Of a DNA stretch of 64,000 bases, positions 1 to 64,000 are shown in pieces; positions within the stretch are counted from its first letter, which is position 1, and each line of letters opens with the position of its first letter. Made by a program: the position numbers and the translations under genes. The DNA is taken from assembly GCA_960531495.1 (NCBI GenBank), contig OY482851.1, forward strand, positions 26,610,033 to 26,674,032, in the 5' to 3' direction. The notes under the pieces are model-generated. The model was not told the DNA's origin, did no database searches, and was given only the letters and a program-made list of their open reading frames with translations. Source of the DNA: Zeus faber (lineage: Eukaryota; Chordata; Actinopteri; Zeiformes; Zeidae).

Positions 1-1584
1 CTCGGTCATCGGAGCTTCTTTCTGTGCCGAGGCGGTTCTTTATGGGATGGTGCGGTTTGTTTTCATTTGTATCCTAGCTACAGCAGCTACAGTACCTGAC
101 CAAGATAGCGATCACGGTCTTGTTTGGACTCACTGCAACAAATGAACCCAGAGCCATCGTGTAGCTATGACGTGATGTGCAGGACCCCTGTCTGCCTTTT
201 CATTGGATGGTTTAGTTTGATTTAATATGCGGTTGGAGCTTTGCTGCTACTGCAGTCATTGTTGTTTGCGCTTTCGCTGTTCATTGTTTCAATCAAACGC
301 ATGGAAAAGTAACTGTGAATTAGTTGTCAGCTCCGCCTTCCTGTTCTCTGCCCACAATCACGTCCCTTCCCACCCTGCCCCACTGTCCACTCTGCTCTCA
401 GTGAGTGGCTGGCCTCGGCTCCGAGCACACACCAGGGCATGTGGGAGATTAACCGAGCGGGCCTGCCATCTCAGCGGGTTTCTGGACTCCCCTCGGCCCA
501 GTCTGGCCCAATCTGCCAGCTAGCCTCCTGCTCCACCGAGCAGCAGCGGCGGGGCACCACAAGCCCGGCCCGCCTTCATTACGCCTGCCAGATGGGCCGA
601 GAATTAGATCCAAACTCCCACCACGGGGGTGGGTGGCGGAGGAAGTGGTGGAGAAAATGGAGGAGGGAAAAGGGAGGAGGGGAGACTGGGGGCGGGGGGG
701 GGGTGTAATGGTTTTTGTTTTCATTTATGTTGCAAGTTATTACATTTTAATGTAACACCCCTGGGACCTGGCAGCATTAAATGCCTGCTCTTGAATAATC
801 GACACTAACTGCAAGCAAATGCTGGGGAGAAATGAAATTAGCGAGCACAGCAATTTGGCACAGTGATTATCAGCTCCTCAGAGGCACTTCCTGATGATTT
901 AAGAATGCTAACATTTAAGCAAGTCAGATCTCATTACTCTTCAAGGTTAAATCGAGCTGTGTCGGAACGGCGGCAGCTGCTTGATTAGAAATAAGGTTTC
1001 CGCGTCTTTCCCACTCTCTGTCTCCGTCTCCCTTTGTTTTCTCGCGGCTGTTTCCCGCTCGAGAAGCGGCGGCGGCTCAGGACTGAAATCTGTCAGCCCC
1101 GGTGACACCTGGTTGCCAGCTCTTAATTCGATCAGCGATATCCGACATCTTGGGTATAATTTGTCCTCCGCCAGCGTACATCGCTCGCTCACGTCGCATC
1201 GCGACGCTCACCTCCCACGCAGGCTTCAAGTCTGCGCCTAACTCGATTTGAATAGGACCATTTTGGTACACAACGCATTCCGTTTTTTTAACAGAGACAT
1301 AGGGCCCAGCTCCTCGTCGAACAAAAGAAGCGGGGCCCCTTCGGAATGTACTCAGGGAAAGTGTTTACCACGTCGCAGACCGCAGCAACAAATGTTCCAT
1401 TATACTGTATTTCTCTGCCATTCTCCTTGGTCCTATGGAGGCAGAAGTGATTTTCAAGGCAATTTCAACCCTGGCGTCTTCGGGTCCGATGTGTATCTAA
1501 GCCAGCCATTCACATCTGTTCTCCACACAAACCTTGATCCAATTAGGTGACACCAGACGATGGCCTGCACCTCCATGGGCGTCC

Positions 1585-1587
<3 letters not shown>

Positions 1588-1654
<67 letters not shown>
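1588..1654. repeat. (CA)n microsatellite
   Basis: An uninterrupted CA dinucleotide run of about 67 bases. Open frames across it read as poly-Thr-His and are not genes. Confidence 0.97.
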
Positions 1655-1658
<4 letters not shown>

Positions 1659-1698
1659 TGCAACGCCACAGGTCCCTAACCATATGGAAGCTTATTTC

Positions 1699-1733
1699 TC
1701 TTCTTCTTCTTCTTCTTCTTCTTCTTCTTCTTC
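1699..1733. repeat. (TTC)n microsatellite
   Basis: About eleven TTC units 45 bases downstream of the CA run. It is a homopyrimidine tract; apparent poly-Ser or poly-Leu frames are artefacts. Confidence 0.95.
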
Positions 1734-3759
1734 CATTACGAGGCGTCAGATCCTCTTAAAGCTGTTTACCCCACCGTGAACGTGTGTCAGCCCCAGTTTC
1801 CATAAAGGGGCTCAGCCAGGGAAGTGATAGGCGATGAGGACAATGATCCGAGTGTGGCGGATGCACTTGCACTTTACTGTGCTCCACCGCGACAAATCAC
1901 TGCGCCACGAAAAGTTTTTTCGGGTTGTGGGGGGGTGGGAGCATAGGGCTTTCGTTATTCTCCGGTGTATTATTTTATGCAAATGGATGTTTTGGTTTAT
2001 TTTTTGCAGGGGGGGGCGCCTTGAAAGTCAAATGTAATCATCCCCTCGTTCAGGTTATGCTCCGTCTCAAATATGAGGTTGTTTCCTGAGATTGCTTACA
2101 CCAGGTTTGCAATTTGAATTTCTGGAGATCCAAGTATGGAGTCTAATGCTAATCACAACCCACTAGCTGGTATTATTGTTTTTTTTGTGGTTGTTGTTGT
2201 TGTCCTTGTTGATAACAGCTTTATCCGTTGGCAAATTTCAGAACTCGCTTGGCACCCTGAATGAGCTCTTCACGGAGCCTAATGTAGTCGGCCAAGATGG
2301 CGTCGGCACGGTTGGATTCCGCTTCCACCGACTTGTGTGCACCGTAGCGTATCTATTGCCTGTGCATCGCATCACTTTTCCTTCTTTTTTTCACGGCCAA
2401 AAGGATTTGGGGGAATGCAGCGAGGTTATCCCTAGGAACAAGGAAAAAGCCTCTAACTATAACCAGTCATTTCCACATGAAACATTTCTGCTTAAGTATG
2501 ATTAGCAGAGATTAAGGTGGGTTTGTTTTGCTTCATAGAAGGCCCCATGACAGTTTGGAAATGGATTGAGAGCAGCTTTCTCAAGCGCAGCCTCCTTAAT
2601 CCCACGCCAAGAGTTCTCACCCACCTTCGCCGAGTTATTTACATTACATTTCGCACATCAGCTTTGCAGCCGAGGGCCTTAAGGTAATGTGTGTAAAATT
2701 GCCTGAGCCTAAAACCAGCAGAGGCACGGCACATATCGCACGGTATTTCCAGGACTTCTATCAGAGTCTGTTTTTGCAGGGAAAGCGATTCTTCAGCTCC
2801 ACTGGAGGTGATTTTTCTTGTAGTTATTTGAGGGTTAGTCTGACACCGTGGTGTTGCATTAAGCTAAAACAGTGTCTGCTGTAGGGGTTAGCGATACAGG
2901 AGCATAGGCATTTTTTTTTTTCTTCCTTTCTTCCATTTCCAAGAATGACAGAACAGGCAGAGCGGTCAGATGAACCAGTGGTCCATTCTGCCAGCCAGTC
3001 ATGTGAGTCCATCTCAGCAACCAATCCATTCTGCCGTCTTGTATCCCATTTTCATATCATCCCTCTATCATGTATATGAGATTGCGCCCTCGCATGTGCT
3101 GGATGATATGATCCCCAGATAGATTCATTCATACATAATGATAAAAGATGGGTTTGGACAGGGCTACTTATTTGACAATCATTGAAGTGCCAGTGTGATG
3201 GATGGGCGTGGGAGCCCCCCCCGCAGCCGCAACCCCAACTCCAGCCCCGGCCCTGATAACCACGGCTCCCTCGTCTGATCCCACTTTATTTATTTTTCCT
3301 GCCCTGGCTCAAGGTCTTCATTTTGAAAGAGAAATATCAAATTGAATTAAAATTGCCCGCTCACCCAAATCAGAGGCCTGGCATGCCTCGAAGAGCACGT
3401 GTCTGTTCCCGCAACCCGTCGTTGCAAAGTCAATCCCCCCCCACCCCCCCCGCTCCACCCATCGCCTTCTCCCTCTCTCTCTTTTCTCTCGCATGGTAAT
3501 GTGAATTATTCATGCCGGCGGGGCCACAGCGCGCTTCATCATGTTAAAGTGCCCATGACATTACTGATGGAGCCACCAACGCCCCTGCGCAGCTAGCAAT
3601 GCTAATGCATCTGGAAGGGAGGAATGAGAAGGCGCGGCCTGGATTGCAACCCTGCCAAAGGGGTGTGATGCAGGGATTTGAACGGAAAGGCGAAAATCTT
3701 CCATTAAGATGAAATTAGTATTGTTTTCCCACCGACTTGTAAGGGAGGGGATATAAAGT

Positions 3760-3768
3760 ATATACATA

Positions 3769-3837
<69 letters not shown>

Positions 3838-3865
3838 TATGTATATATATATATAGACATATATC
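3760..3865. repeat. (TA)n microsatellite
   Basis: An almost pure TA run with minor interruptions, followed by a short GT run (about 3874-3887). It is palindromic and can extrude as a cruciform, so its length in the assembly may be unreliable. Confidence 0.95.
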
Positions 3866-4174
3866 AATGTATATGTGTGTGTGTGTATCGAGGTGTATAT
3901 TTGTACAGTATGTATACATGTATATACTGCATGTATATATGGTGTCATGGTTCAGTCACTTTTAGTTTTCATTACAAAAAATGAATGCCAGGGAATGTAT
4001 TGCAATGCATTTTTTTCTAATTTCTCATAAAAGAACGATCATAGGTCTATTTCGACTAAACACAATACAGCTTTGGCGACCCATCTGCCGCCGTGACTTC
4101 ATAGCAGTGTACAACACACAAAAAGGTAGAAATTTTTTTTATACATACTGTATAGGTGTATGTATGTCACTATG

Positions 4175-4330
4175 TTCAAGTTCAAGTTCAAGTTCAAGAG
4201 ATAATTTGTCACATACATAAACATACGGTCGTACATATATGCAGTGAAATGTCATGACACCCGGTGATTACGCAAAAGCTCTATAAGCTCGCGCGGTGCT
4301 CGCGGCCGCAAGGGGCGGCGCCACAATCGC
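4175..4330 (-). mobile_element. 3' tail of a LINE (LINE-2-like), minus strand
   Basis: Four tandem TTCAAG units (4175-4198) lead into GAGATAATTTGTCACAT and then GCAGTGAAATGTC. On the minus strand this reads as a LINE 3' untranslated end with an AAATTATCTC-type signal and a (CTTGAA)n terminal repeat, the way L2-type LINEs end in short tandem repeats instead of poly-A. Only the tail is recognised; the 5' boundary near 4330 is a guess. Confidence 0.5.
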
Positions 4331-7300
4331 GATTCTGGTGATTGTTTACTACAGTAATTCTGCTGTTCTCTGCTACTAGCACTACTATTGCTGAATTTTA
4401 CCACATCGAATGTTCGAAACAGTTGAGTAAATTGGTTTAGCATCTCCAATTTGAATAAGAGAACCAAATAATGACTGACTGATTGATTGATTGACTAACT
4501 AAACATTTCCAATAGCCTTACAGTCGTATAGATCACATAGATTCAGGTAATGCATCTATAACAGTGAAATATAAGCATTTTTAACTTTTGTTTACCACAG
4601 TTAGAGACTACTTCCAGGTGGCAACTACTTAAATATACATTAAAGTTGGACCGTCTATCTTTATTGACAAGATTTCCGTCTAGTGGAATGGCTCCATGAG
4701 GTCCTCACACAGTGCAACAGTGTGAGTGCATGTCTGCTTCCTCACGTCAACAGGAGCTCTCCTCCACAATAAACGAAAGCTAAATTGAAAACGCGTCTTC
4801 CTGCTCTTTCTGACTATGTCCGGGTAGGACCCAAGGGATCACCTTGTGATAGTGTGTGTACCGTGATTGGTGCTCTAATGCCGCTCCATTGTGTAACCCT
4901 GAAATTCAATAAGCCTGGCTCAATTGTAAGTGCAAAGAATTAACTGATCGTGATATTGCATGTAGCGCATCAATTTAACCGGTGGAAGAATGGATGCCTG
5001 CGTTGAATGGCGCTGTAGTGCACATAATGTCCGCCCGCAGGGAGAGCACATCATTCAGCCGCACTTTTTGTCCTTCTGGTGTTTCGTATTCATGGCTAAG
5101 AATGCTCCGATTGATACGGATTTCTAAACCAGCGCGCTATCACATCTCGCATCTTTTTTTTTTTGTACTTTTTCATATCCGCACAGCAAACGCATGCAAA
5201 TGGTGGCCTCTCCCAAACTGTTATTTTTCAGTGTTGTAAATCGATCTTGCAATGAGCTGGGTGCAACCTGTCAGAGACGAAATGGATGGGTGGTGTCGGT
5301 GCGGATGGGGACTATTTCCACTGTCGGTTTGCGTTGAAGCAGCCTCCGAGGTGCTCTCTGTGAAGCTCTCCTCGCCTTTTCAGAAACCACCCGCGCATCT
5401 CTAAAGGTCCCGAGCGAGATGAGCACAACCGATACTGCGGTTCCCACACACTTTGCCTTCTGAAATTTCACAAGCGATAGTGGTTACTGACAGAGGGGGG
5501 CCGGATAAAATCTCACCTGATTAGGAAAAAAAACTGACAAAGAAAGAGTGAGAGAGAGCAAGAGAGGCAGTGAAAAAGAATTGAGGCTAGGCAAGTGTGA
5601 AAGAAAACAAAGGGTAGATAGTGGGCCTCTTCCGGCCTGTGAGGTTGCGTTTCGATTCGCATTCGTAGCTTCAGTCAAAATGAAAAAAATTACAAACCGC
5701 ATCGGCCTGGTTTCATCTTTTGTCGACTGAAACTGCTCGAGGCGGAGGACACAAGGCTTACTCTTTATATTCATTTCGATGAAGACTCATTTGGCGCTTA
5801 ACAGTCAACAAAAAAAATCACTGTTACTTTGTCACACCTTTCGAAAGACGTCTCAAAAGTCCCGACACACGCGGCACGACACCCACGGCCCCAAATGAAA
5901 CATCCTGTTTCGTAACAGAAACCCTCTCATTCATCACCTCATCTTTTTGATGGTGCATCATCAGCTTCAGGGCCTGACCCGGGCATGCCATGTGGAATTT
6001 TGGAGGAGGGATCCTCCAGGGTGCGAAATATGAGCCCGGCCCCACGTAGACATGAGGTCCGACCTGAAAATAGCCAAGGAGCTGCCCCCCCTTGGGGGAA
6101 GTAACGCTGTAAATTACAGATGCTATCACGCTCCAATTAGCTGTCCTCATTGTCAAGAATAACAGAGAAGGAAGGATTGAGGATGATGGCATCAACCTGT
6201 TTATTCATGTTCAGATCATCTGTCCCAAACATAGTGGCTCCTTTAAAGTGGCAATCCATAAGGTTGTCTATGGTGGTGAATTACACTAGAAGTCCAACGA
6301 TCATATCTGAAAATGCAATGTTTAGATGGTAGTTTATTTTCTTAAAAGTATGCCCCCTTCTGGTTGACTGATTTGTTTTGGTTTTTCTTGGTCACAGGTG
6401 GTGGGGAGGGTGTATTTATCATCCGGGGGTGCTGTTAATTTAAAAAGAAAAATGTATATCAAGATTTTACTGACCACAACTACGCTGCTTTATCACATCT
6501 ACACTGCTGCCGTTCACTTCCTGCGTGTGCCCAAATAAGTGCATTCTTGCTGGGAAAAGCGGACCCTGCCGCCAACAATGCAAACGGCATGCAGAGGAGA
6601 ACATTCAACACACAACGCAAAAACATTGAAAAGCTGTTTAGTGCCAGCTTACTAAAGTATCAAAAATGGGATTTTTTTTTTCCCGACAAAATAATATCGT
6701 GGCTTACCACTTTAAATCGTTGTTTTCAAAAAGCAATAATCAGATGCTACTATAAACTCTATATTTTAAACAACATATGGTTGGTGGGAGAAGCGTGTGG
6801 CATATTGGTTCCCCAATGAATCACCTGAATCCCAAGATGGATTCTCCTGGGAGGTTTTTTTTTTTTGGAAATCAGAAAATCTCTATAATTGGGACAATCG
6901 TTTCAGTTGTGTACCCCCTCAGAGTTTCACTAAATTGACAGATGTCACAGTGCTTGTTAGCAGAGCTGCCATAGGCCCTCATCGCCGTGACGGCTCAGTC
7001 ACCATCCATTACGCTGACTGCGAGACTCCGCTTCTCACAGCTGACACCAAATATTGGTATTGCTGCTAAATCTTTAAAAAAAAAAGAGATGCGACATTAA
7101 TGAAGAGAAAAATAAACAGGAGGCTTGTCAGCGGGAGGTGGGTGGCTGTCCCTTGGGAGAGGCGTCTCAGGGGTATGGAAATAGCTGTAGCATCACCCAC
7201 CAGGGATGACAGCGCCTCCTCTTGCAGCCCTCCCCTCGTCTCTCCCCCTTCCAGAGCCTCGCAGCTATTAAGGTAGCGCCGGTGCAGTGTTACAGCCAGG

Positions 7301-9273
7301 CAGGAAAGCTTTCACTTCCACTCCGAAAGCAAGCCTTCGGGGTAATGTTAGGTCTTTTCATGAGTTACAAATATGTAATTAGACAAATTAGCTCAGCAGA
7401 CACTCAGGGTTGTGTTTTTTAATGGCTCCGTGTTGCCTAGGTTGGTAATTAGCAGGCAGCCGCTGCTACCAAAAATCACACGTTGCACCCGAGGCCTCAG
7501 ATCCGTAACCTGACAACCAGCAGCAGCGGGGTAATGACGGCTTAGGCCAGGTTTGATGCCGGAATTCATGCTGAGCCACCGTGTGAATCTCGTTTATGCC
7601 CGTGTATCGTTATTTCTTCCTGAGCGAAAACAGCGTCCGCCTCAGCGCAGCCATGTATTCAATCCGAACGGAACGCGGCGGTTCTTGGCCTCCGAGGCGC
7701 AGACTTTCATTTGAGCCAATCACCTTTATGGCTCAGTTCATCAGGGCCACTAGCCTACGTGTCCAGGTCTCTTGTTTTGAGTAGCACCCTGGGAACCCAG
7801 GGGCCATCTCCGCACACTGAGCTCCTGTCGCATTTTTTAATGACTTGCCGATGGTGATTTTCAGCGAGTGCCTGTTTTTATTGGTTTGGAATAAATTCCC
7901 CCCTTCCCCGTGACACGAGACATTCCCTTTAAATTGGATAGAAGGCGCTGAATGCCAAGTTGGAAATGGCCTTACAAAATGCAGATTAACTTGTGAGGGG
8001 ATTTATATGTCTATTCACCGCATGTGTCCATATTAAATTTGTGGCACAGAGCTTATCTCAATGTGACTTGGCTGTGAGCATCCCACTGATGTTGATACAA
8101 TGATGTCTTGATGAATCTTCATACGGAGCAGAAAATTGATTTTCTATCACAGTGTTCCCATTTATTTGGACACCTCCTCAGGCGCTAGGGCATGTTTTTA
8201 ATATTTACAGATTTCGTAAAGTCTGTGAGTATTTGGAAACCATCCTCCATGCAATTCGGCGTTCACAAACTGTACGTCATATATTTATTCGATACTTTTG
8301 TATCTATTATATAGTCTCGGATGTACGAATGGCCAGCTTCTTTTATCAGGAACACCCCTTGGTGATGCTTCGTTTAGCAGATCGTTTTTGGTTTATTCCA
8401 GCCAAAATAAAATGAGATGCCACCAGTAGCTGTTGTGGCTGTAACTGCCATTCGCCCCAACCTGCAGTGGCCTCGATTGGTATTGGACCGCACGCTGTGG
8501 CCAAGTCGTAATTTCTGTGGGGAGTTACCGTCCAGCCCAACACGCCGCCGACCCGGCTTGACACCGGGAAACGATGATTGGGGACAAAGCGCCGCAAGTG
8601 GATAGCGACACACATCCACAGGCACTTTGTGGACCGCAGAGATAAGGTTGGAGCCCGCGGCCATGACAGGGGAAAGGACACAACACTGCAGCCCTCCGGC
8701 CAAATGGGCCAGCGCAGGGTAATGAGTGCCAGACCTCAGCATGGATACAGCCCAGCCTACAAGACAGGGGTGTGGGGCGGCTCTGCCTTGCTGCTGTAGT
8801 TTAGTTGAGAGAGCATTTGCATTATTCAGAGGAAATATAGGTTCTGTGTTTCAGCTGCAGGACACATTTACACGCTGTAACATATAAGATCTGATTGGTA
8901 CATTCGAACCTCGTGAACAGCGGATTTAGACAAAGGACGAGAGACATGTAATGGTTATTTTGTCATATGTACGATTAGAGCCCAAAATACAATTGTATGA
9001 ACAGGTGGCCCGGAGTGCCTAATCTCTTGGAGGGAAGTTGATATTGTATCCCAATTGGAATGCAATAGATAATTCAGTTCAAGCACAAGTAAGGAGGAGG
9101 AAACTCCCATCTTTGAAAAACTAGCTGTCAACTCACGGAGAGCCAGTGAGCATCATCAGAGGGCACAATCCGAGTTGAAAAATACTTTTAATTTTGAGCA
9201 CTTTCTTTTTTCAAGCATGGCTGGGGGTGGCCCATTCGTTGTGTGATGCCTTCAGTTTCCTCTAATGGAATCG
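4331..9273. other. Unique non-coding (intronic) DNA with enhancer-like blocks
   Basis: No gene is supported. A 123-codon minus-strand frame at 5824-6195 has no recognisable domain. Candidate constrained blocks by eye are 5940-6150 (ends in CTCCAATTAGCTGTCCTC), 7090-7470 (GACATTAATG, CAGCTATTAAGG, TATGTAATTAGACAAATTAG, TTGGTAATTAGCAGG) and 7795-8060 (TTTTTAATGACTTGCC and GCAGATTAACTTGTG). Several TAATTAG cores in the second block fit clustered homeodomain sites. The remainder, including 4331-5900 and 8100-9270, shows nothing specific. Confidence 0.35.
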
Positions 9274-9313
9274 CTCTCTCTCTCTCTTTTTCTCTCTCTC
9301 TCTCTCTCTCTCT
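9274..9313. repeat. (CT)n microsatellite
   Basis: A CT run interrupted once by TTTT. It lies 16 bases before a CA run, forming a compound repeat. Confidence 0.95.
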
Positions 9314-9326
9314 TTATTTTTTCTAT

Positions 9327-9328
<2 letters not shown>

Positions 9329-9383
<55 letters not shown>
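9329..9383. repeat. (CA)n microsatellite
   Basis: A CA run ending in CACTCACTCA. It is the second half of the compound CT/CA repeat. Confidence 0.96.
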
Positions 9384-9387
<4 letters not shown>

Positions 9388-10063
9388 TCAGCCTCTGTGT
9401 ACCGAGCCCGCCCATGGCGGCAGACATGTAGCATCGTTTGATTCCAGCCAATAACCCAGAGTTAGCCCAGAGACAGGCACAAATAAATAGTGACCTCCCT
9501 GGGTTCCTCCAGCCGCCCGGTGTGAGGTGTAAGGTGCCAGCAACGCCCAAGGCCCCCTCTGCTCCTCCACCTCCGGAGAAGAAGGACCAACCCACACACA
9601 CACAGATATAAACACATAATGATCAAAGCCGCTCCCTGAGCTTATTCACATAAAGAAAACACTTGACTTATTCTGTAGATGCAGATATATCACATTCTTT
9701 AAGCGACGCCATCAACACTTCTCTGTTGACGCGTTGAGGGGTAGGAGCCAAGAAGTGGTAATGAAGTGTGAAGCGCTGCTTCCTTCTGTTTAAGGGTCGA
9801 CGCACCGTGCCCTTCTGCAGCTCCACCCGCCGCCTGTTGAGCACCTCGTTCGATCAACCGTCGCTCTTGGCCACTTTGTTCCGATTCCACTTTTTTTCGC
9901 CTCAACGGTGTTGATTTGGCGAGTGCGGGTTGAGCTTTGGCATCATGATGCCCACTTCTTATGTTTTAGAAGATTTTATTTTGCGTCTTTCCAGCGAAAT
10001 TATGGCTTGGCAGATGGACATATGATAGATAAATGCATAGATGGATGATGGATGGGTGGAAGG

Positions 10064-10064
<1 letters not shown>
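9384..10064. other. Non-coding DNA without recognised features
   Basis: Unique mixed-composition sequence between microsatellites. No gene, splice pattern or element end was recognised. Confidence 0.4.
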
Positions 10065-10102
<38 letters not shown>

Positions 10103-10148
10103 CAGATAGACAGATAGATAGACAGATGGATGGATAGATGGATAGATA
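10065..10148. repeat. (GATA)n microsatellite
   Basis: GATA tetranucleotide units with a few GACA variants, flanked on both sides by degenerate GGAT units. Frames across it give Ile-Tyr-Leu-Ser periodic peptides and are not genes. Confidence 0.95.
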
Positions 10149-10585
10149 GTTATTTTTTCACCAGTATTACATCTTCTCCTTAAGATGTTAATTAATAGCG
10201 CTTTATATTCACAGCGTCGTTTGCAACCCAACATCTCACCCAAAACATGCAATTGTTTTGTTTTTTTGTTAGTGTTTTTCTCCCCCGTGTTTGTTTTTTT
10301 TTGCTTTGTTTTTTTTGTCATGTTGTTCTACCTCAGGAAAAGCGTGAAATCACAATTTCCGTCTATCTTGCCCCGGAATCTGTAATAACAGCCTGCCTCG
10401 CGCAGCGGACGCCAGGGAGATGAGCGATGGGTGAGAGAGTGAATCCATCTTTTGTCACATTTAATACTGCCGCCTTATCGCCAGGCAATGACGAGCTCAA
10501 ACGAGCCGGCGCTGCAATTACCGCAGTGCGAAATGAACGCTTATGTGTCTGTGCGTGCGCGTGTATGTGTGTTGCGTGTCTGGGC

Positions 10586-10630
10586 GGGTGGTGGTGGTGG
10601 TGGTGATGGTGGTGGTGATGGTGGTGATGG
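10586..10630. repeat. (GGT)n / GGTGAT triplet repeat
   Basis: GGT triplets with interspersed GAT. The reverse frame is poly-His, an artefact of the repeat. Confidence 0.9.
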
Positions 10631-10797
10631 GGTATTTGTGGAACCATTTACGCCTTGCTGATGAGACATCCTGCTGCTCCTGTCACCCACCCCCCACCCC
10701 ACATACACACCAACACACACACCTCCCTGTCCTCATCCGCACCGGGACACCTGTAATTAGGCAGCGCAGTGTAATGTGCGCAGGCATGTCGCCGGCG

Positions 10798-10832
10798 CTC
10801 ACACACATACACACACACGCACACGCACACGC

Positions 10833-10872
<40 letters not shown>
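10798..10872. repeat. (CA)n microsatellite with CACG variants
   Basis: A CA run with four CACG units near its left end, a CpG-bearing variant that can mutate into or out of the CA phase. Confidence 0.95.
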
Positions 10873-10875
<3 letters not shown>

Positions 10876-11010
10876 GCTTCTCTCTCTCCGGCGCTTCCGT
10901 CGTCCTTCAAACTGAACACAGGGGCAGTGTTTGAGGGGCTTGCGGTGACACTGCACGCAGAGGGAAACAGAGGTGTCAAATAATGTCCACCCAACCCGAC
11001 TCACAACCGC

Positions 11011-11013
<3 letters not shown>

Positions 11014-11105
<92 letters not shown>

Positions 11106-11118
11106 TGTGTGTTTGTGT
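11014..11118. repeat. (GT)n followed by (GTGC)n compound repeat
   Basis: A GT run (11014-11040) passes directly into about 16 GTGC units (11041-11106), then a few more GT units. It is a perfect alternation of purine and pyrimidine over more than 90 bases, which favours left-handed Z-DNA. Confidence 0.97.
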
Positions 11119-11225
11119 CCGTGTCCGGCAGCGACTGTCGCCCCCAAACAGCAGAGGTTCCGAGTGATGGGCTGCGGATGACAGCTCATCCAATCTGCCA
11201 CTGGGCAGGTTAAGGGACCCTTATA

Positions 11226-11228
<3 letters not shown>

Positions 11229-11276
<48 letters not shown>
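11229..11276. repeat. (TC)n microsatellite
   Basis: A pure TC run of 48 bases. Confidence 0.97.
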
Positions 11277-11279
<3 letters not shown>

Positions 11280-11351
11280 CCCTCGTCCACTTAGCCGCTG
11301 CCACCAGTCACGTTAGAGGCCTTCCAGCCCTCCGCTTTTCCTTTACTCCCG

Positions 11352-11359
11352 TTCTCTCG

Positions 11360-11396
<37 letters not shown>
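11352..11396. repeat. (TC)n microsatellite, second copy
   Basis: A TC run with minor interruptions, 76 bases after the previous one. Confidence 0.95.
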
Positions 11397-11399
<3 letters not shown>

Positions 11400-11447
11400 T
11401 CCCTGTTGTGACGGCTTGTGACGGGGCTCACAGGGGGGAGTGGAGGC

Positions 11448-11472
11448 GGGGGGGGGGGGGGGGGGGGGGGGG
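11448..11472. repeat. Poly-G tract (about 25 G)
   Basis: An uninterrupted run of G. It is able to form G-quadruplexes and is prone to length errors in sequencing. Confidence 0.95.
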
Positions 11473-11560
11473 CAGGTTTGTTTTTCTGTTTATTTCCAAG
11501 TGGGTTTCTCTATGTAAAAAAGTCCTTGGCATGGTGCAGTTGCTGAGCATGTTATTATGA

Positions 11561-11566
11561 TGTGTG

Positions 11567-11598
<32 letters not shown>

Positions 11599-11608
11599 TG
11601 TGTTTGTA
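11561..11608. repeat. (GT)n/(GTGC)n compound repeat
   Basis: GT units (11561-11580) change into GTGC-type units, repeating the architecture seen at 11014-11118 on a smaller scale. Confidence 0.93.
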
Positions 11609-16199
<4,591 letters not shown>

Positions 16200-16200
<1 letters not shown>

Positions 16201-16988
16201 TTCCATTCCCTGTCTAGATTTCAACGGGACTACAACTTTTACCGATACTGCTTATCGATCCGGTACTTTAACTGTACTCTTATTGTTTTTTTTAAGAGAA
16301 AAACTACAATTAAGAGCAGAATTAACACTCCTATATTTTCTGTGCATTATGCATACAATAGAAAAATCCCCACGCGTGGTTTCTATTGTTTGTCTTCTGA
16401 CTGAATTTGATGTTTAATTTAATTACTTTTCATGTCACGTTATGGGATTGGCGGTCGAAAATGGTGCATTTCTCCGTGTGTATGTGATGAACTTTAGCTA
16501 AATGTTTCAAAAGATTGCTCGTGTTTGCCCTCACATGCAAAAGACCAGTTGCACTTGTGGCAACGAGCATCGGTCGGCATCAACTCCGGTGAAATTCAAC
16601 CGGACTTTTGTGCGGTTTAATTCTCTCCGCCATTGTCACTCATTCAGAGCAGGGTCTCCTCGTGCGTGTGTGAGAGCCAGGCAGAGGGAGCCGGCCCCGC
16701 CCCCCTCGCACATACTGTATCTCCATATATCTGGCCATGGAGCGGGACAGAGAGAGAGAGAGAGGAGATGTCTCTTCTGATAATAACGAAAATGCTCCTT
16801 AGACGAATATCTTAATCTTATTGCAAGTTAGAAACGGGTTATATAGCCTAAATAAATAGAAAATCAATTTCCTTCATTTCTCCAATACCGTTAACAGTAC
16901 CGGAAATGTCGGAGCTTATCGATACTGCAGTCATTGATAATTTAGCCCCGGGCCCATAAAATACCAGGTCTCGGTACCCAACCCTCGT
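16200..16988. mobile_element. hAT-like non-autonomous DNA transposon remnant
   Basis: The right end (16861-16988) carries CCAATACCGTTAACAGTACC, GCTTATCGATACTGCAGT and a terminal GGTACCCAACCCTCG. Read in reverse this is the GGGTTGGGTACCGA-type end found in many fish hAT elements. The left part holds ACCGATACTGCTTATCGATC (from about 16237), an inverted relative of the right sub-terminal sequence. No transposase frame survives and the left boundary is uncertain, so this is a degraded copy. Confidence 0.45.
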
Positions 16989-17659
16989 ACCAAGTCAGCA
17001 GGCCAGGGGATGACACACCATTGAGACTGATTTTATACTTCAGCAACCGGTCTCCATTGTCTGCTACTTAAATACCATGGGGGGGTTGATATGCATACCA
17101 AAGAGCATACCAAGGTGTTTTTTGTCCACTGAAAATGTATTCAATTATTATTTTTTTTATTAAGCTACTAAACTATAACAGAATAAGCACGATTTGTACA
17201 AGGCTGGTACAAATGTTATTGTTCTTTATTCATTTATTTTTTCCTTTGCAGGTTGCATTTTTTTTTCCTTCATAGACTGCCTTATTATAATATATAATAA
17301 TTGCTTTCAAACATGCCCAAACAGGTTGAAGAGGGCCTGGGTCTATGGGCAGGCTATGCACCTTTTTAAGCATTTAAGGCTTCTTCTGTTCCTCCCAGAT
17401 GTTACAAGCAGCTTTTTATTAAGCTTGTAAACAGGACGCCAAAGTGCACAAAGCGTAATGGTCGTGAGGCATAAACCGCAATGACATTGTTGTAGGGCCT
17501 TACAATAGATAGCTGCCTGCTTAACGTGATTAAGAGCCCAGGATGGAGCATGCCAGGGCTTTATCGACTCCAAGAGGGAGGGCGCTAAATTGAAATGCAA
17601 ATCTTAACATTTTGGAATTCATTAGGGCTCACACAGCCCCTTGCTGCAACAACAACAGT
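16989..17659. other. Non-coding DNA, nothing recognised
   Basis: AT-rich unique sequence with no gene, splice pattern or element ends seen. Confidence 0.4.
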
Positions 17660-17682
17660 AAAAAAAAAAAAAAAGTATTAAA

Positions 17683-17749
<67 letters not shown>
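17660..17749. repeat. Poly-A and (TA)n compound low-complexity tract
   Basis: Two A runs (17660-17674 and 17680-17700) lead into a pure TA run (17701-17749). The A-then-TA arrangement could be a decayed retroposon tail, but no retroposon body was recognised upstream. Confidence 0.93.
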
Positions 17750-17752
<3 letters not shown>

Positions 17753-18227
17753 GCTGTGTGGCGTGGGGAGATGATGTTGGTAGGGGGTGTTTCTTGCAGA
17801 TTCTTCGTCTGAAAGAGAATGGAAATAAATGACTCCAACCTTCTGCCATTGTTTGTTTTAATGGCTCTGGCCTTTTCCCCTCCTTTTTCCTCTGCAAATG
17901 TTGATGTGAAGATGGCTTTCATCAGCGGGCCCGCTGTCTGGTACGTCCCCAAATGGAACAGGTGGTTTGTCCCCTGTTACACTAATGACGGCGCATGTGA
18001 ACAGAACATCTGCTAAGTAATCAAGTAACACGCCGAAGCCCACCCGGTATAGGAAACAGACGCTTGAATATACAGTATGATCCGTCACAATTATTGGATA
18101 TACTGTAAAGTGTGTTGGGTGCAAATGAGAGCAAGTTGTCGGCAAAACCTGAAGTAACAACTCTTTTTGCGAAGCTGGGAGCAGCGTCTCTTTTGTGATG
18201 AATGTTCTCAAACAGCTCAAACGCATC
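17750..18227. other. Non-coding DNA, nothing recognised
   Basis: Unique sequence. A 65-codon + strand frame at 17819-18016 has a hydrophobic stretch near its start, but there is no other sign that it is a gene. Confidence 0.4.
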
Positions 18228-18248
18228 TTTTTTTTTTTTTTTTTTTTT
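18228..18248. repeat. Poly-T tract
   Basis: An uninterrupted run of about 21 T. Confidence 0.95.
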
Positions 18249-18352
18249 GTGCTCTCTCGCTCAGTCTACCACAACTTCTGTGGCTCGCTCACCTGCACGC
18301 ACGCACACAATCACATCACTCGCTGACGTATGGCAAGTCCTGATCTGTATCT

Positions 18353-18353
<1 letters not shown>

Positions 18354-18415
<62 letters not shown>
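18354..18415. repeat. (CA)n microsatellite
   Basis: A CA run of about 62 bases. The 253-codon minus-strand frame starting here crosses it and is spurious. Confidence 0.97.
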
Positions 18416-18419
<4 letters not shown>

Positions 18420-19056
18420 CCCCAGGGAATTGATTAAAATCAGAGACGCAGACCTTGAACATAGCTGCTTTTGTCTGAACAAACAAAGGCTGCCGGTAAT
18501 TGGATTCACATTGAGGGAAGTATTTAAAACAGTCTGGTAACTAACACAAGCTGCAAGCTCTTTCACAGCAATTTTTGTGACAGCCGCCTTTATTGGTCTA
18601 GTCCTGCTCGAGCGGAGCGGAATTATGTCAAGACGCTCCCTTTTAACCCCTGGGAACGTTATTACGAGAAATCTGTCAATCACAAAGGAGTTCAAAGGTC
18701 TATCACCTCCTTTCCCCCGACGGGTCCTTCCATTTGGAACATATAAATACACCATTAACTCACTACAAGTCTGGCAGCCGCAAGCGGTGGAGATGGCGCC
18801 CTCTTTTTTGCGCAAAGGTTTCGTGTTCGGCCGAGTGCAACTTTTAAGATGAAAAGGACTCGCTGGCAGTTGATGTGACCCCGTGGGATTGTAATCCAAG
18901 CAGGCCAAATACCACAAGTTACAGATAATTAATCCAGTGAAGGACTGATTACAGGCAGCTAGACCCACAAAAAAAAAATCAATGAGCATGGCCAGACAAA
19001 GTGTGTCTGATTGTTTACATACCTGGGACTGGGAGGGATGGAGAGAGAGAGAGAGC

Positions 19057-19092
<36 letters not shown>

Positions 19093-21430
19093 AGTGAGTG
19101 AGAAACGACTGCCATTTTATGTCTGGGTTTCAGGTGAACGAGATAGAGATCAACGCCAGATGGCTGCAGTCACAGGGCCCCGGGCTCAGGGGACACAGGG
19201 ATCCAGTGATCCATCGTTCACCCAGACAGAGACACTCCATTACACTGGCTGTGAACCCGGGTTAGAGAAGTCATCCTAGGAAAAGGACACCTTTCCCCCA
19301 GCTCAATTTCTGCTCCATCTTGTTGATATTGGGCCCCACACCTTGTGGCCGCGGAGAAAACTCCGCCTCTGATGTGAACTGTGAGCCGGCGAGCCTGCTC
19401 GGAGCATGCCCGCAGCCAAGAGGGAGTCCACCGCCACAAACTCTGAAGAGATAACTTGCCACTTTAAGTATATTTGCACAGTTGCACAAACCCCAGTGAT
19501 AATAATTGCGAAGGCCTATTATCAGCTCGTGATGTTGAGTAACGTTTTGCTTGTATGAGCCTTATCAGGGTTTGGCTGCACATTATATACTCCTGTGTTT
19601 AAACTCTCCGGATTATGGGTTTGAGCACTGTTTGCCTTCATGTCGGCTGTTAAGGCTAAGTGGAGTTCACCCCTATCGGAGAGTTGTACCTTGTACCCTC
19701 AGCCACTTGCCCCAAATACACCAGAGTCCAGTGTTTTGACTACATGTACAATGACAGGACGGTTAACTGAGGTAATTCAATTGACCCTTTTTTACCAACC
19801 ATCTTTTTTGATTCTTTATGATGTAATTGAATCTGCTACCTTAACACAGACCATCTGAACCTTAAGGGAAAACACCACACAGCACTGAACATTTGCAGGA
19901 TGCAGTTGATTTCACATCAATCCCCGATTTATGGGAGAACCACACAGAATCCAGTGCGTCCGCACGGAGGCAGTCAATAGGTTTGTGTCTGCGCCCACCC
20001 TATATGAGACAGGAACACGTGCATGATAAATATTGATGCTCCTAATTACCCTGTGTGCATTATTAATTGCACCAAAATATTCCTCCAAGAGGATTTCATT
20101 AGGGTAGGAAATTAGTCAAAGCTAATAACACTCAAGAGTTGAAAAAGCATTTTTAAACATCAGCCATGTTTCTTCCCTCGTTTTGCCAGTGTGCCGAAGT
20201 TCATAAGCCGGCACGGTAAATGTGTTCATTAGAATTGGTATTTCCTCAAACGGAGTTGACTGTCGAAATTGCGCGTGATTAAATATTAGCTTGAATATAA
20301 TTAGCATCTATAAGCAAACTGTGCTATGGCAGATAATGAAATTCTTAATGAAATGCTTTGTTGAATCCTGTGTCGAGAGGGTTGATTTTCCTCAAATTTA
20401 ACTTAAAACTGCAGACAAGGCGGACTAAGAATTATATAGGATATACGTTAATATACTACGCAATATACATCCTCGCTTTCTTTTTGAATCAATATATAAT
20501 CTTGACACCTAATTGTACCATCGCCTTATTGGGCTCATTTGGTGTTTGAGAGGGTGTTTAAGTCTGTCTGCTCCAAACAGTGGCCCACAGTGGGTTTAAA
20601 TGACTTCTCAATCTGGTGGAGCCATTACCAAATCCAACACAGACCATTAGGCCGCATGAGCTTAATTGCACATTAATTGGATAATTAGTCCTGCGCTTTG
20701 TTTTTCTTCCATTTTTTCCCCCATCTTCTCCCCCTTATTTTGACACATGCTCGGTCAGTCCCCTTGTTTGTGTTTTTGCTCCGCTGTGTTGTTCATTGCG
20801 GGCAGAGAGTGCAGTAGGCGGTGCAGCCACCCCGCGGCTGGAGCCTGGCCTCCAGTAGGGGTTGCTGCATGTGGGTGGGAGGCCAAAGCTGCGAGGACTG
20901 ATGGAGCCCCAGGTTCTCCTCCTCCTGCGCTGTCATGTTGACCCACAATGCACGCTGTGTTTGTGTCTCAGCCTCCCTGGGAACCAGAAAGAGCTGCGTG
21001 TCTGGCATGCATAGTTAAATAGGATACAACTCTCCGCCGCACAAGGTGCATTATTTATGAACTTTTTAAAGAGATTTTATTCAGCCGTTCCTCGCATTCT
21101 TCTCCCCGGCATTATTGTCTGTGCTTTAGGCGCGCGGCTCGGCATCCTCAGATTGCTGCCATTAAACCCAGGGAGCCATCTGATGGAGTTATCAAAGTAA
21201 ATGTTTGGCACATTTGATAGTGTTTGAAATATCCTCCTGTAATAAAGCTCTTCGGGGAGGAAAAGGGACAGACTTTTTATGCAAATAGCTCTGCTAACTC
21301 CAGTTCTTCAGATGTCATACCGTGTTGGAAAATACTCACATTTATTTTCTGTAACATCGACAAACACGCAGCGCACCTCCCAGTATGACGGTCGTTTTTT
21401 GGCTGGATTGGAGACGGAGGCAATGTGTTT
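18416..21430. other. Unique non-coding (intronic) DNA with enhancer-like blocks
   Basis: No gene is supported. A GA run lies at 19040-19089. Blocks 20030-20300 (CTCCTAATTACCCTG, GCATTATTAATTGCACC) and 20560-20720 (AGCTTAATTGCACATTAATT, then GGATAATTAGTCCTGCGC) are enhancer-like, and 21030-21270 (GTGCATTATTTATGAAC, TTATGCAAATAGC with an octamer-like ATGCAAAT) is a third. This is judged from composition only. Confidence 0.35.
19040..19089. repeat. (GA)n microsatellite
   Basis: A GA run with two interruptions (GCGAAA). It is a homopurine tract. Confidence 0.94.
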
Positions 21431-21438
21431 GCCAGATG

Positions 21439-22115
21439 CAGTGTTGGGCTCGTTACTCAAAAAATGTAATTTATCACTCATTACTCATTACTCTTTTCAA
21501 AAGTAACATTCCTTTATTTATTACTTCCTGCCAACAGTAATTCTTTACACCACTCGTTATATTACTTTTCCCCTGCACCCCACAAAATTGGTAATTGCGT
21601 CATTTCTCCTTAAAATTCAGACTTGGCATGTGCAACTCTGTGTGAATGTCAGGGTAATCGCCGGTAAGCACAGCTAAGGCTTCAACTGCTGACACTAACC
21701 GTGTCTTCTACATGAACTAAAACACAATGGGCTTGGTCGTCATCACTCACCTTATGTAGCAGCGGCACGGTAGCAGACGGACAAATCTTGTAATAATCCA
21801 TGATCCATCCAATGAGTAACCTCCCGGAGCGGCACATTACCTCCATCCATGTTTGTTTACACTGAGAGTCGCTCCCACGTGCAGATACTGTAACGTAAAG
21901 CCGTAAAGCAGTTCTGCCACTGATTTGCGACAAAGCTTAGGGGCGGGACCGTATGTGCAGCTGTCCTGTCATGTGAGCATGATCAGATCAAGCAATGTAT
22001 TTGTCATGATGTACACCCGGGGGGGGACGACGACTGTAATATTATTACTGAAATTGTATTAGTAATTTGTTACACTACTTGTTACTGGGAAAAGTAAAAT
22101 TATTACCCAACACTG
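21439..22115. mobile_element. Non-autonomous hAT-type DNA transposon (677 bp) with target-site duplication
   Basis: The left end starts CAGTGTTGGGCTCGTTACTC and the right end finishes AAATTATTACCCAACACTG, giving terminal inverted repeats with the CAGTGTTGGG core common in vertebrate hAT elements. It is flanked by GCCAGATG (21431-21438) and GCCATATG (22116-22123), an 8-bp target duplication with one mismatch, as expected for the hAT superfamily. Sub-terminal copies of GTTACT/AGTAAC motifs occur at both ends (TTACTCATTACTC on the left, TTGTTACACTACTTGTTACT on the right). No transposase frame is present, so mobilisation would have needed a transposase supplied in trans. The mismatch and the diverged inner repeats suggest an old insertion. 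Confidence 0.8.
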
Positions 22116-22123
22116 GCCATATG

Positions 22124-25100
22124 GCACCGTGACTGGCAACACTTAATGAAATCATTATCTGAAATTTACAAGCAATGAATCTGGCGCGTGGCCTTTCGAT
22201 AAAGTTTGGTTTCATAGCTACATATGGTAGACATATGGCAGCGAAACTGCGAGAACGTCTAGGAGATGGATGAGGTCAACGGAACCAGATTCTATCATGC
22301 GGGTACGTTAGTTGCAGGAGGTCAGCGGTATAAATAACATCATGCCTCGTGTGCCTCTAGACTGCTCAGCCCTTTTGTTCACCCCTGCTGCCCCCTCCAA
22401 GTTTCCGCTCTTTTGTGTCTTCTTGGGGACAAGCAAATGCTGTACGCAGAGAGCGACGGATCGTGTCACACTCTGAGTTCATGTTTTCAGATGGGGCATG
22501 GTGTACATGATGAAGATGTGCACTCTTTGGGGATAAGAGTGGAAAATTAGGGCAAAGTGAAAGCTTGCTGCGAGTTGGTTTATGGCGATGCTGTGCCTTA
22601 ATGAGCTGTTTCTGCCGTGCCCTGCTAGGCCTTGTACTGATTAGAGGAGCGAAACCTCGGCACTGTAGCACTCCTGAAAGATTCACAGCCTCCTTCTGTC
22701 TCCGTGGCATTAATAGCCAGAAAGTGCGATCATTCCAAAGTGTTAAACTGCTCCCTGCAAACACGGGGCTGTTTTTTGTGTTGTTTATTTGTTATTCATC
22801 TCATCCAATTACCATTCTAAAGGGGGAGTGTTTCTCGCCTCAGTGTTGGGGGAATAGGAGATTAAAAGGCAACGAGGAAACATCTGTGTCTCCGCTTTGC
22901 CACAAATCTGCATCTCATTCCTACTGCTGGCATCCAAATAGACAGCGCCTACAATACAGACAGGAAACAAGGAAAAAAAGAAAAAGGAAATCACCAAGGC
23001 TCTCAAGGCTAGAGAGTAGAGGGAAGGGTTACCATAGAAACACATACCTCACAAGGGTTTATGGGCTGCATCCTATCACATGCTATCAGGAATTACCATA
23101 AATCTTCTGGCAGCGAGGGCTGCAGTAAAGGTGTGCCTCAGCAGTGAATGACAATGCGTTGATCCCCGCATGTCAGGAGAGATGCATTCACGCTCTTTAA
23201 ATCAAGAGGAAAATGGCAAGATTTAGTCCGTAACAATAAAAGGATAGGTGGAAGAGCATCTCTTAACACATTTCATTTCTTGTGACTTGATTTTCGTAAA
23301 CACAAAGGATTGCTCCTGCCTTCTTTCGGCATTTGCTGTTATTGCTGAGATGCGTGATTAAAAATATGGAGAGGGGGGGCAAAAAAATCCTATTTTGAAA
23401 GAACCGTGTATTTTATGCAGGAAATGGTTGATTGGGTGCCATTATTCCCACTAATCTAGTCCACTTGTAGTACAGCGGTCTGCGCGCAGAAAGCGCACCC
23501 GCTTAGACGATCAAATTGTGTCAGAGCGCAGCGGTACACCGGAGCGCAATTTCCACAAATGGCATCCTTTCCCGAGCCTCTCATACTCTAGACTTCTGAC
23601 GCCAAACGATGGCACTGAGAGCATTATCAGATGTGTTCTAGCGGCTCCCATCAACGCGACCCCCGGTGGGCGGCACAGATATCGAGTGACCTTTTCTGCA
23701 TGGCTCTGCGATATTAACGTCATCTCCCCCGCCCTATTACCACGGGAACATCTCACGGAGTATTAGACTTAATAAATGACTTTTTTCCCCTCCGTCTCCA
23801 TCTCTCGCCCCCTCGCCTCTCTTTATGCCATTTTCCTCCCCTTGTGCCCAGCCTGCCTGGCTCCCCTTGTCCTCCTTGCTCCTGAGCCGATAACCCGACC
23901 TCCCCGGAGGCCCGGCCTCCATAATCGCGTCAGTTCACGGCCCTCTTATTCCGGCAGAATTGCTTAATTGGTATGTGTTCTACATAACTGTCGGAGTATT
24001 AGACTCACAAATGAAGGTTAGAACCTCAGTGCTTGTAATCGACTGAAAGAAATTGATTTGTGCTCAGCTGCCCTTCTGGGACGAGACTTGATGGTTCTCT
24101 GAAGAAATGAAGCTTTTATAATTGTGTGTTCTCCCTCCTCCCCCCACCCTCTCTCTTTTTCTCATTTCCTCCCCGCTAACTGCTTTGTTGACATTCAACA
24201 AAAAAGGAAGGCCTTGGCAACTTAAAGGTGACATGTCTGGTCTTCCACGTTACAGTGCACCTGGCATACTAAGTGACTTTGCAGTAACCTGCAAGATCCT
24301 GAAAAATCCTGAGCTATATATACACATATACAGTATGTATGTATGTGTGTATATATATACTGTATATATATATATATATATATATATCAGTATATCATTG
24401 TAAACATAACAATATAATTTGAAATAGTCGTGGGTCTGCACCCTGATCGCTCCCTCTCTGACGGGACCGACTGTGCCCATGCCGCAAAACAGTGTGTTTT
24501 TATTTTAGAAGTAGATGCCCCCCCGCCACTTCTCAAATCAAAGTTATGCCCTATATATGTATACATATATATTTATTATATACTTATTTCTTCTTTTCCC
24601 AGGAAAGAGAAATCTAATCACATGTACATGTGTCAGTGAAATCTGATTGCATTAGTTCTAATCATCTACCTGCCCAAAGAACACAAATTGTCTAATGATT
24701 GATCCTCATGGACTCAGCTGTTTAAGGTTTCTGCGGTCCATAGCAATATGTGTGTGGCCAACAAGCAGTCTGGCATAGCTTTGTGGCTAAACAACTAAAG
24801 CAGGCAGACGGGGGGGTGGCGGTGGGAGTTCCTCTATCTCCTAGTTTAAGGGAGACATCAATGCCAGAGCACAGAGCCCAACACGTTCCTCTCCCTTCCT
24901 CCACCACAGTTTTCACCGCCCCACAATTGCGCGGGAAGGAAATGGTTTCTTTCATTTTCTTAATCCAAATTCTCAAACACTGTACTACTGAAGCATTATC
25001 AGAAGGGAAAAACACTGAACGGGAAATGATTGGACATTTGGCCCCCTCAGGTAATAGCATCACATCCACTACTGAGAACAAGTTGAACTTGTCAACCCAT

Positions 25101-25564
25101 ATCAGTTTATTCTGGAGTAGTGAATTGCTGTTGCCTGGCTACGATCGGTCGTCATTACCGTTTTATGTATAACACGCCCCCTGACTAAGGTGACCATTGA
25201 TTGGTCATGCTTGCTTCCAGTACTCAGATGTGTTTGGTGTGGGAGGAGGGTTTGCCCGGTGTTGCTTTAGGTGAAATTACATTTCATGCTTGCGCTAATC
25301 ACCCGATGAGTGAAGAGCAGAGAGAACAGGCAGGTGGTGTTTACAGACGAGGACTCCCCTGAACTGAGATTTGCTCCCACGCCGGATCCTGATTTGATTA
25401 TGAATTTTGTGTGTTTGTGTTTGAATAATGCAGAGTCGGTATGAGCAAAGTCAATAATACAGTACGAAGCCACGTCAGATTTCCTTTAAACAGATGTGTT
25501 TTCGTCAACATGTGAAGTGTTTCATGTGTGTGCTGGAAAGTGCTGTAAAGAGTGCATGGTTGGG
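22124..25564. other. Unique non-coding (intronic) DNA
   Basis: No gene is supported; the 178-codon frame at 22565-23101 has no domain. The block 23130-23500 (ending near CCCACTAATCTAGTCC) and 24600-24720 (AATCTGATTGCATTAG, TCTAATGATTGATCC) are weak enhancer-like candidates. A TA/GT low-complexity patch lies at 24314-24388. The rest is ordinary. Confidence 0.3.
24314..24388. repeat. TA/GT-rich low-complexity repeat
   Basis: Mixed ATAC, GTAT and TA units (for example GTATGTATGTGTGTATATAT). Two copies of the palindrome-like ATATACTGTATATAT/ATATACAGTATGTAT occur in it. Confidence 0.85.
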
Positions 25565-26200
25565 CAAGGGTGCAACGACTCACCGATACAAATCGGAAAC
25601 GGGTTCTGACGTTTAAGATGGGACTACATCGGTTCGCAGAGCCCTTGTACCATGAACCGGGTGCTGGCCCGGTTCGAAAGTAACGAATCTTGAGTTACGA
25701 AAAGTTGACTGAAGCTTTGCTGCAAATTCTACTGTATAAACTAAGCTGCTGTGGAAGACCCGTCGCTCTAACGTCTGCTCTCTCTCTCTCCGACTCCGTC
25801 TCGCCCCACACACACACCCCCGCACCAGATCGCGTGCGCGCTCTCACGAGACTTGTGAACCGCTCGCAGTAAAACACATTATAACTGACAATTAACAATA
25901 CTCCAACCCATCCAGGGTCGTTACAATATTATATTATGTATTACGTATCAGAATCACAGTATATTCGATTTTATTATATATAAATTCCATATAGTAGCAA
26001 AAATACTTGGGATTCCCTGGTCTTTTATGAAATATATATATTTGAACGTAAGAAATGCCACTTTAATAGAGCTGGCTTATTTAATTTATAAGGGAAAATT
26101 ATAGGTCTCCATTAATGTTAAGAACTGTATCAAATTGCATCGTATCGAAACGCATTGAATCGTTGCGTGGTATCGTCCCTGAATCGTATCCTAGCCCATG
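25565..26200. mobile_element. hAT-like non-autonomous element with ATCG-rich inverted ends
   Basis: The left end reads GGGTGCAACGACTCACCGAT and the right end GAATCGTATCCTAGCCC preceded by TTGCATCGTATCGAAACGC and TTGAATCGTTGCGTGG. Taken in reverse, the right end gives GGGCTAGGATACGATTC followed by GCAACGATTC, an imperfect inverted match to the left end. Ends of this GGGTGCAACGATTC type are common in fish hAT elements. No clean target duplication was found and the exact limits are uncertain. No transposase frame is present. Confidence 0.5.
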
Positions 26201-26635
26201 TTTCTAGACACGTATCAGATCGTCTTATATGGGAGAGATGCACACCCCGAGTGTGCATGTGTCGTTATGGTTGCAAAGCGCACCCTGGCTGTGTTCATCC
26301 CTCTCACATTGCATTTGCTTGTGTGAAGTTACGCTTCTCTAGTGTTTTAGGTGAGATTACACATTCCCTTCAGGTGCTATCTGTTTGTGTTCAGATAAGT
26401 TTAGCAGAAAATTTGCACTTTCACAGGACTTTGATGTGTTTTTCAAGTCCTTAGTTTCTCAAATTAGTGTAAAACAAAGACACCTTCTTGAATACTGATC
26501 ATCTGTCATTGACTTACGGGTTTCTTCAGAGCTTGGCTGAGAATCATATAGTTCTTTATTGTACATTCCTTAAGTCCAGGGGAACTTTGAGCAAAGTTTA
26601 AACTAAGAGGATTTTCTAAAAGATAAGCAGACTAG
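26201..26635. other. Non-coding DNA between two transposons
   Basis: Unique sequence; nothing recognised. Confidence 0.4.
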
Positions 26636-27276
26636 AGCTGCTTTCACACATGTACTCCAACCCTGATTGTGACCAACCAATCATCCGGACATTACCCGGA
26701 GGAGCTGTATGTGTGGACGGAAATGTCCCAATCATTTGGACCGGACATTAACCAGACTTTACCCAGCCAGCACCATATTACAAAGTCTGCGCAATATCCC
26801 ATTGAGCGGTATGTGTGAACAGAGCACGGGATTGTCCGGAGAATTTACAGTGAGCAAGTGGGCGTGTCGCATGTTGATGACATCTCTATCATGCGCCAGT
26901 TATTTACCTTTGTGCGGATCGGCACGGAGCGTAGCTGCTTCGTATTCCTTTCTGCTTTCCTTTATATTCCTTTAAGCTCTTTTGTTTATATTAAGCCCAA
27001 ATACAAGGAGTATGAACACCAAAGAAGACAAGTTGGTGGCCTCGTCCGCCTTCTTGGGTGTGCTAAAACTCTGCAACTTCATGCGTCGTTGCGTCACCTC
27101 CTGCCTCCTACACACGCTACCCAGGCTCCGCCCCTTGTCTAAACCAGAGTATTTCCAGGGAGTGTAAACACATCTGACACTGACAGTCTCCGGTTGTGCT
27201 ACATGTGTGAAAGGGCAACACCGGACCTGGACCTGATTATCCAGATATTTACCGGAGTTTATGTGTGAAAGCAGCT
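26636..27276. mobile_element. Miniature inverted-repeat transposable element (about 640 bp)
   Basis: The left end AGCTGCTTTCACACATGTAC (26636 on) is mirrored by the right end whose reverse complement is AGCTGCTTTCACACATAAAC, so the terminal inverted repeat is about 23 bases with two mismatches. Inside the left end are CCGGACATTACCCGGAG and GACCGGACATTAACC; inside the right end are CACCGGACCTGG and TTTACCGGAG, sub-terminal motif repeats. Interior frames have no transposase signature. The target duplication could not be settled by eye, so the superfamily is open (hAT or PIF/Harbinger are possible). Confidence 0.72.
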
Positions 27277-30200
27277 TGGGTGTATGAAGAGATGTCCCCA
27301 TGAAGCATTGATATTATACACTAAAGCCAGTTGAAAGGGACACAGCTAAATTCTATACAGATAGCCAACAACAAGTAGTATAATTTAGAATATGTTTTCA
27401 GTGGACAGTTACTTATACCGGGATGATTCATTTTTTTGAATGGCAATCATATAATAACAGCCTTTACCGTGTTGAAGCTGTGATAACAAAGAATCACTTA
27501 ATGTCTCAGTACTAAAGTGATTTTTTTTTTTTTTTGCAAGGGAAGGCTCAATAGAAATTGAATTTATATCTATAGTGTCTTTCTAATTCACGTCTTTATT
27601 TACTTTTACTCTCTGTTCCCTTTTTTTTTTCTCTTTTTATTTTTAAGAGCTTGTTGTTGGCTCAAATTACACAATTCACAGACAGGTATTCGCCATACAT
27701 AAACATATATTACAGTTCCCTCTCTGGTAAAGGGCCAGAAAATGCAACTTGTGCCTAGACAATCTGCTACACCAGCAGTACTCATCCCAACCCCCTAATC
27801 AACTCTCTCCAGTTTAATGGTGCATCTTAGGCATTTGTATTCCAGAGACGGACCCCTCTTGGATCCCGGGTAGGATTATCCGAGCCCTTAACATCTTAGC
27901 TAAGCTGGTTAACACCTGTTTTTATTGACATCCTAACACCATCCTAGGCCTCTTGGCTTCTATGGTTTCAAATGATGTTTACTTGTTCTCTCCAATAGGG
28001 TGGCCTATTGCAAATCTAGGCTGCAGCCCACGTACTGTTGGCAGAATCTTCCCATCGCTAGTGTTGGGATCGGGTATACAGGTTTGCCCCCAGACATAGT
28101 AATTTCAGCCATTTTTAAGTGTTTGACCCTGTTGGATCCTCTCAAGCATCAGTGACACTGGAGCCATATCAATGATACCAGTAACCTACATTCCACGCCA
28201 GTGCTCCCTCCATGACCACATTAAACCATTGGATTTCACCAAGCCCTTGATCCCTCTATACTTACAAGACTCACAATATATTGTCTTGCCACCAGTCTTT
28301 TCCACCCTTCCCCATTCTGGGAATTATCTGTAATATGAACCTTGGTTTATCTCTATTGGACTTTTGTGTCCACATGCTCTTTCGTTAGCTTTTTATACCG
28401 CATAGCTGACATTAAAGCGGATTAGACAATGTCAGGAGTAACATAAGATGATGAGGTGTTAAGACAGAAAATGGATGGAAAGCCATTCTGCTGTTTATGC
28501 CTCTCAGAGATGGACGATAATCACTCCCGACGAAAGGTCCATGGAACAAGCAGGGAAGAGAAAGAAAACAAGTGTCTGCCTTCATTAGGACAAAGGGAGG
28601 GTGAGCGGGAGAGAGTCTGACAAGCCAGTAACGCCTCATTGTCCCTGATCTCAAGTTTCATAAATTTCCACGGTACTCGTTAAAGGACGTGTCGTTGCTG
28701 TCGCCCGGCGCTAACTCGTTATCTCCTCAACGCCGTAAAACGCTGTAATTAACATTCAACAACTGTAACCGATCCAGCATTCCTCCTCTCGAGTCGTTAA
28801 TTGCCAAGCCATTGTGGCTTGCTCATAAGTGGGCCTTTTGTGTGTGCACTTGTGGGTACACATTTTTGTACTTCATTTTGATTATAAATGGAGGTGAGAA
28901 AAGCAGTTGGCTTTAGTTTGAAGGTGAGGAATATTCTCATACTTTTTCGCAGCAGAGGTTATTTAGCCTGGGCCTCTCTCACATAGGGATCTACACTGAA
29001 AATGATGTTATCCGTGATGCATTGCAGTGGTGATAAATAAATGCCGATCAATGCTTTTAGCAGGTTCCTCATGAATGACACAATCTGTATTTTCACTGGC
29101 GTAGAGCCTATTTAGGGGCCCCTATTTCCCGAAATTCACAATCACTGTAATTACAAATTTCAAATTGCATGCCTTCCTGTGGTAGTGAGGAAATGGAGGA
29201 TAACATTATTTAAGGAGCCGCATCGTTCTCCCTTCAGCCACGCATGAGCTCTCCTCTCAAATCTTCATGGCCTTCAATACAACTTGCAATTGGAAAGGCA
29301 TAGCAGTCGCTGATGCGGGCCCAAACAAAGGAGCACACTTGGAGACACACATACACACGCCTGCACTCTCCCAAACCGAAACACACACAAACAAACTCAC
29401 ACAGCTCAGTCTTATCCCAGTGGGTCCTGGAGTGTCCGATTTTTCTTTCTGTTTCCTGTGGATACCCTGCGGTGTCAACCGTGTTTTAGTAGCAAATGTT
29501 TTTGTTTTCCCTCTAGCTGATCCTGCCTGACCTTACCAGAACAGCAGCTATCACAACAAGGCCTTATGAATAATTAGTCTGGGTCAACCGATACTCTCTG
29601 GCTCCACACATCGCTGTCATCTACTCCCCAAGCGCCAGCCAAAAGCCAGTGAACTGTGCTCTATTCTGCTCAATTGAATCAACTTGAACTGATGCAGACC
29701 TTGTTTGCCTGAGGTAACTGTTGGGATGTAAGATGATAGCAGTCTGCCCTGGAGGGCAAGTGCAAAATGGGGGGTAAGGTTCATCAAATTAGCAATGGGA
29801 CTCCAGCCGAGTTTTGTGACTTCTTCGGTGGTCTGCCAAAGCGTTACTATTCACCTGGTGTTTTACCTGCATGTTACCGCCCTGTATTTCATCCTCCAAG
29901 GGATTAGAGAGCCAATGGCCGGGTAAGGTTCCCATGAGTTAAGGAGGCCCCGGGAGGACAAACAAAACCTAATGGCTGCATGGCATTTCTTGTCCTGGAT
30001 TCATGTTGGGGTCATGGGATATATGGCACAGGTGTCTGGGGATTAGGATGGCTTACAGTATATCTCTGGAATGAGGTGACACAAGAGAAGATTGTGGGGT
30101 TTTTTTATCAGACATGTACACTTTATAGGTTTATTACCACTCAAATTGGTTCTTGACAGGTTTGGAGTGGTTTTGAGGCTAATATATCAGTAACGGTCTC

Positions 30201-31917
30201 TTGGTGGTTGTTGTACTTAGGCAGCCAAAGCTACAGTGTGCTCAGGCTGTGCCTAACATGCTTTTTCAGCAGCTCAGAGCACCTCCTATGGCCCTTAGCC
30301 CTTACTTGCACATTGTGTATTTTACTCATTGTCTTTTGTTTCATCTTGAGCAACATGTCTGTTGCTGCATTCAGGATGCACTGCAGCATCACTTCCTGCT
30401 ACATTTCCTCTTGCAGTTAATTACAATCGAATGAGTCTTTCTGTAATTAAATGGCAAAATATGTCGGACTCGGAGTGAAAGGACGCATGCCTCTGTTCAT
30501 TAGTAACCCACCTCGCATTTTGGCTGTGGAAAAGCCCAGCCTTGCTTTAGGTCATTATTGGTTTAATACCATGAGTCTTCATACAGTATCAATGTCAGCT
30601 GATGCAAGATGAGCCTTCAACCGAACTCCTAAGCTGTGTGCTTAAGTTGTCCTTAATGTGGCCCACATCAACATCAACAATACCGTAACTGCCGTACTTT
30701 CTCGAGTGGACAAAGATCTGACGAAAAAAACCCAACCCTGACAGTCATGAATTTTATAGAGATAAGACAGAAGCTGGCAGGCGAGCTAAATAGGCCCTTG
30801 TTGGTGTTCTTTGAACAAAGGAGAATTTATTGTCTTCAGGGGTTCAAGAGGAGAAGGCGAAAGGGCGGGCAGCGGAGAGTATCGTCATGTTTTTTTTTAT
30901 TAGATTGTCAATGATAGATCTCATTTTAATTTGGGCTAATGCGAGGAACACTATCAGCCATTGACGAAGGGGTGTCTTATGACTGACTTGACGCTCTCTG
31001 CACAACAGTCTTGTGGTTTTGGTCAACAGTTTCAGTTCGGGGATGAGGCTGAGAGCAGCAGACCTAGGGTATTTTTTAAAGCCCCCACACACCCATTCAG
31101 TTCATGAACTTCACTTTTTTTTTTACCCCACAGCCTTCCTTTTCTTCAGTCGCTGGGACCACAACCATATTAGTATCTCCCAGACAACGACAAGAAAGTC
31201 TGCAGCTTCTGTTTACAGGCTATTCAATCACTCTAAGTACTAGTGGCTGGCTGGCCTTCTTGGAAACACATTCACCACAATCCCCCTCGGCTCCAAACAC
31301 GTAATGTATCTATCATATGAAATTTTGGAACTGTCTAGCTTGCCTGATTTTTTTTTTAACTAGTGCTGTCCTAAGGGCTTGGAACTGATAAAAAATACTC
31401 GTAATATATGTGAGGCCATGAAACTGTAACACAGAAATGTTCGAGAATGCAAAGATGTCTCCCAAAGTTGGGGCAGTTACATTTAAATCATATTTATGAT
31501 GTACATGAAGTCTCACAGCTCAGCTTTTTTGGTGTATTTCTTTTTTTAAATTAATTGAAATACATTTAATTATTCTCAGGTTGCATGCAGAAATATATAA
31601 ATAAGTAAATACTAACCATAAGCTGGAATTATGGAATGGGGCTTGTTTTAGGATAGCTCAGCCTCATAACTGAAGTAGCCAACTCCTCCTTTGGGAGTAA
31701 AGATGTCTGCCTCCACCTCACGTGATGTGTGTGATTGTGACCTTGAACCACTGTTAACAGCTAATTCTCTCCAAGGTTTTTCTGCAAGGCCACGAGAAAA
31801 TTAGTTGAGCTCCATAGTGTGATTGGTACCCTGATAAAGCATTAAGCAGCGTTACCTGGCTACGGGGATGATTTATTTATCCAACTACCTTAAAAAACTA
31901 TGAAGGCTATCAGGGCT
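27277..31917. other. Unique non-coding (intronic) DNA with enhancer-like blocks
   Basis: No gene is supported. Segment 27540-28400 is unremarkable. Blocks 28680-28810 (CTGTAATTAACATTCAAC, GAGTCGTTAATTGCC), 28980-29230 (ATCACTGTAATTACAAATT) and 30400-30560 (TTAATTACAATCG, TCTGTAATTAAATGGC) are enhancer-like by motif content. T-rich runs occur at about 27523-27535 and 27620-27645. Confidence 0.33.
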
Positions 31918-33330
31918 GCCCCCTGAAAGTCGACGAGTCGAATCATCAGTCAGAAACCTATCAGCCAACTGAGATTCTTCGAGTCATTTTTTTGTTGTTG
32001 TTTTATTCAGTCAGTGCGCATTACAATAACAGGATAAACAGACAGAAGCTTACAAAATGCACAGGGATGACATTTCAATGGGGAATCATAAATATATTTT
32101 TATTTTATTTTATTTTTATATAGTGTCCGGACACGGACGTGAACACAGCTCTTTTTGACCCCCGACCCCAGAGAGCAACACAGAGAGCTCTACCCTCTAC
32201 CTCCAAATAAAACAACCAAGAACAGTGTGGGCACGGGGCACAGAGAAACGGGACACGACTCGTAGACCCGTTAAGATTATTTTCTGCGCATAACGCATGG
32301 AGAGGGGGTGATCGGGGAGAGAGTCACGAAAGTGTCCCCATTACACACGGTTGTTTCCCATACCGTTCCACACGCACTTGTTTTGTTCCATAAGGAGACG
32401 TAAAATAAAATAACCTCCATCTAAAACAAAAACACACTGTTTCGTGCGCGGATTGCGGCCACCCCATCACTGGCACGCGCATCGTCGGGACTGTCGGAGA
32501 GGGAGACAGCTGTCCAAAATGTGCCCCATGCTGGTATTGTATGGTATTGAGTACCTTCATGGTTGTAACCTTTCTTGCTCTTTGTTGGGGTGGGGGGAGG
32601 TAAGAGAGTGAGAGTCTTCCCATTACGCACGGTTGCGTGTCATTCAAGTACAATAAATACATCTACAATAAAAACGCTCTGTATTTGTTTTCTCTTGAGA
32701 AATGGTGAACCTTTAGGCCGGATCGCGGAGAACAGATCGCTTTATGCCCCTCCAACTAGGAAGCTGCGCTGAGGCGTTGACGTAACGTGCGTGCGAGAGG
32801 ATCCTCTGCTCACCACGCGAACAGTGACGGGAACCAAGCACGCGTGAGTGAGGAAATATATGCGTAGAATAAAAAAAAAAAAAAATAAATGTTACTTATT
32901 TTGGGATATACTTATACTTATTATTCTCAGCATGAAAATACAAAGTGTGGCGCGTGAGTGTGTGAACTGGTTGATATGCGTGAGTCTCACAGTCAAAGTG
33001 TGACACTTGGCAACTCTCTAAAAACAATTATTAAAATACAGTTTCTTTATAATATCATTTTAGTTATGCAAGTAATAACCTGGAGCCGCAACTTCATCAC
33101 GGGACCGTCCGCGCGACACCCGCCACCACGTCCAAACCCTCAAACTGCTTCCTCGCTGTTGCGCGCATACGTCCACATACATCCTCTTTGTGCTCTCAAG
33201 TGAATAAGCTTTGTCCGTACGCTCTGCTGCTCCGTCTGGTGCTCCCGGACGGACAGACGGGGATATTTCGATACTGTGAAAATATCGCATATGATGGCAA
33301 ATATCACGCTGTTCGATATTGGCCCAGCCT
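31918..33330. mobile_element. Repeat-derived patch, probably degraded hAT-type elements
   Basis: The left edge CAGGGCTGCCCCCTGAAAGT followed by CGACGAGTCGAATCATCAG resembles hAT ends of the GGGCTGTCCCCGACTAGTCG kind. The right edge CGATATTGGCCCAGCCT (about 33313) resembles a second fish element end (GGGCTGGGCCAATAT in reverse). The two ends do not match each other, so at least two elements may be present. An internal segment is duplicated: CCCCATTACACACGGTTG (32336 on) and TCCCATTACGCACGGTTG (32618 on) lie about 283 bases apart. No complete transposase frame was seen. Confidence 0.35.
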
Positions 33331-33568
33331 ACGGCTTCTCTCTTCGTCGCTGTGACCGTGACCGGCCTGTTTACACAGCATCCCTTTCTGTAATGAGGTG
33401 ACTTCATCAGCCGTGTTTGAACTGCAGACAGGATTGACTAGGGCTAAACACTTAATGCGCACCTCTGTCCCTTTGTGCGGCCCTAACTCCTGGTCTGTTT
33501 ATCCTATCCAAGCCACAGATCGACCTGGAGTCCTGTTCGGCTTTTTCTCTTACTCTTACTCTGACTCT
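33331..33568. other. Non-coding DNA, nothing recognised
   Basis: Short unique segment before the CT run. Confidence 0.35.
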
Positions 33569-33570
33569 CG

Positions 33571-33645
<75 letters not shown>
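33569..33645. repeat. (CT)n microsatellite
   Basis: A nearly pure CT run of about 77 bases. It is a long homopyrimidine tract able to form triplex DNA. Confidence 0.97.
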
Positions 33646-33650
<5 letters not shown>

Positions 33651-35390
33651 GAGAGGGATTTTGCCCACCCCCCTCTTTCGTCCTCATTTCCCATGAATTA
33701 ATTGAGTTCTCATTTTTGCGGGCAAACTCATGGGAGGGCTGTCCGTCGAGGTAGAGATAGAAAATGAGCGGTGGAAAGCAAAAGTGAGTGTGAGAGAAAC
33801 CGTGGGGGCCTCGGGGACGAGGCTGTCTGAGAGGCAGCTAGTCGCGAGTTTCCTGGGGGAGACGGAGGCCCCACTGAAGAGTCTTATATCTTTATCCTCT
33901 CCACAGGGGCCCCTGCAAGCGCCTCAGGGAGACCCTGTAGGCCTGTGGTCAGGGTCAGACAGACACACTGCTCTCTCTCCCCCAAGAGGCCGACTGCAGT
34001 CTCACTTTAGCTCTTTGTGTCTGCTCGAGCTTTTCCTCCTCTGAGCCCTCATGTCTCTCATAGGAGGGCAGAGCATGTGATGCTACCACAAGCTAAAACT
34101 CTAACCTTCAGACTTAAAGACCGGGTGGTGTCTTTCCCATGGAAACGGGACCCAGGCAGAATGTGGCATCATAGCTTCATCTAGCCTTCATAATATTACA
34201 CTATGCAGATTGTGTGTGTAGATTGCAAAGTTAAAGGTACAATCGGTAGTATTTGAGTAGCTCGTTGCACAATTTGACCGTGATATACAATAGCAGTGGG
34301 GGTTTGCAAATGTTGTTGATTAATTCCAGTCAGTCACTGTTATCTCGATGGATGGCGGCTGAGAGTTCAAGCTTTCAAAATGGGCAGTCCTGACTCTCCG
34401 TTTTGGAGAAAATGCCCCTCATCCTGACACCTGTCAATTTCCGCTCAATCCCTGCCCCATGAATTACATGATAACTCTAAATAAATAAGAAAAAAGATGG
34501 ATGTTAGGAATAAATTGAGGCGAGAGGAGTATAAAATCGTCTTGGGGAAATAATCATGATCATTTGAACAGTTTGAATTGAAATTTTAATGCCTACATAG
34601 CGTAAGATGTGACATCATTGCAATTAAGGCCTGTGCGCCTATGCTGACCCTACCCTTGCCTGAACCCTTTCAGTTATGGGCCATTACAACTTCTCCCCTT
34701 GCAAAATTGATACGCAGGTGGATTATACCTTCAGATGTCTTAGGTTGCCGTAAGTTGAGATAAACTGAGTTGTTACAGCCGATTGGCTGCCTCTGTTCGT
34801 CAATGTCACTGCCTCGGAACTCAATAATTCAAAGCGTTGCGTTAATGAGCTCCCCATAGGCCCTGTCCCCAAGGAGCCTCCCCACTGCGCCTCCACTGTA
34901 ATGTAGTTATATCTCATGTCAGCTTTAAAATCAATTACATTTCTATCTGATGGCTATGTAATTGGGCCTGATTGAGTTTTTGACGCGTCAGCCAAGTGTG
35001 TGGCTTCCGAACCCGAGCCAGTCAAAACAGGAAGCTTCATCAAATTAAAACTGTATTTCATCCTGATTGAGGCTCCTGCACGATAAGCATGGCTGTAATT
35101 ATGATAATAATAGCAATAACAGGGTGTAATTTCTCAGTGCTGTTGTGTTGTGTGTATTTCTTGTGTGTGTATGTGGTGGTTGGGGGGGGGGATTACAGCA
35201 GCACACTTTTTTTTGTTTTTAATTTTTTAATTTTTTATTTTTTATTTATTTATTTATTATTATTATTATTTTCAAAACAAAAACGGCAGTTTTCTTAAGA
35301 TGTTCTGCTAAGATGATGAGTTTAAATTGCCAGTTGAGTTTGTTGCTGCCAACCACAGTTTTAGTACCTAGAAATAACAGTGATGTTACC
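33646..35390. other. Unique non-coding DNA, enhancer-like at 34740-35060
   Basis: Block 34740-35060 contains GCGTTAATGAGCTCC, CACTGTAATGTAGTTATATC, AAAATCAATTACATTTC and GGCTATGTAATTGGGCC, a motif-dense enhancer-like stretch. The segment around 34230-34480 begins TTAAAGGTACAATCGGTAG, which looks like a dispersed repeat start, but no partner end was found. A T-rich TTTATT stretch covers 35205-35275. Confidence 0.33.
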
Positions 35391-35720
35391 TGATGGATGG
35401 ATGGATGGATGGATGGATCGGTGGATGGATGGATGGGTGGGTGGGTGGTTGGGTGGATGGATGGATGGATGGATGGATGGATGGAAGGGAGGTGGATGAA
35501 TGGAAAGGGGATGGATGAATGGAAGAGGGGTGGATAGGTGGATTAATGGATGGATAAATCTCTTGATGCATAGATAGGTGCATGGCTAGATTTCATACTT
35601 AAATGGTGGGAAGGTAGGATGCTGGATGGATGGATGAATGAATTAATGGATGGATAGAGGGATAGATGTGGGGATAGATTGATGGACCAACATAACGCAT
35701 GGGTGGATGGATGGAGGGAA
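35391..35720. repeat. (TGGA)n minisatellite, degenerate
   Basis: TGGA units are nearly perfect at 35391-35490 (with GGGT variants), then decay into GGATGAATGGA-type units that continue to about 35720. The reverse frames read as Ser-Ile-His-Pro repeats and are artefacts. Confidence 0.92.
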
Positions 35721-38700
35721 TACACTAATGGGGAGATAGTGAGATAGATGAGGAGAAGGACGCTGCAGTTAGGTGCTCCAGCAGCTAAATAGTGATGAAT
35801 TGTGGCTGCTGTCATCAGCACTAAGTATAACAGACATAGTAAGGCTTCCCGTCTCATCCATAATCAGCACAGAGAGAGATTGTATCTTGTATCAGGAGAG
35901 AATTTCTCCTGCAATTTAGACACTTTACCAATCTGTCTCTATATTCTCACTTCATCATCCCCTTGTCTGTCTACATCCACTTGTTCCAGGTGCTGTACTT
36001 GCCCTTTGGATCTCTCTGTCTGTTACATTCTCTCCTCTGTTCTTCTTTTAAGGCTCTGCCTACACTCCTTCACACTGTCTTTGTCCCCTCTATCCCTCTA
36101 TCTCCCTCCATCCCCCTTCTCTGCTGTCTCTCTCTGCTGTGGCTTTTTCTCTTTTGTATTAACAGCCTTCCATTTCTGTGCTGTGGGGGAGCAGAGGGTG
36201 CACATTCACAATCTTGCCTTTCATTTCATGGCTTCTGGAAATGGATGTTTTACTGCCTTCATTAGGGCATGCAACCGTCAGTGCAGTGTTTTCCCCCTGA
36301 AGTTTAGCTCCATGAACCTCGCCATTAGAGGACATTATGGCCCCAGATTTCAGGGCACAGTGGAACACTGTATAATTTGATTAGTGTTATTAATCAAGTG
36401 GAATACCGCTCCACCCCTCCTACCCTCCTTTCCCTTCATCTTTTCCCTCCACCCACCACCCCTCCATGCATCTTCTCAGCCCATCCCACCCCTCTACTGC
36501 AAAGCCCACACAGTGAAAGTGGTGAGAAGCCCTATGCCTGTCCCTTTTAAAAAAAACAATGATTTACCACTTGTTTTTTCTTTCCACCCCCACCCCCTAA
36601 CCCCTCTTTGCCCAGGACATAAATCAATTGAGATGAAAGTTCCATAATTGTGCTTGCTGGGAGGGATTTGAGCAAAATTGTGCTATGAATTTTTTAAAGG
36701 GGAATTTTTACTAGCTGTTCAGTGAGAGTTGGGCGGCAGAGGAAGGTGAAGCCATGAGGATTTATGGGCCCAGATTCTTCATTACTGAAGTAATTTTCTT
36801 GCAAATGATAGCGCAGCACCCTGGAGGGGGAGCGCTGCCCCTGCATATTCCGCCTGGGAGAGCGTGGACCTGCTTAATCTCTCATGGAGAGAGCAGCTCG
36901 GAGCACTAATATCATCTGTAAGGGATGGAGACTCCATTTGTTCCAATCTAAGCTGCAAGCTGGTGTATTTTTTTTATTCATGGTAATAGATCGATGATCG
37001 TATTCGGGGTTGATTTCATTTTAAAGGGCTAGTTTTTTTTGTACTGCAACCAAACATGCTGTACTGATATTTTCAAATAAATATGTTATTGACCTTCTTG
37101 CTAAAGAAAAGATTTATCAATTGGTTTAAAATGTGTTCAACTTGATATGTCTTAATTGCATACGGTTTGGTGGCAACCACAATAACTACACCTGATAGTA
37201 ATAGCCATTGAACTAACAGCTAATAGGCTGCAAAATACTAAATTCTGAGAGAAGAATAAGAGTCAACATTATGGAAGAAAGAAGACACGTTAGGTCTAAT
37301 GATATAATTTGCTTTTCCCTCTCATTGGTAGGAACAGTGTTCTACTATGTATGTTAAGCCTCCCATTGCATCAGAACTATCTTGCATCTATATCAAGGAA
37401 GGTATAACTCTCTTCTTACACCAGAGTGCTTTTATTCTCAAACCACCTCCCTAACCCACTGCCATGGTTTTGGTCTTTTCCTCCATTTCTCATTCGTCCC
37501 ATATTGCTGACATTTCATCTCCATCTCTTTAGGGGCGGCTCGCAGCAATGGCCCTCCTCAAGGTTAGTGTGTCCAAGATGCCAGCATTCATTCAGTATCC
37601 TGCCTGCCCTCCACTCAATTTTACAGCCCAGTAGCTTGAGAAGCAGAGGGGGTCAATCTGCTGCTAGAAAGGGAGGGAAGGGAGGAGAGGAGAAGCAGAA
37701 TGATTGTGCAGCCTGACACCGATTGAAGTGGATCTCATTCCGGGGGCACTAACAACTCAAGACAATTAGTCACTTCTCACTAGGCGAGACCTGAGACTCA
37801 ACTTGCGGCCAAAATGAAGCAGGGGTGGTGGGGGAGGAGGGGGGTTGGGGGGGGGGGGGGGGGGGTTCCTGGCCATGCTAAGCGTCTGCATTTCATGAGC
37901 AGCTCAGTGGAACAAGAGAGTGAATGCTCAGGGCTGAAATGGCCATGAACCCTGCTGGAATGGCTCTGTTGGGAGCAAGTAGATAGACGTGGGGTTACAA
38001 CGGAGATGGAATTGATGCACCGATGGATGTAGTTTCCAATCACTGTTGCAGACCTTGGCAATTACAGTATATGTCCGGAGATAATTGTAAATATGATCTG
38101 CCAATTTTCCAGTGTTTTAAAAGCCGGCTGATGCTGCCAATCACTTAACTGCACGGCTGTAGCCTTAAAAGGAGACATCTCACTTACAAGATGAGATAAA
38201 TCACACAGTGCTCATGTTTGCACATGGGGAAAGTGCGTCAGCCAAGTCATGCAGTGTTAAGTTAAGGAAGTTCCACTTATTTTGTCCAGGGCTAGTTTGC
38301 GGCCAAGGATGTGCCCAAGGCCTCAACCACCAGAACAAAGGTGAAGCATGACTAAGGTGGGTGGTGCGTGGAGGATCAGGGAGTGGAAAGAGAAAAAAGT
38401 TTGTCCTGGGCCCTCTGCGGAGATGCAGCATGACCAATTGAGGTGAAGGGGATGAATGAGGCCTTTCACTGGGTCTAATGAAAGAACTCCTGCTGGGCCC
38501 TGAATGAGGGTGGGCCCATCTGTGCCACACAGGCATGCACAAACCAGTGACCTCGAAAATTACCCAGGAAGCACTTTGGGACAGTCGCCCCAGCAACAGG
38601 CTGGGGTTCGCATGGTAACCAGGCGCTTCAATCAATCCTTGGCAGCCTCTTAAACAGAGCAAAGGTTTTTTTTTCTGCATTGAAAGAACTTCATGTGAAA

Positions 38701-40761
38701 TTAACTTAGAAGGAAATCCCCCCATCCACTTTTTTTTGTATAAAAGGAACCGGCACTTATTGTCCCATGTGAAAACATCTAGGAGCTCTCAGCAGCTTTT
38801 AGAGGTGTGGGATGCTGCCCCAGGGAACTTTTCCTCTTGAGACACAAAGGCTTACTTGTCTTAGTTGTGTTTGCATGTGCGCTGCCCATGTTCATATGCA
38901 GCAGCGTATGCACTGAATTAGGATGAGAGGGCGTACAGACCCAGTAAGCTTGATGCTGCTAAATATAAGCAATTACAGTGATTCCAACAGCCTCGGGGAC
39001 TGGACATTAAGTTTACAAGCGGTTTTAAAGACCTGGTTCATTGGATTTTATCTGCGCTAATTGGGTTTAATATATTCCATCCCAATGAGCCAGCGGCATA
39101 CAGGTCATTGAAGTTCCATTCGCCATCTCCGCTCCCTCACGGAACTTTTGACAGCATGAAATGACAATCCGCCCCTGCGCGCATCTCCCACGTCAAAAAG
39201 TAATGAGACTGTGCTGCTGGAAATATCACTACAAAGCATCAGGCCCTGCTCCGGCGCTGACTGCACCTTCAAACGGCACTGCCTGCCAGCTCGCCTGTCT
39301 TGCCTGTCTGCTGCGGGAAAGGAAAAAAAGAGAAGCGAACAAAAAAACAATCCGAATGAGAGACGCCGAGAAACGGGGAAGCTCCCTGCGCTGAGACGAG
39401 CGAACACATCGGGGCCTTTCATCCTGAGAGTGATTAGCCATCTGAAACATTTTAACCCACCACCGCCAGCCCCACCATCCCCCATTTGAGTATGTTCCTC
39501 AAATGAAAGAGCTCCATTCGGGGGGGAATGTGGTTCTTGCTGGGAAGTGCCAGTGATCGCTTCTCTGATTGTGGCGTCGCTGACAAGGCTGGTGTGTCTC
39601 GAAGCTTTGTAAGCGAGGCTTTTTGCAACAATAAGCCACACCACCACCCCCGCCGCCCCCAGCTCCCGCCCCCCACCCCTGTCTGATCTACAACCAAAGG
39701 CATAGGGAACGTTGCTTTGTGCATAAATACTGAACTAATGTAACACGCTAATAGGCACTGATGCTGGCCTAATGCATCCCAAACTCCATGAATACAAGTA
39801 TAGTATGAATAGATTGATAGAATTACAGCATAGGCTATACAGTATGTAAGTGGTGCTTGGTGGTTGAGAAATGATGTCAGATTGCATTATTTCTTTCGGT
39901 GGTTCTTATGTACTGAATTCTCCTGTGTTCTTTCAAATGTACCAAATTAGACATCTCTTGGGCTTCAAAGTGGAGTTACGGGCGGCGTCCGACCCCTTCC
40001 TTTGGAATTTGCACAAACAAAGTCTTGCTCAAGGCCTTGTAGCACTTTGACATATTGGCGAGGAATCATCTCAAACCCCTTTCACTGATATGAAACATCC
40101 CAGTCGTTGGAGGGGGAATTGTATTTGGGGGGAAGACAGGAAAAAAAAATGGCCCAGGAGTATGCTTGAAGAGTCAGTGGAGACAGGGGGCGAGATGGGG
40201 GGAGTTTGAAGGGTAGCAAGGCAGAGATAGAGACAAAAAAAGGCGGAAAAAAACTCCAGCTCATAAAAATCAGTATTATAACAACATTAATTGATGCTGC
40301 TGAGTGCCATATGCAGCACCATATGGAAACGCCGCCCCAGAGGCCTGCTATAATAGACAGCCAGCGGCGGGGCGCACAACTTGGCACGTTTACAAACAAG
40401 GGACGTCCCATTAATATCAGCAGCTCAGACGGAGCAGGAGACAGTGAGGGGTGATGGAGAGACACTGAGAGGGAAAGGGGGAGGGGCAGGGTAAAGGAAG
40501 GGAAGAGAGGGAAGGAAAGTATCTCTTATCCTTGTTTCCCTCATCACACATCGTTTGTACAAAAAACAATACTATATTGTTCTTTTGGGATCTTTGCTTC
40601 TCTATACAGGTCGGTTAATTACTGCAAAAAAACTGTCACTCCTGCCACAGCGCCCCCCCCCCCCCGAGCCTGGATGTACAGCTCCACATAGGCTTGAAGC
40701 CGAGCTGGGCGTGCCTCTCCATGTTGCCGAGGCAAAGCACGGCTTGTTTCCGACAAATGTG

Positions 40762-40764
<3 letters not shown>
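35721..40764. other. Unique non-coding (intronic) DNA with enhancer-like blocks
   Basis: No gene is supported; long frames at 35802-36380 (+), 38201-38725 (-) and 39105-39647 (-) lack domains. Enhancer-like blocks by eye: 36190-36400 (ATAATTTGATTAGTGTTATT then AATCAAGTGG), 36610-36960 (TCAATTGAGATG, CCATAATTGTGCTTGC, TTACTGAAGTAATTTTC) and 38960-39130 (GCGCTAATTGGGTTTAATA). A 19-base poly-G tract lies at 37847-37865. Confidence 0.35.
37847..37865. repeat. Poly-G tract (19 G)
   Basis: A G run preceded by GGGGTGGTGGGGGAGGAGGGG, an extended G-quadruplex-prone segment. Confidence 0.95.
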
Positions 40765-40840
<76 letters not shown>

Positions 40841-40848
40841 CGAGAGAG
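40765..40848. repeat. (AG)n microsatellite
   Basis: An AG run of about 84 bases with two GCGAG interruptions near the right end. It is a homopurine tract. Confidence 0.97.
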
Positions 40849-41558
40849 TGGGGGATTGAGGGAGTCAAACACGGAGAGATCCGGGTGGAACTGAGTTGTC
40901 AGCCATTCTGTTGGGTCTCATAGAATGTGAGGGGAAACAAGATGAGAGTACAGCTGTTTCCTCCGTGCCGCCGAGGGAGGCGGATGAAGAGACGGAGAGC
41001 CAGAGAGCGGGAGAAGGAAGATGAAGAGGGAGGGAGGGAGGAAGAGTGAGCTCTCCGCTCTGTGATGTGCTCTGATGTAGCTGCAGCTTTAGGTCAACTG
41101 CTGCCAGTGTTTTGCGCTCATGTTTCGTCTCGTCTCCCTGGTGCGCCACTAAATTATTCACCGCCCGAAGACATGCACTCTGGGTGCCTCCTCCCTTCCC
41201 TGTCTCTGTTCCTGCGCTCTGTCTCTCTCTTTATCTCTCTCTCCCTCTCTCCCCGGCTTCCCATCTCTGATGGCTTGTTTCGGAGGCACTGAACAGAGGT
41301 TTTTCTCCCTGCTAGCTGGTTAACCCCCCTCCACTCACCTCCCTGCACTCCATCCACCACCCACCTTTCATCACAGACTCCATCTCTTACACTCCTCCTT
41401 TCATCCTTGCTCATCCCTCAATCCCCTCCTCTCCCAGCTGGCAGAATGGAGGCGCAGCTTTTTTTTTTTTTTTTAAGGAAGAGGCAGCCAGCTGTTAACA
41501 TCTTCTGCTCTTTCACTCTCATTTGTTATTATCCATACCGCAGTCACAGAGTGGGCTT
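40849..41558. other. Non-coding DNA, purine- then pyrimidine-rich
   Basis: The first part (40920-41050) is strongly purine-rich (GGAGGGAGGGAGGAAG) and the second (41180-41440) is pyrimidine-rich. No gene was recognised. Confidence 0.4.
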
Positions 41559-42637
<1,079 letters not shown>

Positions 42638-42664
42638 TCTCTCTCTCTCTCTCTCTCTCTCTCT
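42638..42664. repeat. (CT)n microsatellite
   Basis: A CT run that ends in CTACAG, mimicking a splice acceptor. Confidence 0.93.
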
Positions 42665-42793
42665 ACAGGACTCTCTGCCTCTTCCCTGGCCCTCGGTGCA
42701 GGCTGGAGCTCGGTAAACGGCATCTGTGGCGCTCATCACATTTCTGTCTTGAGGAGAGGAGAGAAATAGGGGGGGAGCCAAGCTGTCTCTGTG

Positions 42794-42905
<112 letters not shown>

Positions 42906-43049
42906 TGTGGCTGTGCACGTGCGTGGATGTGCGAGTCGCGTATGAAAAAATATCTCTTTGTGTGTGTCGGGTGGAGAAGATTGGTCGGAGAGCGAGAGCG
43001 TGTGTGAGTGAAGAGGAGGAGGGGAGAGGCGGGGGCGGGGTGGGGGGGG

Positions 43050-43420
43050 GACTAGCACTACAGAACGATGCCCGGAGGCTCAATCTGTTCCTCGCTGAGC
43101 TACATGAGTGTGCGAGGCGGCAGCGCGGGCCGCAGGGAAGCCTCTGCTCGCTCCATCAAACTGTCAGCCAGCCAGCGGAGCCGCGCAGGGGAGAGACTCT
43201 CGGCTGCCCTCGAGGGCCAGTTCAAGTCAACATCCCATTTCCTTGCCGTTGCCTCGCCTAATTTCTCCTACGCAGCCGACTTTAGGATATTTCTCTACCC
43301 GGCGTCCAGCCATAGACGCAGCTGAGGGGCCACGTCAAAACAGAGGGAGGCGCAGATGGGTCGCGCGCCGTTGCGTATTTGCGCGTTTCGGCCGAGTGGG
43401 GGAGTGAACAAAACGACATG
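43050..43420. promoter_or_regulatory. CpG-dense block, possible CpG island or alternative promoter
   Basis: CpG dinucleotides are frequent here (GCGAGGCGGCAGCGCGGGCC; GGTCGCGCGCCGTTGCG; TTTGCGCGTTTCGGCCG), in contrast to most of the window. Just upstream lies GGCGGGGGCGGGGTGGGG (43029-43047), an SP1-like GC box, and no TATA box is obvious. An 85-codon + frame (43068-43325) overlaps it without a known domain. AUTS2-family genes are known to use internal promoters, so an alternative start is possible, but nothing in the sequence proves transcription. Confidence 0.35.
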
Positions 43421-44389
43421 AATGGCGTAAATCGGTGTTGTTGTTTTTTTCCCCCCATTTCTCATTCCCTCTCACCTGGGCGCCCTGTTTTTCTAGCAGC
43501 ACTACATCCATTACACAATCATGTATCCTCCCAGTCCTTGCAGCTTTTTACGTGTATATTTATATTTTTTCCCTTCCTGTCTGGGTTTAATAAATGCTTC
43601 CCGCTCCATGTTTTTATTACCCCCTCCCAATCCCTGGCAAACACCTTGCGAGCATCATCCAGTAGTCTGCCAGACTGAACCCCCACCACCACTACAACCA
43701 CTCCTTACCTCCATCCTAGAGCAGAAAGTGGAGGGATACCTCATTGGGAGGCACAAAACAGTTTTAACAATTTAGTGAGAAGATGGGGGGAGGAGGGGGG
43801 TTCCATTTTCCATCTTCCATCTTCCATTCATCCAATCCACTTCTCCACCTCCAACACCTGCACTTCCCGCGGAGGCGAGCCCGGGCGGAGCACTGCCAGG
43901 TCCCAGCGCTGTTTACTCGGACTCTGGGCAGCGTAAAAAATCTTGCTTAGCTTGGCCTCAGATTAGGACTGTATCTCTCCTCACCCCCTGCGCTTGATTT
44001 ACACGGCCCCCGCTGACTCCTTCACCTTTAAGTGTGTTGGCTGTGAAACGACCAGGGGGCCCCTCCGTGTTGCATCTGGCTAATGTGAAGACCACTGCTT
44101 GGACCGTCTGTTTCTGTCCTCCAGTTTACCTTGGTTTTCTATCCTTTCTCTCTCTCTCTCTCTCTCTCTCCCTCTCTCCATCCCTCCCTTTCCTCCTCAA
44201 GGGAAAGGAGAAAGGAGCTTGTGAAAGGAGCTTTTTTTTCTCAAGCCCGTTCTCTATGTGTTTGCACAGTCTACTAGAGGTCCCCAGCTCAAATATCACT
44301 TTGCGCCAGAGCCTTACTTAGGCCTCTTCTTGTGGTCGATAATATTTCTCCACGGCAGAGCTTAACCCCCCCCCCCCCCCGCCCCTCTT

Positions 44390-44436
<47 letters not shown>

Positions 44437-46300
44437 GTCTTTATCCGTCTCTCTCTTTCCCTCCGGAGCCTCCGTCTTCACTGAGAGGATCGATACTCTC
44501 CTAATCCAGAGCTCCTAGTCTGACCTGGGGTAATCAGCTGACTTCCCATGCTGCCTGGCGGTGGGGTCGAGGGTCAAATGGCTGTATAGATTTGGACCCT
44601 TGATCAAATAACTTTGCTCGGTGGTGCTTTAAGATACAAGTAGAGGGGTCAAGAGCATTTGCTTGATATCTTTTTTTCTTTTCCCCCTCTCCCTTCCCTC
44701 TCTGTCTCCGAGGTCGGCGGGGTTGTAGAAAGCAGCGATGTTATTTGAGATGTGTTTGCCCATAAAAAACGCTCCTGACCTTCTGGGTCCCGGAAGGCGG
44801 TTTTACATTGTACGTAGAGCTGTTGTAGAGTTGTTGAGTCGGGGGGAAGGGGATAAGCAAGCGCTGTTTGGTTGTTGTTAAAAAGAAAATTATTTTAGTT
44901 TTTGTTCTTCGTTTGTTTTGAGGGAGGTTGACAGCGTAAGGGCAGGCAGTGCGGTTCTTGAAAGTCGTGCCGACGAAGGACTTTACCCAGCTTGCACTCG
45001 GCCTCAAAAGGCCAAAGCAAGACCCATGTGTTTACCTAAGAGGGGGGGGGGCATTGGGAGGGGGACTGGCAGGGGTCTCTGCCATTGATCCAGAGGCTCC
45101 GCGAGGTGCATCCCCAGCAGACTGGCCGCTGTGCTTATATCCCACACCTCATCCCGGCATCCGCAGGAGGGAAATTGCAGACGGAAATTGATGTTGTTCC
45201 AGTAGTATCAGGCACTGTTCAGGTCCTCGACTGTCTAAATGGGCCATTACCCCTCCTGTGCTCTGGGCTGGCAGAACCAAGCTTATCAGACCTCCCTTTC
45301 TTCGCCACCACAAATCCTTCAGTTCGACGGCCTCAGAGAAAGTGCTGGCTTGATTTGAGTCATCCATCTTGTCAGTTCGGAGATGTCTAAATTCTTGCAT
45401 CCTCGACAAGACATACAACAATTATTAAATAAGGTTTATTCCAATTTTACTTTTCTTATTATTCTAATGTCAGCACGGCTCCAAATGGACGGGAATTTCA
45501 ATCATTGATAATTGATTTTGTGTTTTCCAGCCATACCAGTTTAATGCCATCAATGATAACATCCTTTAATAATCGTCTGTATACAGCTGCAGTTAAGTGA
45601 GTCATGTCTTCCAAAACAATGCGTGTCTGTAGTCTTGTAGTCTCATTATACTGTAATTTCAGACTGAGGGAGAGGGAACAGGTTTTGTTTCCTTTGCCTG
45701 CTAACATTGGCTTGGCATTGTGTGGAGCTGTAAGAATCTATCCTGCCCAACATCCTAAAACTCATTTGTAAATGATGAATAGACTCCTGTCTGCATCAAA
45801 TCATTGGTGATGATATTACAGTCACATTAGTGATGAGTAAACTTCCTACTAACATCTCATAAGATTCTATAAGCACCATGTGTATTCATTGGAAATACAT
45901 TGTGCATCATGCACCGTGATGTATTACCTTCGTGAATGTCGTTGGTAAGTAAATCCAGATATCAGAGTAATGCAAACATACCAAACCATGCTACTATGTC
46001 CAAAAAACTGTGAACAGGGCTGAAGGCATTCTCTGGGCTGTGGTGTTGATTTTGGGGCTCATGGGTTGAGTTTTTATTTTCTTTATTTTCAATATTTTCT
46101 GCACTTCCTTATTTAGTGCTCCTTTACTGTGATTTTAAACCCAGATCTGCAGGAAACCCAGGTGGGTGTTTGGCCAAAAGGCAAATATGGAAATGCACTG
46201 CCATTTTTGATATTTATTTCCTCAACACATTTTATTCATTGAATTTATTTTCAAGGTAACAGACAATGAGACTTCAGCTTGCTCTGCGCATATATAATAT
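43421..46300. other. Unique non-coding DNA with short CT and C runs
   Basis: CT runs at 44147-44178 and 44394-44434 and a 15-base C run at 44366-44380. The block 45430-46250 is AT-rich and unremarkable. No gene is supported. Confidence 0.4.
44366..44434. repeat. Poly-C tract followed by (CT)n
   Basis: A C15 run (44366-44380), a short GCCCCTCTTTCTTT spacer, then a CT run of about 41 bases. The whole stretch is pyrimidine except for one G. Confidence 0.93.
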
Positions 46301-46317
46301 ATAGTAATATAAAGTAA

Positions 46318-46604
46318 TATGAGCGTTCGATTTCGAACTTCGAAATCACAAGCAGGTTCGCGATTCTCCCCATAATTTGGGGAGTGGGTAATATTGTCGC
46401 CATATCGGGGCCGTCAAGATCCACTGGTAAACAAATACAGTGTAAGCTGCGAGGTGCGGGGCCCTCCGCAGTTTTAGCTGCAGTTCCCGGCTCCAAATCG
46501 ACACATCCTTCAACGCACAAGCCACCCGCCCACCTGGCACTAGGGCTGCAGAAACTAAAACCGAATAGAATTTGAATATTACAATAAACCCTAATATAGT
46601 TCAA
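46318..46604. mobile_element. hAT-like element fragment
   Basis: The left side reads GTTCGATTTCGAACTTCGAA and the right side CTAGGGCTGCAGAAACTAAA followed by CGAATAGAATTTGAATATT. Both are typical of sub-terminal and terminal sequence of short fish hAT elements. It directly abuts a LINE coding fragment at 46605, so it may have inserted into it. Boundaries and target duplication are not resolved. Confidence 0.4.
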
Positions 46605-46760
46605 TATAAGCTCATCCAGTTTGTTGCACAGTGAACACACATTCGAGAGAAATATTCCCGGTGGGCGAAGTCCGCGTCGGTGGAGATACACAAGTGCGCC
46701 TGCGCATCTACCTCCCCTCCGGCGTTTCGCTGTGTGTACAAGGGGGATTGCGCCTTTGAC
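46605..46760 (-). pseudogene. LINE endonuclease-domain 5' fragment, minus strand
   Basis: The minus-strand frame contains KRRRGGRCAGALVYLHRRGL followed by IFLSNVCSLCNKLDEL. The run resembles the start of the apurinic-endonuclease domain of CR1/L2-type LINEs, which begins with a basic arginine/glycine-rich lead and a SIxLANVxSLxNKxDEL motif. Only about 50 codons are recognisable before similarity stops at the neighbouring hAT-like sequence. No reverse transcriptase follows, so the copy is a truncated fossil. Confidence 0.65.
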
Positions 46761-47400
46761 CAGAATGTCCAGTAATTCCACAGATGTGGCGATGAAAGTG
46801 GGAAATCAACCCGACATCATGGAATGTCCTCTAGTGCAGAGATTCCCAACCACCGACTCGCAGACCATGAGAACATGGGCAGGATTTTTATAGGAGTGAT
46901 CTGCTCCACAGCAGAGCAGCAGCAGGAAACAGAGTAAATGAAATACATCCAGAGTTTGTATTTGCTTTGTTTGGATAAAAGATCGCTCTGATCGGGCTGC
47001 AGAGGTGCAGGTAGTTATTTGCCTTTTACTACCAGTGTTCCCCTCTGAAATAACATCGGTTTTTCCGTGCAAATTTTGGTGAGTAACTTAAAAGTAGTGT
47101 AATTAGTAACTTATTGTTTATTATTCTAATGTCAAGTTTTGCTAAAGCTCTAAACTAAAGTGTATTGTTTAAATACTCTCATTATATTATATATATATAT
47201 ATTTTTTTGCTGTTATTTATAATTTTTAATTTTCAAATAAAGTTACTTTTTGAGAAACAAGTGTTTTTCTTTACAAATCAAGACTTGATAGATAGCAATG
47301 GCAAAGTCGTCAGTGCTGAAAAAAATACATGTTTAAATCCAAAATTGAATCGAATCGTGACGTTGAAATCGACAGTCAAATCCAATCATGACACCCGTGC
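46761..47400. mobile_element. Mixed remnants of DNA transposons
   Basis: At least two element ends are visible. GCAGAGATTCCCAACCACCG at about 46835 resembles the CAGNGGTTCCCAACC end of fish/vertebrate hAT elements. AATTGAATCGAATCGTGACG with ATGACACCCGTG at 47344-47400 resembles an inverted GGGTGTCATGATT-type hAT end. The partner ends are not clear, so boundaries are not assigned. Confidence 0.35.
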
Positions 47401-47500
47401 TATATATATACACACACACACATACAGTATATATATATATACACACACGTACAGTATATATATATATATATGTATGTATGTATGTATACATAGTATGTAT
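47400..47500. repeat. TA/CA/GTAT low-complexity repeat
   Basis: Short TA, CA and TATG runs with two ACAGTATATATATATA cores. Confidence 0.9.
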
Positions 47501-50040
47501 ATGTACAGTATGTGCATGTATAGTATATGTGTGATATCTTGCCGCACTATGCAGGGCCATGATCAGTATTCAGGCAACAGTCCCCAACAGACTTTGACGC
47601 CACGCCAGCGCTCACGTCGCCAGGCGTGCTCCCTCCTCTGTTCCTCTTTCTGTCTCCGAGGCAGAATGTGAGTCTTCTCCGAGTTTGACAAGTGGAACTG
47701 TGTGATTAATTTGGCCAGTCGTTTTAATGTGCTCCGGGATGCGCAACGCTTATTGGCCCACCCCCCTCCCCTGCACCTCCTAGCACGTCTATTGGAATCT
47801 GGCAGTGAAAATGACCTGGTGTATGGAGACATCCGTTCACCCGCCCCCCCCATCCCCGCTTTCTCTCTCTGGGCTCTCATCCCTGCCTCGCTGTAGAGCT
47901 GAGCTCCGGGGTTAGTCTTGCGAGGGACGGGGGGGGGGGGGGGTGGGGGGCTCAGGTCGATGCCTGGATGTAGCCAGGGGCCACTGGCGGAATAAATCTC
48001 CTGTCTCTGAAGTGTTGAAAGCTGTGTAAATGCCAAACACATCCGTCTGATGTGCTAGGCGAGGGGGAGGGCCTTGTGGGGGGAGTGTGGGGGAGTGGGG
48101 GGAGGAAGGGAGGAAGGGAGGACTCCTGAGCTTGGGATGGGGAGGGCAGGCGGTGGAGGGGGGTGGATTCCTAGGTTCGTGAGCCATCTGATGTGAAGCC
48201 CTCGTCGTCCCTCTTGTCACCCCCCCTTCCTGGATTGCGGTTGCCAGGTGCAGATGTTGCATCCCGTCCCTGTAGAATCAGCCGGGTTTGTTTTTTTTTC
48301 CTTTTTTTTTTTTTTTTTTCTTTTTTCCAATATATGGTGTATATATATGTTTATTGCGACGTCTGAATATCCATGAGAGACAGACCAATCCAGGGGGCTC
48401 GGCTCCTGTCAGCTGGCTGAGCAGGCGGCACGTCTATCTGATTTTTAACAATGTCCCTTCAGACCAAACACCAACATTATTTTTTTTCTGTTTTGTTTCA
48501 AGAGCTACAACTTGAGGATGCAGTTATACTGGGTTCACCGTGGCTTTGGAGAAAATCCCTCTCCCCATGAACACGGTGGAATAAAGGCACAGTGCTTAAT
48601 TCCATACCTTTCCGCATGCAGACGTACATACATACATTCATATGTACAAATACACACACTGAAGCACGGAATCAAGCCGCTCTCAGCCTGGTCTAATGGC
48701 CCAATAGTAAATCACATGCAGTACTTACACGTAGTGCTCCAGCAATCCCACAGTCTCCCATTCCTTCATCTTTATAGCCCCTCGCCTATCCCTGCACCGT
48801 GTTCTTACTGTTGTTTTGTTCTCCCTTTCCCACCCGCCACGCTCTCCCACTGCGCACGATCTCCCTCTCTGAGCCATAGCTAGTGTGACCCTTTTTCACG
48901 CTCCGCTGCAGTGACTGCCTCTTGCAGGCGGTTGGGACGAGGACCACGCTGCGCCGTTTTGATGTTATATTTCCTCCCCGTCCCCGGCTGCGTTGCGGCG
49001 GCCGCGCCGGGCTCCGTCCTCCGACACCGTGGCTTACTGCGGCAAGCCGGGTAATAAACAGAGCCACAGAGGGTTTAGACCCACCTGTCCCCGGGAACAG
49101 GAGCGAACCCGCAACCCCTTTGAGATGGATGTTGTGCAAAATAAGCACAGGGGGGTGCAAGGAGAATCAATTGGAATTATTCATATATTAATATATGATT
49201 GTTAACCACGTTGAACCAGAGATGAGCATTATTTTGCATGTGTGATTCTTAAAAAAAAAATGACAGAGTGCCGGGGGGGAATAAATGGCTGGTGATTACA
49301 GGTTTGTGATGAGCCAGTCGCGGGTGGCATAGAAATGGCTGACAATTAATTTTCCCCAGACTCCTAAGGCTGAATAGGAGTTTGATTGACAAGGAGCCTA
49401 AGCCACTTCCTCTTTCTTAATGTCCTGCTCTCTGGAAGAAAAGAACAGCCAAAGCCGGGATATTAGGGGTTTACAATTTGTCTTAAGGGAGAATTTTTAT
49501 TATTTTTTTAATGTCACATTGCAAAATAAATGCTTCCATTTTCCTGATTATACTCTCTTGTGCTATCTATGTGCCGAAATGCACGGGCTCACAGTGAAGA
49601 ATTTCCTTCCAGCACAATAACCACTGTTTGTAAAAGGGAAAAAAAGCCGACAAAATGTACTCTCAACAGATTTCTGATTTCTGCAATCTGTGTATGTGTA
49701 ATCTTTGTATTTATTCCACTGTTATTTAAATAGACTTTGAACAGTCCCAAAAAACAACTAAAAGGAAAAGGAAACTTCGATAGGTGCAGCTTTTTTTGAT
49801 GCGACCTCCGGTGTGACCTCCGGTGTGCATACGTTGTTGTTCCGGGGTTTATAAGAATGCTTCTGTCTGGGAGCACAACGGGAGCTCCGAGGTGTGCCTC
49901 TCGACAGACAGCGGCAACAAAACCCCACAATGAACTGAAAGCACTACATCGCTCAGCTGAAGCCTCCGTGAGTGTGTAGTCCCGCTATATCCCCTCGCCG
50001 TTACAGAACAGAAGGAATCACAGACAGTGGGAAGCTTTTT
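47501..50040. other. Unique non-coding DNA
   Basis: Contains a 15-base poly-G tract (47929-47943), a G-rich stretch to about 48175, and a T-rich run (48288-48327). Block 49140-49400 is enhancer-like (GGAATTATTCATATATTAAT, GACAATTAATTTTCC, TTTGATTGACAAGG with a PBX/MEIS-like TGATTGACA). No gene is supported. Confidence 0.33.
48288..48327. repeat. Poly-T-rich tract
   Basis: T runs broken only by three short C insertions. Confidence 0.92.
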
Positions 50041-50075
50041 GTGTGTGTGCGTGCGTGCGTGCGTGCGTGCGTGCG
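50041..50075. repeat. (GTGC)n microsatellite
   Basis: GT units that pass into about seven GTGC units. Confidence 0.94.
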
Positions 50076-50206
50076 CTCACTCGCTCAACCTCTCTTGGCC
50101 ACCAAGCCCTCACGCTGATTGCTCTCGTTACTTAATTATACATTTGGACCCACCAAGCTCACAACAAAGGGCCGCTGAGCTACCATTGACCCAGACCCCT
50201 CCACCC

Positions 50207-51782
<1,576 letters not shown>

Positions 51783-51812
51783 ATTCCCTTGTCTCTCTGT
51801 TTTGTCTTGCAG
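51783..51812 (+). promoter_or_regulatory. 3' splice acceptor of the microexon
   Basis: A C/T-rich tract from the CCCTTG block through TTTTGTCTTGCAG lies directly before the exon. It is a strong acceptor by eye. The matching donor GTAAGA starts at 51843. An exon of 30 bases is too short for ordinary exon definition, so a strong pyrimidine tract is what one would expect. Confidence 0.65.
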
Positions 51813-51842
51813 TGTGACAGCGAGAGTGACATTGACGACAAG
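51813..51842 (+). CDS. fbrsl1: Internal 30-bp coding microexon of an AUTS2/FBRSL1-family gene, probably fbrsl1
   Basis: Directly visible: a pyrimidine-rich stretch (about 51786-51810) ends in TTGCAG, followed by 30 bases that read CDSESDIDDK, followed by the donor GTAAGA. The exon is exactly ten codons, phase 0 at both ends, so skipping it would keep the frame. From memory of the family, human AUTS2 carries CDSDSDQEEK and human FBRSL1 carries CDSESDLDDK just before a conserved SEKLF segment; the FBRSL1 form differs here only by I for L. These proteins are nuclear and associate with variant Polycomb PRC1 complexes. The peptide is very acidic, and both serines have an acidic residue three positions on, which is the casein kinase 2 pattern. 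No neighbouring exon (the following SEKLF exon or the preceding serine-rich exon) was found in the window, so both flanking introns must be long. The alternative is an auts2a/auts2b paralogue; a chance match is unlikely because splice sites, length and peptide all agree. Confidence 0.68.
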
Positions 51843-53625
51843 GTAAGACTGCCTTTTCTTGTGTTTATTTGCCTGCGCACATGAAATGGCTGAGGCTTGC
51901 GAATAACAAATTTGAGCTCTCGACAAAAGGGAGGGAGGCAGCTACGACGTTGTCGTTAGCGACAAGAGACGAGGCGCGATAGACAATCGGCCGGTCCCAC
52001 CGCCGCTGATCATTTGCATTTAACAAAGCCAGAGACACTGACAATGAAAACACAGCTCACGAATGGATGGTTTTTATCCGCGGAATGTTACTTTTTCAGG
52101 GTTTTGGGTATAAACGGATGCCGCAATTATTATTTTGGGAACGCTTTAAGGCCGACAATAAAAGAGCTAAATACGATATTATAATCATCGCTGTAGTATT
52201 TGTGACATACTGCACTGAATCACATTTTGTATTGTCCTGCAATAGACTACTTTGGCCATGAATGCCAAATTGACTAGATAGCAAAACGTAGCGTGCATCA
52301 AATCAAACCATGCCATATTAGCTGTGGTGCCACCCGTTATTATCCATCAGACAGTTTAACAGATGTAGCCTATCAGTATTACCAATTTGATTACTGTGTA
52401 CTAGTTTATCGCAGTCTCGAAGGTGGTTGGCTGGCGGCAGCCACCCAGTTACAAGATGAAGCGCCTGTGGGGAGACTCGCGCATCCTAATTCCCCCACAG
52501 TTTACCAATTACTCCCTGGTAAATGAATGAGATAGCATGTCTAATCTCCTGTAAGCTTAGCTCCCAGTTCTGTGGAAATGTCTGCGGCTCTCCCTATAAA
52601 TAATACATTGATAGCGGCCCCAATTTGCATTAACTGTAGCCTGGCAAGTCAATAGGCTTTTATCTCGTCATTGAAGCGAGAAGGAGGCTGCCTGATAGTT
52701 GACATGACAGCGAGAGGGTAGCAGGCCTGTCAGTCTCCATACGCCTCCCTGGCTTCACGGTGGGAGAGAGAAAGAAGGAAGGACGGTAACAGGAGGAGGA
52801 ATGGAGGAAAGAGAAATGGAGGATGTCGGAAGGAAGGAGGGCGACTCAGTTTCCTTCCATTCATCCGACCTGACATTGTGACTTACTTGACGTTAATCCT
52901 GTCCTGTCTGGTACCTTCTTCCTGCATGCTCCGCTTGTTTGCTACAGGTTATTTTGTTATCGTTGAATATATCTCTGTAAATATAGCTCTTTGAGGTCTA
53001 ACGGTAAGTATATCTTAAGACCACTATGGATGTTAGCGGCCCACTCTAGAACAAAAGCATTTGGAGCCTTTCACGAATGAAGTCATACTGAGTGGGCCGC
53101 AGGGCCTACGGAACATTTTAAACTGCTCATCAGAATGAGGGCTGTGGTACAATTGCGCTGTTATGCATTCTCAAAGTTATTCCTGAAAAGGGCCTTGTGC
53201 TCACGAATATTTACTCAACGCAAATGCGAGAGGCGTAGAAGGTTTGGGTAAAGGCCCAAGAAGTGCAGGTCCCTTTCATTTCCTCAGAGCCCATATTACC
53301 ATAATCAAGGTGATGAGAGTAGCAAAAAACAAATCTATTCCAAATTGCCAGGGAAACGAGGAAAGAGGAGGGGCATCTTGACAAGCCATCGCCAAGCGTG
53401 GAAAAAAAAACATGCTTGTTTATAATTGGTTTTCCAAAAGGAAAAAGACAAACACTGTCATTTGTAATTGCCCACACTCGGAATAACACAGTGCCGTTAA
53501 TTTGCAGTAACGTTTGACTCAAACAGGTGCCAGCTTCTCCAACCAAAACAAAGGCCCCTTTCATGTCAGATTAGCGGCCATCTGAACACACATAATGTCA
53601 GGATTTTACAAATTAGCTCAATTCA

Positions 53626-53673
<48 letters not shown>

Positions 53674-54106
53674 CTCCTGTGTGCCCCCAAGGGGGCAATC
53701 AGTCAGCATTCAGTTTGAATGAAAGGTACATTATGAGAACATTGCTGTGGCAGGCCAGTTGAAAGGGCAACATGTTGTGAAACACTATTTCATCCAAAGA
53801 GATGCTTGAGCTTAACATCCACTGAACGCTGACTTCAGTTGATTGTTCTGAAGATATGCCTTTGAAGCCTATCAATCTGGTATTCTAATTCCTTACCAGA
53901 CTCACTGTGGGCGTGTGTAGTCACAATTTCCACTCATTTCCATCATGTTCAACAATGAGGAGTATTTAAAGTAAAAAAGAAAAAAAGATGGCAGCTTTGA
54001 ACTACCCTAACCTCACTTATGACTGCAGCCCGAGGGAAACTCATGACAATTAGGCATTGCGTACAGAGTATAATGTTGTCTCTGTGTCGCCTTTTTTGCA
54101 ATAGCA
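51843..54106. other. Intron downstream of the microexon
   Basis: Begins with the donor GTAAGACTG. Block 52510-52700 (TCTAATCTCCTGTAAG, ATAAATAATACATTGATAGC, CAATTTGCATTAACTG) is enhancer-like. A TA run lies at 53628-53673. No exon corresponding to the expected SEKLF-containing segment was found. Confidence 0.4.
53628..53673. repeat. (AT)n microsatellite
   Basis: An AT run with one GT interruption. Confidence 0.95.
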
Positions 54107-54897
54107 ACACTGAGGGGTGAACTCACAAAAGGATTGCGTGGCTTTTGCGGCCGCATAACTTGCGCAAATAAAACAAAAAGCATGCGTCTAATTCTCAAAG
54201 CACCTGCAAAGGGTGAACTGTACGCCTAACTGCGCTGCCACGCAAATAGCATCTTGGTGCGGCGGTGCTATTTGCACGTACTTAAATTATGTAGTATTCA
54301 TATTTTTGGAGCAAAATTGGCCCCTTTTTTATGCAAATGAACCTCGGAAAACCCTTGCAAACAAATGTCTAATTCACAAACCCCAGCGTTAATAGCCACA
54401 CACAGTTATAGTGAAATTATTACCATCTGTAGAGAGCTGTTGGTAACTGTGCTGGAAAAAAAAGGCAGACCTGTCACCATTTGCACTTGAACACAAGGGA
54501 AATTTTAGTATATACAGTACACATTTTATTTATGCAATAAATTTACTCTGTAGGAAGACTTGGAAGTTGGCAGTTTTATTATGGATTTACTCATAGTATT
54601 TAAATGTTTTATAGTCACTGCACATAAACCTGAAAATACCTAAATGCTGGTAAATTTAAATCTAAAACTATAGCGTGTTTGAATCCACGCATCTCCACGA
54701 ATCCGCCACCAGACGCAAAACAAGGGCAAATTGCACTCAGCGGCAAAACTTTATGGGCGTGTTTGTGTTTGTCATATCATTAGCGCAATATCTTTTGTGA
54801 ATCGGACGTTGAGATGGGGCCAATAGCGCAACTGATGCGCAATTCATGGTGCTATTAGCGGCCACAATCCATTCTTTGTGAATTTGCCCCTCAGTGT
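54107..54897. mobile_element. Inverted-repeat DNA transposon without transposase (791 bp)
   Basis: The left end ACACTGAGGGGTGAACTCAC is mirrored by the right end whose reverse complement is ACACTGAGGGGCAAATTCAC; similarity continues inward (CAAAAGGATTGCG... against CAAAGAATGGATTGTGG...). Both ends then carry GCGGCCGC/GCGGCCAC and GCGCAA/TTGCGC motifs. The middle holds further copies of the end motif (CTAATTCACAAACCCC at about 54369, CTAATTCTCAAAG at about 54187), so the element is built from repeated end-like sequence. No transposase frame is visible. A target duplication could not be fixed by eye. Confidence 0.75.
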
Positions 54898-57800
54898 GTT
54901 TGAGCATAGCCATGCTAAATTAGACGCTTATGAAAAGACTAACCACATGCTGGAGAAATAGCTCCACAACAGAGGGACTGTGTGTACACAACGGTCTGTT
55001 TGAGGCCTCGTGGTGGAATATGAGTATCATTAATTTGAATGCCATCCAAACTGTTTAAGTCAGTTTGATGTCATGGTCTGCGGTCTGTCTGTATTTATAT
55101 CAACCAAAACATGTGTTAGCCATTTACTCTTTCACTCGAAGAATGATGTGGAGACCAATGGCTCTTGTGTGACATTGATATCTGTAATAACAAGATGTCA
55201 CAAGGGCAGTAGATATAATTCTGAATCATATATCGCAACATACCGGCCAATTTGATGTTTAATGTGACTCATGAGAATTCTTTTTTTGGGTCCTTTTAAT
55301 GGATTGACGCACTACATGAAATGTATTTTCCAGCATGCTCCAGTATTTGATTATGTGGCTTTTTAATGCTCTAATGAAGTTACAATCAATTACCGAGAAA
55401 TGCATTATCAGTTTCGAGATAACTCTGTAAGCCTTACAAAAGCCCACGGCAGATGCAAAAGGTCAGACGCGGCCAAATGTTTGATCAGCTGCCCATGAAC
55501 GCTGCCGCCGTGCACGGCCACTGTGGACACCCTCCTTCCCCCGCCTCACCGCACTCCATCAGGAAGTCCTAGCAACTTCTGACATGTCCGTCTGAGGTAC
55601 TCCAAGTCAAGACGGTCATTTTCTTTCACCGGAGAGGGGAAAGGGAGCGGGGGGCTTCTCTGTTTGCTCATATACTCTCCTGAAGTGTCATTCTATCTCC
55701 ATTAGGCCCTACTCTCCCATCCTTGCCAGCTCCTCCAATTTCCCTGCATTCTCTTCGCCTCTGCAAATAACAGAGCGGCTGTCTGGGTCTGAATTGTTGC
55801 AGCAGTGGTGGCCGCTAATAATCTCCGGGGCGGCTTTACGCGCACCTTAACACAAAAGGCCTCATGTCAGGTGGGCACCCGGTACCACCCGCTACCCCGC
55901 CGCCGCACTCGCTGGCCGCCGAAAGAAAGGGACGCCGAGTTCAGCTAATTCTATTTGGTCCCATTTGCTAAGCAGTCACTCAGCAGGAACTATATCCAAC
56001 CTCCGCGGGTCCCTGGGGACCATTACCACATCCTGTCTGAAGGCTCTTTTATGGCTCCGTTGTACTCATCTGCCAGGGCAGCGCTCGGGCTTTTGATTGA
56101 CACATTAATTCCTCCTCTCCCCCTTATCTTGCCGCCGCTTGCCGAGCGAAGGCCATATCAACGGGTCGGAGCGCCTCTCCCGGCTTATCGGTAATGGCTC
56201 GTCATCCAGTGGTATCCTCCCAGGTGATGTATCGGGGGCGGGGGAGCCAAATCGGCCTCCCGAAGCGCCCACGGCCAAAACGATATGATGAGCATGTAAA
56301 TGCAAAATCGCTACCACTGACAGTTACTCATTCTTCTCATTCTCATTTCCGACGCCCCCTCCCCGAGGAGAACGACTATAACTCTACGCACAAATTCAGG
56401 TGCCCTCTACCGCACCCCATTCCAAGAATCATATTCAATATCAAACGGGCCACCCACCAGGATGCCTGCATCCCTAGCAGGTTTTGTCTCGTATTTTGAT
56501 TTGTTTTTTATGGGCGGGAAAAAAGGACAGGCCTAATTTTTCGACACAAGTGATGATCCGTCCTCATCTGCTTAATGAAATTAGATTAAGTGCACCTGGG
56601 AAAGAGCTGAGGAAGCAGAATGCCTCACTACTTCCTTTAATCTAAAACCAATTTGCCTGTAATACCACGCCCCCCATCCCCCCCTCCAGCCTGGGATTCG
56701 CCGGCCCCAATTCAAAATGGCGGAGGAACGAGATGAGACCAGAACTGACTGGTTGCATTCAGCTCCCACAGGCGCTGTGAAATTAGAACTGACACAGGCA
56801 ACACAGGCCTTAATATGGAGTTGTCATTTTGCTCCCCTTGCTTTTGTCTTCCTCTCTGTCTTTTTCTTTTTCTCGTCTCTATAGTTTTCCGTCCGTCGCC
56901 ACCTACATTCACCTCGTTTTTTTGTTCTGATGTTGTGTTTTTCATTTATTTGTGCATTTTTGTGCGGTGCTGAAAAATGGCGTCACATTTACAGTTTGTT
57001 TCATCATCTTTGCTGGCTAAAGATTTCCAATCCACAACGCGGAGTGGAGACGTCCACACACTGCTGGTTCCTGGAAGGTTTTCCCCCTGAGAGTTTTTCC
57101 TTCAAATATTAACTAGTTAATTTATTACTATTAACTACACCATGGAATGATGTAATGATGCATTGATTAGAAACAAGTTTCAAGTTTGTTTCTGGGAAAT
57201 CAGATTTTCGTTCAGTTCATGTGGGTATTTCACATAGAGTTTAATACAACATTGTGGCAGTTTTGCCTGCCACACGCCACCTGAGTGACATTTTCAGGGC
57301 CCTCTGACACAAAGACACAGGCGATGGGGTTGAAAACACAGCAGTTTTATTGTCGCTAGGGGGCAAGGTGGAACAAGCCTGCAGCAGATGTAAAACATGT
57401 CATGACAAGGGCTCCCCTCGTGTGTGTGGGGGGATGGGGGATTTACCTGTTGCTGGTTGATTGCTTTAACGAGCAATAGGCGTACAGACACCCTGGTCCC
57501 GGGCCCAATTACCTAGACCCAAGAATGGTGTGGCTGCTTAAACCACACCACAATGACGCAAATTGCACAATTGACATAATCTTAGATGCTGAATTGGGTC
57601 ATTAATCTAAAGCGTTATAAAGTTATACTCCATCACTATCTCGTAGGACTAGGACATAGTTGCCGGTAGTTGTCTCTTTGTGATTTCCTGGCTTTGTAAT
57701 GCATTTGACTGATTTCCAATGAACCATCATTTTCGCTCATGCTGTTTTGGAGCATTCTGTGCTCAAACGTCCAAACAGCCCTTACGTTACAATGCCAACA

Positions 57801-58136
57801 GGACAAAATACATTCTAATGCAGTGCTATAACTGGGGAGGGTTTTTTCTTTCCATCAGCTGGTATCCTGATGGCATCATACTCTGCTCTTGTTATTAAAC
57901 TGGAAGAGTCTGGAAAAGCTTAGCGAAATTTCACTTATATTGAGCTGTTTGCAGCATTCTCTCATACATGGTCATCTCCAGATCATGTGAGATTGTGGTT
58001 GTTGTTGTTGTCTTTTTAGATACATCTGTTGTGCATTTGGTGCACAAATATGCGGTGATCCCGGAGCACATTTGCATAATGTCTCAGATTCTGAGAAAGA
58101 GGCATTTATTCTTTACATCATGACACATACAGTTAT
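54898..58136. other. Unique non-coding (intronic) DNA with enhancer-like blocks
   Basis: No gene is supported. Enhancer-like blocks: 55260-55480 (TACAATCAATTACCGAG, GGCTTTTTAATGCTCTAATG) and 55930-56330 (TCAGCTAATTCTATTTGG, TTTTGATTGACACATTAATT, ATGAGCATGTAAATGC). Also 56570-56660 (GAAATTAGATTAAGTGC). Segment 57200-57430 might be an unrecognised dispersed repeat, but no ends were found. Confidence 0.33.
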
Positions 58137-58460
<324 letters not shown>

Positions 58461-58554
58461 GGTACTTCGGCGTGTAACTACAGTTTGCCTGTAAATGTGT
58501 GTACGCGTGTATTGCTGTCCGTCTGTTTGTAAGTGTGTCAATGCGTGATTTTAT

Positions 58555-58566
58555 ATGTGTGTGTGT

Positions 58567-58621
<55 letters not shown>

Positions 58622-58643
58622 CGTGCGTGTGCGTGTGCGTGTG
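58555..58643. repeat. (GT)n with GTGC ends
   Basis: A GT array bounded on both sides by GTGC/GTGCGT units. Confidence 0.95.
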
Positions 58644-60815
58644 TACTGGGAGCGTGTTCAGCGGAGAAATGCAGCCTCAGTGTAAGTTTGGAAGAAGAGG
58701 CACGATGACAGAGAAAGGCTTGAAGCCTCGGCAGGGCCAGCCAACAGACACAGCCAACTGACATCAGCAAAGATGGCCTGTCACTAGCGATGCGTATCAC
58801 GCTGTGAGGAAGGGCACGCGGAAAAGGCGTCACTGGTGTGGCATTCAGTAGCCTGCTCCAGATTCCTCCTTAAAGGTTAGCATCGATGTTAGCATCGCGG
58901 ATGAAAATAGAAGCTTTGCTGCTCGCGAAACAATGACAGCCTCTCAGGGCAGGAGAGGACCACGCTGTGATGTTCCTTCACTCACTGTCGCATCTCTCTG
59001 ACAGAAATTGTTTGCATTGGCAGGGAGTGTTAATGAAACAAGTATTCATTTTCTTTGTTCTGTGAGAATCATAACGTGCAAACACTCTTTTTTACTCTTT
59101 CTTCAAAACAACCGCGCACTCCTCACTCTGCTCGCAAAACAAAAACCTGTCGCTATTCACCTGCGGTCGACAGCATGTGATCAAAGTTATTGTAGATATT
59201 ATTGTTGCATGTCAAGTTTTGGTTTTTGTCTCGCAGCTGCCCTGACCTCATTGCTTTTTTTAAAAGGTTTTTCTTCCAACGCCATTTTCCTACCTGCGAG
59301 CCCCGGTCCCAGTTAATAGCCGGGAGAATTTTCTGCAAAGCGCCAGATGAAATGGTCGATTTCACAATTTTCTGGAGGTCTCGTCAGTTTAACGACACAG
59401 TTATGCAGCGGGCCGCCGCGTGGCGTGGCAACAACAGACAGCTGTGTTGAGTGTTGAGTGTTACGCCTTGAGAATTCACGCTTCACGATGAGCTGGATCT
59501 GAGCTTCAGGACGCGGTTCATACTGTGTCATAGAATCGTACTAGTAGACTGCAACAATAATTTCGCTTGGGACCCTCAGACGAGGTGCCACATATTTCCA
59601 AGCGCATCCTTCTTTGTTAGGGTCCGTGATAGAGCCGAAATGCTTTTGAGTTTATTTTAGAGGCAACACCCCAAAAGGAGAGATCTAACTGTTCAGTCAC
59701 ATGAGAAAGAGGCATTTTTAAAACCAGGCGGCTGACCTGACCGAACCCCTCACGTCCACTCTACTCCGAATCTGTGATGCAGGCCATCCACTGAGTATCA
59801 TAAGGCCTGTGTTTGAACAACAATCAAAGTACTATATACATTTTTCCACATGAGTAATAAAAATAAAATGGAGTCCACATTGGGCGCACATGTTTATCTG
59901 CAGAGCAAGAGACTAAATAAAAGACACAACTGTTTTTGTGTGCGTATATGTAAGAATTTAGTGTTTTTGATCATGCATAAACATAATGCCTAAGTGGCTT
60001 TTTATTCAATAAACATGGTCTGACTGTAATTATTTACACATTTTTCCTGGCTGGAAATGCTCTGCAGGCCTTGTGTGCGTTTGGCGCACAGAGGCTCACG
60101 TCCCTCCCAGCCCTTGGCTTGTCTGCGCAAGCCTTCCAAATACAAGGAGACTCGCTCCACAACAAATGGTATACGCAATTAGGGACAAATATAGAATTCC
60201 CTGCTGTTATTAGGAGTCTGTGCCATCGCGGATAATGTTTCCCAGAAGAATCGTCTCTTTCTCTTTGGCCAGGAATACATCAGTAAAAACGAGCTCAGGT
60301 CCGCCGTGGCTCTGAAAAGAATGTTTAGAGAGCCTCAAATCCCTTCACAGACAAAGAGTCCAGTCAGCCAAGAGGCAAGCTACTCATATACTTTTTTTTT
60401 TTTGCCGTTTATTTATTTATTTATTCATTTTTATTTTTTTAGGGGGAAAATCAACAAACATTAACAGAGAGGAGTCATAAACCGCCATTATTTCTCAACG
60501 CTTCACACTTTGTCAGTTTACCAAATCTTTCCCCACTGAAGACAGTATGCCAACTTCCAAGACCTCCATCTTTCATGTGACGGATGAGGCGATCTGTGGT
60601 GCTCATAATGGTGATGATGGACAGTAAAAGGCATGATGACTGTCAAGGACTCTCTCCCGCCCACTGAGAGAAAAACACTTCTGTCTTTCTTCTGCTGGCC
60701 ACTTGAGCATCTCCCACTCAATCCAAACACACAGATGCCTGTGGACGGCTGGCAAGCGCCAGACCTCACGTCCCGCAGGCCCCCAGCACTTCTCTGGCTC
60801 TGGGGGGAACATTCC
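58644..60815. other. Unique non-coding (intronic) DNA
   Basis: No gene is supported. A small tandem motif GTTAGCATCGATGTTAGCATCG occupies about 58876-58898. A TTTATTTA-rich stretch lies at 60390-60440. Block 59820-60060 is AT-rich. Nothing else was recognised. Confidence 0.4.
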
Positions 60816-60830
60816 GTGTGTTTGTGTGTG

Positions 60831-60890
<60 letters not shown>
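60816..60890. repeat. (GT)n-(GTGC)n-(GA)n compound microsatellite
   Basis: GT units, then about five GTGC units, then a GA run, in direct succession. Confidence 0.96.
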
Positions 60891-60893
<3 letters not shown>

Positions 60894-61562
60894 TGGAGAG
60901 CGGAGAACCCGGGAGAGCACACTGAGATCAGAACCAAAACATACAGAGGCCAGCTGCCTTCAATTAAGGCAGAAACCCCCAGCCATCGCAGACCCACATA
61001 CACAAAACCAGCTTGCTTTGAACTGCACCAGCCGCAGTAAAAAGGTACAAGGCCTGAAAGATTACGGGGGGTGGGGGGGGGGGTATTCAAAGGGGGCTCC
61101 ATAAAACTTAACAGGGGTATTTGGGGGCTCAAGGGGCAGTGGGAAGCAGGTACTAACAATCCCTGCCACTCATGTTCATTTGCCAGTTATTTTCCCTTCC
61201 CTCTTTGAGGGGGCTTTAATGAGTTCACACACCTGGCTTCTCCTCCAAGTTAACTGTAGAGCTGGCCCCGCCACTTTGGTCTTTATCGGTGCTACAGATA
61301 TGTTTCCCAGTCACTAAGGGGTTCATTTGTGTAATCGAAGTTGATCTGCATGTCGCTTTGGGCCTTGACAAACAGCAGAAGCAGGCCTAGGCAACACTTA
61401 CCGGTATGAGGTTTGGAGCCACCGCCAGAGAATGCCATTAAAACTGTCCCCCTACCGAGCGCCACAGACACAGGCGGTATGGGCATCCATTAAATTAATT
61501 TGACTTCATTAGCACAGACCTACCATGCCTGGAGTGCCCATAGAGATGCTGTAGGGGGGGTG

Positions 61563-61563
<1 letters not shown>
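60891..61563. other. Non-coding DNA with a G-rich patch
   Basis: G-rich at 61064-61082; otherwise unremarkable unique sequence. Confidence 0.4.
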
Positions 61564-61629
<66 letters not shown>

Positions 61630-61710
61630 CGTGTGTGCGTGCGTGTGTGTGTGGAAGGTGTGGAAGGTGTGTGTGTGTGTGTGTGTGCAGGGGGGGGGGG
61701 GGGGGGGGGG
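61564..61710. repeat. (GT)n array ending in poly-G
   Basis: GT run, GTGC variants, a duplicated GTGGAAGGTGTGGAAGGTGT, more GT, then a 21-base G run at 61690-61710. Confidence 0.96.
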
Positions 61711-61934
61711 ACTGTTGATTGGCATCAGACCCCGCACTCTGAGGAGAGCGAACACATGGCAATGACAGGCGGAATATGGCCCCAGTTCTGACACTGGGAC
61801 GGCTGCCAAACAAAGGCAACATGCGTCACTGGCTTTAGGGGAGCTCAATCAACACCCGGTCGGAGCATTAACGCCATGCATGCAATGCCACAACAGGGAG
61901 AAGGCTCTGTGGGTTGCTGGGTGGCATAGCAGCC

Positions 61935-62078
<144 letters not shown>

Positions 62079-62413
62079 GTGAACATGGTCATGTGATGTG
62101 ATACAGTGGCTCTGCCTACTACCCAGTTGAGCTACTGCAATCATCTTTTTATGCACTGTTACTGGTTATGCAGGGCAGACATTTTATCTTAGAGCCCATT
62201 GCATTTTTGTTATTGCTTTATAACATTGGTGTATGTCATTTTAGATTCGATTAGATTAGATTCAACTTTATTGTCATTGCACAAAGTACAAGTACTTAGA
62301 CAACGAAATGCAGTTTAGTATCTTACCAGAAGTGCAAGAGAAGCCGTAAAGTGCTGCGTATGTATAAAATATACAGTCAGTATGAATGATATTTAAATAG
62401 AGTTAACAGTAGT

Positions 62414-62640
62414 GGGTATGGATTTACTAAATATTCACAGTATGACAGAACAGTAGCAGTATTGACAAAATGAATATGAATGTACTACAATATTTACAGT
62501 ATGAGCAATATTAACAGAATGATGAGCAGTATTTACAGAATGGATATGGATGCGCTAAAGTATATACATTAAGACCGGTATTAGCAGTATTAACAGAGTG
62601 AGTATGAATATGCTACAATATATACAGTATTTACAGATTG
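62414..62640. repeat. Degenerate tandem repeat in the LINE 3' untranslated region
   Basis: Four imperfect copies of a unit containing GTATGGAT/GAATATGAAT, then CTAC/CTAAA, then ATATTTACAGTATG begin near 62414, 62472, 62543 and 62602 (spacing about 55-72 bases). It lies between the last LINE coding remnant and the 3' tail. Confidence 0.6.
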
Positions 62641-63456
62641 ACATTAGTATAGGCGGTTGTATAAATATAAATAGAAAACAATAAAAAGTAGTGTGTAAGG
62701 TTAAGGTGCAAAGGTGCAATGTGCAAGAGTTGGTGACAGCTGAGGGGAAGAAGCTGTTCCTGAACCTGCTGGTCCTGGAACAGAGGATCCTGTAGCGCCT
62801 GCCAGAGGGGAGGAGGGCAAACAGCCTGTGACTGGGGTGAGAGGTGTCTCTCGCGATGCTGCATGCCCTCCGCAAGCACCGCTTGTGCTGGAGAGCCTCA
62901 ATCGCGGGGAGGTGGAGTGTCGCTGATGTGTTGGCCCATTTTCACCAGCCTCTGCAATGCTTTCCAGTCCGCAGCAGTACAGTTGCCATACCAGACTGAG
63001 AGGCAGTTGGTGAGAATGCTGGTGAATCGATGGTGCAGCGGTAGAAGTTCACCAGGATCTGTGGAGACAGGTGGGCTTTCTTCAGTCTCCTCAGGGAGAA
63101 GAGACACTGGTGAGCCTTCTTGACGAGGGTCGAGGTGTTGAGGGCCCAAGAGAGGTCCTCTGAGATGTGGACACCCAGAAACCTGAAGCTGGTGACACGC
63201 TCGACCGCCATCCCATTGATATGGATGGGGGTGTGTGTCTACTATGAGCTCCTTGTTGTCGGCGCACCACACCGCCAGGTGCTGGACCTCCTCCCTGTAG
63301 TCAAATGTGATAATGGTGTATGTCGTGAGTGAAGATGGAGTAGAGGAGAGGACTCAGTACACAGCCCTGTAGGACCCTGGTGTTCAGGCTAAGGGTTGAG
63401 GAGGTGAGGTTGCCTAATCCAACATGCTGGAGTCTGTTGGTAAAGAAGTCCAGTAT

Positions 63457-63900
63457 TCAGTTGCAGAGGGAGGGGTTGATGTTGAGGTCACCTAGTTTGA
63501 TGACCAGTCTGGAGGCGACGATGGTGTTGAATGATGAGCTTAAGTCAGGGAACAGCATTCTCACCTCGGTGTTGTTCTCCAGGTGGGAGAGGGCGGAGTG
63601 TAGTGCCGTGGAGACGGTGTCCTCTGTGCACTTGTTCTGATGGTAGGCAAATTGGAGGGGGTCCAGTGTGGGAGGTAGGCAGGATATGAGGTGAGCCAGG
63701 ACCAGCCTCTCGAAGCACTTCATGATGGTGGGGGTGAGTGCAACATGGCGGAAGTCGTTTAGGCTCGCTGCAGAGCTGTTTTTTGGTACCAGCACAGTGT
63801 CGGTGGATTTGAAGCACATGGGGACAGCTGCTTGGGCCAGTGACAGATTGAAGATGTCAGTCAGGACCTCAGTCAGCTGAGCAGCGCAGGCCCTGCACAC
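63457..63900 (-). pseudogene. Reverse transcriptase fragment of the LINE-2-type element
   Basis: A 147-codon open section of the polymerase domain. The first catalytic aspartate is kept within FPDLSSSFNT (usual family form F-x-D-x-S-S-A-F-N). The frame ends at a TGA replacing the expected tryptophan codon. It lacks the second catalytic motif, which is deleted downstream, so no active enzyme can be made. Confidence 0.85.
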
Positions 63901-64000
63901 ACGTCCAGGGATACCATCAGGGCCAGCAGCCTTACGTACATTTATCTTGCTCAGTGCAGCACATACCTCAGTGGGGGAGAGTGTGAGGGACTGGTGGTCT

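Follow-up and report, generated by a model that had tools for sequence, protein, structure and literature searches.

In what seems to be a percomorph-like fish, thirty bases on the + strand at positions 51813..51842, encoding the ten residues CDSESDIDDK in phase 0 at both ends, very probably form an in-frame cassette exon of the gene fbrsl1, here called exon C, situated between two further exons of the same gene, exons A and 6. A third cassette of the set, exon B, lies in the same window at 37533..37562, and the splicing of these exons is expected, from the sequence and from the gene models of related fishes, to follow that of the relatives. By the window we mean the whole stretch of 64 kb that was analyzed, a + strand portion of a 36-Mb contig in an 803-Mb genome. 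The analysis was extended over 200 kb downstream and 40 kb upstream of it, and positions in these flanks are given on the window scale, with negative numbers before its first base.

Exon C has the sequence TGTGACAGCGAGAGTGACATTGACGACAAG, with tttgtcttgcag directly at its 5′ side and gtaagact directly at its 3′ side. A pyrimidine-rich tract ending in the 3′ splice site cag occupies positions 51790..51812 of the + strand, and the 5′ splice site gtaagact positions 51843..51850 of the same strand. Splice sites were scored with simple matrices, and both sites reach 10.8. At or above these levels, and counting the exon's own sites, stand 2 of the 3,936 GT dinucleotides and 26 of the 3,878 AG dinucleotides on the + strand of the 64-kb window. 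Moreover, the length is divisible by 3, the splice sites are canonical and the phase is 0/0, as expected of an in-frame cassette microexon. When the + strand of the window was searched for open phase-0/0 AG/GT pairs 9-81 nt apart in which each site scored at least 5, 19 candidates were obtained, some of them overlapping, and exon C ranked first. The third place was taken by exon B (37533-37562, GRLAAMALLK), which belongs to the same gene. In 148 listed fish proteins, blocks situated between exons 3 and 6 correspond to exons B and C and to no other candidate. The second-ranked pair (63095-63109, GEETL) finds no block match at the right place in these proteins. It was discarded as an exon together with the rest of the 17 candidates other than B and C, since for none of them does the exon 3-6 junction hold a corresponding cassette block; what they match best without gaps is dispersed and weak, or very short. 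The earlier note had described exon C as a 30-base exon with good splice sites, which its rank and scores confirm; it had also called it the only convincing coding signal of the window, and the presence of exon B makes this part of the description wrong.

The exons found in the flanks define the host gene. A tblastn search with an incomplete human AUTS2 sequence gave seven matches, five of which are exons of the AUTS2 family on the + strand, 69-86 kb past the end of the window; the remaining pair, with E 0.23 and 2.0, seem fortuitous. In order along the + strand, the gene comprises exon 3 (-16362..-16261, 102 nt), exon A (-9681..-9646, 36 nt, phase 0/0, SSTHSLSGRGYS), exons B and C inside the window, exon 6 (110314-110362), which starts in phase 0 and encodes VSDVGSEKLFSPTTPK plus one base, the proline-rich exons 7 (132900-133326) and 8 (134192-134451), the HX-repeat exon 9 (136650-136879), a further exon at 148538-148621, the Auts2-domain exon (149600-149846) and a final exon starting at 150496. 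Reading of the donors shifted three exon ends by one base. Between exon 9 and position 148538 there is a masked stretch of 7,500 bases, which probably holds some of the missing exons. Two features assign the gene to the AUTS2 family: the open reading frame (ORF) holding the 149600-149846 exon matches PF15336 with E 4.5e-33 and 115.5 bits (cut-off 23), and an HX-repeat exon (EHDLLRQ...HQHQHMHQHQHTHQHT) follows two proline-rich exons, the roles of the exons being those given in PMC9454499. Accordingly, the membership of the host gene in this family, proposed earlier from the letters of the window, is borne out by flanking exons in order on the same strand and contig. The sequence outside the window, where an unrelated gene would have spoken against the proposal, carries exons of the same family on both sides. 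With exon B counted, the introns measure 47,178 nt from A to B, 14,250 nt from B to C and 58,471 nt from C to 6, as calculated from the exon coordinates. In other words, the 64 kb that had been labeled a gene desert are intron of this gene: positions 1..37532 (+ strand) belong to the intron that runs from exon A, whose end lies about 9.6 kb upstream of the window, to exon B; 37563..51812 (+) are the intron between B and C; and 51843..64000 (+) are the first 12 kb of the intron before exon 6.

The host gene is most likely fbrsl1. The joined exons, with exons 10-13 missing, made a query of 897 aa; of the 7,970 candidates that were scored, 1,086 matched it with E no higher than 0.001, and the best 120 of these are teleost proteins named fibrosin-like 1, fibrosin-1-like or 'autism susceptibility gene 2 protein', or unnamed. 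Per segment, the joined exons are 86-89% identical to fibrosin-like 1 of the sea bass Dicentrarchus labrax, 69-85% to fibrosin-1-like of Danio and 61-81% to the Amia protein. The closest named proteins among the matches listed are thus those of FBRSL1, with many entries carrying the AUTS2 name given by NCBI. The comparison with human proteins is less uniform. Over exons A-C-6, 25 of 32 residues are identical in human FBRSL1 and 19 of 32 in human AUTS2; exons 4-9 alone give 104 bits with human AUTS2 and 29.6 bits with human FBRSL1 (best segment); all joined exons together are about level, with segments of 83.6, 63.9 and 46.2 bits for the incomplete AUTS2 sequence and of 80.5, 73.2 and 39.3 bits for FBRSL1. 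Similarity to the human sequences, as a sequence measure, does not settle the paralogue, and the pattern of scores would fit a mammalian FBRSL1 that has diverged in its proline-rich part. As to the names, 'autism susceptibility gene 2 protein' is the NCBI designation of many teleost fbrsl1 entries, and in UniRef the Dicentrarchus entry P0024 is fibrosin-like 1. Since P0024 bears both names, the AUTS2 label seems to be an error of nomenclature. A fibrosin-like identity had already been suggested from the ten residues; the protein comparison with flanking family exons, which had been proposed as a check, supports it, the nearest proteins among those listed being teleost fibrosin-like 1. Further downstream, an ORF at ~257.8 kb encodes a LEM domain (E 1.7e-9), and another at ~237.4 kb, with no accepted match in Pfam, was recognized by eye as what we take to be golgin A3. 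The two are presumably ANKLE2 and GOLGA3. On human 12q24.33 the gene order is FBRSL1-ANKLE2-GOLGA3. Between fbrsl1 and the next gene, at ~173.6-175.2 kb on the window scale, there is also an open frame of 536 codons that resembles, by eye, a Ty3-type integrase.

The behavior of exon C as a cassette was examined in the gene models of relatives. The fish sample consists of the 148 proteins mentioned above, drawn from the best 120 of 1,086 and the best 120 of 159 matches, each representing a 90% cluster; 12 entries were dropped, five without a recognizable exon 6 and seven without a recognizable end of exon 3, leaving 136 that span exons 3-6. By isoforms we mean gene models that the databases give for the relatives, as distinct from measured splicing reads. 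Exon C or a variant of it is present in 126 of these 136 listed entries and exactly its ten residues are absent from 10, a fraction that is not a skipping rate, since all fish queries contained C. The ten models without C come from seven species: three from Dicentrarchus labrax, two from Anarhichas minor and one each from Austrofundulus limnaeus, Aplochiton taeniatus, Gasterosteus aculeatus, Poecilia reticulata and Oryzias latipes. For Dicentrarchus, Anarhichas, Gasterosteus, O. latipes and P. reticulata, isoforms with and without C are both listed. More generally, the relatives' models keep or lack A, B and C each as an undivided block, and all eight on/off combinations are seen among the listed fish models, five of them (B, ABC, C, A and none) in Dicentrarchus labrax alone. 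The 11 listed isoforms of Danio contain A and C in five cases and C without A in six; C may therefore be near-constitutive in some fish, being present in all 11. RT-PCR in zebrafish gave products with and without exon 4, as reported in PMC5555464. Counting back from the HX-repeat exon 9, exon 4 of that study would be exon A and exon C would be exon 5; with this numbering, the presence and absence of A in Danio agree with the RT-PCR. The idea of an alternatively spliced cassette, which the earlier note had derived from the reading frame, thus finds support in seven other fish species, each with at least one gene model from which precisely these ten residues are missing.

The search for exon B started from a block, VQPAAVALLK, that stands between A and C in fish gene models and whose counterpart here was sought and found at 37533-37562, 14 kb upstream of exon C. 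This + strand exon of 30 nt, phase 0/0, has the sequence GGGCGGCTCGCAGCAATGGCCCTCCTCAAG, flanked by catctctttag on the 5′ side and gttagtgtgt on the 3′ side, and its product GRLAAMALLK is the counterpart of the VQPAAVALLK of percomorph fbrsl1 gene models. Among 137 open AG-30nt-GT candidates in the 61-kb A-C interval, it ranks first both in splice-site score and in identity (6 of 10 residues; the next best has 4). When the letters of VQPAAVALLK were permuted, six identities with 37533-37562 were reached by 37 of 200,000 permutations, and six identities with any of the 137 candidates by 29 of 20,000. Exon B, together with the frame of exons and the observation that insertions at one junction differ between lineages, is what the present analysis adds to the first reading of this DNA.

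The three cassettes differ in their distribution. CDSESDIDDK occurs letter for letter in at least 31 fish species among the matches listed, and six other forms were found by pattern; CDGGSDVDDK (Nerophis), CDSKSDIENQ (Gouania) and CDGESDIDDK (Triplophysa) fall outside the pattern. In a mammal-directed listing (best 120 of 1,069, three of them unnamed, obtained with a query that contained C), exon A is directly followed by C in 118 of the 120 entries, six of which have a variant exon 6 that was read by eye; the other two have other sequence there. These are FBRSL1 entries of colobine monkeys (P0168 and P0170), in which RLMALPSPADSGPA(R/K)WALETRQK stands before exon 6 and replaces exons A and C. 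Forms of exon B were recognized by pattern in at least 21 fish species, and by eye in Nerophis, among the matches listed; all of these species are, to our knowledge, percomorphs, with the taxonomy checked for Phyllopteryx. Exon B is absent from the listed entries of the percomorphs Nothobranchius (two species), Iconisemion, Oryzias latipes and Gouania, and was not seen in the listed entries of cod (not a percomorph, according to a taxonomy look-up), Aplochiton, Denticeps, Amia, cypriniforms, catfishes and osteoglossomorphs. Two further insertions were observed in the listed models. Six stickleback (Gasterosteus) models (P0041, P0042, P0061-P0063 and P0065) have an in-frame block of 23 residues, EAEMKCHLSEDDARNWARKDLIV, after exon A, and three models of the sucker Myxocyprinus asiaticus (P0104, P0106 and P0121) have 12 residues, IERKWSPWSNMR, at the same exon 3-6 junction, which would be either exon A in a longer form or one more insertion peculiar to its lineage. 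No counterpart of either was found between exons A and C on the + strand of this fish, with up to 45% mismatches allowed.

Other explanations of the two exons have to be weighed against these data. The 137 open candidates in the A-C interval alone mean that weak pairs are common, and exon C might in principle be no more than two splice sites that happen to flank an open 30-mer; yet it heads the 19 phase-0 candidates of the window, and its ten residues are those expected at this place, between its two neighbor exons, with letters identical in the fish species counted above. The flanking exons, in order and in phase, are decisive, so that the chance of such a coincidence is practically negligible. 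The case of exon B is less extreme. Four of its ten residues differ from the closest relative form, as against none in exon C and none in exon A compared with sea bass, and judged by its sequence it could be decaying. That GRLAAMALLK is a decayed or chance exon standing outside the gene in this species is nevertheless unlikely, as none of the other 137 candidates equals it in splice sites or in match, and both its phase and its place in the order between A and C are right.

The attribution to auts2a or auts2b instead of fbrsl1 draws on three observations: AUTS2 has a homologous ten-residue segment, many of the closest listed fish proteins bear the AUTS2 name in NCBI, and exons 4-9 alone score higher with human AUTS2, the joined exons being about level. 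Set against this are the identity over A-C-6, which favors human FBRSL1, the per-segment match to Danio fibrosin-1-like, the apparent slip behind the AUTS2 label, and the LEM-domain and putative golgin-A3 ORFs, which would fit the human order of FBRSL1 and its neighbors. In addition, the listed Danio isoform P0134 has 1215 aa, the same length as the cloned zebrafish fbrsl1-i1a, as compared with 1278 aa for zebrafish auts2a (both lengths from PMC5555464). An auts2 host is accordingly very improbable. A more serious alternative is that this fish includes exon C constitutively, as a short exon, and that models lacking it are rare or due to noise in annotation. Its strong splice sites and its presence in most spanning entries and in every listed Danio isoform are consistent with this; against it, the exon is frame-neutral, and seven species have models dropping exactly these ten residues, in five cases beside models that keep them. 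We regard a constitutive exon as somewhat unlikely, and a cassette exon of fbrsl1 remains the preferred reading.

As a cassette of fbrsl1, exon C would act on the linker between the basic N-terminal and the proline-rich parts of Fbrsl1. A, B and C measure 36, 30 and 30 nt with phase 0 at both ends, and each can therefore be skipped or kept without frameshift. If this fish splices them as the relatives' gene models suggest, the choice among A, B and C would change the linker: keeping C would add an acidic segment with five acidic residues and two CK2 consensus serines, and B a short hydrophobic, alanine-rich one. The two CK2 sites claimed earlier are correctly counted by the consensus S/T-x-x-D/E, a pattern only, at S3 and S5; human FBRSL1 has one. 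Six of the seven fish forms tested have two such sites and one has a single site, the three off-pattern forms being outside this test. In the mammalian listing, the commonest form, CDSESDGDDK, has two sites, and the human CDSESGPDDK, like CDSESGVDDK and CDSESGMDDK, has one. In AUTS2 complexes, variant PRC1 recruits CK2 (PMC9008325), which makes a link with CK2 plausible by analogy; that these serines are the functional point of exon C is a doubtful proposition, suggested by the consensus. Equally tentative is a broader idea, in which the exon 3-to-6 junction of fbrsl1 would be a docking place for frame-neutral exons, with A and C old, B gained in percomorphs and the stickleback and Myxocyprinus insertions added, and combinatorial splicing would tune the charge of the linker and the number of CK2 acceptors in each lineage.

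Searches of other kinds complete the description. Rfam gave no match at gathering score in the 64-kb window, and four window ORFs gave no match in Pfam at E up to 0.01; at 62555-63353, the minus strand has long open frames, with no Pfam match, that look by eye like a decayed retroelement. The ~630-bp surroundings of A, B and C showed no repeats within the 304 kb examined, and no PDB chain resembled the A-C-6-7 segment at E up to 1. CTCTCT occurs 14-20 nt upstream of exons A and C, no GCATG was found within 300 nt of A, B, C or exon 6, and nothing decisive emerged from splice-regulator motifs around these exons. A full-text search of the open-licence literature found no published AUTS2 or FBRSL1 microexon. 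The one paper with both FBRSL1 and microexon lists Fbrsl1 once, in the text available, with the code RI, presumably a retained intron (PMC8395343); the accessible text of PMC7686559 mentions auts2 and microexons in separate places.

AUTS2, a relative of fbrsl1, is linked to autism. FBRSL1 is itself a developmental disease gene, and its isoforms differ in location and in rescue ability, according to PMC7519918 and PMC12449339. A set of frame-neutral exons in the N-terminal linker of FBRSL1 would be a simple route to isoforms that are easily missed, with 60 coding bases in ~120 kb between exons A and 6. As exon B is seen in some lineages only, fish offer a natural comparison, if these exons are regulated. 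Exon C is present in the database gene models of relatives, and the finding is therefore ordinary as biology: it is a usual cassette-exon module of a known gene, and the mild interest resides in the lineage-specific additions at one junction.

Among known systems, the Srrm3/4-dependent neuronal microexons resemble exon C as tiny, frame-neutral inserts; that class spans 3-27 nt, however, as against 30 nt here, and the main text of the paper names neither fbrsl1 nor auts2 (PMC12626424). Human AUTS2 has an acidic ten-residue segment, CDSDSDQEEK, at the same place, but differs at more positions than human FBRSL1 over A-C-6. In human FBRSL1 (P0149 and P0155), CDSESGPDDK occupies the place of exon C, between SSAHAVSGRGYS and ASVGSEKLF, with one CK2 consensus serine instead of two; neither of these entries has a B between A and C. 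Finally, teleost fbrsl1 (Dicentrarchus labrax P0022 and P0024, Danio rerio P0097) differs in exon B, which reads VQPAAVALLK or close variants where this fish has GRLAAMALLK and which is missing from the 11 listed Danio isoforms, but shares with this DNA the block order 3-A-(B)-C-6, the residues CDSESDIDDK and, in its gene models, the cassette behavior.
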